Positions 1 to 64,000 are shown, counted from the first letter of the stretch. The stretch is 64,000 nucleotides of DNA from an uncultured Actinomycetes bacterium (GCA_937863385.1 CALMBW010000018.1:124001-188000), one strand, 5' to 3'. Notes: a model not told the origin generated them from the letters alone. A program made the numbers and translations.

Positions 1-262
1 CGTGCGTGTAGCCGGCTTCAGCGAACCCGAGCACCTCAAGCCCGTCGACCCGCTCCCTCAGCTCCGTCAGGCCGCTGAGGTAATCGTTATGCCCATGTGA
101 GTCGAGAGCGAATGCGATCCGCAGACCTTCTTGGCGAGCGGAATCGAGGTAGACATCGACGTCGCGGCGGGGATCGAGGACGAGGGCTTTCCCGGAACTA
201 GAGTCCCCCACCATGTAGGACGCATGACCCAAGCTCTCCAGATGGAACTGTTTGAAGATCAT
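1..262 (-). CDS. MBL-fold hydrolase, persulfide dioxygenase-like (3' end outside window)
   Basis: Only the first 87 codons are visible; the gene runs off the left edge. The reading frame starts at ATG 260-262. It contains the metallo-beta-lactamase metal motif as SHGHNDYLSG, in the HxHND form seen in the ETHE1-like/CstB-like branch of glyoxalase-II-type enzymes. Those enzymes oxidise glutathione or low-molecular-weight persulfide to sulfite using a mononuclear iron. It lies 4 bp after the rhodanese stop and is the last visible gene of the cstR-tauE-rhodanese operon. This context favours sulfur detoxification over a generic MBL hydrolase. The C-terminal half needed to confirm this is missing. 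Confidence 0.75.
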   Translation of the reverse strand, partial: MIFKQFHLESLGHASYMVGDSSSGKALVLDPRRDVDVYLDSARQEGLRIAFALDSHGHNDYLSGLTELRERVDGLEVLGFAEAGYTH

Positions 263-266
263 TCCC

Positions 267-584
267 TCACACCACCCTTCCCGCTCTGCCGCTGCGACTG
301 ACCACCGGCAATCCGTGCCTGGACCACGCCTTCAAACCCCCGTCAAGGTTCTCGATCGCGAAGCCCCTGTCCCGAAGGAATCTGGTTACCTCGGCGCTAC
401 GGCTGCCACTCCGGCAGACCGCTACGAGAGATCTGTCACCTCGGATCTCGTCCAGACGGTTCGGAATCTCCCTCAGCGGGATGTGCAGCGACCCTTCGAT
501 GTGCCCCATCTTCCATTCGAACGGTTCGCGCACATCGAGTATCTGCAACTCGTGCATGCTGTCGTATGTCGCCTTCGGATCCAC
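267..584 (-). CDS. Single-domain rhodanese-like sulfurtransferase
   Basis: A 105-residue protein made of one rhodanese domain. The motif LDVREPFEWKMGHIEGSLHIP and the active-site loop CRSGSRS, with the catalytic Cys first, are plain. Rhodaneses move sulfane sulfur from thiosulfate or persulfides to thiol acceptors. The start is GTG 582-584, behind a strong AGGAGGT ribosome-binding site. It sits 11 bp after the TauE-like gene and 4 bp before the MBL gene, so it is probably co-transcribed in a persulfide detoxification pathway. It is cytoplasmic, with no signal peptide. Confidence 0.88.
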   Translation of the reverse strand: MDPKATYDSMHELQILDVREPFEWKMGHIEGSLHIPLREIPNRLDEIRGDRSLVAVCRSGSRSAEVTRFLRDRGFAIENLDGGLKAWSRHGLPVVSRSGRAGRVV

Positions 585-595
585 TCATCTACCTC

Positions 596-1378
596 CTATG
601 TGCTCGTTGGACCATCGAGAAACAGAACCTGCGTAAGAACCAATACCGCCACGCCGACGACCATGTAGGCGAACCACCGCGACAAGCGAGGTGCGTCCAC
701 ACGTTCACCCAGCCTCTCCCCCGCTACCGCGCCAACGATCGCCGCCGAAACAAACGGGAGGGCTATGCCCATATCGATCGACCCGACGCCTCCATGAGCC
801 ACTAGCCCACCTGCCGAATTCAGCACGACCACGAGTAGCGAGGCTCCTACGGACACCTGAACCGGACATCCCATGGCAAGGGTCCAGGCTGGCACCAAAA
901 CGAACCCGCCGCCGACCCCGAACAGCCCGGTTAGGACCCCCACTCCAAGACCCACGGACACGACGGTGAAAGCACGCTCGCGCCAGGCGTTCTCGCACGA
1001 TCGAGCAGCATCCGGGTCCTGTTTGCGGCTCTGCTTACGCAACATCGCCGCTGCTACTACCAGCATCAGGACAGCGAACCCAAGAAGCAGGGCCTCCTCA
1101 GCGATCCGACGGTTGAACCACGCCCCTATGAACGAGCCAGCGATGCCGGCCGCGCCGAACAACAGAGCGCTGCGCCACGGAACCTTGCCCGCTCGAAGAT
1201 GCGAGAGGGCCCCCGCCGCCGCCGACCCTCCGACGACGAGAAGGGACATCGGCACCGCGTCCCTAACCGGTTGACCGAGGGCGTAGACGAGTGCGGGAAC
1301 GGCAAGGATCGAACCTCCGCCTCCGAGCATCCCCAGTGACACCCCGATCGCACCACCCATAGGAACAGCCAGTAGCAT
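596..1378 (-). CDS. TauE/SafE-family anion exporter
   Basis: A 260-residue integral membrane protein with roughly eight hydrophobic segments. It has the paired glycine-rich motifs of the TauE/SafE family (GVSLGMLGGGGSILAVPAL near the N-terminus and GLFGVGGGFVLVPAW mid-protein). Members move sulfite, sulfoacetate or related anions across the cytoplasmic membrane. It starts 2 bp after the CstR-like regulator stops and precedes the rhodanese by 11 bp. The likely substrate is therefore sulfite or thiosulfate produced by the downstream enzymes. Substrate is inferred from the operon, not from residues. Confidence 0.85.
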   Translation of the reverse strand: MLLAVPMGGAIGVSLGMLGGGGSILAVPALVYALGQPVRDAVPMSLLVVGGSAAAGALSHLRAGKVPWRSALLFGAAGIAGSFIGAWFNRRIAEEALLLGFAVLMLVVAAAMLRKQSRKQDPDAARSCENAWRERAFTVVSVGLGVGVLTGLFGVGGGFVLVPAWTLAMGCPVQVSVGASLLVVVLNSAGGLVAHGGVGSIDMGIALPFVSAAIVGAVAGERLGERVDAPRLSRWFAYMVVGVAVLVLTQVLFLDGPTST

Positions 1379-1380
1379 CC

Positions 1381-1650
1381 TTAAGCGAGCTTCAGGAACA
1401 GCCGTTCAAGCAGTTCCTCGTCATAACCCTGCTCGCCCGCACCCTTGGGGTCGGCGATGCAGTCCCTCAGACCGCTCGCGAGGATCCGAAAGCCCGCCCG
1501 GTCAAGGGCCTTGGCGGCCGCTGAGATCTGGGTTACGACATCGGTGCACTCACGTCCGGATTCGATCATCCTGATGATCCCTCCGATCTGCCCCTCGACC
1601 TTGCGGAGCCGGCCGACCACATCCACAAGCACGGTGTCTTGAAGCTTCAT
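1381..1650 (-). CDS. cstR: CsoR/RcnR-family repressor, persulfide-sensing CstR type
   Basis: An 89-residue DUF156 protein starting at ATG 1648-1650, behind a GGAAGGAG site; a longer upstream reading frame has no support. It has Cys35 and Cys64. In copper-sensing CsoR a metal-binding His sits four residues before the second Cys. Here that position is Gly60 (motif ASGLRDC). A two-Cys, no-His arrangement is the hallmark of CstR, which forms disulfide/trisulfide links with reactive sulfur species and releases DNA. The downstream tauE, rhodanese and MBL genes fit that reading. It probably represses its own operon, and perhaps thioredoxin, through the palindrome at 1685-1702. Confidence 0.82.
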   Translation of the reverse strand: MKLQDTVLVDVVGRLRKVEGQIGGIIRMIESGRECTDVVTQISAAAKALDRAGFRILASGLRDCIADPKGAGEQGYDEELLERLFLKLA

Positions 1651-1684
1651 GATTGACTCCTTCCCGTATCGTATAGATTCTAAC

Positions 1685-1702
1685 CCTACCCCCCAGGGTA
1701 GG
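1685..1702. promoter_or_regulatory. CsoR/CstR-type operator in the divergent cstR-trx promoter region
   Basis: Inverted repeat CCTACCC (1685-1691) and GGGTAGG (1696-1702) around a 4-nt spacer, with a C/G tract in the centre. This matches the G-tract plus TAC/GTA dyad architecture bound by CsoR-family tetramers. It lies 35 bp upstream of the regulator start and just upstream of a TATACG-like -10 on the minus strand (about 1668-1676). Binding would occlude the -35 region of the cstR operon. The divergent thioredoxin may share control. Confidence 0.7.
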
Positions 1703-1759
1703 AATACACGGGTCAGGATCCATGTTCTAGCTCGAAGAGATCGCCGAGAGGAGACAAGA

Positions 1760-2134
1760 GTGACCACCACCACGGAGCTAACCAAAGACACGTTCAACGA
1801 TTTCGTTGACGCCAACACCATAGGCTTGATCGATTTCTGGGCGGCGTGGTGCGGACCTTGCCGGGCGTTCGCCCCAGTGTTCGAGTCGGCCGCGGCACGC
1901 AACCCCGACATCGGCTTCGGAAAGGTGAATACCGAAGATCAGCCCGAGCTGGCGGGGGCTTTCGAGATCATGTCTATCCCCACTCTGATCGCATTCAAGG
2001 AAGGGGCAATCCTCTACGCCCAGCCGGGTGCCCTGCCCGAAGAAGCTCTAGACGACCTCATCCGGCAGATCCGTGAGGTCGACATGGAGCAGTTGCGCGA
2101 GCAAGCCGCGGAAGGGGCTTCAGTCGAGTCCTGA
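1760..2134 (+). CDS. trxA: Thioredoxin
   Basis: A 124-residue thioredoxin-fold protein with the redox motif WCGPC, a preceding FWAAW and the cis-proline segment SIPT. The start is taken as GTG 1760-1762 because an AGAGGAGA ribosome-binding site lies 6 bp upstream. An upstream ATG in frame would put the CstR operator inside the gene. The acidic C-terminal tail of about 25 residues is longer than in a minimal thioredoxin. It is cytoplasmic. Divergence from the sulfur operon across one operator suggests it reduces persulfidated proteins or recycles the sulfur-transfer enzymes. Confidence 0.9.
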   Translation: MTTTTELTKDTFNDFVDANTIGLIDFWAAWCGPCRAFAPVFESAAARNPDIGFGKVNTEDQPELAGAFEIMSIPTLIAFKEGAILYAQPGALPEEALDDLIRQIREVDMEQLREQAAEGASVES

Positions 2135-2272
2135 TCCAAGAACGGCGGGTTGCCGTTCCTACCAGGGCGGCGTCCCCCCGCCCGTTGGGTGTCCCGGCAC
2201 GAGTTTTGCCCACTCCGCTATGATGTGACGCTATCTGTATGATTGTCACCCACCCAAGCAGGAGGGGAAGTC

Positions 2273-3226
2273 ATGGCCGAAACACGGGAAGGCTTCGCGT
2301 CGATCGCCGAAGGCGGACTGCGCATGACAAGCCTGCCGATGCGTCTGTTCATGAAGGGCAACCGTAAGTTCTGGGATCCTGCTGAGATCGATTTCACTCA
2401 AGACGCTCACGACTGGCAGTCGATGACCGATGACGAGCGTGAACTTGCGGTACGACTCGCCACTCTGTTCGCAGCGGGCGAGGAAGCAGTCACAAAAGAT
2501 ATCCAGCCCTTCATGCGCGCCATGAGCGAGGAGGGGCGTCTCGAAGACGAGATGTATCTCACCCAATTCGCATTCGAGGAGGCGAAGCACATACAGGCTT
2601 GGCGCATGTGGCTAGATGCTGTCGGGGCTACCGAGGACCTAAGTGGGTGGGTTGACAACAACCAGGGCTATCGACAGATCTTCTATGACTATCTGCCCTC
2701 TGCACTTAACGCTCTTCAGGAAGATCACTCCCCCGCCGCCCAGGTCCGTGCCGCCGTCGTCTACAACCAGGTAGTGGAAGGGGTGCTCGCGATGACGGGT
2801 TACCACTCATGGCGGCGTGCCGCAGAGGAGCGGGGGATCCTGCCCGGCGTGCAGGAAGTGGTGAAGCTGATCGGCCACGACGAGCGCAGACACATGGCGT
2901 GGGGCACATTCACCTGCCGCCGCCACATCGCCGTCGACGCCTCGAACTGGGACATCGTTCAGCAAACGCTGGACGAGCTCCTACAACCGGCTCTGTCGAT
3001 AATCGAAGTCACCTTCAGCGAATTCGAGGAAAGCGGTCGCGAGATCCCCTTCGGTATCACCAAGGATGAGTTGACGGCGTTCGCTACAAGTCAGTTCTCC
3101 AGCAGGCTGGCAGTCATCGAAGCTGCCAAAGGTCGATCCCTCTCCGAGATCGAGGGAGTTGAAGAGGAAGAACTCGAAGACCGTCTGGAAGACCAAGATC
3201 ATGGTCGGCAAACGGAAACTGTCTGA
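2273..3226 (+). CDS. R2-like ligand-binding oxidase (R2lox)
   Basis: A 317-residue ferritin-like protein starting at ATG 2273 after an AGGAGGGG site. The R2lox signature KGNRKFWDP is at residues 28-36. Candidate metal ligands are Glu70, Glu103/His106, Glu169 and Glu204/His207. Val73 and Tyr164 are placed as the residues that form the ether cross-link in characterised R2lox proteins. These assemble a Mn/Fe cofactor and bind a fatty acid. They are often misannotated as NrdB, but the NrdB radical Tyr is replaced and no nrdA is adjacent. The tail after about residue 290 is strongly acidic. It appears to be a single gene. Confidence 0.88.
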   Translation: MAETREGFASIAEGGLRMTSLPMRLFMKGNRKFWDPAEIDFTQDAHDWQSMTDDERELAVRLATLFAAGEEAVTKDIQPFMRAMSEEGRLEDEMYLTQFAFEEAKHIQAWRMWLDAVGATEDLSGWVDNNQGYRQIFYDYLPSALNALQEDHSPAAQVRAAVVYNQVVEGVLAMTGYHSWRRAAEERGILPGVQEVVKLIGHDERRHMAWGTFTCRRHIAVDASNWDIVQQTLDELLQPALSIIEVTFSEFEESGREIPFGITKDELTAFATSQFSSRLAVIEAAKGRSLSEIEGVEEEELEDRLEDQDHGRQTETV

Positions 3227-3596
3227 ACGGATGCCATGTGCGTCGTATCAACCTTAGGACCGTCCACGTCCGCACAAAGGCTACGACGGGCAACCCTGCC
3301 TTGCATCGAGATTCAGACTCGAACTTTCAGTTGTGCGCCCGTGCAAAAAGATGTAGCCCCAAGTGACTTCCGGCTTGCGCCTTCCATCCCTCAGGGCTAC
3401 AAGGAGCACCTTACTTGGGCCATCTGGACGAAGGCAATACCCATCGCCCAAGATGTTTCGCGTTCTCAGTTAGTCGCACTCCGGCACGTATTGCCCGGCT
3501 TGGTGTTACAAACCGCTCTTTCGACCACGTTGATCGCCTTGTGAACCTCCCCTACGTCAGGGTTGGTTTTGTCACGATGCCGAAGCCTGGCGGGTG
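3227..3596. other. Intergenic region between convergent genes, no gene seen
   Basis: About 370 bp between the R2lox stop and the subtilisin stop. I see no reading frame with coding character, no tRNA-like cloverleaf and no clear terminator with a T-tract. Confidence 0.5.
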
Positions 3597-5159
3597 TTAG
3601 CGAGCCCGAAGAGCGAAGTTCACCGTCGTCGTCACACCCGAAACAACGCTTACCGATTGAGACTTGGACCGGTACCCCGTTGCCGACGCGGTGCAGGTGT
3701 AGCTGCTGGGAGGGATGTTGGCGATCGAGTACTCCCCCGTCGATGAGGTGGTGGCACTGCCCGCCGCCCCACAACTCACCGTTGCGCCAGCGATGGCCGT
3801 ACCACCCTTCCCCTGCTTGGTGACCTTGCCGACGATGGTGCCAGGATCGGTCGGAGGTTCGACCGTTCCTCCCCCGCTGCCGATAGCCGCCGCGAGGTTC
3901 AAAGCCGGGTATGAGGCACACTCTTTGCGACCACCCGTGGACAGACCGGAAACGGCGCTGCTTTTCAGCTTGGCACGCGTTTGTTGAGCGTCAAGACCGA
4001 GCTCGGACATGATGAGGGCTGCGGCCCCCGCCACATGCGGCGTGGCCATCGAAGTACCGCTGATAACCCCGTAGGTGTTCTCGGGAAAGGTCGACCAGAT
4101 GTCCTCACCTGGGGCAGCGATCTCGACGTCCGAGTTGCAGGTCGAGAAATCCGAGATGACACCTGCCTGGTTGAACGAGGCAACAGACATGACCTCGGGG
4201 TAATAGGCGGGGTAGTTCGGCACCGCGTCGTACCCGTTGCCCGCTGCAGCGATGATAAGCACGCCGGCGGCGTAAGCGTCCTTGACAGCGCGCTCCTCGG
4301 TGCCCCCGCCCTCCTCGGACCCCAGGCTCATGCTGATGATCTTGGCTCCAGCCGTTCTCCATGACCAGTCGATGCAGGCGGCGATGTCGTTAACGAACCC
4401 AAGTCCAGCACCATTCAGAGCCTTGCAGATCGCAAGCTGTGAGTTCGGTGCGGTTCCGGCAACGCCCACTCCGTTGCCCGTATTAGCTCCGACCGTACCC
4501 GCCACATGCGTCCCGTGGAAGTTGTCATCAGAGCACGAGCCGTTCGCCACGACCCCGATCGCCGCCAGAGCAGAGGCACATGCTTGCGTCTTGTTCAATA
4601 GGTCCACATGTGCGCGGTCGATGCCCGTATCGATGATCGCGACCCGCGTTCCGCCGGTGGAAGGAAAGCTTCCAGGTCCGAAGGCGGCATCCCAAGCCTC
4701 GGGAGCGTCGATATCCCAGTCAGAGACGCCACTCACAAAGCTGCCCGTGACGGGTTGCCCGCTGTTGTTAAAACCCCATTGGTCCTTGAACAGGGTGTCC
4801 GATGGGATCGAGGTCTGCTCCACCCTGTAGTTGAGCTCGGCGAAAGCCACCTGTGGGTGACGCTGGTAACGAGCGACCCAGTCGTTCGGATCCTGGTTCT
4901 CTGGAACCTTCACGACGTCGACGTCGAGCGTCTCCATCCGGTTGGCGACCTCGCCGCCCTCACGAGCATGGATGTCGGCACGCGCTTGCTCGGGGAGGCT
5001 GCGATCCCACCCGACAAGGATGTGGTCCTGCTCATACTCCGACTGAGCGCTGGAGGCGGCCGATGCTACCGCCTGCGAGCTCGATGGGATGGCGAACAGC
5101 GATGCAACCAAGGTGAGTAGGACGAAGATGCTGAAAGGCAAGCGACGCGGATGGGTCAT
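3597..5159 (-). CDS. Secreted subtilisin-like serine protease (S8) with C-terminal carboxypeptidase-regulatory-like domain
   Basis: A 520-residue preproprotein. The ATG at 5157-5159 has GGGGAGGATC directly upstream. It begins with a signal peptide (a run of hydrophobic residues ending near SSQAVASA), followed by an inhibitor I9-like propeptide. The catalytic triad is present: Asp in VAIIDTGID, His in FHGTHVAGT and Ser in GTSMATPHVAG. Residues from about 435 to the end form an Ig-like carboxypeptidase-regulatory fold (VGKVTKQGKGGTAIAGATV...), linked by a Pro/Thr spacer. It is exported and probably cell-surface or extracellular. Confidence 0.93.
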   Translation of the reverse strand: MTHPRRLPFSIFVLLTLVASLFAIPSSSQAVASAASSAQSEYEQDHILVGWDRSLPEQARADIHAREGGEVANRMETLDVDVVKVPENQDPNDWVARYQRHPQVAFAELNYRVEQTSIPSDTLFKDQWGFNNSGQPVTGSFVSGVSDWDIDAPEAWDAAFGPGSFPSTGGTRVAIIDTGIDRAHVDLLNKTQACASALAAIGVVANGSCSDDNFHGTHVAGTVGANTGNGVGVAGTAPNSQLAICKALNGAGLGFVNDIAACIDWSWRTAGAKIISMSLGSEEGGGTEERAVKDAYAAGVLIIAAAGNGYDAVPNYPAYYPEVMSVASFNQAGVISDFSTCNSDVEIAAPGEDIWSTFPENTYGVISGTSMATPHVAGAAALIMSELGLDAQQTRAKLKSSAVSGLSTGGRKECASYPALNLAAAIGSGGGTVEPPTDPGTIVGKVTKQGKGGTAIAGATVSCGAAGSATTSSTGEYSIANIPPSSYTCTASATGYRSKSQSVSVVSGVTTTVNFALRAR

Positions 5160-5358
5160 TGATCCTCCCCCTCGAAGGGCCGATGAACTGCGGTCCCGAC
5201 CTATTTCAGCATGATTTGCCATGATTCCTCCCGAAATCGCCAGAAAGCTTGAAAGGCGTTTGGGTCAGCGGCCTTGCCCGTAGGGGCCCGCATGACCCGT
5301 GACGGCCTCAGGCGGGAGATCTATCCCATGGCTCCCAGCACTGCTTTAGAGTCGGACC

Positions 5359-5751
5359 ATGGGAGACATCGAGGAGGCTCATCGGCTGCTGGTTGGTGCC
5401 TGGCGGTTGATCGCTTTCGAGGACCGCGACACCGAACGCGACGACTGGACCGCTACGTACGGAACCGCTGCGGTAGGTCTCGCCATCTACGACCCGTCGG
5501 GATCTCTCTCGATCCAGGTCATGCCCGATCCCCAGTCGGCCGAGCCGTACCTCGGCTACTTCGGGACCTTCGAGGTCCTTGAGGCGATAGCAAGCGGTGC
5601 AGGGTTCACGGGGATCGTCGACCATCGCGTCGAGGGTGCGACGGACATCGAGTTGGTCGGTCCAGGCGGGAGACCCTTCGAGTTGTCGGGACAACGTCTG
5701 TTGCTAGGCGACGATCGCACGTGGCGGCGGATCCTGGAACGGATCACCTAG
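5359..5751 (+). CDS. Lipocalin-like domain protein
   Basis: A 130-residue protein with the lipocalin-like (PF13924-type) opening LVGAWRLIAFEDRD and a mid-protein GYFGTFEV segment. These proteins form a small beta barrel and are usually annotated only as lipocalin-like; no ligand can be named from sequence. There is no signal peptide. It is the last chromosomal-looking gene before the tRNA-Gly fragment at 5854 that marks the island boundary. Confidence 0.65.
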   Translation: MGDIEEAHRLLVGAWRLIAFEDRDTERDDWTATYGTAAVGLAIYDPSGSLSIQVMPDPQSAEPYLGYFGTFEVLEAIASGAGFTGIVDHRVEGATDIELVGPGGRPFELSGQRLLLGDDRTWRRILERIT

Positions 5752-5853
5752 GACTGCCGCGTACCCGTTCACCGCGTACGCGAGCACTACTTCTAGAGGC
5801 TAGTAAGCCAAGAGAAAGAACGGCCGCGCTCTGTCGAACGAAGAGGCTCCAGT

Positions 5854-5881
5854 TTCAAACTGGCGACCCTCACCTTGGCAA
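5854..5881 (-). other. Left attachment site of the island: degenerate tRNA-Gly 3'-half fragment
   Basis: Positions 5858-5881 match 19653-19676 exactly over 24 bp, and the match extends to 5854 with one mismatch. On the minus strand the sequence contains the anticodon arm CCTTGCCAAGG (anticodon GCC) and part of the T-arm of tRNA-Gly. Here the acceptor end is already degenerate, so it is not a functional tRNA. It is a plausible att core left by tyrosine-integrase insertion at a tRNA 3' end. Confidence 0.72.
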
Positions 5882-5919
5882 GCCGCCCGTAGCAATCACT
5901 CGCGCAGCAGCCATCTCGC

Positions 5920-6010
5920 GTTTGCCCAGGTCAAACGAGGAATTTCATTGTTCATCCATGCTGCTGTTTGACGGTGTTTTCAGTTCAACTGCTGGATTTC
6001 TGCTGGATTT
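5920..6010. repeat. Left-end arm repeats of the island
   Basis: A 14-bp sequence, GTTTGCCCAGGTCA (5920-5933), recurs at 19725-19738, again downstream of the att core. Two GCTGGATT units at 5991 and 6002, spaced 11 bp, recur at the right end (19545, 19556 and a variant at 19567, also 11 bp apart). Short phased repeats close to att cores are typical of integrase or excisionase arm-binding sites. That function is inferred. Confidence 0.5.
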
Positions 6011-7389
6011 CAGAGTTCATCCAATAGATCTTCGAAGTTGATCACCTCGCCGGACGGTTCTCCCGATTCCCGCCGCGTCAGGATTTCGTAGAGGGTTTCC
6101 TCACCGAGATCCTCGGCATCATCCTCATCACGCTCGACCTCTTCAAAGCTTCTGGCCAGCGTCACCGACCGACCCGAATCAAGACCCTCGGAAATGACCT
6201 GCTCCAGAAGGTCTGACGTTGCTCCCCGAGATCCAATCCACCCGCCCCTGACGAGAGCCACGAAGTCGGTGTTTGCGAGATGTCGTGGAAGACGATCACT
6301 GTGAAGAGCAACTCCACCCTTAGGACCAATGAGCTCACCAGAGGTGAGGAGAGACTTCCAAAGCTCTAGCGGCACGTAAAGGCCACGGGCTAGCGAGGAA
6401 TCCATCGGACTGACCCGTGTGTAGCAGAACTTGAAATAGCAGGCACCGGGCCCGAGTCGATAGCTGGCCGGCTTCGAATCCCATTTCTCTTCGGGGATCT
6501 CGGACATCCGGTTGATCTCGTCATCGATTGAACTGTCGCCCGCCGGTCGGTAGACATACGCATCCGTCTCACGTCTCAGCATCTTGTATTGAACTAATAC
6601 GAATGCCTCGTACGTATGCGCGTAATAGATGAGATCGACTCCCAACGTCTCCTCAAGCGGGGCGCGATTCACGTTCACAACTGTTAGACGCCGCCTTCCC
6701 TTTCCAAACAACACGGCACCGGTTTGGTATTGCTCGAGGCGCTCCCAGTCTCCGAAGACGTTCATGTCATTCTGCAGAATCGTGTCTTCTCGAACCGTGG
6801 CCCCTTCAAGGTTCGCCAAGAAGGGTGCTGGGTCATCTGATGGCGCCCATGTTCCAAGGACGCGCATGTCTTCGACCCCTGCGAATCTCGTTGCTAGTTG
6901 AACCGCATCACGCTCTGATCCAACTATCTCGCCTTCCTTTTGGTAGACCCATGTCGGCAGCGGGCGATCTATGGCCAATCGATTGATCGCGGGGGCGGCC
7001 TCGGGCCGAAGCGTCTTTACAGCCTCTAGGACAGCGGACCAGGTCGCATCGGGCACAGATCCAAGACCCACATACTGCTGCACATTTCGCGGAACAGATT
7101 CTCTAAGTTCGTCCAAGCTCAGGGGCTCGAACTGTGTGAAGCGTTCGAACACGATTCTTCTCTCGAAGCTGGTGATCGGGTCGCCTTTTCTTGCCCGACA
7201 GACGTATTCGAGCATGGGCGATGCCCCATCAGGATCCCGATCAAGTGCGAGAAGGGCAATCGACTCCGGCGGGTAAGCCCGGGCCTCCTCATAAGGCAAG
7301 GCAAACGTGATGCGGTCCCGAGCGTCTATGAGGTGCTCGGTCAATCCCTCGGTCTCGTCCTCCGGTAACGAGGCAATCCACCCCCTCAC
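6010..7389 (-). CDS. Unknown defence-island protein, possible PD-(D/E)XK-type nuclease
   Basis: 459 residues, GTG start at 7387-7389, transcribed divergently from hsdR. I do not recognise a named family. Mid-protein, GVDLIYY followed about 15 residues later by LVQYK resembles the D...QxK active site of Mrr-like PD-(D/E)XK nucleases, the Q variant replacing E. The C-terminal 50 residues are highly acidic (ERDEDDAEDL...). There is no signal peptide or membrane segment. Its place at the island edge beside a type I restriction system suggests a defence role. It could also be a DNA-binding accessory. Confidence 0.55.
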   Translation of the reverse strand: MRGWIASLPEDETEGLTEHLIDARDRITFALPYEEARAYPPESIALLALDRDPDGASPMLEYVCRARKGDPITSFERRIVFERFTQFEPLSLDELRESVPRNVQQYVGLGSVPDATWSAVLEAVKTLRPEAAPAINRLAIDRPLPTWVYQKEGEIVGSERDAVQLATRFAGVEDMRVLGTWAPSDDPAPFLANLEGATVREDTILQNDMNVFGDWERLEQYQTGAVLFGKGRRRLTVVNVNRAPLEETLGVDLIYYAHTYEAFVLVQYKMLRRETDAYVYRPAGDSSIDDEINRMSEIPEEKWDSKPASYRLGPGACYFKFCYTRVSPMDSSLARGLYVPLELWKSLLTSGELIGPKGGVALHSDRLPRHLANTDFVALVRGGWIGSRGATSDLLEQVISEGLDSGRSVTLARSFEEVERDEDDAEDLGEETLYEILTRRESGEPSGEVINFEDLLDEL

Positions 7390-7493
7390 CTCACCACTCC
7401 CGTTCTCATCTCACCGAGATCATTCGATTCCGCTCCGTTCCATTTTCACCGAGGGATCGTGCGACACCAGATGATCCCAGGTACTTTCGTTCG

Positions 7494-9911
7494 ATGGCAC
7501 GGGGACCGCTGGAGAAGGACACATGCCGTGATTTCGTCTTGCCGCGCCTGAAGGCGGCGGGGTGGTCGAAGGACCAGATCCTGGAACAGTTCCCCATCAC
7601 CGACGGACGGATCATCTCCGTCGGCAAGAAGCACCGTCGCACCGATCCCCTCCGAGCGGACTACGTGCTCGAGTACGAGCCCGGCTTGCAGATCGGCGTG
7701 GTCGAGGCGAAACGCGAGTACGCGATTCCGGGAAAGGGCCTCCAACAGGCTAAGAACTACGCTCAGCTTCTCGACCTCCCTTTCGCCTACTCGACAAACG
7801 GGAAGGGAATCGTCGAGGACGATCGCGACACGGGGTTGGAAACCGACAACCTTAAGGAGTTCCCTTCTCCGGAGGCGCTGTGGAAGCGCTATCGCGCATG
7901 GAAGGGCATCAAGGAGGAATCGGTCGCCGAAGGTCTCCTTCTGCCCTTCAACCGATCGCTCAGAAACCCAGACGGAAGCGTCAAGGAACCGCGCTACTAC
8001 CAGCGGGTAGCTATCAACCGATCGGTTGCCGCCATCCTCGATGGGGAGAAGCGCCTTCTTCTGACTATGGCGACGGGCACCGGAAAAACGTTCGTCTCGA
8101 TGCAGATCATCTGGAAGCTTTGGGAGAGCGGTTGGAGGCCGGGCCGGAATCCACGTGTCCTCTACCTCGCCGACCGCAACTTTCTCATCGACCAGCCGAT
8201 CGAGCGCGAGTTCAGACCGGTGTTCGGCGCCGGTGACAACACGCCAATCTGGAAGCTTCAGGGCGGCCAAGCGAAGGCAGGCCGAGAAATTTACTTCGCC
8301 CTCTATCAGCAGCTTGCGGACAGTGGCGATGACCCCAACGGGGTGTTCCGGGAGTTCGCCCCCGACTTCTTCGATCTCGTGATCGTGGATGAGTGCCACC
8401 GCGGCAGCGCGCGGGCTGAATCCTCCTGGCGGGCGATCCTCGAGTACTTCTCGCCGGCTGCTCAGCTCGGTATGACCGCGACCCCCAAGCGGGACGAGAC
8501 GGTCGACAGCTATCGATACTTCGGTGACCCCCTCTACGAGTACTCACTCGCCCAAGGCATCGACGATGGGTTCCTCGCTCCCTATCGGGTCCGCAGGGTC
8601 GTCCTAAGTCCCGACGCGCACGGATGGGCACCCACCGAGGGCCAGCTCGATCTATTCGGCAACGAGATCCCTGATGACCTGTACACGACGAAAGACTTCG
8701 AGAGGGTGGTCTCGCTCCTCACCCGGACCGAAGCGGCAGCAACCCACCTTACGAATTACCTCCACCGCACGGATCGATGGGCAAAGACGATCGTGTTCTG
8801 CGTTGACCAGGAGCACGCGGACCAGATGCGTCGGGCTCTGCACAATGCGACTTCCGACCTGACGAAGCAACATCCCAACTACGTCGTTCGCATCGTGAGT
8901 GACGAAGCCGAGATCGGGAGGGGTCATCTCAGTGACTTCGCCGATACCGAGAAAGACACGCCGGTAATCGCGACGACGTCTGAGATGCTCTCGACGGGCG
9001 TCGATCTCCCCACCGTCCGCAACATCGTGTTATTCCGCCCAGTCGGGTCGATGGCGATGTTCAAACAGATGATCGGCCGCGGCACCCGACTATTCCCCGA
9101 CGAGGACAAGCTTTCGTTCGACATCATCGATTACTCCGGAGCCACGGCTCTATTCAGTGACCCAGAGTTCGACGGACCGCCTGAGCGCGTCGACGAGGAG
9201 GAGATCGACGACGAGGGCAACGTGATTAACGACGACGTTGTGGAGGAGTCAGAGCCTCCCTTCGAAGCTGGTGAGGGTGAAGGAGCCGGATCAGATGACG
9301 GCGGTTCTGTTGATCCGGATGACCTGGATGAGGAAGTTCGGGCAAAGTTCTATGTGGACGATGCAGAGGTGTGGGTAACAGCGGAAGCGACCTACCACCT
9401 CGACCCGGAGACACACCTCCTCCGGCTCGTTGAATACCGGGACTTCGTCACTGAGACGGTTAGGGCTCTCTTCCCGGATCCCAACGACCTTCGGTCTCGG
9501 TGGTCCACTCGGGTCGGTCGCGAAGACGTCCTCGAGGCACTCGAGGCACACGGGATCGACCCCGAAGAGCTGAGCGAGCGCACCGGCCTCCCGGATGCTG
9601 ACCCGATCGACCTGCTCGTCCACCTAGCCTGGAACCAGCCGCTGGCGACTCGCCCCGATCGAGTTCGGCGCGTTCAGAAGGAGCACGCGGAGTTCTTCGA
9701 AACGTACGCGCCCGCTGCCCGCGAGGTCCTCGACTATCTGCTCGATAAGTACGCCGAGCACGGTATCGGGCAGCTGGATGATCTAGGTGTCCTCCACGTG
9801 CCGCCCCTGTCATCTCTCGGGTCCCCTGCAGAGATCGCGTCCCGATTCGGGTCCCCGGAGCAGCTTAAGGACGCCGTCACCAAGCTTGGCGAGCATCTCT
9901 ATGCGGTGTAA
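7494..9911 (+). CDS. hsdR: Type I restriction endonuclease, R subunit (EcoEI type)
   Basis: 805 residues. The N-terminal nuclease domain shows the GVVEAKRE segment (E-x-K active site) near residue 65. It is followed by the SF2 helicase motor with Walker A MATGTGKTF, a DECH box in VIVDECHRGSAR, SAT-like MTATPKR and motif VI QMIGRGTR. The C-terminal EcoEI_R_C domain spans about residues 660-805, after an acidic linker. HsdR translocates DNA with ATP and cleaves unmethylated DNA as part of the R2M2S complex. It is the first gene of a rightward set: hsdR, abiEi, abiEii, hsdM, hsdS. Confidence 0.95.
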   Translation: MARGPLEKDTCRDFVLPRLKAAGWSKDQILEQFPITDGRIISVGKKHRRTDPLRADYVLEYEPGLQIGVVEAKREYAIPGKGLQQAKNYAQLLDLPFAYSTNGKGIVEDDRDTGLETDNLKEFPSPEALWKRYRAWKGIKEESVAEGLLLPFNRSLRNPDGSVKEPRYYQRVAINRSVAAILDGEKRLLLTMATGTGKTFVSMQIIWKLWESGWRPGRNPRVLYLADRNFLIDQPIEREFRPVFGAGDNTPIWKLQGGQAKAGREIYFALYQQLADSGDDPNGVFREFAPDFFDLVIVDECHRGSARAESSWRAILEYFSPAAQLGMTATPKRDETVDSYRYFGDPLYEYSLAQGIDDGFLAPYRVRRVVLSPDAHGWAPTEGQLDLFGNEIPDDLYTTKDFERVVSLLTRTEAAATHLTNYLHRTDRWAKTIVFCVDQEHADQMRRALHNATSDLTKQHPNYVVRIVSDEAEIGRGHLSDFADTEKDTPVIATTSEMLSTGVDLPTVRNIVLFRPVGSMAMFKQMIGRGTRLFPDEDKLSFDIIDYSGATALFSDPEFDGPPERVDEEEIDDEGNVINDDVVEESEPPFEAGEGEGAGSDDGGSVDPDDLDEEVRAKFYVDDAEVWVTAEATYHLDPETHLLRLVEYRDFVTETVRALFPDPNDLRSRWSTRVGREDVLEALEAHGIDPEELSERTGLPDADPIDLLVHLAWNQPLATRPDRVRRVQKEHAEFFETYAPAAREVLDYLLDKYAEHGIGQLDDLGVLHVPPLSSLGSPAEIASRFGSPEQLKDAVTKLGEHLYAV

Positions 9912-9979
9912 CTCAAAGATTTCTTTAGTTTGGAATAGAGATACTTACTAGAACTACAGTTGCCGTATAGTATGCAGAT

Positions 9980-10576
9980 ATGGCAACCGACCGCCGAGAT
10001 CTCAGGCGCCAGCTTTTCAGCCTCGCTGCCCAGCAGGCTGGCTACTTCACCGCGGCTCAAGCTAAGGAGATCGGCTACTCGTATCAGGCCCAGGCTCATC
10101 ACGTCCATGCGGGCAACTGGATCCGGATAGACCGGGGACTATTTCGCCTCTCTGAATGGGTACCCGGCATCCATGACGACCTTGTGCGATGGACGCTTTG
10201 GTCGAAAGGCCGAGCCGTCGTCTCGCACGAATCAGCGATGTCAGTCCACGGAATCGGAGAGTTCGAGTCCGCCAAAGTCCACCTGACTGTCCCACCCTCC
10301 TTCACGATGACCGACGACGCGGTGCGGCTTCATCGCTCTGAGCTGCCCGAAGTCGACGTCCTCAGCGAGACTGGATTCCGGGTCACTACTGCTCTCAGAA
10401 CCATCATCGACGTTGCGGCCTCCTCCCCCGACCAAGATCAACTTGCTCGAGCGATAGAAGATGCACAGCAGGGCGGGCAGCTCACTCTTCGCCGCCTTCG
10501 CAGTCGAGCTGAGACTCTGGACGCCCGAGCTGCTCTGAACATCGAACGGGCACTGCAACATCTGGAGAGCGCATGA
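9980..10576 (+). CDS. abiEi: Type IV antitoxin AbiEi family protein
   Basis: 198 residues with an N-terminal winged-helix region (AAQQAGYFTAAQAKEIG, then WIRIDRGLFRL) and the C-terminal AbiEi-like part (RTIIDVAA...QLARAIEDA). AbiEi antitoxins repress their own operon and counteract AbiEii without direct binding to the toxin. The stop overlaps the AbiEii start by 4 bp (ATGA), typical of coupled toxin-antitoxin translation. It is placed between hsdR and hsdM. Confidence 0.88.
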   Translation: MATDRRDLRRQLFSLAAQQAGYFTAAQAKEIGYSYQAQAHHVHAGNWIRIDRGLFRLSEWVPGIHDDLVRWTLWSKGRAVVSHESAMSVHGIGEFESAKVHLTVPPSFTMTDDAVRLHRSELPEVDVLSETGFRVTTALRTIIDVAASSPDQDQLARAIEDAQQGGQLTLRRLRSRAETLDARAALNIERALQHLESA

Positions 10577-11436
10577 CGTACGACACACCGCAGGCGCTCC
10601 GCATGGCTCTTGAGCAGCGTCTTCTGAACCAGTCTGAAGAAAGCAGGATCAGCCTCGACCGTCTACGCCGGCGGGTCGTGTTTGAGCGAATCGTTGCTCG
10701 ACTTGAAGTTGCGGAGCCCGGGCAGTGGGTCCTCAAAGGAGGCATGGCACTAGAGGTGCGCATCCCGGATGCGGCTCGACTTACGAAGGACATCGATCTA
10801 GGCCTGCGCACCCCTGCAGCGGACGAAGCTGAGCTCCACGAGCGACTTATCGATGCACTTACAGTCGACTCTGATGGCGACGGTTTCGTTTTCACCGTTA
10901 GCCCACCGAAACTCCTGAGTCAGGGAGACGGCGAGTGGTTCACCTGGCGTGCTGCAGTCGCCGCGAGCCTGGCCGGCAAACCGTTCGGAGGTATTCAACT
11001 CGACATCTCGCCGCGTGCGCACGAGCTAGACCAGACCGAACATGTGCAACTGCCAAATTCCCTCGATTTCGCGGGAATTACAACGCCCCTGGTTGAGATC
11101 ATCGACGTCAACCGACACGCCGCGGAGAAGTTCCACGGGATGATGCGCGATTACGGCGACCGAGAGAACTCCCGTGTGCGTGACCTAGTCGATCTCGTCA
11201 TCCTGATTGAGCAAGAAGAACTCGAGACCGCCACTCTAGCGGCGCGAGCGGTGGATGTCTGGCGCGAACGTGACAACAGCCATCCGCCCGCGGCCTTACC
11301 GATGCTGCCCGAGTCTTGGCCACCTCGTTTTGAGCGCCTCGCGGCCGACGCAGACCTCGACACTCAGTCGTTCGCGGCCGCGGCAGACCTAGTCAATCAA
11401 CTTTGGAGCGACATGTTCCGCAGTGAGGAGAAGTAG
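10573..11436 (+). CDS. abiEii: AbiEii nucleotidyltransferase toxin
   Basis: 287 residues of the AbiEii/AbiGii family. The nucleotidyltransferase signature WVLKGGMALEVR is followed by DIDLGLR, i.e. the GG...DxD catalytic pattern near residues 55-75. Related toxins transfer nucleotides onto tRNA acceptor stems and cause growth arrest or phage abortive infection. Translation is coupled to AbiEi by an ATGA overlap, and hsdM starts 2 bp after the stop. The pair is therefore fused into the restriction operon. Confidence 0.9.
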   Translation: MTYDTPQALRMALEQRLLNQSEESRISLDRLRRRVVFERIVARLEVAEPGQWVLKGGMALEVRIPDAARLTKDIDLGLRTPAADEAELHERLIDALTVDSDGDGFVFTVSPPKLLSQGDGEWFTWRAAVAASLAGKPFGGIQLDISPRAHELDQTEHVQLPNSLDFAGITTPLVEIIDVNRHAAEKFHGMMRDYGDRENSRVRDLVDLVILIEQEELETATLAARAVDVWRERDNSHPPAALPMLPESWPPRFERLAADADLDTQSFAAAADLVNQLWSDMFRSEEK

Positions 11437-11438
11437 AG

Positions 11439-12917
11439 ATGGTACGCACAAAGAAACTAGCAATACCAGAAACACCACAAGTGAAGCTTGCCGGGATCAT
11501 CAAGTCTGCCCGAGACACGATGCGCAAGGACGCCGGCCTGAATGGGGACCTCGACCGGATTCCCCAGCTGGCCTGGCTGCTATTCCTAAAGGCATTCGAT
11601 GGGCTTGAGCTCAACCGAGAAGTCACTGCTAGCGACTTCCAGCCCGCGATCGAATCTCCCTATAGGTGGCGGGATTGGGCAGCGGATCCGAATGGGCCAA
11701 CCGGTGAGGCACTACTCAAGTTCGTGAACACAAAGCTCCTGCCATACCTGCGCGGTCTTAGCGGTGTCGGTAGCCATGATCCCCGTGATGTGCTCGCCGC
11801 CGTCTTCAAGGAGACGAACAACCGGATGCTGTCCGGATACCTCCTACGAGATGTCATAAACAAGGTGAACGAGATCAACTTCGCCTCTGCGGACGACATC
11901 CACACAATGGCTCACCTCTACGAAACGATGCTGCGCGAGGTTCGCGATGCCGCTGGCGATTCGGGGGAGTTCTATACGCCCCGCCCCGTTATTCGTTTCA
12001 TGGTGCAGCAGGTGGACCCCCAACTTGGGGAGGTCATTCTTGATCCGGCTTGTGGAACGGGCGGTTTCCTCGTTGAGGCGCTAGAGCACCTATCGCCGAA
12101 GGTGAAGACAGCCCAACAGCGGCGGACCCTTCACAACAACCTTCGCGGGATTGAGAAGAAGCCCCTGCCCTATCTGCTCGGCATGATGAACCTCGTTCTG
12201 CACGAGATCGGTCAACCCAACATCGTGCGTGGAAACGCCCTCGCGCGACCGATTACTCAGATCAGCAAGAAGGAACGAGTGGACGTGATTCTCACGAACC
12301 CTCCTTTCGGAGGAGAAGAAGAGCGGAGCATCCAATCGAATTTTCCCGCGAACATGCAGACAGACGAGACAGCCTGGCTGTTCCTACAGCTCGTCATCCG
12401 ACAGCTGAAGGAAGGCGGCCGCTGCGGGATCGTCGTCCCCAATGGAATCCTCTTCGGTGAAGGCGTAGGGGCGCGGATCAAGAAGCAGCTCCTAACAGAG
12501 TGCAATCTGCACACAGTCGTCAGGCTTCCTGAAGGGGCATTCGCTCCCTACACCGATATCGCAGCCAATCTGATGTTCTTCGAGAAGACTGGGCGGACGA
12601 AAGAGGTGTGGTTTTTCGAAACTCCTCCGCCCGAAGGCCGCAAGAAGTATTCCAAGACTAAGCCGATGCGCTTCGAGGAGTTTCATACATGCCAGGCCTG
12701 GTGGCAGGAACGTGAAGAGACCGAACGAGCTTGGCGAGTCTCCATCGCGGACATCGAAGCCAACGGCTACAACCTCGATCTGCGTAACCCGAACCGCCCG
12801 GATGACCTCAGCCACCGCCCTCCGGAAGAACTGGTCGCTGAGCTGATTGAAACTGAACGCGCGGCACTCCGGCTACTTGAAACACTCCAAGAGGAACTTG
12901 GGATGGCCAATGGTTGA
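11439..12917 (+). CDS. hsdM: Type I DNA methyltransferase, M subunit
   Basis: 492 residues. It has an N-terminal helical HsdM_N domain and an N6-adenine methyltransferase core with an SAM-binding DPACGTGGFL motif and the catalytic NPPFGG motif. It methylates adenine within the recognition site set by HsdS. The start ATG 11439 follows a GAGGAG site and is 2 bp after the abiEii stop. It overlaps hsdS by 8 bp. Confidence 0.95.
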   Translation: MVRTKKLAIPETPQVKLAGIIKSARDTMRKDAGLNGDLDRIPQLAWLLFLKAFDGLELNREVTASDFQPAIESPYRWRDWAADPNGPTGEALLKFVNTKLLPYLRGLSGVGSHDPRDVLAAVFKETNNRMLSGYLLRDVINKVNEINFASADDIHTMAHLYETMLREVRDAAGDSGEFYTPRPVIRFMVQQVDPQLGEVILDPACGTGGFLVEALEHLSPKVKTAQQRRTLHNNLRGIEKKPLPYLLGMMNLVLHEIGQPNIVRGNALARPITQISKKERVDVILTNPPFGGEEERSIQSNFPANMQTDETAWLFLQLVIRQLKEGGRCGIVVPNGILFGEGVGARIKKQLLTECNLHTVVRLPEGAFAPYTDIAANLMFFEKTGRTKEVWFFETPPPEGRKKYSKTKPMRFEEFHTCQAWWQEREETERAWRVSIADIEANGYNLDLRNPNRPDDLSHRPPEELVAELIETERAALRLLETLQEELGMANG

Positions 12918-14088
12918 GCGCGTGCGTATCGGCGATGTCCTACAACTTGACCGCAAGCCCGTCCAACCCGATCCCTCGCTCGAGTATGTCTCGATCGGCA
13001 TCCGCTCGTTTGGTAAGGGCATCTTTCACTACGAGCCGAAACTAGGAAGCCAGCTCGGTCGTCTGAGGTTCTTCGAGGTCCAGCCAGATCGCCTCATTGT
13101 GAGCAATATCAAAGGTTGGGAGGGGGCGATCGCCGTTTCCTCAGAAACAGATCGAGGATGTCTCGCCTCGAATCGATTTCTTTCATACGCATCCATTGAC
13201 AATCGAATCGACGTCAACTGGGCGCGGTGGTACTTCCTTAGCGAGCTCGGGCTTGAGCAAATTCAGAGAGCCTCTCCTGGTTCAGCGGATCGGAATCGAA
13301 CGCTCGCCATCGACAGGTTCGAAGCCCTGGAAATCCCGCTACCCGGCATTGAGCAGCAGCGTTCGATGGCAGAGCACCTCGACCAGATGCGAGCTATTAG
13401 CAACCAACTCTCCGAACGACATGTAACGGCCTCCAAGTTGGCTGGGGCTCTCGCTGACTCGGCGGCCTCGGAGGTCCTTATGAGGGGAATGTCCTCAGGT
13501 TGGCCACTGATGCCTTTGACCGACATCGCTGAAGTAAACCCAAAGCCTGATCCTCTCCCGCACGACGAGGAGGTCACCTTTGTTCCTATGGCAGCGGTCA
13601 ACGCTGACACCGGCACGATCACAACACATGAACGGCGTGTGAACGCGGACGTCGGTGGCGGGCACAAGCAGTTCCGGAGAGGTGACATCATTTTCGCCCG
13701 GATCACCCCATCCATGCAAAATGGGAAGTCGGCGATCTTTCAGGGAAATACAAACTATGGATATGGATCTACGGAGTTCCACATAATTCGACCTGGCCTG
13801 ATGGTCAGGCCGGAATGGATTCATCAGGTCGTGCGGACGCGGGATTTTCGGAACAAAGCAGCAGAACGATTTACAGGTACCGCCGGTCAACAGCGCGTTC
13901 CGGCCAAATTCCTTCACGAGGTCCGCGTTCCGGTGCCACCACTTGAGGTCCAAGAAAGCGCGTGTGCTGAATTGGCGCTGATTCTCGACCTCTCCCTAAC
14001 GCTGAGGAAGGTTCAGCGACGCTCGAAGGAGCTTCGATCCGCGCTCGAGCCTGCCGTACTCAATCGCGCGTTTGCCGGCCTTAGCTGA
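12910..14088 (+). CDS. hsdS: Type I restriction-modification specificity subunit
   Basis: 392 residues. The start is taken as ATG 12910-12912, which gives an 8-bp overlap with hsdM and begins with MVERVRIGDVL, a typical TRD opening. Two target-recognition halves are visible: one ends in IPLPGIEQQRSMAEHLDQM, the second in VPVPPLEVQESACAELALI, each followed by a helical spacer. HsdS sets the bipartite DNA target. Its 3' end overlaps the opposite-strand radC end by 8 bp. Confidence 0.92.
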   Translation: MVERVRIGDVLQLDRKPVQPDPSLEYVSIGIRSFGKGIFHYEPKLGSQLGRLRFFEVQPDRLIVSNIKGWEGAIAVSSETDRGCLASNRFLSYASIDNRIDVNWARWYFLSELGLEQIQRASPGSADRNRTLAIDRFEALEIPLPGIEQQRSMAEHLDQMRAISNQLSERHVTASKLAGALADSAASEVLMRGMSSGWPLMPLTDIAEVNPKPDPLPHDEEVTFVPMAAVNADTGTITTHERRVNADVGGGHKQFRRGDIIFARITPSMQNGKSAIFQGNTNYGYGSTEFHIIRPGLMVRPEWIHQVVRTRDFRNKAAERFTGTAGQQRVPAKFLHEVRVPVPPLEVQESACAELALILDLSLTLRKVQRRSKELRSALEPAVLNRAFAGLS

Positions 14089-14743
14089 CTGAGCGCGATT
14101 TTCCTCCCGCCACCACTACGTGGCCGAGGAAACGCAGCCCCGATACCTTGGCGGCTTCTCTGATCTCCTCCGTGGCTCGTCGGTCTGCATCGCTGGGCTC
14201 GGGGTCGCCGCTCGGATGGTTGTGGGCTAGGGCGAATGAACGCCCGTCGTGGCGCAGCACGGCATTGAGAATCTCCCGCACCGGGACTAGAGAACGGTCT
14301 ATGGAGCCCTCAGAGACCAGCTCTGTGCGAATGAGTCTGTTCGCAGCATCGCAAATGAGCACGAGAACTCGCTCACGGCGAGCACTCCCTACCTCTCGTC
14401 GAGCGATCTGGGCTACGTCCTCGGGTGTTTTGAGGGTGGTCGGAGTCTCGTGCCTCGTGTCGGCCCTCCGACCGAGCTCAAACGCAGCTGCCAGGGCCGT
14501 CGACTTCGCCACGCCTACGCCCATTCGTGCCGAGAGTTCCTCGGGGCGCGCCGTTGCCAGCCGGTCGAGGCTTCCGTATTCCGCCAGCAACTCGCTAGCA
14601 AGGTCGAGGGCACTTTTACCCCGAGCTCCTTGCCCCAGCACCAAGGCAAGGAGCTCTCGATCGGCGAGCCTTTCTGCGCCTAGGGTTAAGAGGCGCTCCC
14701 TCGGCCTGTCATGCAATGGGACTGCCGCCATCGGCACGGACAT
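14081..14743 (-). CDS. radC: RadC-family JAB/MPN metalloprotein
   Basis: 220 residues starting at ATG 14743 behind GGAGGTGACAC. It has an N-terminal UPF0758/helix-hairpin-helix part (LLAEYGSLDRLATARPEEL) and a C-terminal RadC JAMM domain with HNHPSGDPEPSDAD. RadC proteins are no longer thought to be general repair proteins. They are frequent on mobile islands next to restriction systems, where the JAMM motif suggests metal-dependent hydrolysis. It is convergent with hsdS. Confidence 0.92.
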   Translation of the reverse strand: MSVPMAAVPLHDRPRERLLTLGAERLADRELLALVLGQGARGKSALDLASELLAEYGSLDRLATARPEELSARMGVGVAKSTALAAAFELGRRADTRHETPTTLKTPEDVAQIARREVGSARRERVLVLICDAANRLIRTELVSEGSIDRSLVPVREILNAVLRHDGRSFALAHNHPSGDPEPSDADRRATEEIREAAKVSGLRFLGHVVVAGGKSRSVS

Positions 14744-15217
14744 CGTGTCACCTCCATCCAGAGCCTAGGGATGGGGTGAGACAAGGAGCCCATCGAGGGA
14801 GTTCCCTGCGCGCCGAGTTCAGAGAAAGACCCCAGATTCTTCTTCGCTAGAGACCCCATGTGAGGTCGGTCTCAGACTGCGTCGATTTCGAGTATTGGAC
14901 GCGAGCACAGACTTGCACCCTCGGTGCCGCGTATACGCGTGGACGTCGAAAACGACAACTAGGAGACGCTCCGGAAGGGGCTCCGATTGGGTTGCGATCG
15001 ACGCCTTCCTGGCCAGCTCTGGGCGCCACCGCCCTCTTCATGTCCTCCTTCACGGGAGTGACTTAAATCGTCGACGGGCGGTGGCTTCTCTCGTCCGTGG
15101 CCTCGAACCCTACGAATCACAGTGGTTAACAGAAGTTCGCAGAAGGTTCGGACGTAAGGAAAGTTCAAGGGAAACGAAAGGTTCGCGTAAGGGACTTTGG
15201 GCGAGCTTTGTGCCTAT
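14744..15217. other. Regulatory/intergenic region upstream of the excisionase-like gene
   Basis: No convincing gene. It contains a dyad GAGACC (14850-14855) / GGTCTC (14868-14873) and, at 15133-15193, four AAGTTC/AAGGTTCG-like direct repeats. Two of these are extended (15143-15159 and 15178-15192, both ending in CGTAAGG). They lie just upstream of the excisionase-like start and could bind Xis or the integrase. Confidence 0.45.
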
Positions 15218-15583
15218 ATGACGTTCATGGCTTCCACTCGTCCACGTTCTCAGACCGATCCCGTCCAGCTCCAGCTGTTCCCGCCGAACCGTTACCTCAC
15301 GATCGACGAGGTAGCGGAGATCATGAGCGTGCCGAAATCGTTCATCTACCGCCGCACCTGCCGCGGCCACTCCGACCCGATCCCGTCATTCCGATTCGGA
15401 GGGCACATCCGGTTCCGGCTGGACGAGGTCGAGGAGTGGATTGCAACCCACCGGGTCGAGCACGAGGAGCTGCCGCGGATCACATCGTCCGTCCGTCGAT
15501 CGGAGGCTGCAGCCAAGACGACCAGGAGCTCCCGGAGCCGGCTGCAACGACAGACAAACAGCGTCAAGTCGAGGTCGGGCTAG
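15218..15583 (+). CDS. Excisionase-like helix-turn-helix protein
   Basis: 121 residues if started at ATG 15218. A second in-frame ATG at 15227 is equally possible; neither has a strong ribosome-binding site. The core YLTIDEVAEIMSVPKSFIYRRT...IRFRLDEVEEWI is the MerR-like winged helix used by Xis/AlpA-type recombination directionality factors (helix_turn_helix_17). The C-terminal third is basic and low complexity. It lies 63 bp upstream of the integrase in the same direction, the usual xis-int order. Confidence 0.8.
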   Translation: MTFMASTRPRSQTDPVQLQLFPPNRYLTIDEVAEIMSVPKSFIYRRTCRGHSDPIPSFRFGGHIRFRLDEVEEWIATHRVEHEELPRITSSVRRSEAAAKTTRSSRSRLQRQTNSVKSRSG

Positions 15584-15646
15584 GAAATCGTCACAGGCGC
15601 GACCTAGAGTCGATGGGACCCGGGCGCGCGTCGACGGAGGTGGACG

Positions 15647-16786
15647 ATGGGATGGATCCGCAAACGAAGCGATAAGGGAACCTACGAGGCCAGCTATCGC
15701 GACCCGCAGGGCCGCGTGCGCTCCAAGAGCTTCAAGACCAAAACCGAAGCGCGGGGATTCCTCGCGGCGGCGGAGAACGCCAAGCAGCGCGGGGACTGGA
15801 CCGATCCCCGGGGCGGAAAGATCCGATTCGAGGATTACGCCGCCGACTATCTCGAATCCGTGGCACACCTCCGCCCAGGAACCCGACAGAAGATCGAGGG
15901 GCACCTCCGGAACCAGATCTATCCCTTCTTTGACAGGACCCAGCTCGGAGCGATCAGGCCGGCACACGTCCGCGCCTGGATCGCAGCTCTCGAGAAGGAA
16001 GGCCTGGCACCGGGAACGATCAACGGCATCTATCGGACCTTCTCCAAGATCCTGAAGACGGCCGTTATCGATGGACTCATCCCACGATCGCCGTGCATCG
16101 GGATCGATCTGCCCAAGCAGACCTCTCACGAGGAGATGAAGTTCCTCGACCCCGTTCAAGTCGAAGCTCTGGCGGAGGCCATCGAGCCCCGCTTCCGGGC
16201 GCTCATCTACACGGCCGCGTACACGGGGATGCGATGGGGCGAGCTCGCAGCCCTGCGGGTCGAGCGGCTGAACCTGCTGCGTGGCATGGTTGACGTCGTC
16301 GAATCGATGTCGGAGATCAATGGGCACATCGAAATCCAACCGACCAAGACCGGCCGTCCGAGGACGTTGTCCCTTCCCCGTTCGTTGTGCGAGCTACTCG
16401 GAGAGCACCTGGGTCGCTACCCGAGCGAGGACGGCTTCGTCTTCAGCTCGACTGAGGGAAAGCCTTTGCGCCGGAACTTCTACAACCGTCACTACCTGCC
16501 GGCTCAAGTGAAGTCGGGACTCGACCCCGATCTCTGCCTCTGCACGAACCGTCAGTGTGAAGAGCGCCACCGCCCGCTCTACCGGTTCCACGACCTGCGT
16601 CACACCTGCGCAGCACTCCTCATCGCGCAAGGAGCGCACCCGAAGGAGATCCAGGAGCGTCTCGGACACTCGACGATCACCCTGACGTTCGATCGCTACG
16701 GGCACCTGCTTCCCAGTCTCGACGAGCGACTTCGAGAAGGACTGGACGAGATGATCAGGTCGGCACGCCGGTCCGGGGGCCGGTGA
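15647..16786 (+). CDS. int: Tyrosine site-specific integrase
   Basis: 379 residues. It has an N-terminal arm-type domain (GWIRKRSDKGTYEASYRD), a core-binding SAM-like domain at about residues 65-165, and a catalytic domain with Arg (TGMRWGELAAL), Lys (TKTGRPR), HDLRHT and the nucleophile region GHSTITLTFDRYGH, Tyr near the C-terminus. A Cys-rich insertion CLCTNRQCEERH lies just before HDLRH and could bind zinc. It is the likely recombinase for the tRNA-Gly island. It overlaps the next gene at GTGA. Confidence 0.95.
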   Translation: MGWIRKRSDKGTYEASYRDPQGRVRSKSFKTKTEARGFLAAAENAKQRGDWTDPRGGKIRFEDYAADYLESVAHLRPGTRQKIEGHLRNQIYPFFDRTQLGAIRPAHVRAWIAALEKEGLAPGTINGIYRTFSKILKTAVIDGLIPRSPCIGIDLPKQTSHEEMKFLDPVQVEALAEAIEPRFRALIYTAAYTGMRWGELAALRVERLNLLRGMVDVVESMSEINGHIEIQPTKTGRPRTLSLPRSLCELLGEHLGRYPSEDGFVFSSTEGKPLRRNFYNRHYLPAQVKSGLDPDLCLCTNRQCEERHRPLYRFHDLRHTCAALLIAQGAHPKEIQERLGHSTITLTFDRYGHLLPSLDERLREGLDEMIRSARRSGGR

Positions 16787-17067
16787 ATACGATGCCCTTC
16801 ACCGTGCGAACGAAGAGGAAGTACCCATCCGAATGCCGCCGGCGTGGAGGACGAGTGGTCGAGGGCTTGGCAAGACTGACCCTCCCTCAAGGCGACGGCT
16901 CACTTCGCGTAGTCGAGGGTGCTCCAGCGGGGATCTGCGATCTGTGTCATGAGGAGTACCTGTCGGTAGAGACATCTCGTCAGATCGATCAACTGCTGAC
17001 GAGCTCTCCCTCTAGGCGGCAGTTGATCTCGGTTTGGGAATTCCCGCGAGGTTCCGTCCGTGACTGA
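16783..17067 (+). CDS. YgiT-type zinc-finger-like small protein
   Basis: 94 residues beginning at GTG 16783, overlapping the integrase stop. The C-terminal half, GAPAGICDLCHEEYLSVETS, resembles the second Cys pair of the YgiT/MqsA-type zinc finger followed by its helix. The first Cys pair is reduced to one Cys (PSEC). Such proteins are often antitoxin-like or regulatory and are common near integrases. Function is unassigned. Confidence 0.6.
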   Translation: MNTMPFTVRTKRKYPSECRRRGGRVVEGLARLTLPQGDGSLRVVEGAPAGICDLCHEEYLSVETSRQIDQLLTSSPSRRQLISVWEFPRGSVRD

Positions 17068-17617
17068 GAAGGACTTCCTAGACGAGATCATCGAGGAGGG
17101 AACCGCGCGGGACCCGAACTTCCCTGCGATGGTCGACCATGCGTATAAGCGCCGCGTTGCTCAACGGGCGGCTAAAGGTAGCGATGCGATGTGGATGCTC
17201 ATTCGCGTTGAACTTCTGAGCGGGGTCGGTCGCGACCTCAATCCTCCTCCCGGACGAGACTTTCTCGTGAGTTCGGAGCACACGTTCCGGGCGTTCGCCG
17301 ATGCCATCAACTCCGCCTTTGCGCGGTGGGAACTGAGTCATCTGCATGTGTTCCGTATCGGATCCCGAGACATTGGAACCAAGGTCGAGGACCTTGACTT
17401 CGAGGACGACAAGCGGACAAAGATCGGCTCTCATGAGACCGGCGCTGACTTCTTCTACGAGTTCGACTTCGGTGACTCCTGGGAGCACCGGTGCAGCGTC
17501 ATCGAAGCGGAGGTCGATCCAGACGAGCTATATGGGGAGCATCCACGTCGACCCGTCCCGATCTTCGGATGGGGAACGATTCCCGACCAACACGGTCGCC
17601 AAACACCAGACCCGTAG
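17060..17617 (+). CDS. Plasmid pRiA4b ORF-3-like protein
   Basis: 185 residues, GTG start overlapping the previous gene by 8 bp. The pattern LIRVELL...TFRAFADAINSAFARWELSHLHVFRI and FFYEFDFGDSWEHRCSVIE is the PRiA4_ORF3 family signature (PF07929). That family is widespread on mobile elements, often as a domain beside nucleic-acid-related genes. The biochemical role is unknown. It is probably translated with the YgiT-like gene. It ends 5 bp before the convergent HerA-like gene stop. Confidence 0.8.
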   Translation: MTEKDFLDEIIEEGTARDPNFPAMVDHAYKRRVAQRAAKGSDAMWMLIRVELLSGVGRDLNPPPGRDFLVSSEHTFRAFADAINSAFARWELSHLHVFRIGSRDIGTKVEDLDFEDDKRTKIGSHETGADFFYEFDFGDSWEHRCSVIEAEVDPDELYGEHPRRPVPIFGWGTIPDQHGRQTPDP

Positions 17618-17622
17618 CGCAA

Positions 17623-19449
17623 CTAGACCGTTGGCACACCGGATGCACTTTCCCCGTCAGGCATTGCACCGACCGGACTATCGAGTTCAATAATCACGGG
17701 TTGCTCGGAGTTAAATGCTGGACCTACGCAGACCGCCTCAAACTTCCCGAGTCGAGTAACCGCCTCTCGCATGTTTGCTCCAACAACGGTCTGCACGTAA
17801 TCGAGGCTAGTTTCATCAATTGTTCTTAGGATGATGTAGTTCTCACACTGGCTCAACGCTGATTTTGAAACGACGGCAGTTCGTTGGGACACGATGATGA
17901 AGGAGAGGCCGTACTTGCGCGCCTGCATGATCATCCGGGTGGTGAGACTCGTCGCATCTTGCTGGCTCTTGAGTGCGAAGTTCCACTCCGGAACGAAGCT
18001 GTGAGCCTCTTCTAAGGCGACCACGCGGGAGTGGCACTCCTTGGCCGGATCCGAGTACTCCGCTAACCCCGCGTCCATGAGTGACTTGATCAACTCGCGC
18101 GCCTTGCTAGGAGGGTCACCAATGGGTTCGCTCACGGAGAAGCCCAGAGCCGTGGTGTTGCCATCCCAAAGGGGGATATTCAGTTTGCCCTTGTACTCGC
18201 CAGTCAGGTCCAGGGCCACCACGAGACTCGCCGACCCAAGCAGTGCACAAATTCGCGTTGCGACAGCTGTCTTTCCCATGCCCGACATGCCCAGGATCGC
18301 AAGGTGACCATTCGCTCCCTTTTCGAGATTCACGCCAACACCTATGCCGGTCCCCTTCACTCGACCGATTGGGTAGTAGCCGGAAGGTGGGTTGCTTTCT
18401 TGCTCGGGAGCGCGCAGCACGAGCTCATGGGGACGAGGAAGGGAAGAGTTGGAGCGTAGGAACCCGTCAGTAGGCAGACCCACCTGTGTGGCGACTGCAT
18501 GGGCAACGATTGATGCCGCTCCTCCCGTTGCCATCCGAACCAACTTTTGCGAGGCCACCTGATAGAGGAGGATGGTTCCGTCCTCTTGGGCGAGGGCCAC
18601 GGGCGTACCTGTTGGCAAGTCGCTCAGGGGCTCGAACTCTATGGATGTATCAGTAGAACCTGGCCCGACCGCGCCGACGACTTCCACACCTGACGAGGCG
18701 GTCTCGACGGTGATGGGCGTGGGAAAGGAACTACAGAGTCCTTGGACGTCTCCGTGGAGGCCGACTTGATATCTCAAGCCGTGCGGGTGAGGAAGAATCG
18801 CGATGATCGTGCCCAGTAAAGAATTGTTGCCGGCCGACAAGGTGACGGTGGCTCCTTCGGAGCCCAGCGGTCGTGCGGAAGCAACAGTTAACACTCGAGG
18901 CCCAAGGGCCGCGGTTGCCATGGCCCCCTTGGTCATGATTCTTCGTTGTTGCATGAGTAGCGGCCAATTGGGTCCGACCGCGGCAAGCAGGGCCAGTGAT
19001 CCAAGGGCAAGGAACTCAGCCCCTTGATCGCCTCGTGCGGCACGTGCCAGGGAATCCAACCCGAGAATGGCACCACCCAACACGACTGACCGCCCGAACC
19101 TCGTAGCCGTCTTGAACATGACTAGCTTGAGTCGGCCGCCCTCGTCTCGCATTAGGGCAGCAGCGACTGCTGAGGCTCCGACCAACAAGACAGCCCCCAG
19201 TACGACCGCCCACATGATTTGGAACGGTTCGCGTTCTAGAGCAAAGAGCGCCCCGGTCGCACCCGCGGCATTCACGATTACATCTTGTGGTTTCACGAAA
19301 TGAGGCTCGACGAATGTTGCTGATGCAGCGACCCCAAGGCCTACGAAGAACCATCCCTCTTTCCAAAAGGCCAAGTCGGATAGCAACCCAAGAGAGGTAA
19401 GAACGGTTACCCCGATCAAGGCCTGCCAGATTCGATCTCTAGCCGTCAT
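17623..19449 (-). CDS. Membrane-anchored HerA/DUF87-type ATPase
   Basis: 608 residues. The N-terminal 180 residues carry about five hydrophobic segments (e.g. ALFALEREPFQIMWAVVLGA). Next comes a HAS-barrel-like beta region at about 185-300, then a DUF87 ATPase with Walker A GMSGMGKTAV, Walker B-like VVALEEAHSF and sensor-type IIVSQRTAVV. HerA-like ATPases translocate DNA and often pair with NurA or other nucleases in defence. A membrane-tethered form is less usual. No adjacent nurA is seen. It is the last gene at the right edge of the island. Confidence 0.8.
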   Translation of the reverse strand: MTARDRIWQALIGVTVLTSLGLLSDLAFWKEGWFFVGLGVAASATFVEPHFVKPQDVIVNAAGATGALFALEREPFQIMWAVVLGAVLLVGASAVAAALMRDEGGRLKLVMFKTATRFGRSVVLGGAILGLDSLARAARGDQGAEFLALGSLALLAAVGPNWPLLMQQRRIMTKGAMATAALGPRVLTVASARPLGSEGATVTLSAGNNSLLGTIIAILPHPHGLRYQVGLHGDVQGLCSSFPTPITVETASSGVEVVGAVGPGSTDTSIEFEPLSDLPTGTPVALAQEDGTILLYQVASQKLVRMATGGAASIVAHAVATQVGLPTDGFLRSNSSLPRPHELVLRAPEQESNPPSGYYPIGRVKGTGIGVGVNLEKGANGHLAILGMSGMGKTAVATRICALLGSASLVVALDLTGEYKGKLNIPLWDGNTTALGFSVSEPIGDPPSKARELIKSLMDAGLAEYSDPAKECHSRVVALEEAHSFVPEWNFALKSQQDATSLTTRMIMQARKYGLSFIIVSQRTAVVSKSALSQCENYIILRTIDETSLDYVQTVVGANMREAVTRLGKFEAVCVGPAFNSEQPVIIELDSPVGAMPDGESASGVPTV

Positions 19450-19544
19450 CCCAACTCCCTATCCATGCGCCGTTCCTGACTCTCTCACTTACCTGCGACC
19501 AGCTGGGCGTTTGTGAGTGTTTGTCGTTCGCTCGCGCTGGAACT

Positions 19545-19573
19545 GCTGGATTCTTGCTGGATTTCTGCTGGAC
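19545..19573. repeat. Right-end arm repeats of the island
   Basis: GCTGGATT at 19545 and 19556, plus a GCTGGAC variant at 19567, in strict 11-bp phase. This mirrors the pair at 5991/6002 near the left end. About one helical turn per unit, close to the att core, suggests binding sites for the integrase N-terminal domain or Xis. Confidence 0.5.
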
Positions 19574-19604
19574 GGTCGATGTTTTTGATCGAGTCCGGAA
19601 AAGG

Positions 19605-19630
19605 AAAAGGCCCTGTGACCAGGGCCTTTT
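19605..19630 (-). terminator. Intrinsic terminator behind the tRNA-Gly 3' end
   Basis: Perfect 11-bp stem AAAAGGCCCTG / CAGGGCCTTTT with a 4-nt loop, ending in a T run on the minus strand directly after the CCA end of the tRNA fragment. It is the native terminator of the tRNA-Gly transcript and shows that this copy is the real tRNA 3' flank. Confidence 0.85.
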
Positions 19631-19631
19631 C

Positions 19632-19678
19632 TGGAGCGGGCGACCAGATTCGAACTGGCGACCCTCACCTTGGCAACG
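19632..19678 (-). other. Attachment site: intact 3' half of tRNA-Gly(GCC), 5' half missing
   Basis: On the minus strand it holds the anticodon stem-loop CCTTGCCAAGG (anticodon GCC), the variable region, the T-arm (GCCAG TTCGAAT CTGGT) and the acceptor strand CGCCCGC-T-CCA. Nothing upstream (19679-19740) can form the D-arm or the matching GCGGGCG acceptor strand. This is therefore a 3' fragment, not a gene. It is the right att of the 5.9-19.7 kb island and at the same time the left att of whatever element continues to the right. Confidence 0.85.
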
Positions 19679-19822
19679 TTTTGATGCCGGAAAATGGCTC
19701 TTCGTCTGCTAGTCGATTTCCGGTGTTTGCCCAGGTCAGAGGGCATCTTGGCATGGACAGACAAAGCCACCGAAAGACAGATTAGGACACCCTTACGGGG
19801 ACGGAAATCTCAGTTCCGACCC

Positions 19823-20743
19823 TCACTCAGCAAACCCGATATGGAGATGGTCGCCGTGGTCCGCGTCTGTAAACCCGCCCGGGAATGACAGATCTCCAAA
19901 GGGATGACCGAGTTCGTCAGGGCGCAAGACGCCATCGATCGTCGCTAGGTCTTGCACGATCGAACGCGCCGCCCAGTTCGACTTGCTGACCGGCACGCCA
20001 TCCACGATCGAGATGTCGGCGGCCCGCCCGTAATAGTGGTGCGAGACCCGCCCCGACCTCGTGTACTTGCTGTGCCCGGTCTTAAGCACGCCGACCGTGA
20101 TGGTGTGACGCTGCGAGATCCAGCTCAGCAAAGAGACCACCCGCGCATCTACGATTCCGTGCTCGATGTCGTATCGGGCATAAGAGCTCAAGATGACATT
20201 GGGACTGGTCAGCAGATCATTCGTGGATGCATAGGCAGCACCACCGGGCACCGAGAGCACGCCATAGCTAGCGGCGAGCATGAGAACCTCATCCACGTAT
20301 TCCGTGGAGTGGTTGTAGTTCCACACTGCGTCCGCAAGGCGGGACCGGTCCCCCGCTCCGTTGGCACAGAGCAGGTTCGTGGCGCTGAAGACGGAGTCCA
20401 CGACACCGTTGATCTCTGTCCTGCCGTCACCGTTGCCGTCTACTCCATAGGCCGAAAACGTCGACGGTAAGAACTGCATCGGGCCTTGGGCACCCTTGCT
20501 CGAGATTGCTCGCCCTGTACCGAAACCCGTCTCGAGCTTGTGGATAGCAGCCAGAACCGTCCAATCGAGTCCCGGGCAGGTCTCAGCAGCGGCTTGATAA
20601 AGCGGGATCAACTCAGAAGGGATATCGGTGCGTGCCTTATCCGATGGACTGAGCTCACCGCCAGCTGTGAACACCACCAATGCCATCAAAGGCAGCAAGA
20701 AGATCGACAGACACAGAACAACCAAGAGTTTGGCGAATTTCAT
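19823..20743 (-). CDS. Secreted lytic transglycosylase with C-terminal LAS-type peptidase-like domain
   Basis: 306 residues with an N-terminal signal/anchor segment (LLVVLCLSIFLLPLMALVV). An SLT domain follows: the catalytic Glu in IHKLETGFG, then GAQGPMQFLPSTF. The C-terminal part (SHHYYGRAADISI ... GDHLHIGF) has the H...D...HxH spacing of LAS/M15 D,D-carboxypeptidase-like folds. It would open peptidoglycan for the conjugation channel. It is the last gene of the transfer operon; its start overlaps the VirD4 stop by 4 bp. Confidence 0.88.
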   Translation of the reverse strand: MKFAKLLVVLCLSIFLLPLMALVVFTAGGELSPSDKARTDIPSELIPLYQAAAETCPGLDWTVLAAIHKLETGFGTGRAISSKGAQGPMQFLPSTFSAYGVDGNGDGRTEINGVVDSVFSATNLLCANGAGDRSRLADAVWNYNHSTEYVDEVLMLAASYGVLSVPGGAAYASTNDLLTSPNVILSSYARYDIEHGIVDARVVSLLSWISQRHTITVGVLKTGHSKYTRSGRVSHHYYGRAADISIVDGVPVSKSNWAARSIVQDLATIDGVLRPDELGHPFGDLSFPGGFTDADHGDHLHIGFAE

Positions 20744-22392
20744 CGATCGAGCTTCGACATCTGAAACCAGGGTCTCAATTGCAACCGAGCGGGCGGGAGA
20801 TGTCCATAGACCAAGACACCTTCACCGGGCCGGATGCCACGAAGCACATGAGCCGGGGCAAGACTACGCATGCCGGTGGATTCAGTGGTGGACGTGGAGC
20901 CGCGACTCCCACGAGTCACAGACGCCTGCAGTATCTCTTCATCCCCAAGCAGAAGCGACGCGTATTCCAGCGTCGCGTTGTCTGATACCCCCGACAGGAC
21001 AATCTTGGCTCGATGATTGTTCACCACGGTCTGAGCTCGATCGCCGTAACGCGCCGACACTTGGGCCAGATCTTGAAAGACGCTGACCAGTTGGATGCCA
21101 TGGCCGGCGGCGGTTGATGCCAACGAGTCGAGATCGCGCAACGGTGCGATGTTGGCCGCTTCATCAAGCACAACGAGTAGGGGCTTCTCCAGCTCGCCCC
21201 CGTTCGCCGAAGCCCGCTCGAACGCGGCGCTCAAGATCGTATGAAGCAAAGTTTCGAACAGCGGTCGAAGCCGACGTTGTTCATGTGATGGAGCAGTCAC
21301 GTAAAGGGTTGCATCGGAATTCAACAGAGCCTCGGGAGAGATATCGCAGCGCTCCGCGGAGCGGGCTACTTCGGGATCCTCGTAAGCGGCAAGCACGGTC
21401 TCTGCGGTTGTGTAGACCGAACTTCGCTGTCGATTATCACGCCGGAAGGACGCCATCGCTGCGTCGAGAGCCGCCCCCTCGCCCGCAGCGGTGAGTGCCT
21501 CGATGACTTGCTTCTCCTCCTGAAGGTTGACCCAGCGCACGACGTCCGACATGGTGCGTTCGCTATTGGAAGCGGCTAGCAACAGCGGTGCCAGTAGCTT
21601 GGCCGCTGCGGCATACCAGAAGTCGGCATCGGCGAGTCCTGTGGATCTCGAGGTCGTCGCGCCGGTCAGCCATGAGGCGGTGCGCTGCGCTCCGTGCCAG
21701 TCCTTGCACGACATCAGTGGAGACCAATGGTGTCGATCAAGCCCGGTACATGCGGTGGGGTCATACACGAACACCTCGCCCCGCTCCCGACGAGTTGATT
21801 CCGTATGACGGACGAGGTCGGTCTTGACACTGGTGGCCAGGACCGGACCCTGCCATTCCAAGATCGCAGGGATAGCGAAACCACTGGTCTTCATGGATTG
21901 TGTTGGGCCGAGAACGATCACGCTCTGGCGCTTCTCGGCGGCAACGAGGTCGCGTCCCACTCGACCGAGAGTGAGCCTGCCGGGCACAGGGCGCTTGACG
22001 ATCAGGGCACCAAGATCACGCCGGGTTGCCCACGAAGACGAGCGTTCCGATCTCGGCGCGTCATACAGCCCAATGAGACGTTTGACGAGCAAGGCGGTCA
22101 GAGCCACCAACGTCACCAGCGTCGAGTAATACGCCAGCGGACCTGGGATGAAGGCGCGCTGGGGCTTCGGCCACGCGGCAGCCGGGTCAAAGGGGCTCTT
22201 GACCAATCGAACGACGATCTCGCCAATCTCTGCGAAGGTGACGCGCGGTCGTCCCCCAGCGAACAATAGGCCTGCCAGCTCTCCCGCGGCCCACACGAGC
22301 ACACCGATGAGCAGCAGGCCGGCCACAGAAACGACGGCGAGGTTCTCCAGCCCGGATGGGCGAGGTGCTCGAGCTGGAACCGAAGCGCTCAC
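20740..22392 (-). CDS. VirD4/TraG-type coupling protein ATPase
   Basis: 550 residues. Two N-terminal membrane segments (about 20-45 and 90-110) are followed by a TraG/TraD ATPase with Walker A-like GPTQSMKT, where the usual GxGKT is GPTQSMKT, and Walker B LLVVLDEAANIAPL. TraM-binding-type C-terminal sequences follow. Coupling proteins hand the relaxase-DNA complex to the type IV channel. Four-bp overlaps on both sides place it in the single minus-strand transfer operon. Confidence 0.9.
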   Translation of the reverse strand: MSASVPARAPRPSGLENLAVVSVAGLLLIGVLVWAAGELAGLLFAGGRPRVTFAEIGEIVVRLVKSPFDPAAAWPKPQRAFIPGPLAYYSTLVTLVALTALLVKRLIGLYDAPRSERSSSWATRRDLGALIVKRPVPGRLTLGRVGRDLVAAEKRQSVIVLGPTQSMKTSGFAIPAILEWQGPVLATSVKTDLVRHTESTRRERGEVFVYDPTACTGLDRHHWSPLMSCKDWHGAQRTASWLTGATTSRSTGLADADFWYAAAAKLLAPLLLAASNSERTMSDVVRWVNLQEEKQVIEALTAAGEGAALDAAMASFRRDNRQRSSVYTTAETVLAAYEDPEVARSAERCDISPEALLNSDATLYVTAPSHEQRRLRPLFETLLHTILSAAFERASANGGELEKPLLVVLDEAANIAPLRDLDSLASTAAGHGIQLVSVFQDLAQVSARYGDRAQTVVNNHRAKIVLSGVSDNATLEYASLLLGDEEILQASVTRGSRGSTSTTESTGMRSLAPAHVLRGIRPGEGVLVYGHLPPARLQLRPWFQMSKLDR

Positions 22393-23627
22393 CGAGCCCG
22401 CACCATCCTGAAGTCGGTGTCCACCAGATCAGCTTCGGTGGCACCCATGTGGTGCCGAACGAGAAACGAGCGCTCCCCCACCTTCCATAATGCGACACCG
22501 CGCTCGAGTAGAGGTAACAGGGTTCGTTCGGTAGCGGTGAGACCGAGCAGCTTGGCCGTCGCCTCGATCTCAGCATGCGGCTGGGCATAGACCACCTTGG
22601 TCTCGGCATCTGACAACAGCCCGGTGGCGACACGCTCCTGCTGGCTTCCGGCCGCACCCGTGGCAGCGAGATCGCTAAGGCGATGCATCACCGCGATGTT
22701 CTGTAGCCCGTTGCTGCGCGACAGCTTGAAGCTCGCTTGCAGCCATTTCGCGATGGCGAGATTGGAAAGGATCGCCCACGCCTCATCCACCACGAACAGG
22801 GTCTTTCGTCCGGTACCTCGCTGCAACAAGGCATGAAGCCAGGCAGCAGCGCAGGTCATCAAGATCCCCAATGCATCTGAGTCATAGACGGCCGACAGAT
22901 CCATGACCACGAACGCCGCATCGAGCTCGATGCCTTTGGTCGTGGTCGCGTCGAACATCCCCTTGAGATCTCCGGAGACCAAGCGCCGCAGCTCGAAAGC
23001 GACCTCCCGCCCCCACTCGGTCAGAGTCGCCCGATCGGTCACCAAGCTTGTGGCCGCTTCCTCACGAGGTTCCAGTAGAGCGGCTACCAACAAAGGCAGT
23101 GTGGGCTTGCGCCGCCCAGCCGTGATGACAGAAAGAGCAGCTTCTACAGCGCTTCGCTCCTGTGGTCGTAGCGGCCGGCCCAGGACTGCGGCGCAGACCG
23201 CATTGAGAAGCCGCAGCTGATCGTGGCGCGCGATCCGGGCATCAAGAGGATTCAGTTTGACCGAGCCGTTTGGTTCCAGTCGGATGACGCTGCCACCACA
23301 GAATCGAGCGAGCGGCGCATACTCACCCTTGGGGTCCATGATCACGATCTGGCGACCGAAGACGAGCTGACGCAAGCAAAGCGTCTTGATCACAGCCGAC
23401 TTGCCTCGTCCTAGCTGTCCCGCGACCAACATATTGGGCGAGGTCAGCACACCTTGCTCATAGAGCTCGAAGGCGTCATAGATGAAGGCACCGCCCAGCA
23501 GATCCTGGCCGATGTAGACACCGTTCTTGCCGAGCCCGCCCTCGCACACGAACGGGTAGACGGCTTGCAGATGAGCCGTGGTCACCCTATGAGCCGAAGG
23601 TGCCAGCTTCACCGAAGACCTCGGCAC
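22389..23627 (-). CDS. VirB4/TraC-type conjugation ATPase
   Basis: 412 residues from GTG 23627. It has Walker A GQLGRGKSAV, Walker B TLFVVDEAWAIL and the downstream NIAVMHRLSDL segment typical of VirB4 C-terminal motor domains. It is shorter than classical VirB4 (about 800 residues) because the N-terminal part seems to be supplied by the preceding SCO6880-like gene, as in other actinobacterial systems. It energises assembly of the channel. It overlaps its neighbours by 19 bp and 4 bp. Confidence 0.88.
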   Translation of the reverse strand: MPRSSVKLAPSAHRVTTAHLQAVYPFVCEGGLGKNGVYIGQDLLGGAFIYDAFELYEQGVLTSPNMLVAGQLGRGKSAVIKTLCLRQLVFGRQIVIMDPKGEYAPLARFCGGSVIRLEPNGSVKLNPLDARIARHDQLRLLNAVCAAVLGRPLRPQERSAVEAALSVITAGRRKPTLPLLVAALLEPREEAATSLVTDRATLTEWGREVAFELRRLVSGDLKGMFDATTTKGIELDAAFVVMDLSAVYDSDALGILMTCAAAWLHALLQRGTGRKTLFVVDEAWAILSNLAIAKWLQASFKLSRSNGLQNIAVMHRLSDLAATGAAGSQQERVATGLLSDAETKVVYAQPHAEIEATAKLLGLTATERTLLPLLERGVALWKVGERSFLVRHHMGATEADLVDTDFRMVRAR

Positions 23628-25093
23628 AATGGCAAGGTGTAGGTGAAGGCGACATCTTGTTGACCGTCGAGGCGGCGAACGTCAAGCAGGCTACGCGCGG
23701 CGGCCTCTTCGACGTCTGCGCATGCGCTGTCGAGCTGTTCTGGCGTGGCCGCGCTGACCGTGATGAACCCGGCGAAACGGTAGAGCGAGTGACCGTCACT
23801 TAGATCTCGCTCGTGATCGGCGAGAGACTCATGCTCGCGATGACGCCGGCTGGTCGTGAGGAAACCGGCACGCGCTCGAAGCTCTTCGTCGGCAGCCGCC
23901 GATGTGCGGGCAGATTCCATGCTTCGGACGGCCTTCAGCGCATTTACCGGCTCCATGGTCACCGACACGGTTCGGATCGCCTCGGTCCTTAGCAGCAATG
24001 GAGCGAGGAAATCGGCGTCGACGTCAACCCTGGGCCACTCAGCTATCCAGTAGGTGGCATGAAACGCTGCTTCGGTCTGGAAGTGGGTCCAAGACGTGTT
24101 TGCAGTCATCGGTCCGGCAGTGTGGACAGATGCTCCCCTACGGTCTCCGTCACGGGTCGCGATCTTGGCCAGCGAAGCGCGGCTTCCGGGATCGAAAGCG
24201 TTACGGACGGACGCCGCCAAGAGCCGAGGGGTCAGCGCTCCATCCACCACGACATCTGCGTTGGCAAGGCTCAAGCTCAAAGCCGTCAGTTCGCGTCGCA
24301 AAACCTCGCAGGAGCCGACATCACCGCCGCCGAACGACTTGACCACGCGACGCGCTGAGCGAGCATCGATCTGCAGCGCAACGAAGACCTCGTGATCCTG
24401 GCTCACCGGGCCGGCGGCATCGACGACTTCCAGATACGAGCGTGCTATCGGCGAATCGAGTGGGACCGCGATGTTGTCTTTCAGATATGAAGCGGCCGCG
24501 TCGCCGGGATCCGCCATGGTGCGCTCGACCCACTGGACACGGCTCACCGGCGAGCCTTGACGAGCAAAACCCGTGAGCACCGCTGCCCAGGACGTCAAAC
24601 GTCGAGACTTGTCAGCTTCATCGAGCAACGCGAACGCTCGACCGCGCGCGGCCAAGACGCCTGTGTATGTTCCCGCACGACGGTCTCGGATCACCCCCAT
24701 GACATGCTCGGTATCGGGCACGTGGTGAGTCAAGATCGACAGTTCATCGCCGATACCGGGCAGGCGCAACTCAAATAGTTCCTTCTCGCCCGGAATCTGT
24801 CCGAGTGATGCAGCGAATCGGTTCCGACCTGTGATCCGGCCGATCACCCAATGCACCAAGAGCGGCGTCTGTTCATCGATCGACCGCCCCTTGATGGGCA
24901 CGAAAGCGATGACGACCCCAGCCGCCACAAGCGCGGCGATGCCCAGCACCGAAATAGTCGAAGAGGCGGTGGACAGCAGCGCGACACATGCCACCGCCGT
25001 CCCGGCTAGAACGATGAGCTGAGGTGCCCTAAGGCCGATGAGGATGCCTCTACGCTCCAGCGGTCCGAAACGGAAGCGAGCCGGATCATCCAT
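23609..25093 (-). CDS. SCO6880-family conjugation protein
   Basis: 494 residues with the start at ATG 25091-25093, which gives an 8-bp overlap with the TrbL-like stop. An upstream start would overlap by 77 bp. The opening FRFGPLERRGILIGLRAPQL and two membrane segments at about residues 25-70 are PrgI-like and match the SCO6880 family found in actinobacterial ICEs. The remainder resembles the N-terminal VirB4 part without a nucleotide-binding site. It is likely the structural partner of the adjacent VirB4 motor. Confidence 0.85.
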   Translation of the reverse strand: MDDPARFRFGPLERRGILIGLRAPQLIVLAGTAVACVALLSTASSTISVLGIAALVAAGVVIAFVPIKGRSIDEQTPLLVHWVIGRITGRNRFAASLGQIPGEKELFELRLPGIGDELSILTHHVPDTEHVMGVIRDRRAGTYTGVLAARGRAFALLDEADKSRRLTSWAAVLTGFARQGSPVSRVQWVERTMADPGDAAASYLKDNIAVPLDSPIARSYLEVVDAAGPVSQDHEVFVALQIDARSARRVVKSFGGGDVGSCEVLRRELTALSLSLANADVVVDGALTPRLLAASVRNAFDPGSRASLAKIATRDGDRRGASVHTAGPMTANTSWTHFQTEAAFHATYWIAEWPRVDVDADFLAPLLLRTEAIRTVSVTMEPVNALKAVRSMESARTSAAADEELRARAGFLTTSRRHREHESLADHERDLSDGHSLYRFAGFITVSAATPEQLDSACADVEEAAARSLLDVRRLDGQQDVAFTYTLPLCRGLR

Positions 25094-26354
25094 CGTTGCT
25101 CTTATTGCGTCCATGCCCTCGCTTCGGAGATCCGCCCTGGAGCTTCGCCCTGTCTCGAGCAACCGGAGGCTTCACCAGCTGTGAAGAAGGTTTAGATGCA
25201 ACAGGCTGACCACCACGATGGATCGTGGACGAACTCACCGAATGGCCCACCACAGCGGCGCCTGCCGTGCTCGCCCCGCCAGTGTTTCGATTACGCCGCA
25301 TAGCTGCCAACACATGTGGGACGGGGCCATGGGCGGTCGCAAGTTGCAGCGGCCTTCGGCCCGTGCCTTCCAGATGGTTGATGGCACCCTGCTCGACAAC
25401 TGGGATCAGACGCAGCAATGCGAAGGGTGAGAAGGCTGCCATCAGCATCAACGCGCTCGCGCTCATGACCGTCCCGAAGCCGCCCTTGCCCGGATCCGAT
25501 AGAGCCGCAGTGGCAAGGCTGATAACGGCAACGATGACGAACTTCGACAGGATGATCGCCGCCAGTACCTCGATAGCTCGCCTCGTCCAGCGGGCCGTGA
25601 CCGGCCACACAAGGCCGGCCAGGATGAGCGGCAAGAAGAAGACGGTCATCGTCACGGCCGCAGAACGCACCAGAAGCTCCAGCCAGACGAACAGGGATCC
25701 GATTATGAGGATCACGCTGCCGATGAAGATGGCGAATGAGGGTACGCCTGCGACACCCACAGACTCCGTGAGTGTCGCCCCGGCTCCGTCGAAGATGCTG
25801 GAGACATCGCCAGCCACTCCACTTGCAACCGCGTCGCTCATGGAATCGGTGATCGCCAGCGCAGCCTGAACGAGAAAAACGGCGATGAAGGTAGAGAGGA
25901 TGGCTAATGGGAGATGAAGAAAGAACGATCGCAGCAATTGGCCGGCGTCCTGCATGACGATCGAACGGATCGCGGCGACCATCAGCATGGGGACCAAGAC
26001 CAATGCCGCCAGACCGATCATGAACCGGTAGCGCTCGACGAACCACGCTGCGTCGAGACGAGGAGTCGTGGTCCTGTCGATGAATGAGACCACTCGATTG
26101 AGGATCCATTGGGCGGTGTCAGAGACCCATGACGTCATCATGTCGACCGCTCCCCCGGCGACATAACGAAAGGGGGCGGTTGCCAAGTCCTTCGTTTTCC
26201 CAGCAATCGTCTTGCCGGCCTCGCAGATCGGGTCAAAGATTGCGACTACTTCGCATTTACCCGGAGCAGCGTGTGTCTTAGTAGCCGTCGCGAGAACGAC
26301 GACGGGCAATAGTGCCCCTACGATGACAACGCTACGGAAGCGGCCCACGGCCAT
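25086..26354 (-). CDS. TrbL/VirB6-like polytopic conjugation protein
   Basis: 422 residues with a signal-like N-terminus (VVIVGALLPVVVLATATKTHA) and six or more membrane helices between about residues 100 and 320. A Pro/Ser/Lys-rich cytoplasmic tail follows. Topology and position upstream of SCO6880/VirB4 match TrbL/VirB6 inner-membrane channel proteins. Sequence conservation in this family is low, so the call rests on topology and synteny. Confidence 0.75.
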   Translation of the reverse strand: MAVGRFRSVVIVGALLPVVVLATATKTHAAPGKCEVVAIFDPICEAGKTIAGKTKDLATAPFRYVAGGAVDMMTSWVSDTAQWILNRVVSFIDRTTTPRLDAAWFVERYRFMIGLAALVLVPMLMVAAIRSIVMQDAGQLLRSFFLHLPLAILSTFIAVFLVQAALAITDSMSDAVASGVAGDVSSIFDGAGATLTESVGVAGVPSFAIFIGSVILIIGSLFVWLELLVRSAAVTMTVFFLPLILAGLVWPVTARWTRRAIEVLAAIILSKFVIVAVISLATAALSDPGKGGFGTVMSASALMLMAAFSPFALLRLIPVVEQGAINHLEGTGRRPLQLATAHGPVPHVLAAMRRNRNTGGASTAGAAVVGHSVSSSTIHRGGQPVASKPSSQLVKPPVARDRAKLQGGSPKRGHGRNKSNDG

Positions 26355-34636: not shown

Positions 34637-35383
34637 ATGGCCTTTGTAATGGCTCCAAAGAGGAGAATGGTCAGCGTCTCCCTCTCGATGTGGGTTGTCT
34701 TATCGCTCGTCGGATGCGGGGGATCCACTCAAGACGTTTCATCTGACCAGGACATCGACTTGATTTCAGTCCTGAAATCTCGCTCTGAAGCAGCCTCTAG
34801 GGTTCGACCATTCGATTCGATCTCTGACGTACTCGCCAATACCCGATACCGGGTCGCGGGACAGCCCCCACGGCCGCTCACTGAAGCGGTTGTGGTAGGA
34901 CGGTTCACCGACTCCACAGCCGGTCGAGGGTTTTCGGTCACAGGTGAAGACGCTCCAGCCGGTGACGAGGTCGACTTCGAAGACCCAGACGCTCTGTGGC
35001 GGACGGTGCACGCGTCCCTCGAGGTCGAGGAGGTCATCTCGGGCTCACTCGAAAGCAGTAATACGCTCGTCGGGCTTGCCCTCAACCCCGATGTTCCGCT
35101 GGACGAAGTTAGCGCGGACCTCAAAGCCATGGGACGCGTCGTCGTGTTCCTGCATCGAACGCCGGTTTTTGCCTATGACCCTTCGGTGTATGGGATCCTG
35201 CTCGACGGAGGGTTGCTCGGCACTCTGGCGGGAGATGCGATCCGACTCCCGATTCTCGACGACTCTGAAGAGAGCGCGCTTCTGAGCGGAGCGGCCACTC
35301 TCGACCATCTGCGAAGAGCAGCCGAACGGCCCGACGTCGTGGTCGAGGTCGATCGCAACGGGCAAGCCCGAGACGAAAAATAG
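34637..35383 (+). CDS. Lipoprotein, function unknown
   Basis: 248 residues from ATG 34637. A basic N-terminus and hydrophobic segment lead to the lipobox LSLVGC, so the Cys would be lipidated and the protein held on the outer face of the membrane. The mature part is acidic and beta-rich, without a recognised domain. It is transcribed with the metalloprotease and could tether, inhibit or present it. A GC stem plus five T follows at 35444. Confidence 0.7.
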   Translation: MAFVMAPKRRMVSVSLSMWVVLSLVGCGGSTQDVSSDQDIDLISVLKSRSEAASRVRPFDSISDVLANTRYRVAGQPPRPLTEAVVVGRFTDSTAGRGFSVTGEDAPAGDEVDFEDPDALWRTVHASLEVEEVISGSLESSNTLVGLALNPDVPLDEVSADLKAMGRVVVFLHRTPVFAYDPSVYGILLDGGLLGTLAGDAIRLPILDDSEESALLSGAATLDHLRRAAERPDVVVEVDRNGQARDEK

Positions 35384-35443
35384 CCACTCCCGAAGAAGAA
35401 GGCGGGGCATGCCCTTCCTCTTCTCCTTCTGCTAATTGGCCTC

Positions 35444-35465
35444 GGGCCGAAGGCCCCTCCTTTTT
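35444..35465 (+). terminator. Intrinsic terminator of the metalloprotease-lipoprotein pair
   Basis: GGGCC/GGCCC stem with a GAA loop (35444-35456), then CTCC and five T. It lies 60 bp after the lipoprotein stop. Confidence 0.6.
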
Positions 35466-35630
35466 CGTCTCGACAAAACGTTCGAGTTGTAACGCCCATG
35501 TTTATTGCCGGAGGGCTGTGGACGATCTCGCCCGATTCAGTCGGCCCCTGCGCGGGCTACTCCTCAGCACACCTCTTGGTGGGGCGGTAGGTAACGGCTC
35601 GGGCTTGCCCTACCGCCTGAACAGCACCAT

Positions 35631-35654
35631 GGAGCCCGGCCGAAGCCGGGCTCC
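35631..35654 (-). terminator. UUCG-loop hairpin terminator after ssb
   Basis: Perfect 10-bp stem GGAGCCCGGC / GCCGGGCTCC whose minus-strand loop is TTCG, an extra-stable tetraloop. It begins 20 bp after the minus-strand ssb stop. There is no T-tract, and it reads as a hairpin on both strands. Confidence 0.7.
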
Positions 35655-35674
35655 ATTTAGCTGGGTAGCTGGTG

Positions 35675-36061
35675 CTACCCGGTGGTCTCGGCCGGGACCG
35701 GGGAGGCGTCGGCCGAGGGCTTGGTGATCTGAACCGTGGCGAACTGAAGATCTGCTGCCACGTTAGAGGCTTGGATCTCGACCGAGTGGCGCTTGTTGCC
35801 GTCTTCGGTCTGCCAGCTGCGCTGGATCAGCTTGCCGGTGACAACAACCCGTGCGCCCTTCTTGAGGGACTCAGCGACGTTGTTGGCGAGACCGTTCCAG
35901 GCGGTGACGGAAAAGAAGCCGTCGGTGATGTCCTGCCACTGGCCCTTGCTCTTGCTGCGGTGACTGACCGCCACGGTCAGGTTGGCGACCGCCTTGCCGG
36001 ACTGGGTGTAGCGCAGCGTTGGGTCCTCGGTGAGGTTCCCGACTAGAGCTACCTGGTTCAT
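35675..36061 (-). CDS. ssb: Single-stranded DNA-binding protein (second of three)
   Basis: 128 residues. The OB-fold opening MNQVALVGNLTEDPTLRYTQSGKAVANL and GARVVVTGKLIQRSW are standard for SSB. The C-terminal tail is short and lacks an acidic PF tip. It closely resembles the SSB at 44816 (both begin MNQVALVGN) and less so the plus-strand SSB, so the minus-strand pair are probably paralogues. It points toward the putative oriT and has hairpin A 78 bp upstream, the layout expected for a leading-region early gene. Confidence 0.93.
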   Translation of the reverse strand: MNQVALVGNLTEDPTLRYTQSGKAVANLTVAVSHRSKSKGQWQDITDGFFSVTAWNGLANNVAESLKKGARVVVTGKLIQRSWQTEDGNKRHSVEIQASNVAADLQFATVQITKPSADASPVPAETTG

Positions 36062-36138
36062 GTGCTTCTCCTTTTCCCGACGCCTACGGCGTCTTAGCCG
36101 TTCTTACGGCCCGTGCTTCAGGGCGGAGATAGCGACGA

Positions 36139-36198
36139 GGTCAACCGGCAGCGGAGCTGGTCCGAGCACTCATGAGCGCGCAGGGCTCACGGTTTACC
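36139..36198 (-). promoter_or_regulatory. Leading-region stem-loop, copy A (putative single-strand promoter)
   Basis: A 9-bp stem with one mismatch: GGTCAACCG (36139-36147) with CGGTTTACC (36190-36198) encloses a 42-nt loop. The loop contains the family core at 36163-36183, identical over 21 nt to copies B and D. Downstream on the plus strand is the family motif GGAGCGACCGTCCTA (36202-36216). It lies 78 bp upstream of ssb. Confidence 0.6.
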
Positions 36199-36274
36199 GA
36201 AGGAGCGACCGTCCTAATGTGCCGAGTAAGAGAACGGCCTGCAGCAGATAAGGGAGAAGCGATAACGTGAGCCC

Positions 36275-36793
36275 ATGTCGAAATCAGAGCCGACCCTCGA
36301 TCCAGAACGGGCCAAGATCGTGGAAGAGCTAAAGAAGTTGGGCGTGACCGGGATCATGATCACCCTCGCCGAGCAGGGCGAGATATCGAAAGTGGAATGT
36401 GCAGCGGAAGAGAACTGTCTGTGCCCCGATGAACTCGGGGGTGGTACGCACTTCGACACGATCCCCGAACCAATATCCGATTGGATCCCTACGCAGGATC
36501 ACATCACTCTCAAGAGTGAAGGCGGGAAACTGACGGTCGACAACGTCCAACTCATGCATCGGTTATGCAACAGGGTCCGCTATACCGGCGAGCCCGGCAA
36601 GAAAGACATCAAACGCATCCAAGCCGCCCGGGCAGCCGCGCTGATCGGTCCGCGCTTCTCCATCATCAAGGATGACGTAGAAGTGGATACGGCCACCGAC
36701 TACGAGCAAGCATTAGGGATCGCTGAGGAGCACGTCGCTACGATCCGTGACAACACGACCGGAGCCGTCATCACTTTCCCGGAACGCCACTAG
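36275..36793 (+). CDS. HNH-type endonuclease-like protein
   Basis: 172 residues. A Cys pair (CLCPDEL) precedes PTQDHITLKSEGGKLTVDNVQLMHRLCN. The D-H, then N, then H/CN pattern is that of HNH/beta-beta-alpha-metal nucleases. The C-terminal part is charged and helical. There is no partner gene on this strand; it stands alone between minus-strand operons. Possible roles are a homing-type or restriction-type nuclease. The call rests on the motif alone. Confidence 0.6.
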   Translation: MSKSEPTLDPERAKIVEELKKLGVTGIMITLAEQGEISKVECAAEENCLCPDELGGGTHFDTIPEPISDWIPTQDHITLKSEGGKLTVDNVQLMHRLCNRVRYTGEPGKKDIKRIQAARAAALIGPRFSIIKDDVEVDTATDYEQALGIAEEHVATIRDNTTGAVITFPERH

Positions 36794-36829
36794 CCCTCAG
36801 GGCACTCGAGCGCCGCTTGTGAGCCCGCT

Positions 36830-37150
36830 TCACGAGTCGCTGGTGAGACTCGTAACCTGGTCCACCCGGAAGAAGATTTTGGTGCCGGGCAACTCGATCT
36901 CAGAAGGTAGGTGCTCCGCCTCCCGGGGATGTGGCACCAGACACTCCTCGCATGCATCGGGTCGGACATCTGATCTCCGCGTTACGTACAGCACGTACCC
37001 CGGGTAACCGTCGGGGGCAGTTTCGCCTTGGACGAAATATCCGTCACCGGGATAAGTTCTGCGAACAACTTCCAAGGCAGCATCAAGAACACCTTTTGCA
37101 TGGGAAACATCTGGTGTCGCCACGATAGTCGCAACTGGATCGTCGTACAT
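36830..37150 (-). CDS. Hypothetical protein
   Basis: 106 residues, acidic, with a single central pair of Cys (ACEECLVPHP) and a beta-rich pattern (GYFVQGETAPDGYPGYVLYVTRR). No family is recognised and no membrane segment is seen. It follows the pentapeptide-repeat gene by 69 bp in the same direction and may be the last gene of the B-hairpin operon. Confidence 0.5.
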   Translation of the reverse strand: MYDDPVATIVATPDVSHAKGVLDAALEVVRRTYPGDGYFVQGETAPDGYPGYVLYVTRRSDVRPDACEECLVPHPREAEHLPSEIELPGTKIFFRVDQVTSLTSDS

Positions 37151-37219
37151 GCCTCACACTCTAAGACAGTTCAGATACGAGCCTCGAGATCTGGAACCGC
37201 GAAAGGTTTGCACGATGCA

Positions 37220-38146
37220 TCAAAGATGGTTCTCACAGCTTCCGGCCGCGTCATCACTGCTGGTCCCATCTGGACAGGTCGTGCCCGACCAAATCACGTC
37301 GGTCAAAGACGCATCGTAAAGTATGGCCCCCTCTAAATCCGCCCCCGTCAAGTCCGCCTCATCGAGTATGGCGCCTGTCAAGTCCACGTTACGAAGGTCC
37401 ACTCCGCTCAGGTCAGAACCAGCGAGGTCAGCCCCACGGATAGATACCAATGGACTAGGTGCCGGCGGGTTGGCGGCCCAGCTGAATGCGATGATTCCCG
37501 CAGCCGAAATTACCGCTGCTGTCATCATCCTTGGTAGAGCCCTCCTCCTAAAGAAGTGAACGTAGGTGACGAAGTTGCCAATCGTGACGACATCGTCACG
37601 TCTCTTGAGGACGTCAAGCAAAGACTCGTAGGCTCCGTCAATATCAGCTTGAAGATCTTGATCAATTTCGTCTTGGTCAGCCCTAGCTTGAGCTGCTAAG
37701 TCGTCGAATGACTTGTAGGCGGCAGCCTGCTTCGTTTCAAGATCCACAAAATCGTTGAAACCTTGTAGTTGGTCGGGGTTCGCCTCGAAGTATTCAAAGG
37801 CTGGATCTCCCTCCTGCCAATCTCGCTTGAAATCGCTAACCTGGCGACGCTCCGGCGCGAGAAGAAGTACGCCTACCCAGATGGCCGCCATCACGCCTCC
37901 GAGTGCGGCCGTGCCCCCAGCCGCTGCTATCCACAAGCGAGCGCATTCCACCGAGTCAGGTCGGCAGATGGGCAATTTCCCGATGCTGGATAGCTGACTA
38001 CCAGCGATTAGAGCTGCGCCAACTGCAGCAAAACTGGCCACCAGCCATTTCGCCGCATCCCTGATCTGGTTGCTCTGCGCTTCAACTCTGATGCCGACGT
38101 CTAGACTGCTGGCGGCCCTTGACTCGTCGTCTCCGAGCGTTGCCAT
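37220..38146 (-). CDS. Membrane protein with C-terminal pentapeptide repeats
   Basis: 308 residues. Membrane helices lie at about 35-55, 75-100 and 200-225. A C-terminal block of A(D/N)LxG pentapeptide repeats (GADLAGSDLSGVDLRNVDLTGA...) spans about residues 235-290 and would fold as a right-handed quadrilateral helix. Pentapeptide proteins can mimic DNA (MfpA, Qnr), but membrane-linked forms are usually of unknown role. It starts right after the H1-like gene stop and is likely co-transcribed. Confidence 0.7.
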   Translation of the reverse strand: MATLGDDESRAASSLDVGIRVEAQSNQIRDAAKWLVASFAAVGAALIAGSQLSSIGKLPICRPDSVECARLWIAAAGGTAALGGVMAAIWVGVLLLAPERRQVSDFKRDWQEGDPAFEYFEANPDQLQGFNDFVDLETKQAAAYKSFDDLAAQARADQDEIDQDLQADIDGAYESLLDVLKRRDDVVTIGNFVTYVHFFRRRALPRMMTAAVISAAGIIAFSWAANPPAPSPLVSIRGADLAGSDLSGVDLRNVDLTGAILDEADLTGADLEGAILYDASLTDVIWSGTTCPDGTSSDDAAGSCENHL

Positions 38147-38566
38147 CTAACGTCTCCTCGACGACTTTCTCCTGGTCGCCTTTCTCGCTGCGGGCTTCCT
38201 TCTCGTCGACTTCCTTGCTGGCGGAGTTGGAGGCCTCGCCGGAACCTTCGCTTTCTTCCGTGCGGTGCTTTTCCGACCCGTGGACTTCTTCCGGGCGGTC
38301 GTTTTCTTTGCGGTGCTCTTGCGACCCGGGGACTTCTTCCGACCGGTCGTTTTCTTTGCGGTGCTCTTGCGACCCGTGGTCTTCTTCCGGCCGGTCGTCT
38401 TCCGAGCGGTGCTCTTGCGACCCGTGGTCTTCTTCCGGCCGGTCGTCTTCCGAGCAGTGCTCTTGCGATCCGTGGTCTTCTTCCGTGCCGTGGACTTACG
38501 AGCCGCTGGCTTACGCGTCGTCCTCCGTGCAGAAGACTTTCTACCCGATATTTTCTTCGCAGCCAC
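38147..38566 (-). CDS. Lys/Arg-rich histone H1-like repetitive protein
   Basis: 139 residues from GTG 38564-38566, behind GGGAGGGCG. Almost the whole protein is KS-T-A-R-K-T-T-G-R-K-type repeats of 16 residues, very basic with Ser/Thr/Ala/Gly as the only fillers. This composition resembles the tails of H1-like nucleoid proteins such as AlgP, Hc1 or the mycobacterial HupB tail, which bind DNA non-specifically. It sits 66 bp after the prim-pol in the same direction. It may compact or protect the incoming element DNA. Confidence 0.75.
   Translation of the reverse strand: MAAKKISGRKSSARRTTRKPAARKSTARKKTTDRKSTARKTTGRKKTTGRKSTARKTTGRKKTTGRKSTAKKTTGRKKSPGRKSTAKKTTARKKSTGRKSTARKKAKVPARPPTPPARKSTRRKPAARKATRRKSSRRR
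38263..38502. repeat. 48-bp tandem repeat inside the H1-like gene
   Basis: Five consecutive 48-bp units starting CGGTGC. Units three and four are identical; the rest differ by a few bases. Each encodes 16 residues, so the repeat number can change without a frameshift. Confidence 0.85.
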
Positions 38567-38632
38567 TAGATCGCCCTCCCCACTGTCGGTCGATAGCGAT
38601 TGAACCATCCGCCGGACTCCTCGCACAAGCCG

Positions 38633-39532
38633 TCACCGCGCACTCCTAAGTCTCAAACTCTCGGTCAAAGGAGAGCCTGTTACACCCACTCGACGCACAG
38701 CCTCGAAAGCGCTGTCGATGGTGCGGGTGGTTTCCCAGTCGGTCAGGCCGATCGACAGAGCAACGCGGACGAGTTCGGCTCGGGCTGTGGGGTCTAGCAG
38801 ATGGCCGGCAGCGATGAGCTTGCCGATGATGAACGCGCAGCGGTTGAGGGTGTGGTTGCGCTCCCCCACTTTGGCGGCTCGCAGGATGTCGAGTTGGTTG
38901 CGCAGGACCTTGAGTCCGTAAGGTGTGCCGTCGCCGGTGAAAGGACCTGCTGGTGGTGCGATCGGAACCAACCGGCGCGGCGATTCACGGAGCCACTCGG
39001 GTGCCTCGGCGATCGGGATCTCGCCATCGAGCCACGAGTAACTGTTGCCCGATAGGTGCCGGCTCGGTGGTGCCACGATGTAGCCACCGTCGGCGCGCAG
39101 ATCGATCCCGGGCAGGGATCCTGAGATGCCGGGCAAGCCGCTTGTGTGATTGCGAAGTGAAGAGTCTGCAGCGCGCCTATATATAAGGTGTAACCCGCCG
39201 CCTCCGGTGAGCCCTGCGAGTGTCCTTGGTAGCTTGTGAATCACGCGGTCTAGCGATGCGAACGCTCTCGGTAGATCGATATCGACCACCACGATGCCTG
39301 CCCGCTCCCCCGTCGTGACTGCGACGTTCGCGTTGGGCCACTGCCGCCACCAGGTCTTGATACGAGCGATGTTGGTCACCGCTTCGTGAAGGCCGCGGCG
39401 GACCAGCGGATGCTTGCCGGGCGAGGAGCAGTCACGGCCACAGGTACAGGTGCTGTTGACGATGCCGTGCAGCGGAAACACCGGCCAGCCTCGTTGGGCG
39501 TATCCGACAGCCGCCCACAACATCTCGTTCAC
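38633..39532 (-). CDS. Bifunctional DNA primase/polymerase (prim-pol)
   Basis: 299 residues, GTG start at 39530-39532 overlapping the previous stop. The prim-pol N-terminal domain is clear: YAQRGWPVFPLHG, a Cys-rich CTCGRDCSSPGKHP, VVVDIDLP (catalytic Asp pair) and TGGGGLHLIYR. It can synthesise primers and extend them. A helicase domain is missing, so it is the short mobile-element form. In a leading region it would prime second-strand synthesis in the recipient. It belongs to the operon downstream of hairpin B. Confidence 0.9.
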   Translation of the reverse strand: MNEMLWAAVGYAQRGWPVFPLHGIVNSTCTCGRDCSSPGKHPLVRRGLHEAVTNIARIKTWWRQWPNANVAVTTGERAGIVVVDIDLPRAFASLDRVIHKLPRTLAGLTGGGGLHLIYRRAADSSLRNHTSGLPGISGSLPGIDLRADGGYIVAPPSRHLSGNSYSWLDGEIPIAEAPEWLRESPRRLVPIAPPAGPFTGDGTPYGLKVLRNQLDILRAAKVGERNHTLNRCAFIIGKLIAAGHLLDPTARAELVRVALSIGLTDWETTRTIDSAFEAVRRVGVTGSPLTESLRLRSAR

Positions 39533-39699
39533 GATCCCAGCTCCTCGAGATAGGTGTCACAGCGCTCGGTCAACTCGGCTGCGAGTTCGGAAGCCCTGTC
39601 GAAACCATCATCGGCGAGACGGTCACGCAGACCGGCCAAGGTAGAAGCGAGAAGAACGACGACCAGGTTGCCTAGGTCTACAGGTGCCGGCTCGCTCAT
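39529..39699 (-). CDS. 56-residue helical protein, translationally coupled
   Basis: ATG 39697-39699 overlaps the upstream stop (ATGA), and its TGA 39529-39531 overlaps the prim-pol GTG. The product (MSEPAPVDLGNLVVVLLAST, then an amphipathic acidic helix ending YLEELGS) has no known family. Double coupling makes it real with good confidence despite its size. It may be an adaptor for the prim-pol. Confidence 0.75.
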   Translation of the reverse strand: MSEPAPVDLGNLVVVLLASTLAGLRDRLADDGFDRASELAAELTERCDTYLEELGS

Positions 39700-40175
39700 G
39701 ACGCAGCCTTTCCTGCAAGCTCGAAGGCGTTGTCGTGGAAGCGCTTGAGCATCTCGGCTGTGCTGCGGTCGTCCGCACTGCCGACGTCACCGCAGCGGGA
39801 ACAGATGATCTCGAAGTGGCCGTCCTCGGGAACCACGAAGGCCTTGTGCGGCTCTACCACAACTTTCTCGATGGTCCACTTGTCTGCCAGAGTGGCTACG
39901 AAAGCCTCGTGAAGTCTGCTTATCGCTTTGGCTTCGATGCGGTTATCGGCTGCACCGACCAGGCCGCAGCGTTCGCATTCGATCTCGAAACGGTTGTCGT
40001 TACCGGCCAGTTCACCGGGAGGGTCATAGATAGTGCAGCTGTGGATTCCATCGACGGCCTCGCCGTCGGGGGCCTGGTCGCCGAACGCAAGCTCCAGCTC
40101 CTCGTCCTCTATGAGATCGAGTTCGTTCCACTCGTCGGTGGGAAACGCTGCCTCGTAGCCGATGGTCTCTTCCAC
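39696..40175 (-). CDS. Protein with two tandem CxxC zinc-finger-like repeats
   Basis: 159 residues. An acidic N-terminus (about 1-55) is followed by two homologous units, RFEIECERCGLVGAADNR...RLHEAF and HFEIICSRCGDVGSADDR...RFHDNAF. Each unit has CxxC and a later His that could complete a zinc site. It is the first gene after hairpin B, 63 bp away, and heads the operon with the 56-residue protein, prim-pol and H1-like gene. No named family is recognised. An early ssDNA-related or regulatory protein is a reasonable guess. Confidence 0.7.
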   Translation of the reverse strand: MEETIGYEAAFPTDEWNELDLIEDEELELAFGDQAPDGEAVDGIHSCTIYDPPGELAGNDNRFEIECERCGLVGAADNRIEAKAISRLHEAFVATLADKWTIEKVVVEPHKAFVVPEDGHFEIICSRCGDVGSADDRSTAEMLKRFHDNAFELAGKAAS

Positions 40176-40237
40176 GTCTGCCTCCTTGTTGGTCGACGGC
40201 TTTCGTCGTCCGCAGGAGCGCCGGGTTGAGCGGAGGG

Positions 40238-40292
40238 GTCAACCGATGCCGAAGGCAAGCGAGCACTCATGAGCGCGCAGCGTGCGATTGAC
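40238..40292 (-). promoter_or_regulatory. Leading-region stem-loop, copy B (putative single-strand promoter)
   Basis: Stem GTCAACCG (40238-40245) with CGATTGAC (40285-40292), one mismatch, around a 39-nt loop. Positions 40258-40286 are identical over 29 nt to 45306-45334 in copy D, although the outer stem bases differ and still pair. The downstream family motif GGAGCGGCCGGTGCTA is at 40296-40311. It lies 63 bp upstream of the zinc-finger-like gene. Confidence 0.65.
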
Positions 40293-40432
40293 GCCGGAGC
40301 GGCCGGTGCTAGACAAAGCCACGCCGTCGGCCGGGAGGCTTGGAAGGTCGCTTACGTGGCGGTCATCGGGCCGGACAGTCGGCCGCACCGGGTCAGGTTC
40401 ACAAACATGGCTGCTTGAGCATGCAGGAACTG

Positions 40433-40876
40433 CTACCCAGAGTCTCTCTGAATGAGATGCAGGATCTTGTCGTGCTCGGTGTCTAGCAGTTGCAATATGC
40501 ACGCAGGCCGGATATCGACCACTTCAAGTTCACCGATAGGGAACCAATCGAACTCAAGTAGAGACTCGCCGTCCTGACGTGAGAACCTCGTCTCCGGCAC
40601 CCCCACTGGTTCCACCTCGAAGTAGAGCCCGACCTCCTCGAAGCGAACACCCCCGTTGACGAAGTGGGTCTCGATCACGGCACACAGTCGACCTGGGGCT
40701 AGCGCCAGCCCCAGTTCCTCGAGGAGCTCGCGAGCCATCGCTTCTTCAGCGGTCTCTCCCAATTCAACGCGACCGCCCGGGACCGCCCACCAGGAATCCC
40801 GGACCATCCGGTGGAGCAGGACGGTGTCACCCCTACGGCACACGGCCCCCGCACGGATCTGTTGTCGAATCTCCAT
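40433..40876 (-). CDS. NUDIX hydrolase
   Basis: 147 residues from ATG 40874-40876. The NUDIX box is complete: GGRVELGETAEEAMARELLEELGL (Gx5Ex7REUxEExGU). The N-terminal IRAGAVCRRGDTVLLHR is typical. Such enzymes hydrolyse nucleoside diphosphates linked to another moiety; the substrate cannot be told. It lies in a cassette flanked by repeat copies B and C, divergent from the next gene, and is probably cargo. Confidence 0.9.
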   Translation of the reverse strand: MEIRQQIRAGAVCRRGDTVLLHRMVRDSWWAVPGGRVELGETAEEAMARELLEELGLALAPGRLCAVIETHFVNGGVRFEEVGLYFEVEPVGVPETRFSRQDGESLLEFDWFPIGELEVVDIRPACILQLLDTEHDKILHLIQRDSG

Positions 40877-40967
40877 AGAGTGAAGGTTACGGTTCGCAAC
40901 CAAAGATCCGCGACGGTCCCAAATCCAAAAGCAGCTGAGAGGATTTCCTAACGGATGTTTGCAACTC

Positions 40968-41783
40968 ATGCCTGACGAAGATTCAACAGCAGCAGAAGAG
41001 ATCATCGATATCGGTGCGGAGATTGCTGGCGGTGTCGCCGGATCCGCTGCTGGGCTCCTCGTTGCAGGTCCGGGAGGCGCACTGGCCGGCGCGGCCGGGG
41101 CGCCACTCGCGATCCGCGCGTTGCGGTGGGCGGGCCGTGAGGCTCGTGAGCGAGTTCTTTCCCGGAGAGAGCAAGTGCGCGCGGGCGGAGCCCTGGCGTT
41201 CGCTGCTGATGAGATCCGAACGAGGCTCGAAAGCGGAGACGTATTGAGGAACGACGGCTTCTTCAAAGAAGAGGTCGCACCGGGACGTACCGCGGCCCAG
41301 GAGATCCTCGAAGGCACTCTCATGACTGCCGAACGTTCGTACGAGGAAAAGAAAGTTCCGTACTTGGGGAGGCTCTACGCTAGCATCGGCTTCGACGAGA
41401 CGGTCGATGCGGCGGGGGCCAACTACCTGCTGAACATCGGCGCCACCTTGACTTGGATGCAGTTCGTGATCCTCTCCGTGATCGCGCATAACTTCGAAGG
41501 TCAGCTTCGATTGCGCGAATCGATGTTCGAAGGAGACGACCAGCCCATGGAGCTCGTGGCTGTAGCTCATCAGATGCTTAACCTTGCTCAGCGAGGTTTC
41601 CTGTTTCAGAAGCGACCCGGTCAGGACAACTCCGAGATCATCCTGGACGCTCCTCACATCGCGCCTCAACACCTGAAGATCCAAGGCTTCGGGTATCAGT
41701 TCTGGCGCCTCGCGAAACTTGGAGACATGCCTTCAAAGGACTGGCTCCCCATGGCGGTCATGCTGGGGAGCTCGTCCGGGTAG
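40968..41783 (+). CDS. Hypothetical protein with glycine-zipper N-terminus
   Basis: 271 residues from ATG 40968. Residues about 12-45 form an Ala/Gly-rich hydrophobic zipper (IGAEIAGGVAGSAAGLLVAG, then GGALAGAAGAPLAI) that could insert in a membrane. The rest is helical with conserved-looking VPYLGRLYASIGFDE and NLAQRGFLFQ. No family is recognised. Membrane-inserting zippers occur in several abortive-infection effectors, but there is no partner sensor here. It is cargo in the B-C cassette. Confidence 0.55.
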   Translation: MPDEDSTAAEEIIDIGAEIAGGVAGSAAGLLVAGPGGALAGAAGAPLAIRALRWAGREARERVLSRREQVRAGGALAFAADEIRTRLESGDVLRNDGFFKEEVAPGRTAAQEILEGTLMTAERSYEEKKVPYLGRLYASIGFDETVDAAGANYLLNIGATLTWMQFVILSVIAHNFEGQLRLRESMFEGDDQPMELVAVAHQMLNLAQRGFLFQKRPGQDNSEIILDAPHIAPQHLKIQGFGYQFWRLAKLGDMPSKDWLPMAVMLGSSSG

Positions 41784-41790
41784 GGCGCCC

Positions 41791-41842
41791 TTGACGCCGG
41801 AGCGGCCGGTGCTAGATGAAAGTCCAGCCGTCGACCGGGAGG
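41791..41842. repeat. Partial copy C of the leading-region repeat
   Basis: Positions 41791-41816 are identical to 40288-40313 in copy B over 26 nt. A second match, CCGTCG.CCGGGAGG, lies at 41828-41842 versus 40324-40338. The hairpin half is absent. B and C are direct repeats around the NUDIX/glycine-zipper cassette. Confidence 0.75.
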
Positions 41843-41861
41843 ACGCCGATGCAGCCGAGCG

Positions 41862-43484
41862 TTACGTGACGCGGAAGATCGATATGAGGGTCTTGACCAC
41901 GGGACGGGTTCTGATGATCTCCTCCTCATCGCGTTCGCGGAGGTCCTTAAGGATGCGGTCGGCCATCAGGGGTGCCAGCTCGGTCTTCGACACGTTCACG
42001 CTTCCGAACTGCGGCAATGCAGCCAGCTTCGTTGCGAAGGTCGCAAGACCTTTCGATTTCCTTCCCGCTCTGTCCCGATGCTCCTCGAAGCTAGAGCGAA
42101 GGGTCTCCGCGTCAAGCGTGAGACTCGCGCCCCTCTCTGTTGCGAGAGCCTCGATCATCTCGATCAGCTCGGCGTCAGAGAAATTCGCCTCCTCGAAACT
42201 GGTATCCCAGAGCTGAACGGCCTCTTCAGTAAGAATGCCCTCGGAGATCAGGCGCTCGACCTCACGTTCCATATCGCCTTCTCGGTCGGCGACCAGCACC
42301 AAGAACCGAGGGAAAGTCTTGACGGCGCGCAGGGCCTCCTTTCGGAGCTTCCCGACGCCTTCGAGCTCCTGGACGCTTACGCCCATATCGTTCAAGGGCA
42401 TGCCGCCAATCTCCTCTAGCACCCGTCTGCAGACTGCATGTTCCGTGGCACCTTCAACGACCAGATGAACCTCATGGGGGTTCAGCTGCCGAATCCGAAG
42501 CTCCACCGCAAGGTCAGCACGGGTGTAGCGCTCGAGCGGCCATCGACCGAACAGTTTCTTCTTCCAGGACTTGTCGGACACGTCGAAGATCTCATCGGGA
42601 GCGAGCAACAGCTCGCCCGTGACATCACGGTAGAAGCGCCGGAGCATCAGCGCGGCGTCGTAGGCATCGTGTGCTCGCCGCGCCTCCCCGCGTAACCGCG
42701 CCCGCTGCTTTGCCGGCGCCATCCGGAAGAGCATGTACCAATTGCGAACCGGATCGAAACCGTGGGTCTTCGTTGCCAAGCGCTCGTACATGTTCTTGAT
42801 CGACTCCGCGCCTACGCCGAGCTCTGAAAGGATCGAGGAGGGGTCCCATGGTGGCTCAAGTGCCCGGGGGTCCACGAAGTCGTTGACGGAATCGTCGTAG
42901 ATCAGGCTGACCGTCGCCTTCGTTAGCGTGCCCTTGATTGACGGTCCATATATCCCCTGCAAGCGGAAGAGCATCAGCATCAGGTCGTGCCACGACCCGT
43001 CTAATTGCCGCCACTGCGCGATCTGACGCTCGTACCAGTGCCGCATGGTCGTATGGGCCGACGCTCTCTTCTCATCGTCCAGCAGCCACTCGATATTCAC
43101 TTCGGCCTTGTCGAGCCGGAGCGCGTCCCGGAGGTAGAGCAGTTGCCACGGGGAGTAAAGCGGATGAGCGCGGGGTGTTTCGCGCATCCCGTCGTCAAAG
43201 GCGAGGTCCTGCCATGGAACGAAGCCTTGTTCCTCGCGGAAGACGACTTCGTCCCCGTCGAACAGGAGAGGGCTGAACGCGCCTTCGCGGTCCAACCGCT
43301 CAAGTTCCTCGTAAGGGTCGATGGGAATACGCAAACCGCGCTCCTCAGCCTCTCGCCGCAACCGAACGCGATCGAGCAGAGGGAACTGGTGAAAGGCGTC
43401 CGCTTCGTATGCCCGGCGGACGGTGTACGCCGCGACGGGTGGGGCATCCGGGGTAGTAGCTCGTTGCTCGATCTGTTTCTCCAT
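41862..43484 (-). CDS. TOPRIM-domain protein (OLD-like), partner of a PIN-like gene
   Basis: 540 residues from ATG 43482-43484, one base after the upstream stop. Residues 1-330 are helical and unassigned. Residues about 338-480 look like a solo OLD-type TOPRIM: Glu344 in LVVEGATEH and Asp400/Glu402 in VLVADREGDM, the E...DxE/DxD metal site, followed by WDTSFEEANF, a segment seen after TOPRIM in OLD-like nucleases. No ATPase domain is attached. It is tightly paired with the PIN-like gene and lies downstream of ssb and hairpin D. It is probably a nuclease in a defence or anti-defence unit. Confidence 0.65.
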   Translation of the reverse strand: MEKQIEQRATTPDAPPVAAYTVRRAYEADAFHQFPLLDRVRLRREAEERGLRIPIDPYEELERLDREGAFSPLLFDGDEVVFREEQGFVPWQDLAFDDGMRETPRAHPLYSPWQLLYLRDALRLDKAEVNIEWLLDDEKRASAHTTMRHWYERQIAQWRQLDGSWHDLMLMLFRLQGIYGPSIKGTLTKATVSLIYDDSVNDFVDPRALEPPWDPSSILSELGVGAESIKNMYERLATKTHGFDPVRNWYMLFRMAPAKQRARLRGEARRAHDAYDAALMLRRFYRDVTGELLLAPDEIFDVSDKSWKKKLFGRWPLERYTRADLAVELRIRQLNPHEVHLVVEGATEHAVCRRVLEEIGGMPLNDMGVSVQELEGVGKLRKEALRAVKTFPRFLVLVADREGDMEREVERLISEGILTEEAVQLWDTSFEEANFSDAELIEMIEALATERGASLTLDAETLRSSFEEHRDRAGRKSKGLATFATKLAALPQFGSVNVSKTELAPLMADRILKDLRERDEEEIIRTRPVVKTLISIFRVT

Positions 43485-43485
43485 G

Positions 43486-44724
43486 TCAGGACCCACCCGC
43501 GCCGGGCTCTGCCTCGGGGGGCACCATCCGCCACCGGCCCCTGCGGATCGGCATGTTTTTGGTGAAGAACGTGTAGTCGGGTTCGCGAGCGGCAGCGGGT
43601 CTAAGGACCGGGACCGCATTGTCTGCGACGTCACGGACATCTGCGGCGGTCATAGAGTCGGGCGGTAGCTCCGCATCGTCTTTCGGCTCATAGTGCGGTG
43701 CCGCGTCGCGCCATCCCGGCCGAAACTCGTCCCACATGGCCGTTAGTGCGTTATCGAGCTCGCTCGGAGGACGTCGAGCAAAGCGCACTATGCCCATTTC
43801 CTCGATCTCCCCCATGTGCTCCTCGCCGTACACCACCATTTCCTTCAGAGCAGCCTTCAAGTCACGCCCATCCACGAAGCGCTGATCGGGCCCGAGGAAG
43901 AACGGAGCCACAGTGCGGTGGAGCTTGTCGGTCGAAGTGAAGACCTGGCAGAAAGGCAAGTAGTAGAGGTAAGCGACATCAACCATATTGCTCTTACGTT
44001 CCCGTCCGATGAGATTAGAGGCCATCCCAAGGTAGAAGAAGAGCGAGGCCCTGAGTACGTACGCGGTGTAGGGAGCGAATACCTCAAGGGAGAGGTCTCC
44101 CGCGGCAGCGTAGCGAGCCGCGATTTGGTCTGTCCACTGCGGGCCGATACCAAGGAAGCGTCGAGCGAACTCCACGCGTTCGATCCCTGTGCCTGCGACG
44201 TAGTCGGAAGCGATCTCATACACCTCATCAAGCGTCTTGCCGCGTGCGACCTTGGTCGCATAGCGCGCTTCCTCGATCATCGAGCGAAAGTCGACGTTGC
44301 TGAGGGTGTCTCGCCAGCTGACGGCTACGGCCCGCTCAAGCTCATGGAATCGACCCTCGTGCCAGCGGGCGAGTGCAGCCACCTCGTCGAACTCATCGAA
44401 GTGATGCCCGAGCTTCCCGTCCGGGCTGCGCTTCGGCTCTCCCCCGACCACCAAAACCTGGCCGTTCATCGGAGGGTGGTTCCCATGAACCAGGTCGTTG
44501 CCGATCAAATTCAGATGAAAAAGGTTGGGCCACGTGTGGAGGATCGGCGATTTCCCCGCGATATCGGCCACCACAGCCTCTGCGGCTCTGCGCTTACTTG
44601 GCTTGCTCAGGTCCGCGAGGGTCTCGACGAAGAACACTGGCGTGATGTTGAACATGAAGAAGGCTTCCAACCAGACGGCCTCGTCCAGGCTCAGCCCCTG
44701 CAGTGCCGACTTGTCGAAGATCAT
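43486..44724 (-). CDS. PIN-like nuclease-domain protein
   Basis: 412 residues if started at ATG 44722-44724, chosen because GGAGGG lies about 9 nt upstream; a TTG start 27 bp earlier is possible. It begins MIFDKSALQGL, with the acidic residue in the first strand, and then ITPVFFVETLADL with further acidic residues, a pattern like PIN-domain metal-dependent RNases. The remaining 350 residues (GRFHELERAVAVSWRDTL, SLFFYLGMASNLIGR) are unassigned. It is coupled to the TOPRIM gene. The PIN call rests on the N-terminal 50 residues. Confidence 0.55.
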   Translation of the reverse strand: MIFDKSALQGLSLDEAVWLEAFFMFNITPVFFVETLADLSKPSKRRAAEAVVADIAGKSPILHTWPNLFHLNLIGNDLVHGNHPPMNGQVLVVGGEPKRSPDGKLGHHFDEFDEVAALARWHEGRFHELERAVAVSWRDTLSNVDFRSMIEEARYATKVARGKTLDEVYEIASDYVAGTGIERVEFARRFLGIGPQWTDQIAARYAAAGDLSLEVFAPYTAYVLRASLFFYLGMASNLIGRERKSNMVDVAYLYYLPFCQVFTSTDKLHRTVAPFFLGPDQRFVDGRDLKAALKEMVVYGEEHMGEIEEMGIVRFARRPPSELDNALTAMWDEFRPGWRDAAPHYEPKDDAELPPDSMTAADVRDVADNAVPVLRPAAAREPDYTFFTKNMPIRRGRWRMVPPEAEPGAGGS

Positions 44725-44815
44725 CACGGGACCCATCCCTCCAGTCTCCAATGCCGGTGTGACACATGTCGAAGCCCTGCCGAAGCCGGGCTCCGCACTT
44801 GCCGGGTAGTGAGGG

Positions 44816-45199
44816 TTACCCGGCGGCCGCCGCAGGGGCCAGAGAACCCTCTACGGTGGACTTCGCTACCTCTGCGGTAGCGAACTGAAGATCCGGTCCC
44901 ACGTGGGTGACCTGGATCTCGACGGTCTGGCGCTTCTGACCCTCGACCTCGAAGGTGCGCTGGACCAGCTTGCCGACGACCATGACCCGCATGCCCTTCT
45001 TGAGGGTGCGGCTCGCGTTCTCGGCGACGCTGCGCCATGCCGTGCAGCGGAAAAACCCGTCGGTGACGTCCTGCCACTCTTCGTTGTGCTTTGAGCGGTG
45101 GCTGACCGCGACGGTGAAGCCTGCGAGGGCCGCGCCACTCTGGGTGTAGCGAAGCTCGGGATCGTCGGTGATGTTTCCGACTAGAGCGACCTGATTCAT
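44816..45199 (-). CDS. ssb: Single-stranded DNA-binding protein (third of three)
   Basis: 127 residues from ATG 45197-45199. The SSB fold is clear (MNQVALVGNITDDPELRYTQSGAALAGFTVAVSHR, MRVMVVGKLVQRTFE). The tail is Ala-rich and ends AAAAG without an acidic tip. It is 91 bp upstream of the PIN-like gene in the same direction, so ssb, PIN-like and TOPRIM likely form one operon behind hairpin D, 86 bp upstream. Confidence 0.93.
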   Translation of the reverse strand: MNQVALVGNITDDPELRYTQSGAALAGFTVAVSHRSKHNEEWQDVTDGFFRCTAWRSVAENASRTLKKGMRVMVVGKLVQRTFEVEGQKRQTVEIQVTHVGPDLQFATAEVAKSTVEGSLAPAAAAG

Positions 45200-45284
45200 C
45201 ACTACCTCTCTTTCCTGGGCGCTTGTTGGCTGCGCCCGAAGCCGTTCCGACGCCACCGGAACAAGTCCGCGACCGAACGACGGA

Positions 45285-45341
45285 ACGCAACCGACGATGA
45301 AGTGGAGCGAGCACTCATGAGCGCGCAGCGTGCGGTTGCGT
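45285..45341 (-). promoter_or_regulatory. Leading-region stem-loop, copy D (putative single-strand promoter)
   Basis: Perfect 9-bp stem ACGCAACCG (45285-45293) / CGGTTGCGT (45333-45341) around a 39-nt loop, the same loop length as copy B. The 29-nt core at 45306-45334 is identical to B. Stem bases differ from B at several positions yet keep pairing. It lies 86 bp upstream of ssb. Confidence 0.68.
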
Positions 45342-45449
45342 GGAGGAGTTAGCGGACTACGGTTGCGTCAGAAGGAATGGCTGTCTCGGCGCGTAGCAGC
45401 GACCAGAGAGGTGACGAACAAGCGCGAGGGTCTAATCACGCCGGGCGGG

Positions 45450-46328
45450 CTACGCGTCTCGGTCAGCGTCCGTCGTCGCAACCGTTGATGGCGATGCGGT
45501 CCAGCTCCCGAGCAGGTCCAACGCCTCATGCGACGGTGAGTTCGGCTCGGCCACGTACACGAAAATCGTCAGACCCGGATCACCAGGAGGCTCCAGCGCC
45601 TCGTAAGTAAGCGTCAAGTCCCCGACGACCGGATGATGGAAATGCTTGATGCCGCTGCGGTGGAAGCGGACCTCGTGACGTGCCCAGAGCCTTCTGAATT
45701 CTTCGCTACGCGTGGACAGCTCTCCGATCAAGTCTGTAAGAGCACGGTCGTACGGGTCCCGGCCCGCCTGTGCGCGCAAGAGGGCAACGACGTCGTTAGC
45801 GACCGTGTCCCACTGCTTGTAGAAGTCAGTGGCCCGCGGGTTCAGAAAGATTGTCCGGGCTCCGTTCGCCGCATTGCCGGGGTCGCCGAAGAATTCAGAG
45901 AAGAGAGCGCGCCCGAGGCTGTTCGCGTAGAGGATGTCGAGACGCCCGTTCTGAACGAAAGCCGGGACGGTCATTGAATCGAGGAGGCGTTGAAGACTCG
46001 GGCGCACGCGCTGCTGCGTTGGAGGCCGCTTGGGGCTGCGACCTGCATTGGCGGCCCTCACCAGATCGAGCAGGTGAGCACTTTCCGCCTCGTCCAGCTG
46101 GAGCGCTCGTGCGATCCCGTCTAGCACGCTCTCGGAGACCCCACGCGCATTGCCGCGCTCGAGGCGTGTGTAGTACTCGACGCTGATGCCCGCGAGCAGA
46201 GCGACCTCCTCGCGACGGAGCCCGGGTACCCGGCGCTTCCCTCCATACGCCGGAAGGCCTGCTTGCTCTGGCCCGATCCGCCCTCTCCGCGTGACGAGGA
46301 ACTCGCGGATGTCATCACTCATGTCCAT
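45450..46328 (-). CDS. XRE-family regulator with MmyB-like ligand domain
   Basis: 292 residues from ATG 46326-46328; a start at 46322 is also possible, and neither has a good ribosome-binding site. The N-terminal helix-turn-helix is GLRREEVALLAGISVEYYTRLERG, followed by the MmyB-like ligand-binding fold (DSMTVPAFVQNGRLDILYANSLGRALF). These one-component regulators usually control a divergent enzyme gene. Here that is the alpha/beta hydrolase, with the shared promoter in 46329-46466. Confidence 0.9.
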   Translation of the reverse strand: MDMSDDIREFLVTRRGRIGPEQAGLPAYGGKRRVPGLRREEVALLAGISVEYYTRLERGNARGVSESVLDGIARALQLDEAESAHLLDLVRAANAGRSPKRPPTQQRVRPSLQRLLDSMTVPAFVQNGRLDILYANSLGRALFSEFFGDPGNAANGARTIFLNPRATDFYKQWDTVANDVVALLRAQAGRDPYDRALTDLIGELSTRSEEFRRLWARHEVRFHRSGIKHFHHPVVGDLTLTYEALEPPGDPGLTIFVYVAEPNSPSHEALDLLGSWTASPSTVATTDADRDA

Positions 46329-46466
46329 GCGTTCACGGTACGGCAGTTGGGCATGCATTAGGGAGGCACTGTCAGTACCCCTAACAACCCGGTCTCCCTC
46401 GACGCGGGCGGAAGGCGTTAAGTGGCAGTTGATAGAGAAAAGCGACGTTCCAAACAAGGAGGAGCT

Positions 46467-47414
46467 ATGCCACTGCAGCCCGACGGTTACACCTTCGTTC
46501 TCTCCGACGAGGTGTCCCGCGCGCCCGTCCGCTACAAGAACCGCTACGGAATCGAGATCGCCGCAGATCTGTACCGCGACAAAGGTCTCGACGAATCGAC
46601 CAAGCACCCGGCCCTCGTCATCGGACCGCCCCACGGCGGCGTGAAGGAGCAGGGCCCCGGGGTCTACGCCCAGGAGATGGCGAAGCGAGGATTCGTCGCC
46701 GTGGCCTTCGACCCGTCCTACAACGGAGAGAGCGGTGGCGAGCCGCGCCACGTCACCTCCCCGGAGATCTTCGCTGAGGACTTCAGCGCAGGTGTCGACT
46801 ACCTAGGCACCCTTCAGTACGTCGACCGCGACAAGATTGGCGCCATCGGCATCTGCGGAAGTGGTGGCTTCGCTCTAAGTGCGGCGCAGGTGGACGTGCG
46901 CCTGAAGGCGGTGGCGACCTCTGCCATGTACGACATCAGTGCTTTCCACCGCAACGGCTGGCAGAACAGCCTGAGCGACGACGACCGCCACAAGACGCTC
47001 GAAGACCTCGCGCAGCGTCGCTGGGACGATGTCGACCAAGGTCAGCCCGCGCTGCAGCCGACGTTCCCGAGCGAGATCCCAGAAGACCTCGACCCGATCA
47101 CGAGCGAGTTCTTCGAGTACTACGTCGCCGACCGTGGCCACCACCCTCGTTCGATCGGTGGATTCACACTCACGAGCGGGACGGCCCACATCAATGCCGG
47201 AGCGCTCAGCCACCTCGAAGACATCGAGCCACGTCACGTGCTCCTCATCACCGGCGATCAAGCGCACTCCCGGTACTTCAGCGATGCAGTCCACGAGCAG
47301 GCGCCCACCAGCGAACTCCTAGTTGTGCCTGGCGCGCGACACATCGACCTCTACGACCGTACGGACCTGATCCCCTTCGACCGACTCGAGACTTTCTTCC
47401 TCGAGAGCCTGTAA
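46467..47414 (+). CDS. Alpha/beta hydrolase (YcjY/dienelactone-hydrolase-like)
   Basis: 315 residues from ATG 46467, behind AAGGAGGAG. It has LVIGPPHGGVKEQGP (oxyanion region), the FDPSYNGESGG loop and the nucleophile elbow GICGSGGF, where Cys takes the nucleophile place as in dienelactone-hydrolase-like enzymes. Late His in PGARHIDLY completes a triad. It is cytoplasmic. It is divergent from the MmyB-type regulator and followed by a dehydrogenase gene. Regulator, hydrolase and dehydrogenase are a common oxidative or electrophile-response set. Confidence 0.88.
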   Translation: MPLQPDGYTFVLSDEVSRAPVRYKNRYGIEIAADLYRDKGLDESTKHPALVIGPPHGGVKEQGPGVYAQEMAKRGFVAVAFDPSYNGESGGEPRHVTSPEIFAEDFSAGVDYLGTLQYVDRDKIGAIGICGSGGFALSAAQVDVRLKAVATSAMYDISAFHRNGWQNSLSDDDRHKTLEDLAQRRWDDVDQGQPALQPTFPSEIPEDLDPITSEFFEYYVADRGHHPRSIGGFTLTSGTAHINAGALSHLEDIEPRHVLLITGDQAHSRYFSDAVHEQAPTSELLVVPGARHIDLYDRTDLIPFDRLETFFLESL

Positions 47415-47510
47415 CGAGCGGCCAAGCGACATGACGATGGGGACCGGTAACAGAGTTCTCCAGGCTGTTGCCGGCCCCTCATCGCCGATAAATCACGAAA
47501 GGAGCACGAC

Positions 47511-48536
47511 ATGCGTGGCGCTGTACTGCACGCACCGGGCGACATACGCGTCGAAGAGCGCGCCGACCCGAAGATCATCCAACCGACCGACGCGCTCATC
47601 CGTCTCTCTGCGACATGTGTCTGCGGGTCCGACCTCTGGCCTTACCGCGGCATCGAGTCGATCGAAGACCCGACGCCGATGGGCCACGAATATGTCGGCA
47701 TCGTCGAGGAGGTCGGCAACGAGGTCGAGCATATCAAGCCCGGTCAATTCGTCGTCGGGTCGTTCTGGGCGTCCGACAACACATGTGAGATCTGCAGTTC
47801 CGGCTACCAGAGCGCGTGTGTCAATCGTGTACTGATGGGCACCATCGGGACACAAGCTGAGTACGCGCGTATCCCGCTCGCCGACGGCACATTGGTGCCA
47901 ACCCCAGAGGTTCCTTCCAACGACATGCTTCCGAACTTCCTTGCCGCGTCCGACGTACTTGGAACGGGCTGGTTCGCCGCCGTAGCAGCCGAGGTCGGCC
48001 CGGGCAAGACCGTCGCTGTCGTTGGGGACGGCGCGGTGGGCCTTCTCGGCGTGCTCTCTGCAAAGCTGCTCGGGGCGGAACGAATCATCGCGATGAGCCG
48101 TCACGACCCGCGCCAGAAGTTGGCCCTCGAGTTCGGCGCGACGGACATCGTCGAAGAGCGTGGCGAAGAGGGAGTTGCACAAATAAAGGAGATGACGAAC
48201 GGGCTCGGCGCTCACTCAGCGATCGAGGCTGTGGGTACCCAGGAGTCGATGATGCAGGCCATCCGCTCTACGCGACCCGGGGGCCACGTCGGATTCGTAG
48301 GCGTGAACCACGACGTCCAGCTTTCCGGCGACGAGATGTTCATGTCTCTCGTCCACCTGCACGGGGGCCCGGCACCGGTGCGTCGGTTCCTCCCCGAGCA
48401 CATCAAACTCATCTCCGATGGGACAATCCAGCCAGGGAAGGTCTTTGATCTCACGCTTCCCTTGGACCAGGTTGCTGAAGGCTACCGAGCGATGGACGAG
48501 GGAAAGGCGATCAAGACTCTGCTCGAACTCAGCTGA
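47511..48536 (+). CDS. Zinc-dependent alcohol dehydrogenase family oxidoreductase
   Basis: 341 residues of the MDR superfamily. Catalytic zinc ligands are in CVCGSDLW and GHEYVGIVEE. The NAD(P) Rossmann motif is VVGDGAVGLLGV. The structural-zinc loop has three Cys (CEICSSGYQSAC) instead of four. The start ATG 47511 follows GAAAGGAG. It is co-directional with the hydrolase, 96 bp apart. Substrate unknown. Confidence 0.9.
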   Translation: MRGAVLHAPGDIRVEERADPKIIQPTDALIRLSATCVCGSDLWPYRGIESIEDPTPMGHEYVGIVEEVGNEVEHIKPGQFVVGSFWASDNTCEICSSGYQSACVNRVLMGTIGTQAEYARIPLADGTLVPTPEVPSNDMLPNFLAASDVLGTGWFAAVAAEVGPGKTVAVVGDGAVGLLGVLSAKLLGAERIIAMSRHDPRQKLALEFGATDIVEERGEEGVAQIKEMTNGLGAHSAIEAVGTQESMMQAIRSTRPGGHVGFVGVNHDVQLSGDEMFMSLVHLHGGPAPVRRFLPEHIKLISDGTIQPGKVFDLTLPLDQVAEGYRAMDEGKAIKTLLELS

Positions 48537-48588
48537 CAGAGGCTAGTCCTGGGGGCTTCTGCCGACCGAGGTCGCAGCGCAGCGAAGC

Positions 48589-48630
48589 GAGAACGACCGA
48601 GTGTCGGTTCTCACGCGCAGCGTGCGGTTG
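48589..48630. repeat. Partial, divergent copy E of the leading-region repeat
   Basis: CGCGCAGCGTGCGGTTG at 48614-48630 matches copy D, and GGAGCGGCGGGCCTA follows at 48637-48651. The outer stem is lost, but a local dyad (GAGAAC...GTTCTC, 48589-48612) is present. No minus-strand gene starts beyond it. Copies D and E flank the regulator-hydrolase-dehydrogenase cassette. Confidence 0.6.
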
Positions 48631-48700
48631 AACGAAGGAGCGGCGGGCCTAGCTTTACGTCGTCGCAGAACGACAGCCGGTGGGCCCGGAACGGTGAGCA

Positions 48701-50509
48701 TCAGGTCGCGTCTGGAAAGACCTCCGAAGAGACGCCGGCTTCCCCGAGATAGCGAGACCTCTGGCGATAGGGACCCGGTGCCTGTGCACCTGAGCCGGCA
48801 TAGCCGGTCGAATGAAAGTAGCGGTAATTGACGTGAAGCATGTACAGGAAGTGTCGAGCCCGTGTCATCGAGACGTACACAAGACGTCTCTCTTCGCTGA
48901 GATCCTCTGCATTCCCCGGCACGATGTCGTCATCCAAATCCGTCACGATGACCACCCCTGCAGTCAAGCCCTTCGCTTTACGAAATGTCGTCACGCGGAC
49001 AATACTGGGAGCTGCTTCGGGAAGGGTGGCAGTCTCTTGGTCCTGCGCTTCGAGTTCCTCTACAGCAGTATCTGGAGGCTTATCTTCCACATGTAGGCCT
49101 TCTGCAAGGACACGCAATCGCTCTGTGGACGCGCTTGATACCGCCTCCGTCGCGGTCAACTCCTCGAGTACTTGCTCGAAGGAATCCTTGTCGCCCACAC
49201 GAGTGGCCAAGTCCTCCAATGCTTGCAAAGAGCTCTTGATCGCTGTGGACCCAACTGAGCGACATCCCTCTGCGAACGAGACATGCGTTGACAGACAATG
49301 GTCGATGACTGTCGCGACGGCAGCTGGCCCGATCCCAGAGGCACACCTAAGCCATCCGCGAACAGCAATGGCGTCCTTGGGGTTTCCCGCGTACCGAATG
49401 GCGTACATCACGCGACGGCTTTCGCACTCGTCCAATACCTGTTCGGGCTGTGCCAAGTTGACCGCTGCCAGTCCCCTCGCGTCGAGCTCCTCCACATATT
49501 GTCTAGCAAAGCTGCGGCGTGGAACGAGGACAAGAATGTCGCCCAAATCCACCCCGCTCGCATGTCGAGCGACGAGGTCAGCGACCACCTTCACTGATTG
49601 CTGCGGACTATTTAGCGCGTAGACGTGAATCTCACCGTCCTCGTTCACGGGCGTCAACGCTTTCTCGATGCGGCCAGCGGGTTCGTGAGAGATAAGTTCC
49701 ATCGCTGCGTCGAGAATCGGACGCCCGCAGCGATAGCACTCTTCAAGGACGTAATCAGCCGCACCGGGATAGTCCTCATCAAACTTGCGAATCCCTGTCG
49801 GGTCCGCCTGTCGGAAACGATAGATACATTGATCATCGTCACCAGCGATGAACGGGTCGATCCCGCGTCTGCTCGCAAGCTCACGAATGACGCTTAAATC
49901 GCAAGCATTGAGGTCCTGATACTCATCAACCAGTAAGAAATCAAACTCCGGCATAAACGCCGGGTCGCCGTCAAGAAGCTTCTTGAGCTTGTAAACTAAC
50001 TCGCCCAACATCGCGAAGTGGAAGACGCTACGAAGTTTTTCCAGCCACCCCTCAAAGGCGGCGCGCCACGGAGCGGCAGGAGGCTGCTCCAGCGTTCTCC
50101 AGGCGGCGTCGTACTCCTTTAGGAGTCCTCCCACCTGAGCCGGTGTCCGCTGCACTCTCCTCGCCAAATCTGGGCACAGCAGTTCCCGCTGCTCCCATTC
50201 ATCGACGGTCTCAGCCCCAACGAACTCTTGTCCGCTCCGCGTCCGAAGAATCTCGAAAGCGTACGAATGCAGAGTCCGGACTTGCGGCGGTCCAGGCAGT
50301 GGTGGGTCGAGTCTCGAAAACCGCTCTGAAAGATCCAGAGCGGTTGCCACGCTGAAGGTGAGAACAAGGATTCGGTTCGGTTCTATGCCCTTGTTGCGAA
50401 CGAGGTGCTCAATCCGACCGATAATCGCGGTTGTCTTCCCGGTTCCAGGACCGGCCAAGAGTCGTGCCGGACCGGTCTCATGGGAGATCGCGTCACTCTG
50501 TCCCGTCAT
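48701..50509 (-). CDS. UvrD/Rep-type SF1 DNA helicase
   Basis: 602 residues. Motifs: Walker A AGPGTGKTTAIIGR, motif Ia LVLTFSVATALDLSERF, Walker B FLLVDEYQDLN, motif III FIAGDDDQCIYRFR and motif VI RLVYVSMTRARHFLYML. A 3'-5' helicase of this size acts on ssDNA-dsDNA junctions. It lacks an AddA/RecB-type nuclease domain. It overlaps the ArdC gene by 17 bp, so the two are one operon behind hairpin F. It could support establishment of the incoming strand or be part of a defence pair. Confidence 0.92.
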   Translation of the reverse strand: MTGQSDAISHETGPARLLAGPGTGKTTAIIGRIEHLVRNKGIEPNRILVLTFSVATALDLSERFSRLDPPLPGPPQVRTLHSYAFEILRTRSGQEFVGAETVDEWEQRELLCPDLARRVQRTPAQVGGLLKEYDAAWRTLEQPPAAPWRAAFEGWLEKLRSVFHFAMLGELVYKLKKLLDGDPAFMPEFDFLLVDEYQDLNACDLSVIRELASRRGIDPFIAGDDDQCIYRFRQADPTGIRKFDEDYPGAADYVLEECYRCGRPILDAAMELISHEPAGRIEKALTPVNEDGEIHVYALNSPQQSVKVVADLVARHASGVDLGDILVLVPRRSFARQYVEELDARGLAAVNLAQPEQVLDECESRRVMYAIRYAGNPKDAIAVRGWLRCASGIGPAAVATVIDHCLSTHVSFAEGCRSVGSTAIKSSLQALEDLATRVGDKDSFEQVLEELTATEAVSSASTERLRVLAEGLHVEDKPPDTAVEELEAQDQETATLPEAAPSIVRVTTFRKAKGLTAGVVIVTDLDDDIVPGNAEDLSEERRLVYVSMTRARHFLYMLHVNYRYFHSTGYAGSGAQAPGPYRQRSRYLGEAGVSSEVFPDAT

Positions 50510-51365
50510 CCTTTGATATTGGCACGCCCCTGCGACACGAGAGGCTCTCTTCGTGGGCCAATCCCTTGAGAATGGCCTTGGCGCAGCCGATTGAGCGCTC
50601 CGCCGTCTCCTTGACCAACTCGGCCGAGCCCTCGGCCCAGCGGGCGATGTAGGCGAAGCTGTAGTTACTGGTGTCTAGGCCCAGGGTGTCGCAGACGATG
50701 AAGACGACCGATTCGACCTCGACCTCGGCGATGGCTGCGGTCTTGGGTCGAATCTCACTGTGCAGCAGCGCGTGGGCTAGCTCGTGGATCAGGGTCTTGA
50801 CGGCTTGAGCGGGAGCGACATCGGGTCGGACCGCGATCTTCTTTCCCAGAAAGTCGCAGTAGCCGTTCTCGCTGCCCTCCTGGGTCCGGATCACTTCGAA
50901 ACCGGCATCGTTGGCCTGAGAAACAAGCACTTCCCAGACGCCTTCGGGGGCATCGCCGTCCAACAGCTTCGGCCGAACTGCGTCGAGATCCTCGAGAGAT
51001 TCGCCATCGGTCTGTGAGATGTCGAAGACGTGCACGACTCGGAAGCCACGTATCTGTTGCATCGTCTTCTCGTCGCCATTGTCGGTCTCGATCTTCGTCT
51101 TGTACTTGCAGGGGGCGAAGATGGCGATGCCCTTCTCGCCTTTCTTCACGAAGCGACCGAGTGATTTCCAGCGGTTGAAGCCAGCGACGTGAGTTGCGTC
51201 GGGACGCTGCAGGAAGATCATCAGCTGGTTGTTGAAGCTGTAGTTGTGGAACTTGGAGGCAACCTTCAACATCCTTTGCCAGTCATCGCCGGAGACGATG
51301 GATTCGACGGCCTGTGTGAGCCGGTCATGGGCCTCCTTGAGCTTGTCGGTTTTGGTCTGAGTCAT
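50493..51365 (-). CDS. ardC: ArdC-type anti-restriction protein with zincin domain
   Basis: 290 residues from ATG 51363-51365, after CTAGGAGGTACGAC. The ArdC N-terminal ssDNA-binding domain (NYSFNNQLMIFLQRPDATHVAGFNRWKSLGRFVKKGEKGIAIFAP) is followed by an ImmA/IrrE-like metallopeptidase with LIHELAHALLH (HExxH). ArdC binds ssDNA and protects incoming plasmid DNA from restriction. It is a classic leading-region gene and reads back toward oriT. It is first in an operon with the UvrD-like helicase. Confidence 0.9.
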   Translation of the reverse strand: MTQTKTDKLKEAHDRLTQAVESIVSGDDWQRMLKVASKFHNYSFNNQLMIFLQRPDATHVAGFNRWKSLGRFVKKGEKGIAIFAPCKYKTKIETDNGDEKTMQQIRGFRVVHVFDISQTDGESLEDLDAVRPKLLDGDAPEGVWEVLVSQANDAGFEVIRTQEGSENGYCDFLGKKIAVRPDVAPAQAVKTLIHELAHALLHSEIRPKTAAIAEVEVESVVFIVCDTLGLDTSNYSFAYIARWAEGSAELVKETAERSIGCAKAILKGLAHEESLSCRRGVPISKDDGTE

Positions 51366-51440
51366 GTCGTACCTCCTAGGTCGGCGGCTTTCCGACATGA
51401 GGCACAGCGACGCTTCATAGCGAGCGGGTCACAAGGGTGA

Positions 51441-51511
51441 GGTTCCGCTTACGGTCGTTCCCCTACGGGGCTGCGATCTCAGCGGCAAGAGCAGAGAAAC
51501 GAAGCGGAACC
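51441..51511 (-). promoter_or_regulatory. Leading-region stem-loop, copy F (divergent member)
   Basis: Perfect 10-bp stem GGTTCCGCTT (51441-51450) / AAGCGGAACC (51502-51511) around a 51-nt loop that contains an inner CCCC...GGGG hairpin. The conserved loop core of A, B and D is absent. The downstream GGAGCGACC motif (51550-51558) and the position, 76 bp upstream of ardC, are kept. Family membership is therefore by architecture more than by sequence. Confidence 0.5.
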
Positions 51512-51695
51512 CATCTCGAAGAGACGCGAGTACCGGACGCAGGAGGAACGGAGCGACCTTGACGCGCGAGCGAGCGGCGCTACAAGGGAGGAGGAAAGCG
51601 GTCAGGGATGGGGGCTGTCTACAGAGCTCGAATAGTTGTCGCAGGGTGCCCAGATACTTCTGAAGTCAGTTTCGACTCGGAAACGGAGGATTCAC

Positions 51696-52082
51696 TTGAA
51701 GGCAGAGAAGAAGGAGTCGGTCGCTATCGCCGCAGCGAGCGTCTTCTTGGCCCTCGCGATACCCGTCCTGATGCAGGCTTGGTCGACCATCAGGAAATGG
51801 GATGGCCCCCTAGGGCTCATCTTCATCGGCCTTTCCGTCGCTCTGTTCCTATACGGAACTGGGATCCACCCCTTGAAATGGCTCCGGAAAGAGTGGAGGC
51901 TTCGCAACGGAGGGGTGTGGACGTCAGAGCCGTCAGGCGGCGATCTCTTCGGTCACGTTGTAAGAGCGATCGAGGAAAGCCCGGCTTCGCAAGAGCAGAG
52001 ACAGACCCAAACGCAGACGGGAAGTCATGAGCAGATCCAGAGCCAAAGCCAGCATCAAACGCAGCGCCAGGGCAGGCCGTGA
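51696..52082 (+). CDS. Small two-helix membrane protein with Gln-rich tail
   Basis: 128 residues from TTG 51696, chosen for the GGAGGA site 5 bp upstream. Two membrane helices (IAAASVFLALAIPVLMQAW and LGLIFIGLSVALFLYGTGI) are followed by a cytoplasmic tail rich in Gln/Thr/Ser. No family is recognised. Confidence 0.55.
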   Translation: MKAEKKESVAIAAASVFLALAIPVLMQAWSTIRKWDGPLGLIFIGLSVALFLYGTGIHPLKWLRKEWRLRNGGVWTSEPSGGDLFGHVVRAIEESPASQEQRQTQTQTGSHEQIQSQSQHQTQRQGRP

Positions 52083-52295
52083 CGATAAGGGCGCAGACAA
52101 GGATGAGTCGACGTTGAGAGCTCTGCTCGTCCAGCCACGAGCACGAAGCGTCTCGTCGTCGGTTGCAAAAATAGTGAGTGCGGTGCGCCATCCTGCTTTT
52201 CGTCCTGGCATGGCTTGCTAGCAGCGGCAGTGGGGGTTCCGGCTCCCATCTCGACAGCCAGGACCCGAGGGAACCCTGCTAGTTCGGAGGTCGAT

Positions 52296-52907
52296 ATGGA
52301 TTTGGTTCAAGTGGCGTGGGTGCCCGACGATGACCCCGAACGAGACTGGAGCATCGCCGCGGGCCTCGCTGTCGACTGGGTGGAACAACGATGCTCCGAG
52401 GAGAAGGCTTCAGGGGTGCTCGTTACTCACAGTGTCGGTACGACAAACGTACCGGAGCTCAGGGACTTCACACGCAGGCACGCCCATACCAGTCGACTGG
52501 CGAGCAGCGATCGGGTGGGGGCCGGCTTCGGCCCTGTCTTGTCATACGTACCAGATGAAGAAGATCTCTACTTCGCCATGCAGCTCGCCCGAAAGTCCTC
52601 AATCGCAGTTGTCGAGGCAACTTCGTTCCCGCTATTCGGTTGGGCAAGTTGGTTTGAGGCGAGAAACCTCATCACCGGGGATGTCGCTCTCCCACTCGAC
52701 GAGCCGGTAAGAGAAGCAGTCGACCGACTCCATTTCAATAGCAACAACAATTTCGGCGACCCCTTCGGGAAACAGCAGGCGCGCTCGATTCTCGACAAGA
52801 TCTCGATGGATGACGGCACATCCGATGTCATCCTCGGGGCCGTGCTGGCCGCGGGCGTGCGGCCGAACGGTGTGAGGAATCTGCGACGCTTGATCGAGGC
52901 ACTCTGA
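52296..52907 (+). CDS. Hypothetical cytoplasmic protein
   Basis: 203 residues from ATG 52296, with CGGAGG upstream. The sequence has a Rossmann-like alternation (GVLVTHSVGTTNVPEL, SSIAVVEATSFPLFGWASWFEARN) but no nucleotide-binding loop. No family is recognised. It stands alone on the plus strand. Confidence 0.6.
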   Translation: MDLVQVAWVPDDDPERDWSIAAGLAVDWVEQRCSEEKASGVLVTHSVGTTNVPELRDFTRRHAHTSRLASSDRVGAGFGPVLSYVPDEEDLYFAMQLARKSSIAVVEATSFPLFGWASWFEARNLITGDVALPLDEPVREAVDRLHFNSNNNFGDPFGKQQARSILDKISMDDGTSDVILGAVLAAGVRPNGVRNLRRLIEAL

Positions 52908-53482
52908 CGTGAGTCTCGCTCCCGCCTATCGTCGCGTTAACGGCCGCCAGAGGTGTTGTGAACTCGTGGGCGTCGCCCTGGTGGTGAGGGAGATAACACA
53001 GGACCGAGCCCCTTCTCCGGATCTTGCACACAACGACCCACGCCATGCCCCGACGTTGGGCCAGCCCTCATCCCTCAAGGGCCCCTGAGCCGATTTCTGC
53101 GAATCGACTGGGATGAGATGGCTCAGGTCAACCGCAAGGAGTTTCGCCGCGCTCGATCACGCGGCGACTCACTTGATCGAGGAGCACCACGAACGAGACA
53201 AACGATTACGAACGTTCCTCCACAGGCAGTGACAGGAAGCATCAGTGGCCGCGTGACCGGCGGATCAAACGTCCATCAAACGAGGTTAGGAACTCGTGGG
53301 TTGACGGCCTATTTCCATTAGGCGTCGGCACTTCCTGCTGACTAACAGCCCAAGTCGTGGATGCATGGTGCATTGGGCTCTGAACCACGCTCACTGACCG
53401 CCATGCGTATCCCAGGAACCGACGGAAACAAACCCCCGCATGGATCTCTCTTGTACCGTTGTGGCATGAGGAGTCCAGATCG
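52908..53482. other. 575-bp intergenic region
   Basis: I find no reading frame with a credible start and ribosome-binding site. The 11-mer GAACTCGTGGG occurs twice (near 52960 and 53287). It presumably contains the HU promoter. Confidence 0.45.
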
Positions 53483-53833
53483 ATGAACAAGGGCGAACTG
53501 ATCGACGCTCTTGTGGCAGACACCGGCCTGACGAAACGGGCGGTCGGGGACATACTCGATGCTCTGATCGACCAGATTCAGAGAGAAGTCAAAGCCGGGC
53601 GCACGGTGTCGCTGCCCGGCTTCGGGACCTTCGAAAAGCGTCGTCGTAATGCACGCACCGGTCGCAACCCCCAGACAGGCGAAGCGATCGAAGTGGCAGC
53701 GGCCGACGTTCCGGCATTCAAACCAGCCACTCGTTTCAAGGAAACCGTGAAAGTTGGATCGGGTCAGATAACGCTCCAACAGACTCCGAAGGACCCCACG
53801 CCTCCAAGGCCTCATACCCCTGACGACGACTGA
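53483..53833 (+). CDS. HU/IHF-family DNA-binding protein
   Basis: 116 residues from ATG 53483. It has the HU fold: MNKGELIDALVADTGLTKRAV, then GFGTFEKRRRNARTGRNPQTGE, the DNA-wrapping arm, and VPAFKPATRFKE. A 25-residue Thr/Pro/Asp tail extends beyond the usual 90 residues. It binds and bends DNA. HU proteins on mobile elements often help integration or transfer complexes. It sits 3 bp upstream of the next gene. Confidence 0.93.
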   Translation: MNKGELIDALVADTGLTKRAVGDILDALIDQIQREVKAGRTVSLPGFGTFEKRRRNARTGRNPQTGEAIEVAAADVPAFKPATRFKETVKVGSGQITLQQTPKDPTPPRPHTPDDD

Positions 53834-53836
53834 TCA

Positions 53837-54610
53837 ATGTCCACACCAGTGCCCAGCCCATCGCCTTTCACGTCGACTCTCGATACTGCTGTCTCCGTCA
53901 GTGAGTTGATTCTCAACCTTGCTCAGGCCGCCGCGCTGGTAGTTGCGGCAGTTTGGGCTTACAACAAGTTCATACGACAACGGGAACGATGGCCCCGCGC
54001 AACAATGGAGCACAAGATTCAGCACATCGACCTTGGCAACAAGCAGAGATTGCTCCGCGTGGTTGAGAAGGTTACCAATACGGGCACGGTCCTCCTGAGG
54101 CTGGCCGAGAGGAAGACTTGGATTCAACAGATTCTTCCCGCGGATAGGGGGTTACTGGCTGCGTTCGAAGCAGGCGATTCCCTAGAGGCGCCTTGGCCGG
54201 CTATCGGCAAGAGCCATGAGATCCGGGATCAGAGTGCATCCCCCGAAATCGAACCTGGTGAAAGCGATCACTTCGAACATGACTTCCTTGTGGACCTGGA
54301 TGTCGAAGTGGTACAGGTCTATTCTCATTTCCAGAACGTGAGGAGAAATCCACGGTGGCGACGGCTGCTGCGCCGCAAGGACAACCGAGGGTGGCCGCTC
54401 ACGACCATCTATGACTTGAGGACTTCCAACGAGACGACGAATCGAATTGAAGACGCGGCGGGCAAGGAGGAACAGATGGGGAACAAGAAGGAAAGTCAAC
54501 AACAACCGAAGCAGAAGCCCTCTGTTAGGCAACAGGTGCCAAAACCTGCACCGCAAGCCAAGCCACAAGGGTCAACTGGGGGGAGCCAAGGAGGTAGCGA
54601 CAAGAAATGA
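53837..54610 (+). CDS. Single-pass membrane protein with Gln/Lys-rich tail
   Basis: 257 residues. One membrane helix at about 22-45 (LILNLAQAAALVVAAVWAY) is followed by a beta-rich domain (LLRVVEKVTNTGTVLLRLAERKTWIQQI) and a low-complexity tail of Gln, Lys, Pro and Gly. It is transcribed 3 bp after HU and overlaps the next small gene by 4 bp. Function unknown. Confidence 0.65.
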   Translation: MSTPVPSPSPFTSTLDTAVSVSELILNLAQAAALVVAAVWAYNKFIRQRERWPRATMEHKIQHIDLGNKQRLLRVVEKVTNTGTVLLRLAERKTWIQQILPADRGLLAAFEAGDSLEAPWPAIGKSHEIRDQSASPEIEPGESDHFEHDFLVDLDVEVVQVYSHFQNVRRNPRWRRLLRRKDNRGWPLTTIYDLRTSNETTNRIEDAAGKEEQMGNKKESQQQPKQKPSVRQQVPKPAPQAKPQGSTGGSQGGSDKK

Positions 54611-54744
54611 CCCGCCGACGCGATGCCTTTCAGCAGCGCCCCAAAGATCCTCCGCGTAGGAAGATCCAGGAACAACAACCGCCAAAGACGGATCCTCCCA
54701 AGCAAACACAAGCGCCCAAAGATCCTCCCCCAAAGAAGTCCTGA
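54607..54744 (+). CDS. 45-residue Pro/Lys/Gln-rich protein
   Basis: ATG 54607 overlaps the upstream TGA (ATGA). The product is a repeat-like string with PKDPP occurring twice and PKTDPPK between, strongly basic and disordered. Its composition resembles the tail of the preceding protein. Coupling supports it; function is unknown. Confidence 0.55.
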   Translation: MTRRRDAFQQRPKDPPRRKIQEQQPPKTDPPKQTQAPKDPPPKKS

Positions 54745-55047
54745 CCAGGGAGTGGTAGCCGGACATCTGAAATGCTAAGCGGTGACGAGTGCTCCCCGGC
54801 TTACCCGGCTATCGGGGCACATGCCTGAAGGGCAGACTGTCACCTTCCTTTCCATTCATCCAAAGGGAGCCAGCGTTGCTGTCGTTGCGGAAAGGTTCTT
54901 GAGGTAAGAAACCAGCCCCTGCTCAATACATTGCCTCTTGGGTGTGTCGGAACGAGGATGAAACGGTGGGCGAAGTCGTCCTTCCGCTGGCTGCCTTCGG
55001 ATCCCATCAGCGCAAGTGCGAGGAGCGACGGTGAGCTTCACAACACT
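54745..55047. other. Intergenic region between convergent genes
   Basis: About 300 bp with no credible gene. GCCCTGAAGGGC (near 54824-54835) is a short dyad that could terminate the plus-strand operon. Confidence 0.4.
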
Positions 55048-55965
55048 TCACTTTGTGTCAAGTAGGAGAACGCCGACCAACGCTGCGGCGGCGATGCCCA
55101 TGGCAAGACCTGACGTTCGATGCTCTTTGATAGTGGTGACTTCTGCCGTCCCGATAGGTGCGGGATCGATGCTCTGGGCTGAGGACAGAGCCGCTTCGCT
55201 GACCCGAGTTCCGATCGCTTCGCCGCGTTGGATCGCGACCGCAGTCGCGCGCTGAAGCGTGATCTTGATCTCGGCTGAGTGGCGACGGGTGTAGTAAGAG
55301 CCAGCGATGACCAGATGCCACATCGCCGATGCCATGAAGGCGACGATCATGGACGGCGTGTGCGGAACTAACAGCATTAAGCCCCCTGCAATCAAACAGA
55401 TCATTCCGGCACTCTGGTGCGCCCTTTGCATCGCCAGGCCCACTTCAGCCGTTTCGTCGGCCCTCAATCGCCACCGAACCTCGATCTCGGTTAGCAGCAC
55501 CCCGAGCAAGGGGCTAACTACCCCACTTCGAAAGTTGAGTAGGCGCTTCGAATACATTCGAACGATCCAGGAGTCGTTCTTCAACAGACACGTTCCAGGG
55601 AGGGGAAGGCTCATTGGTGTAACAAGGTCGCTGGCCATGTGCCGCGGCCACTTCCTACACGCCTCCTTGAAACCCATCTCTCTGATGGCAAGGGGGAACC
55701 CAAGGATTGGATCGTGCAAAGCATCCCCCGCCCGGTGAACGCCCTTTGAAACACCGGTTCTCGTGAATGAGTCGATGACCGAGCTCTTTCCAGCGCGCTC
55801 AAGCCGTTTGAAGTAATCACACACGTGCAAACGTTGCGAGGTCCAGCGCACCCCTCCACTCACTGCAGGTACCTGGTAGGTATGAAGCGCATCCTCAAAC
55901 CGTTGGCGACGACGCCGTAGCTCTTGCTCGTTCAGGTCTTCGGGTGTTGGGTCACCGCTCAGCAT
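55048..55965 (-). CDS. Hypothetical membrane protein
   Basis: 305 residues from ATG 55963-55965, behind TAGGAGAACC. The N-terminal 190 residues are charged and helical, with several Trp and Arg. Membrane helices lie at about 205-250 (MICLIAGGLMLLVPHTPSMIV, then FMASAMWHLVIAGSYY) and at the extreme C-terminus (GLAMGIAAAALVGVLLL). No family is recognised. Confidence 0.6.
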   Translation of the reverse strand: MLSGDPTPEDLNEQELRRRRQRFEDALHTYQVPAVSGGVRWTSQRLHVCDYFKRLERAGKSSVIDSFTRTGVSKGVHRAGDALHDPILGFPLAIREMGFKEACRKWPRHMASDLVTPMSLPLPGTCLLKNDSWIVRMYSKRLLNFRSGVVSPLLGVLLTEIEVRWRLRADETAEVGLAMQRAHQSAGMICLIAGGLMLLVPHTPSMIVAFMASAMWHLVIAGSYYTRRHSAEIKITLQRATAVAIQRGEAIGTRVSEAALSSAQSIDPAPIGTAEVTTIKEHRTSGLAMGIAAAALVGVLLLDTK

Positions 55966-56194
55966 CTTGGTTCTCCTAATTACATCACTGTCATTAGTTT
56001 CGCGCCGGGCGAGCAAGCAGGTCAACCCCCGCCTCGACTAGAGGTGGGAGGCAACTCGGGGGCCGCCGAGCGCGCTTTCATGCAAAGGCTGGTTTAACTG
56101 AACTTTTTGCGCCGAGTTACGAAGATTGTGCAGGAGATTAGGTTCGCGCTGCGAACCAGTGGGCGTTAGCACCGGTTCATAGCGGGAGGTGAAG

Positions 56195-56626
56195 GTGGCT
56201 TCAAGGATGAGAAGTGCCCTGGTTGTGATGGCAACCTGTCTGCTGGTGGCGACCGTAGTCCCAGCTGCCCAGGCATCGACGAACCTGGCGGCAGATCCCG
56301 TCGACGACGTCGTCGCTCTGGTCGACGAGGCTCTGCGTTGTCGCGTGTGGGCGGATGAGCCTGGGGGCGACCCGGTCGTAGGAAGTGGGGGCGGAAACTG
56401 TAACGTCGGGGGTCTCCCCATCGTTGTCACGGTCTGCCTCGACTACAACCTGGTAACGCTTCCCAACTCTTGTCGGGTCTACCGGGGGACAGGCTCCGCA
56501 GGAGGCCCCTCTGCTCCGGTGAAATGCCTACCCGGCCTGTGGCAAACGCAAGTCACGATGACGCACATCGCTGGTCCTAGCTCGAGGACCCACAGCGACC
56601 CCGTCCTCCTGACCTGCCTGCCATAG
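56195..56626 (+). CDS. Secreted small Cys protein, paralogue 1
   Basis: 143 residues from GTG 56195 (GGGAGG upstream). The signal peptide ends near AAQAS. The mature protein has Cys in RCRVWADEPGG, NCNV, TVCLDYN, NSCRVY, KCLPGLWQTQV and a C-terminal LTCLP, probably three disulfides. It shares the WADEPGG and PCLPGLWQTQV frame with the next gene, so the two are tandem duplicates. Function unknown. Confidence 0.7.
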   Translation: MASRMRSALVVMATCLLVATVVPAAQASTNLAADPVDDVVALVDEALRCRVWADEPGGDPVVGSGGGNCNVGGLPIVVTVCLDYNLVTLPNSCRVYRGTGSAGGPSAPVKCLPGLWQTQVTMTHIAGPSSRTHSDPVLLTCLP

Positions 56627-56645
56627 GAGATCAGCGGACCGTCTT

Positions 56646-56673
56646 GTTGAGGGGGGCGCTTGCCCCCCTCAAC
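56646..56673. terminator. Strong hairpin between the tandem paralogues
   Basis: Perfect 12-bp stem GTTGAGGGGGGC / GCCCCCCTCAAC with a 4-nt loop, 20 bp after the first paralogue stops. There is no T-tract. It probably ends or attenuates transcription. Confidence 0.75.
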
Positions 56674-56750
56674 GACCGTTCACTCAGGTTCGCACCCCAC
56701 GTTCGTCCCTCGCAAGCAACCCTCATCCCCTTGGTCAAAAGGAGCTGCAC

Positions 56751-57185
56751 GTGAAAGCTACTTCTCTAGCAGTTGTAGTCGGCCTGCTCGTCACGGCCGC
56801 ATCTTTATCCCTGTCCCCCGTGGCGCACGCCGCCAATCCGGTTGACGACGCGCTGGGTCTAGTTAACGAACTGGCCACGTGTGCCATCTGGGCCGACGAG
56901 CCCGGCGGCAACCCGGTCGTCGGCACCGGCGGGGCTAAGGCTTGCGGACCGAATCAGACCGTGGCGATCACGGTTTGCCTGGACTACAACGGAGTCACCA
57001 TCGCATCTTCCTGTACGGCAAGGACGGGCACAGGGTACGTCTCGGCTTCATCCAAGCCCACCCCGTGCCTACCCGGCTTGTGGCAGACGCAGGTTATCGC
57101 CACAACACCGGGACCAGACATGAAGGTGCTTAGCGATCCGGTACTGCTGCTGTGCCCTCCGATCCTCAACGATCAAGAGGGTTGA
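56751..57185 (+). CDS. Secreted small Cys protein, paralogue 2
   Basis: 144 residues with a signal peptide ending near AHAAN. It matches paralogue 1 at CAIWADEPGGNPVVGTGG, TVCLDYNGVTI, SSCTA and PCLPGLWQTQV. The conserved six Cys imply the same fold. Having its own ribosome-binding site and a hairpin upstream suggests separate expression. Confidence 0.72.
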   Translation: MKATSLAVVVGLLVTAASLSLSPVAHAANPVDDALGLVNELATCAIWADEPGGNPVVGTGGAKACGPNQTVAITVCLDYNGVTIASSCTARTGTGYVSASSKPTPCLPGLWQTQVIATTPGPDMKVLSDPVLLLCPPILNDQEG

Positions 57186-57272
57186 GCTGGTCGAGGTTGA
57201 CCGCTCGGTGAAGTTCGGACGCTACGGGGCATCCAGCCCAGGCCAGGAAGTGCCCGCCGAGCGGCGAATCTC

Positions 57273-58280
57273 ATGACCATGACCTGTGCCCGGTTTCACC
57301 GGTTCCTGGCCGCTTCCTTGGTGATGGCGGCGGCTCTGTCGGCATCAGCCGTAGCAGCAGCCCCTGTCTCATCACGCGCCTCTGTTGCGCCTGGAACCGC
57401 CCCACGAGTTCGAATGGGCGAGGTCAATGTCCTTAACGGAAGCTCGACGGGATACGTCAAGGTCGCTCTCCCGCGCCCCGTAACGATCGACTCGGGCGAA
57501 CCCAACGAACCCGGAAACGCCATCAATGCCGATATCACGGTGACGGGGAACGGCCGTTTCGTCGGGGTTGCTCTCGTCCAAGATCCCTATCCCGGAGCCA
57601 GAGACGCACGACGCTTCTTCCTCGCCGGTCGTTTCGCGGGATGCGACGAAGCTGGGTGCAAGCCAACCGATAACAGCATCGAGACCATGTACGACCTTCA
57701 ACAGGATGCAGCCGATACTCTCCGACTCGAAGCCGGCAACTATCGCCTCTACCTGATCGCTGACGGCGCACCCGTGCGCGCGACGATCCATCTTCACGGT
57801 TTGAGCGGAAGGCGGTCCTTGGAAGTGACCGAGCCTGCAGATCTTGACCTGCAGACACCACCCTCGCGCGTCGATACGGATGCCGGTGGTGGACGTTTAT
57901 GGTCGGCGGGCAGTTCGTTCGCGGGCGGCCAGGTTGGATTCTCCATGTCCTGGCTCGAGATAGAAGCAGAGGACTTCAGCGGGATGGAGGTAGGGATCTG
58001 CCAGTACAACGCCATCGAACCGCCGCCCGCGCACATCGCATACGGACCGCACTGCTCGCTATTGACTCCCTTCTTGGGGTCAGGAGGCGAGTTCTCATTC
58101 GACTCAGACATGAGGGCCGACACCTTCAGCACCCTGGCTTCGTTCGGCTACCACGACAACGACGACGGAACCACCGGGGTTCCGAACATGAGGGGTCAGC
58201 ACGGGCTCGGGGCATGGGTGCGTTCGCCCTCAACCTTCGAAGTGCGTCCTCTAAGGAGCTTCTTCCTCACGATCGATTAG
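57273..58280 (+). CDS. Secreted beta-rich protein, function unknown
   Basis: 335 residues with a signal peptide (FLAASLVMAAALSASAVAA). Two beta-rich halves follow; the second contains WLEIEAEDFSGMEVGICQYN and HCSLLTPFLGSGGEFSFDS with paired Cys. No catalytic motif is seen. It lies downstream of the two secreted Cys proteins in the same direction and may share a surface role with them. Confidence 0.68.
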   Translation: MTMTCARFHRFLAASLVMAAALSASAVAAAPVSSRASVAPGTAPRVRMGEVNVLNGSSTGYVKVALPRPVTIDSGEPNEPGNAINADITVTGNGRFVGVALVQDPYPGARDARRFFLAGRFAGCDEAGCKPTDNSIETMYDLQQDAADTLRLEAGNYRLYLIADGAPVRATIHLHGLSGRRSLEVTEPADLDLQTPPSRVDTDAGGGRLWSAGSSFAGGQVGFSMSWLEIEAEDFSGMEVGICQYNAIEPPPAHIAYGPHCSLLTPFLGSGGEFSFDSDMRADTFSTLASFGYHDNDDGTTGVPNMRGQHGLGAWVRSPSTFEVRPLRSFFLTID

Positions 58281-58307
58281 CTGTCCACATCGCTCGTTTA
58301 CCCCTAG

Positions 58308-58707
58308 TCACTTCCCACTTGTGCGCTGGAGTTCCGCCCGTAGTGCTTCAAACTCACGATCGGCGCCCCAGGCCTGTGCCGCGGTAAATGCCAGCCGGCG
58401 CTGCTGGTCACCGGTCAGGGCGCGCGGAGCCTTGTAGCCAAGATCGTGATTCGCCTGCGACCATGCGTGCTGGAACAGCGTCTTTATCTGCGCTCGAAGA
58501 AGCGAGGGACTTCGGAAATCTCCACCTCTCTGGGGATGGCGTCAGCAGGGGTAGCCAGCACCAGATGCTCACCGAGTAGCCGCATTCCCAGTGGGATTCC
58601 GGAACGAGATCCTTCTCCTCGATCGCCGTGAAGTAGCCATGAATTGCCTCCGACACAAGGGCAACTTCTGCTCGATAGACAACCACGACTCACGTTGCAC
58701 GATGCAG
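58308..58707 (-). pseudogene. Decayed RelA/SpoT-type (ppGpp synthetase) domain gene
   Basis: Translating the minus strand in two frames gives a recognisable synthetase C-terminal part. LGMRLLGEHLVLATPADAI and EVEISEVPRFFE are in one frame. IKTLFQHAWSQANHDLGYK and DQQRRLAFTAAQAWGADREF are in another, ending at TGA 58308-58310. QHAW..xxHDLxYK is the conserved end of RelA/SpoT domains. The frame change is near 58489, the N-terminal catalytic half is missing, and no start is intact. It is therefore a remnant of a small-alarmone-synthetase-like gene. Confidence 0.7.
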
Positions 58708-59397
58708 TCATCTCATCTTCTCGTGTGGCGCCACTGCCGCATCCCGCAACTCTGTCGCGATCTGGCGCACCAATGTCGTCTTATCTAGCAATTCCTCGAT
58801 ATGACCATCCAGAGCTCGTCGCTGGAGCTCGATAACAACGTCGAAAAGGCCTTCGGCCACGGGAACCAAGTCTGATTCTGAATAGCGCAGACGTTCGAGA
58901 CCTTTCGAAACGCTGGCCACTGAAGTTGAGAGTTGCTCCCAGCCAGACAGCAAGAGTCGTCGAGTGGCTTCGTCCTCAGGAAACCATCTTCGCCAACTCC
59001 TTGATCCACGGTGCTGAATCTCCGCGATCGCCCCCAGGTACCCAATAACTTCCATCGCTGAGCCGACAAACGCGTGAACGATCCCGATCCGCTCCCGACG
59101 CCTCTCCTCTTCATCGCGCTGGCGCAAGGATTGAAACGTATCGCTCGCCACGCGGGCGTGATGGATGGTAGCAATCGCTATCATTAGTGCAAGTCCCACC
59201 TGCGACACCCCAACAAGCATATTCAGCTGGGCAATCAAACCCTCGGTGCCGACAACCGGCCTCCCAGCAAAGCGCCACGCCAGGAGCGCCAGAAGGACGA
59301 ACCAGGTACCCGCGACAATCGCGACACTCCAAATCCATTTTTGAAGAAGCCACCTGGCCACCGAGCCTAGAAACCGGTCCGCGAGTCGACTCATCAC
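58708..59397 (-). CDS. Membrane protein, last gene of the MBL cluster
   Basis: 229 residues. Two membrane helices (WSVAIVAGTWFVLLALLAW and MLVGVSQVGLALMIAIATI) lead to a long charged helical cytoplasmic part, including LRQRDEEERRRERIG, a likely coiled coil. Its ATG overlaps the upstream stop by 4 bp. No family is recognised. The topology, short membrane hairpin plus helical sensor-like domain, resembles small membrane effectors of defence operons. Confidence 0.65.
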   Translation of the reverse strand: MMSRLADRFLGSVARWLLQKWIWSVAIVAGTWFVLLALLAWRFAGRPVVGTEGLIAQLNMLVGVSQVGLALMIAIATIHHARVASDTFQSLRQRDEEERRRERIGIVHAFVGSAMEVIGYLGAIAEIQHRGSRSWRRWFPEDEATRRLLLSGWEQLSTSVASVSKGLERLRYSESDLVPVAEGLFDVVIELQRRALDGHIEELLDKTTLVRQIATELRDAAVAPHEKMR

Positions 59398-60104
59398 TCA
59401 GAAAGCAATGCAGTCGACTCAAGTAATCGCTCTGCGTACGCGAAGGCCGTTTGCTTGACCCAGTCGGCGTTTACAAGCCTCCACCATGCGGCTGCCGCAA
59501 TCAGATCTAGCCCGATCAGGGTGACGGCCAAACCGACATCAGCGTTCAGAAACTCTGGCTTGTCCATGATGACGATCAGAGCCGGTGACAACGCCGCGAT
59601 GAGGCAGCTCGCTATCGCCCAGGGCCGCAAACCCAAAGTGTTGCGACGGAACCCGTAGTTGCAGTTCTCTTTGAACACAAGTGAGAATTGCTTCTCATCG
59701 CGAGTTGCCTCCCTCAGTTCATCAACCGCCGCTTCATAGATAGCGTCGGCGCCGACAGGGTCCGCTGCCTCCTGCTCTTGACTGGGAAATTGCATCCCAG
59801 TGATCGTGGCAAGGCGGGCGTGGAGACGTGCGACTCGCACGGCATTGTTGCCGCCCCGATGCCTTAACAAGATGGTCGTGGGAGCTCCGCCCCAGGATTC
59901 CCATAGCTTCGGCTGTAGCCGCTTGCCGGGGTGCCGGCCGATCTGAGCGATGAGTACCCAAAACCCACTGGCTACGACGAGACCGGCGACCGCCGTCCAC
60001 CAGTCCGCGCTCGTGACCCCAAAAGCGACGGCGGTTACTGAAATCGGAAGAGTGGCTAGCAGGGCAGGATAGATGCGCGCCTTGCGCTCGTATTCATCTA
60101 CCAA
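59394..60104 (-). CDS. Membrane protein paired with MBL hydrolase
   Basis: 236 residues from TTG 60102-60104. An N-terminal pair of helices (YPALLATLPISVTAVAFGV, AVAGLVVASGFWVLIAQI), a conserved-looking cytoplasmic core (LQPKLWESWGGAPTTILLRHR, NCNYGFRRNTLGLRPW) and a second pair of C-terminal helices. The WGGAPTT/RH and NxxYGFRRN motifs look like family signatures, but I cannot name the family. It begins 26 bp after the MBL gene and is coupled to the next membrane gene. Confidence 0.65.
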   Translation of the reverse strand: MVDEYERKARIYPALLATLPISVTAVAFGVTSADWWTAVAGLVVASGFWVLIAQIGRHPGKRLQPKLWESWGGAPTTILLRHRGGNNAVRVARLHARLATITGMQFPSQEQEAADPVGADAIYEAAVDELREATRDEKQFSLVFKENCNYGFRRNTLGLRPWAIASCLIAALSPALIVIMDKPEFLNADVGLAVTLIGLDLIAAAAWWRLVNADWVKQTAFAYAERLLESTALLSE

Positions 60105-60130
60105 GAAGACAAGCTCTCGTCGCGTGAATC

Positions 60131-61138
60131 TCAGTCTTCATCAGATTCATCCATCGGTCCAAGTTGAGCAGCTGGTGGCCAGCCTCGATCCGAAGCACCA
60201 GCACTGTGGTGCGTTGTCGATCCCCGGGTTTCATACACTCGATATCCGCGTCGCTTGTACGCATTCACTACCCGCGGTGAGGGATGCTTCTTTGCCTTCG
60301 ATGCGACACTCACAAAAGCCGGGTTATCGACTGACTGGCCCTTGGGCCCGAGCCATCGATCCAGAAACTCTGATGAGGCGTTGTGACGGCTACCGGCGTG
60401 CGGAATCTGCACGAAGTCTGGCGCTGTCCAGACTTCTCCTCCCGACTCAAAGAAGTCGACACAGCGTTCAAGAGATGGAACTCCTGCATCCCCCGTAAAG
60501 AGCATCCGATGGTCATCGATATCGATCATCGTGACTATCGAAGAATTGTTGCGCGGATTGGTTCCTCCAGCATCGTCAAAAGGCACTTCGAGCGGGAGTG
60601 CGGCCAATATCCGTTGACCTGCAGCCCTAAGCGCTGACGTGGTTGAAGTTGCTTTCCGAGCAGCACGTTCTGGGGCCTCCTCCACCTGTGCTGCGACCAG
60701 CTCCTCATACCAGCCCTCAGAAGGTCCCAAGATCGTTAGCGCCCCGTCGAAAGCCGTATCGCCCGCGAACGCCTCGACAACCGTCGTCCCTTGTTTGTCT
60801 GCTAGATCGATCAGTTCCTCGACCGCTTCGGCGGCAGGAAGTGAACTCCCTCCCCGGTCACCGATCTTGTGAAGGCACAGCGTCGCGACGTCCAGCCCCC
60901 GAAGCACCTCACCCATGCCCCCGATATGGTCCCCGTCGGGATGAGTCAAGATCGCAAGGTCGACATGGTCGGTGCCGTACCACTGCTTTACATGAGCGAC
61001 GAGTGCCTCCCCATCATCCTTGTAACCTGCATCGATGATCACGATGGCGTCAGCCCCAGATGGTGCACTGAACCGCATCGCTATTGCGTCCCCAGACGCG
61101 CCCTCATCGCCAACCGGCAAGAAATCCACTTCATACAT
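60131..61138 (-). CDS. ComEC/Rec2-like MBL-fold hydrolase
   Basis: 335 residues from ATG 61136-61138. The metallo-beta-lactamase motifs are THPDGDHIGG (HxDGDH variant), then NSSIVTMIDIDDHRMLFTGDAG and a late IPHAGSRHN. This is the ComEC-type branch as a soluble domain without membrane helices. Such enzymes can be nucleases or phosphodiesterases. It is followed by two membrane-protein genes and preceded by three small genes on the same strand. Confidence 0.85.
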   Translation of the reverse strand: MYEVDFLPVGDEGASGDAIAMRFSAPSGADAIVIIDAGYKDDGEALVAHVKQWYGTDHVDLAILTHPDGDHIGGMGEVLRGLDVATLCLHKIGDRGGSSLPAAEAVEELIDLADKQGTTVVEAFAGDTAFDGALTILGPSEGWYEELVAAQVEEAPERAARKATSTTSALRAAGQRILAALPLEVPFDDAGGTNPRNNSSIVTMIDIDDHRMLFTGDAGVPSLERCVDFFESGGEVWTAPDFVQIPHAGSRHNASSEFLDRWLGPKGQSVDNPAFVSVASKAKKHPSPRVVNAYKRRGYRVYETRGSTTHHSAGASDRGWPPAAQLGPMDESDED

Positions 61139-61181
61139 GTCCTGACCTCACCTCGTCCTTCGTTCGCCAGATGGCGGGCTC

Positions 61182-61376
61182 CTAGCGCTGTGAATCTCCA
61201 AGGCACCAGGAACAGTTGTCGTAGTCGTAGTCGTTCTTGGCCTCGGACAGGGTGTCGTACCACTTGCGGTGGTCACTGGCGATCTCGTCGAGCTGACAGT
61301 TCGTGTTTTCGTTGTTGGTATCATGAACCTCGACGGTGTTCGTGTTCCCGAGATAGCGCTTGTACTTGTAGACCAT
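61182..61376 (-). CDS. Small CxxC protein
   Basis: 64 residues from ATG 61374-61376, behind AAGGAGGAGG. Tyr/Asn/Asp-rich, with a C-terminal WYDTLSEAKNDYDYDNCSWC motif that could bind zinc with the earlier Cys. It sits 9 bp after the Cas2-like gene and 43 bp before the MBL gene. Function unknown. Confidence 0.7.
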   Translation of the reverse strand: MVYKYKRYLGNTNTVEVHDTNNENTNCQLDEIASDHRKWYDTLSEAKNDYDYDNCSWCLGDSQR

Positions 61377-61385
61377 GCCTCCTCC

Positions 61386-61661
61386 TTATCTCGCTCTCGC
61401 GTCCAGCCATGTCCAAAGCGCACCGGGAAGCCACCCCTGATAGGGCCACCGAACACGGACGATAAGCAGGTGATCGTTCGCATCCATGACTCCTCGGAGC
61501 ATGTCCACCCACTGATCTGGGGAATGATTCGATTCGACGAGCCACTGCGAATAGAGCGGCTTCCGAAATGAGATCGCGTTCCGCTCGATGGCGTTCTTGA
61601 CAGCTGTATACGCGGAAGGTCGCTCCTTGCCGTTGAGGTCGTAGCTGATCAAAAGAACCAT
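61386..61661 (-). CDS. Cas2-like (SinR/VapD-type) small protein
   Basis: 91 residues with a ferredoxin-like start LLISYDLNG, as in Cas2 and SinR-type proteins, then SQWLVESNHSPDQW and HLLIVRVRWPYQGWL. No CRISPR array or cas1 lies in the window, so this is the stand-alone type. Some VapD/Cas2 relatives are RNases; others are of unknown role. It overlaps the DUF2188 stop by one base and is followed 9 bp later by the CxxC protein. Confidence 0.75.
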   Translation of the reverse strand: MVLLISYDLNGKERPSAYTAVKNAIERNAISFRKPLYSQWLVESNHSPDQWVDMLRGVMDANDHLLIVRVRWPYQGWLPGALWTWLDARAR

Positions 61662-61909
61662 CAGTGTTTGGTGTCTTTGCTGGAGCGAGGATCACTGCCC
61701 TTGGGAACCGTGTCCGAGTCTCGGAAGCGGCCTTTGCGATCCTGGATGCGGACCTCTCCCCCGCCGAGGTTCTCGACGATCTCCTTGGCCCGCTTCTCTG
61801 CCTCAGCCTGAGTGTCCTTGTGGGCGCTGGCCCGCTTGGCCCCGCCGGCCTTGACATCCCAGCCCCCGTCGGGGTTCTTCACCACGTACCGATCGCTCTT
61901 CTTGGGCAC
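61661..61909 (-). CDS. DUF2188-family small protein
   Basis: 82 residues: VKNPDGGWDVKAGGAKRASAHKDTQAEAEKRAKEIVENLGGGEVRIQDRKGRFRDSDTVP. This is the DUF2188 layout of paired strands and a central helix, basic overall. Its role is unknown; it frequently neighbours small toxin-like or Cas2-like genes. It is the first gene of the six-gene minus-strand cluster that ends at 58708. Confidence 0.8.
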   Translation of the reverse strand: MPKKSDRYVVKNPDGGWDVKAGGAKRASAHKDTQAEAEKRAKEIVENLGGGEVRIQDRKGRFRDSDTVPKGSDPRSSKDTKH

Positions 61910-62279
61910 TAGGACCGCCTTTCAGGCTACCGAGGCTAGTAACAATGCCTTAAGTCTACTGCTAAGCCCGGATCTGGCACTACGGGGGGTCAGGAGCGTC
62001 TAGAACGATCCTCAGCGGGCCCAAGTCGGGTGCCAGATCTTGCCGCCTCAGAATGGCTTACGGCGCATATAGGCTGGTCAGGAGGGTCGAATCTCATCGG
62101 TGTCATCCCGCATGTAACCGGATGCCCTCAGGTTTTCCTCCAGGGAACGATGAGCTTGAGGCTAAGCAGGACCCATCCCGATGAGGTTCCCGGGATCGGG
62201 AATCGCCAGTGGTCGCGCCGTCAAGCTACGCAGAATTACAGGCTTGTGATTTCCTTACCTGGTGACCCACTATTCACAC
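61910..62279. other. Intergenic region upstream of the DUF2188 gene
   Basis: About 370 bp between divergent genes. No gene is seen. The promoter of the six-gene minus-strand cluster is expected here, but no clear -35/-10 pair stands out. Confidence 0.4.
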
Positions 62280-62585
62280 ATGGATCCTCTGGAGTTCATC
62301 GGGCTTTCCAGACGGCTGGCACGCTTGCTCATAGGCTTGGTTTTAGCTGGTCTCCTCGTCGTTCCGGGCCCCACCCAGCGCGCCATAACCACCCTATATC
62401 GGCATGAAGCTGCGGAAAAGACCCGGTGGATCGAAGAATGGGTTGAAAGTTTCATCCCGGTGCCCGCGGCAGAACCGCGAGACTCTTCGAACAGCAAGTC
62501 ACGGAAAAGGAACAAGCCAAAGCGCAAGAGGCCCTACAGCCTGCCTTCGGCCTTTCAGAGACAAAACTCTAGGAGGACGGCATAA
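62280..62585 (+). CDS. Small membrane protein with basic tail
   Basis: 101 residues from ATG 62280. One membrane helix (LLIGLVLAGLLVVPG) is followed by an acidic helix and a Lys/Arg-rich C-terminus (KSRKRNKPKRKRP). No family is seen. Its end overlaps the next minus-strand gene by 17 bp. Confidence 0.45.
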   Translation: MDPLEFIGLSRRLARLLIGLVLAGLLVVPGPTQRAITTLYRHEAAEKTRWIEEWVESFIPVPAAEPRDSSNSKSRKRNKPKRKRPYSLPSAFQRQNSRRTA

Positions 62586-63078
62586 GAAGTATGGCAATCA
62601 CACCGAGAGCAACTCCGATCAAGGCGGCCACCTGAGCACCTATCGCCCATCGTAGATACTCACCTTTCTTAGCGTTTGCGCAACGGAAACGAGCCAGGAT
62701 CTGCACTCGATTTAACGAAGCGGTTCGAAGGCCGACAACCTGATCCGCCTTCCACACCCTCTCATCTGCAACGAGTCGTTGCAGGCCGGCGATGCTTGCT
62801 TCCTCGTAGTCGGTTGGCTGCTTCACCTTCAAGCAGAGCAAGCCAGACGCGACAAATAGCACAACAGCAACAACAAGCAGCACCTTGACAAGTAGCGGAA
62901 GCTCGAAGCTCCCCGAACCCGTTGCTATAGCCGAAAAGGCAAACAACAGTGCCGTCAGTCCACCCGACGAGCTGATCACGAAGGCCGCTCGCTGCTCAAA
63001 CGAACTCTTCAGCTTCCGTTCTTCCGCGAGTGCCTCTTGAATCAGGCGTTCAAGGCTTGCGCCAGCAATTTCAGTCAC
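62569..63078 (-). CDS. Membrane protein of Pycsar-effector-like topology
   Basis: 169 residues. An N-terminal charged helix (ALAEERKLKSSFEQRAAFVI) runs into two membrane helices (SSGGLTALLFAFSAI and LLVKVLLVVAVVLFVASGLLCL), then a helical domain and a C-terminal helix (AALIGVALGVIAILLM). This layout is common among uncharacterised membrane proteins, including PycTM-type effectors. There is no nucleotide-cyclase partner nearby, so the link is weak. It follows the small repeat protein by 9 bp. Confidence 0.6.
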   Translation of the reverse strand: MTEIAGASLERLIQEALAEERKLKSSFEQRAAFVISSSGGLTALLFAFSAIATGSGSFELPLLVKVLLVVAVVLFVASGLLCLKVKQPTDYEEASIAGLQRLVADERVWKADQVVGLRTASLNRVQILARFRCANAKKGEYLRWAIGAQVAALIGVALGVIAILLMPSS

Positions 63079-63087
63079 TATGCGACC

Positions 63088-63330
63088 TTAGGATTCGCCT
63101 CCCTCTTCGTCAGAGACGTTCGAAAAATCGGGATCGAGGGATTTGCCAACCCGCTCTGTGCCGATCAAGTGAATCGTGTCGTCATGAGGCGGCTCACTGC
63201 CCAGAACAGTATCTGTTCCGATGGTGTAGAGCGTGTCAGATTCGCCAACGGGCTCGGTGCCAATGTCGATGATGGCGTTGTCAGGTGGAGGGGTTTCTTG
63301 ATTATCCTCGGAAACTTCTTCTTTATCCAC
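63088..63330 (-). CDS. 80-residue acidic protein with three internal repeats
   Basis: Three copies of the unit xIGTxxVGxS are spaced by about 15 residues: IDIGTEPVGES, YTIGTDTVLGS and HLIGTERVGKS. The whole protein is acidic and probably disordered or beta-repeat. It is encoded 9 bp upstream of the membrane protein gene. No family is recognised. Confidence 0.6.
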   Translation of the reverse strand: MDKEEVSEDNQETPPPDNAIIDIGTEPVGESDTLYTIGTDTVLGSEPPHDDTIHLIGTERVGKSLDPDFSNVSDEEGGES

Positions 63331-63477
63331 TATTGCTCCTTATCGCCCGTGAACACTCTATTCGTCATCAACCCTTTTGAAGAGCCCTTTCTCTGGCTGG
63401 GGGATGGCAGCACGGTCTGGTGGCTGAACCATAGGTGACAGAGTTTTGCACGCTCATCGGGTCCCTTTCAGCCGGGT

Positions 63478-63684
63478 CTACTGCTCGAAAATCGATTCGA
63501 GCCTGTCGAAAGCCTTGTCCTGCCCTCGCTTGAAGGCTATCGGGGGCACGACATTGCCTAAGAAGAGGGTGTACTTGTTCTCGTTGTCCTTGACGATCTC
63601 CGCTCTGACGAAGATCGCGTCCTTGCCGCCCTTCGTCGTGCGCCTCTCTATCTCTGCTCTGCCCGGCCGTATCTCTTCCGTCAT
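63478..63684 (-). CDS. Small hypothetical protein
   Basis: 68 residues from ATG 63682-63684, with GGGGGAGGTGCC upstream. A longer reading frame exists, but this start has the better ribosome-binding site. The sequence (AEIERRTTKGGKDAIFVRAEIVKDNENKYTLFLGNVVPPIAFKRGQDKAFDRLESIFEQ) looks like a small beta-beta-alpha domain. No family is recognised. Confidence 0.6.
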   Translation of the reverse strand: MTEEIRPGRAEIERRTTKGGKDAIFVRAEIVKDNENKYTLFLGNVVPPIAFKRGQDKAFDRLESIFEQ

Positions 63685-63835
63685 CGAAGGCACCTCCCCC
63701 TGCTCGTCCCGTAACCCTTGACGTGATGCCCTCAGAGCCTCGCGCTGCTTCAACTTCGGCACCGACCGACCCACCACGGGGCCTTGACTACGTTCGACAT
63801 GATGCGATTCTACGTGCCCTCTCACGGTCACAAGG

Positions 63836-64000
63836 TTAGACAGGCATGAGCGTCGAATCGTCATCAACAGGTCGACGCCTCAAGAGATCGACCCCTTTGA
63901 GGAACCAGGAGGACCCGAAAGCGAGAACCGACACAAGTTCGCCGATGTACAGGCTGGTGAGATTTGAATCTCCCACCGGGATATTCACCCCCAGAAGAAC
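63836..64000 (-). CDS. Membrane protein, C-terminal end only
   Basis: The 54 codons before TAA 63836-63838 encode NLTSLYIGELVSVLAFGSSW followed by a charged tail (LLRRRPVDDD). This is a single visible membrane helix. The N-terminal part lies beyond the right edge. No family can be assigned. Confidence 0.55.
   Translation of the reverse strand, partial: VLLGVNIPVGDSNLTSLYIGELVSVLAFGSSWFLKGVDLLRRRPVDDDSTLMPV

What the first reader, a model, noticed from the sequence alone, without database searches (positions are those of the whole stretch)
41862..45199. ssb - PIN-like - TOPRIM operon: possible undescribed defence or anti-defence pair
A 412-residue protein with a PIN-like N-terminus is followed, one base later, by a 540-residue protein with a solo OLD-type TOPRIM site (Glu344, Asp400/Glu402). 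Both lie downstream of an ssb gene behind hairpin D. Two predicted metal-dependent nucleases in a coupled pair, expressed from the leading region, do not match a defence system I can name. They could eliminate competing plasmids or phage, or disable a recipient system.
Basis: partly seen in the sequence, partly recalled or inferred. Interest (0 to 1): 0.68.

Follow-up and report, generated by a model that had tools for sequence, protein, structure and literature searches.

The report
Two unpaired defence-linked nuclease genes
A conjugative element in a small bacterial genome carries, behind a DNA-binding gene, two predicted nucleases of undescribed families; each recurs elsewhere beside other anti-phage genes but never with the other, so this is a one-off pairing of two mix-and-match defence parts rather than a new two-gene system.

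Summary
The second carries a complete class-2-OLD-type Toprim nuclease site (E344, E348, D400, E402, S429, E431, K500) but no ATPase motif; Foldseek ranks solved OLD C-terminal regions first. The first belongs to a widespread undescribed family (19 further loci, many phyla); its invariant D8/E38/D42/D253/D270 and confident AlphaFold model read like a PIN domain with a ~190-residue insertion, but Foldseek, Pfam and profile comparison do not confirm PIN. Instead each sits beside varying defence genes: PIN-like with type I/III restriction, GmrSD and pAgo; Toprim with SIR2 (PDC-S65), PDC-M54A and DUF1016. They lie in a MOBF element's apparent leading region, but a hairpin shared with a second ssb closes the ssb unit before them. 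Most likely: two independently mobile accessory defence nucleases carried as cargo. Anti-defence and functional pairing remain possible.

The parts
44816..45199 (-). ssb (second copy), 127 aa single-stranded DNA-binding protein
   Evidence: PF00436 E=3.8e-29, TIGR00621 over cut-off; 73% DNA identity over 184 nt to a second copy at 35675-36061
45309..45338 (-). Repeated element 110 bp upstream of this ssb; copies at 40261-40290 and (shorter) 36158-36183, each upstream of a minus-strand gene
   Evidence: expected 0.00 in shuffles for the 30-mer. Role as (single-strand) promoter is inference
44773..44794 (-). Hairpin AGCCCGGCTTCGGCAGGGCT after ssb; nearly the same hairpin follows the other ssb (35633-35654); no T run. 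Probably ends or processes the ssb transcript, so the ssb-PIN-Toprim 'operon' is uncertain
   Evidence: similarity between the two ssb units ends just after it
43486..44736 (-). PIN-like family protein, 416 aa, undescribed family
   Evidence: AlphaFold model pLDDT 88.4, pTM 0.87
44602..44736 (-). First half of the putative PIN core: strand, D8-K9-S10, helices, strand, helix with E38 and D42
   Evidence: invariant in 16 sequences; strand/helix order
43867..43992 (-). Second half of the putative PIN core: helix with D253, strand, S268/D270, H273, strand
   Evidence: invariant in 16 sequences
41862..43484 (-). ATPase-less OLD-type Toprim nuclease, 540 aa, starts 1 bp after the stop of the PIN-like gene
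42135..42473 (-). Toprim domain, about residues 338-450, with E344, E348, G376, D400, E402, S429, E431
   Evidence: residue roles in Burkholderia OLD from PMC6755086
35675..36061 (-). First ssb copy of the element, related upstream repeat and downstream hairpin
29803..32304 (-). TrwC/MOBF relaxase of the conjugative element
   Evidence: PF08751 E=1.6e-82
20740..22392 (-). Type IV coupling protein
   Evidence: PF02534 E=2.4e-42
50493..51398 (-). ArdC N-terminal-domain protein (anti-restriction family), upstream of a UvrD-like helicase at 48701-50509(-)
   Evidence: PF08401 E=6.4e-14, PF00580 E=6e-37

Best explanation
The cassette holds two independently mobile accessory defence nucleases that met in one conjugative element. 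Shown: both are members of families with conserved putative active sites; the two families have different partners everywhere else; many of those partners are restriction, GmrSD, pAgo, SIR2 or PADLOC candidate defence genes. Inferred: each protein is normally silent and is switched on when an invader, or a counter-defence protein of an invader, disturbs the cell; the Toprim protein then nicks or cuts nucleic acid by two-metal catalysis as OLD (DNA) or AriB (tRNA) do, and the PIN-like protein cuts RNA as PIN toxins do. They would thus act as backup effectors, comparable in role to PrrC beside type I restriction or AriB in PARIS, and as cargo that guards the element and its host from phages and rival elements.
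For: Complete class-2-OLD catalytic set conserved in the Toprim family: E344/E348/D400/E402/E431/K500 invariant in 7 of 7, S429 S or T in 5 of 7 (roles from PMC6755086); Foldseek to OLD Toprim regions and PARIS. PIN-like family invariants D8, E38, D42, D253, D270 and a high-confidence model with PIN-like order of elements. PIN-like gene directly next to defence genes: 2 bp after hsdR (L016), 50 bp after type III res (L020), 67 bp after GmrSD (L015), between hsdS and hsdR and overlapping a class II pAgo by 4 bp (L021). GmrSD within 10 kb in 3 of 12 cellular loci against 0.04 expected (Poisson 1.3e-5) and in 2 of 5 viral contigs. Toprim relatives 106 bp before a SIR2 gene of PADLOC candidate PDC-S65 (L006), 95 bp before PDC-M54A (L043), 42 bp before DUF1016 (L044). 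Patchy spread across phyla. Backup nucleases of these superfamilies beside BREX are described (PMC12839542).
Against: No defence activity is shown for either family and neither is in PADLOC. Several PIN-like loci (L010, L011, L012, L013, L014) have no recognised defence neighbour touching the gene. PIN fold unconfirmed. The leading-region position next to ssb and ArdC fits anti-defence equally well. The 1-bp spacing could mean that the two proteins work together here.
Confidence: 0.5

Rival explanations
1. Anti-defence: the pair is expressed early from the leading region on entry and disables a recipient defence (for example by degrading a defence RNA), alongside SSB and ArdC.
For: Relaxase at 29803-32304, two ssb copies, ArdC, and the pair all on the minus strand; the leading region of conjugative elements is rich in anti-defence genes, SSBs and toxin-antitoxin genes coded on the transferred strand (PMC11541004); a PIN-like relative lies beside a TrwC relaxase in another element (L046) and a broken one on a MOBF plasmid.
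Against: Several relatives are beside or inside restriction operons rather than in conjugative leading regions, where an anti-restriction role makes little sense (L016, L020, L021). oriT was not located. The Toprim relatives found have no recognised conjugation genes next to them.
Confidence: 0.17
2. The two proteins form one working complex (a new two-gene system) that happens to be rare: Toprim as one effector, PIN-like as partner.
For: 1-bp spacing, same strand; the window Toprim protein lacks a stretch present in most relatives near its N-terminus, which could reflect a changed partner.
Against: The pair was found nowhere else, although each family was found repeatedly without the other.
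Confidence: 0.18
3. Toxin-antitoxin or addiction module of the element.
For: PIN is the classic VapC toxin fold (general knowledge); toxin-antitoxin genes occur in leading regions on the transferred strand (PMC11541004).
Against: No small antitoxin gene beside it; P0001 is not among the PF01850 (PIN) matches listed for its own genome, ten in all; both proteins look enzymatic.
Confidence: 0.08
4. Unrelated genes in an ordinary housekeeping or DNA-repair role for the element.
For: Toprim and PIN-like nucleases also serve in replication and RNA processing (general knowledge); neighbours include ssb and a Prim-Pol gene.
Against: Patchy distribution and defence-gene neighbourhoods of both families.
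Confidence: 0.07

Closest known systems
Class 2 OLD nucleases (Burkholderia and Xanthomonas OLD; PMC6755086)
   Same: Toprim plus helical C-terminal region with equivalents of E400/E404/D455/D457/T506/E508/K562 at E344/E348/D400/E402/S429/E431/K500
   Different: No Walker A motif or ATPase domain in any of seven members; DxE instead of DxD; unrelated N-terminal half
AriB of PARIS (stand-alone Toprim tRNase)
   Same: Toprim effector separate from an ATPase; Foldseek match to the PARIS complex (8ux9_A, prob. 0.99)
   Different: No AriA-like ATPase next to it in the window; Toprim at the C-terminus of a longer protein; AriB membership not tested with a specific model
Gabija GajA/GajB
   Same: OLD-type Toprim; weak GajA model matches mostly confined to the Toprim
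   Different: ATPase domain absent; the UvrD-like helicase in the window (48701-50509) is 5 kb away and sits behind ArdC, not adjacent
VapC/PIN-domain RNases
   Same: Invariant acidic residues at the expected places (after strand 1, in the helix after strand 2, in the helix before and just after the next strand; D253-D270 spacing 17)
   Different: About 190-residue insertion in the core; no sequence, profile or Foldseek match to PIN
PrrC anticodon nuclease linked to type I restriction (PMC2610378)
   Same: A putative RNase gene embedded among hsd genes (L021) or directly after hsdR (L016)
   Different: PrrC has an ABC ATPase part and is not PIN-like; no tRNA target is known here

Membership tests
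OLD nuclease family | C-terminal Toprim with conserved Glu and DxD | tested here: met
   E344, D400, E402 (DxE) invariant in seven members; Foldseek to OLD Toprim regions prob. 1.00
OLD nuclease family | Second-metal residues and helical-domain lysine of class 2 OLD | tested here: met
   E348, E431, K500 invariant, S429 S/T in 5 of 7; reference residues from PMC6755086
OLD nuclease family | N-terminal ABC-type ATPase domain | tested here: not met
   No Walker A motif in any of seven members; no ATPase domain in Pfam
Gabija | GajA (ATPase-Toprim) followed by GajB helicase | tested here: not met
   GajA model only E=0.015 for P0002; no helicase next to it
PARIS | AriA ATPase with AriB Toprim | tested here: not met
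   Neighbour is the PIN-like gene; no PARIS model among PADLOC hits of the proteins scanned
PIN domain superfamily | Significant sequence or profile match to a PIN family | tested here: not met
   Pfam on 16 members and on 10 cores with the insertion removed: none; profile-profile with 20 PIN proteins P about 0.6; not among the PF01850 matches in its own genome
PIN domain superfamily | Invariant acidic residues in the PIN order of strands and helices | tested here: met
   D8, E38, D42, D253, D270 invariant in 16 on a model of pLDDT 88
PIN domain superfamily | Structural match to a solved PIN fold | tested here: inconclusive
   Foldseek gives no significant hit (prob. at most 0.10 among those listed) in PDB or BFVD for the whole model; the insertion may break the comparison and the core could not be searched alone
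A conserved PIN-like/Toprim two-gene system | The pair recurs in other genomes | tested here: not met
   0 of 19 other PIN-like loci (20 with the broken plasmid copy) and 0 of 7 Toprim loci

The most novel reading that the evidence does not exclude
The PIN-like family is a new, phylum-spanning class of plug-in suicide RNase that attaches to many unrelated defence operons (type I and III restriction, GmrSD, pAgo, OLD-type Toprim) and fires when the primary system is blocked, a PIN counterpart of PrrC; the Toprim family is a second such plug-in with SIR2 and large-ATPase partners, and the window shows two plug-ins joined.
Probability: 0.25. Interest if true: 0.75.

Novelty: new variant of a known kind. 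Interest (0 to 1): 0.42.

Why it matters
Neither family has a model of its own in Pfam (the Toprim domain aside), NCBIfam or PADLOC, yet both recur beside defence genes in distant phyla. If they are swappable backup nucleases, they would explain why diverse restriction operons carry an extra uncharacterised gene and give a direct test of whether defence systems share interchangeable suicide effectors. As a conserved two-gene system, however, the finding does not hold.

Tried and rejected
Conserved pair: rejected by the survey. Gabija split by insertion (a UvrD-like helicase at 48701-50509): rejected, the Toprim protein has no ATPase part and ArdC, not GajA, precedes the helicase. VapC-type toxin: PF01850 finds ten proteins in the genome, this one not among those listed. 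PIN by Foldseek in PDB and viral libraries: nothing. PIN by hhalign on the whole family and on the core with the insertion removed: P about 0.6-0.9. Pfam on core sequences with the insertion removed: nothing. Scans of viral contigs with P0001, P0002 and the Toprim alignments gave nothing; only the 11-row PIN-like profile found viral relatives. Phage and plasmid records: only a broken PIN-like gene on pACIX905. The Toprim protein's model is of low confidence outside about residues 338-450 and 500-540, so nothing is said about its N-terminal half. Upstream 'hairpins' as single-strand promoters: folds not clearly above shuffles, so left as inference; the sequence repeat is real. No sigma-70-type promoter match at 41700-45700. 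The small ORF L030:12019-12399, suspected by eye to be a SIR2 remnant, had no Pfam match and is not counted.

Full report
Observation. On the minus strand lie ssb (44816-45199), a first long gene and, one base after its stop (43486), a second starting at 43484. The first protein is 416 rather than 412 residues: nearly all relatives begin MGPxxxFDKS, which corresponds to ATG 44736, with GGAGG just upstream. The second is 540 residues. P0001 has no match in Pfam, NCBIfam, PADLOC or PDB sequences. P0002 matches only the OLD-like Toprim model, just below its cut-off, and the GajA model weakly.

Setting. The genome is 2.77 Mb in 27 contigs. The window carries a conjugative element: integrase 15647-16786, coupling protein 20740-22392, TrwC relaxase 29803-32304, two ssb genes, Prim-Pol 38633-39532, ArdC-like 50493-51398 with a UvrD-like helicase 48701-50509; an HsdR-like gene lies at 7494-9911. 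Most genes between the relaxase and ArdC, the pair included, are on the minus strand, as expected of a leading region (PMC11541004), but oriT was not located. The two ssb units are 73% identical over 184 nt, share an upstream repeat and end with nearly the same hairpin, after which similarity stops; a further copy of the upstream repeat stands before the gene at 39696-40175. Because the hairpin belongs to the ssb unit and sits 36 bp before the PIN-like start, a common ssb-PIN-Toprim transcript is uncertain.

The Toprim protein. Profile searches gave relatives in the same phylum (L006, L090), in the phylum of the Acidobacteria bin (L029, L030, L031; 3 of 297 genomes) and in that of the Pseudomonas genome (L043, L044). 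Across seven aligned members, E344, E348, G376, D400, E402, E431 and K500 are invariant, and S429 is S or T in five. These are the counterparts of E400, E404, D455, D457, E508, K562 and T506 of Burkholderia OLD, which bind two metals and drive cleavage (PMC6755086). Foldseek of the model ranks OLD C-terminal regions first and PARIS seventh; the model is trustworthy only at about 338-450 and 500-540. No member has a Walker A motif. So this is an OLD-type nuclease without the OLD ATPase. L006 is followed 106 bp later by a SIR2 gene matching PADLOC candidate PDC-S65 (E=4e-184), L043 95 bp later by PDC-M54A (E=0), L044 42 bp later by DUF1016_N. The L030 copy is split into two ORFs around inserted genes.

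The PIN-like protein. A scan of 84,980 genomes found ten loci in Saccharibacteria, Poribacteria, Acidobacteria, Pseudomonas, Ramlibacter, Methylacidimicrobium, a Micrarchaeota bin and unnamed bacteria; viral contigs gave five; 6 of 297 genomes in the phylum of the Acidobacteria bin carry it, some in broken form; a broken copy lies on the Granulicella MOBF plasmid pACIX905. In 16 aligned members D8, K9, S10, E38, D42, D253, S268, D270 and H273 are invariant. The AlphaFold model is confident (pLDDT 88.4, pTM 0.87) and runs strand-D8, two helices, strand, helix with E38/D42, about 190 residues mostly helical, helix with D253, strand, D270, helix, strand. That is the PIN order with an insertion, but every independent test failed to show PIN: Foldseek in two libraries, Pfam on whole proteins and on cores, profile comparison. 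PIN is therefore an inference.

Neighbours of the PIN-like gene. L016: hsdM-hsdS-hsdR, then 2 bp, PIN-like, then a convergent GmrSD-Schlafen gene. L020: GmrSD-HNH, type III mod and res, 50 bp, PIN-like. L021: hsdM-hsdS, two unknown genes, PIN-like, overlapping by 4 bp a class II pAgo with its Ago-associated gene, then hsdR. L015: GmrSD, 67 bp, PIN-like. L008 and L018: GmrSD within a few kb. L046: next to a TrwC relaxase and coupling protein. In the 12 cellular genomes examined (44.2 Mb) eight over-threshold GmrSD genes exist, three of them within 10 kb of the PIN-like gene; about 0.04 would be expected.

Is the pair a unit? No. The Toprim profile finds nothing in any of 16 genomes or records that carry the PIN-like gene, and profiles of both families run over all fetched loci find both only in the window. 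In the one phylum sampled with both profiles, no genome has both. Some loci are cut at contig ends (L007 has no downstream sequence), so rare pairs elsewhere cannot be excluded.

Mechanism. The steps shown are conservation of the catalytic residues, partner variety and association with defence genes. Inferred are nuclease activity, target and trigger. The nearest precedents are PARIS, where a Toprim protein is activated by an ATPase sensor and cuts tRNA (PMC12409363, PMC12839542), and the backup TOPRIM/OLD, HEPN, PIN and Schlafen effectors next to BREX (PMC12839542). On that model the window carries two such effectors as cargo of a conjugative element. Anti-defence, joint action and addiction stay open as rivals.

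Verdict.

Noticed in passing
L021:4017-15581: A viral contig carries hsdM-hsdS, then a PIN-like gene overlapping by 4 bp a class II pAgo gene and an Ago-associated gene, then hsdR: restriction, pAgo and the PIN-like gene in one co-directional run.
   Followed up: partly
35500-36300 and 44640-45440: Two ssb units, 73% identical over 184 nt, duplicated with an upstream repeat and downstream hairpin inside one element.
   Followed up: partly
36158-36183, 40261-40290, 45309-45338: A 16-30 nt repeated element about 100 bp upstream of three minus-strand genes (two ssb and the gene at 39696-40175); a candidate shared promoter or regulator site of the leading region. Related repeats at 40274-40313, 41777-41816 and 48614-48653.
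   Followed up: partly
48701-51398: ArdC N-terminal-domain/metallopeptidase-like protein overlapping a UvrD-like helicase gene: a possible coupled anti-restriction/helicase pair.
   Followed up: no
40959-41783 (+): A 274-residue plus-strand protein with no Pfam match, convergent with the Toprim gene.
   Followed up: no
38147-38626 (-): Lysine-rich protein made of 48-nt (16-residue) repeats of the RKSTARKTTGRKKTTG type, resembling histone-H1-like or HU-tail repeats.
   Followed up: no
L016:11251-13362: GmrSD_N protein fused to a Schlafen AlbA_2 domain in a Micrarchaeota bin, next to a type I restriction operon.
   Followed up: no
L006:7083-10803 and L043:3883-10856: Toprim relative directly upstream of a SIR2 gene matching PADLOC candidate PDC-S65 (L006), and another upstream of PDC-M54A (L043). 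These look like better candidate two-gene systems than the window pair.
   Followed up: partly
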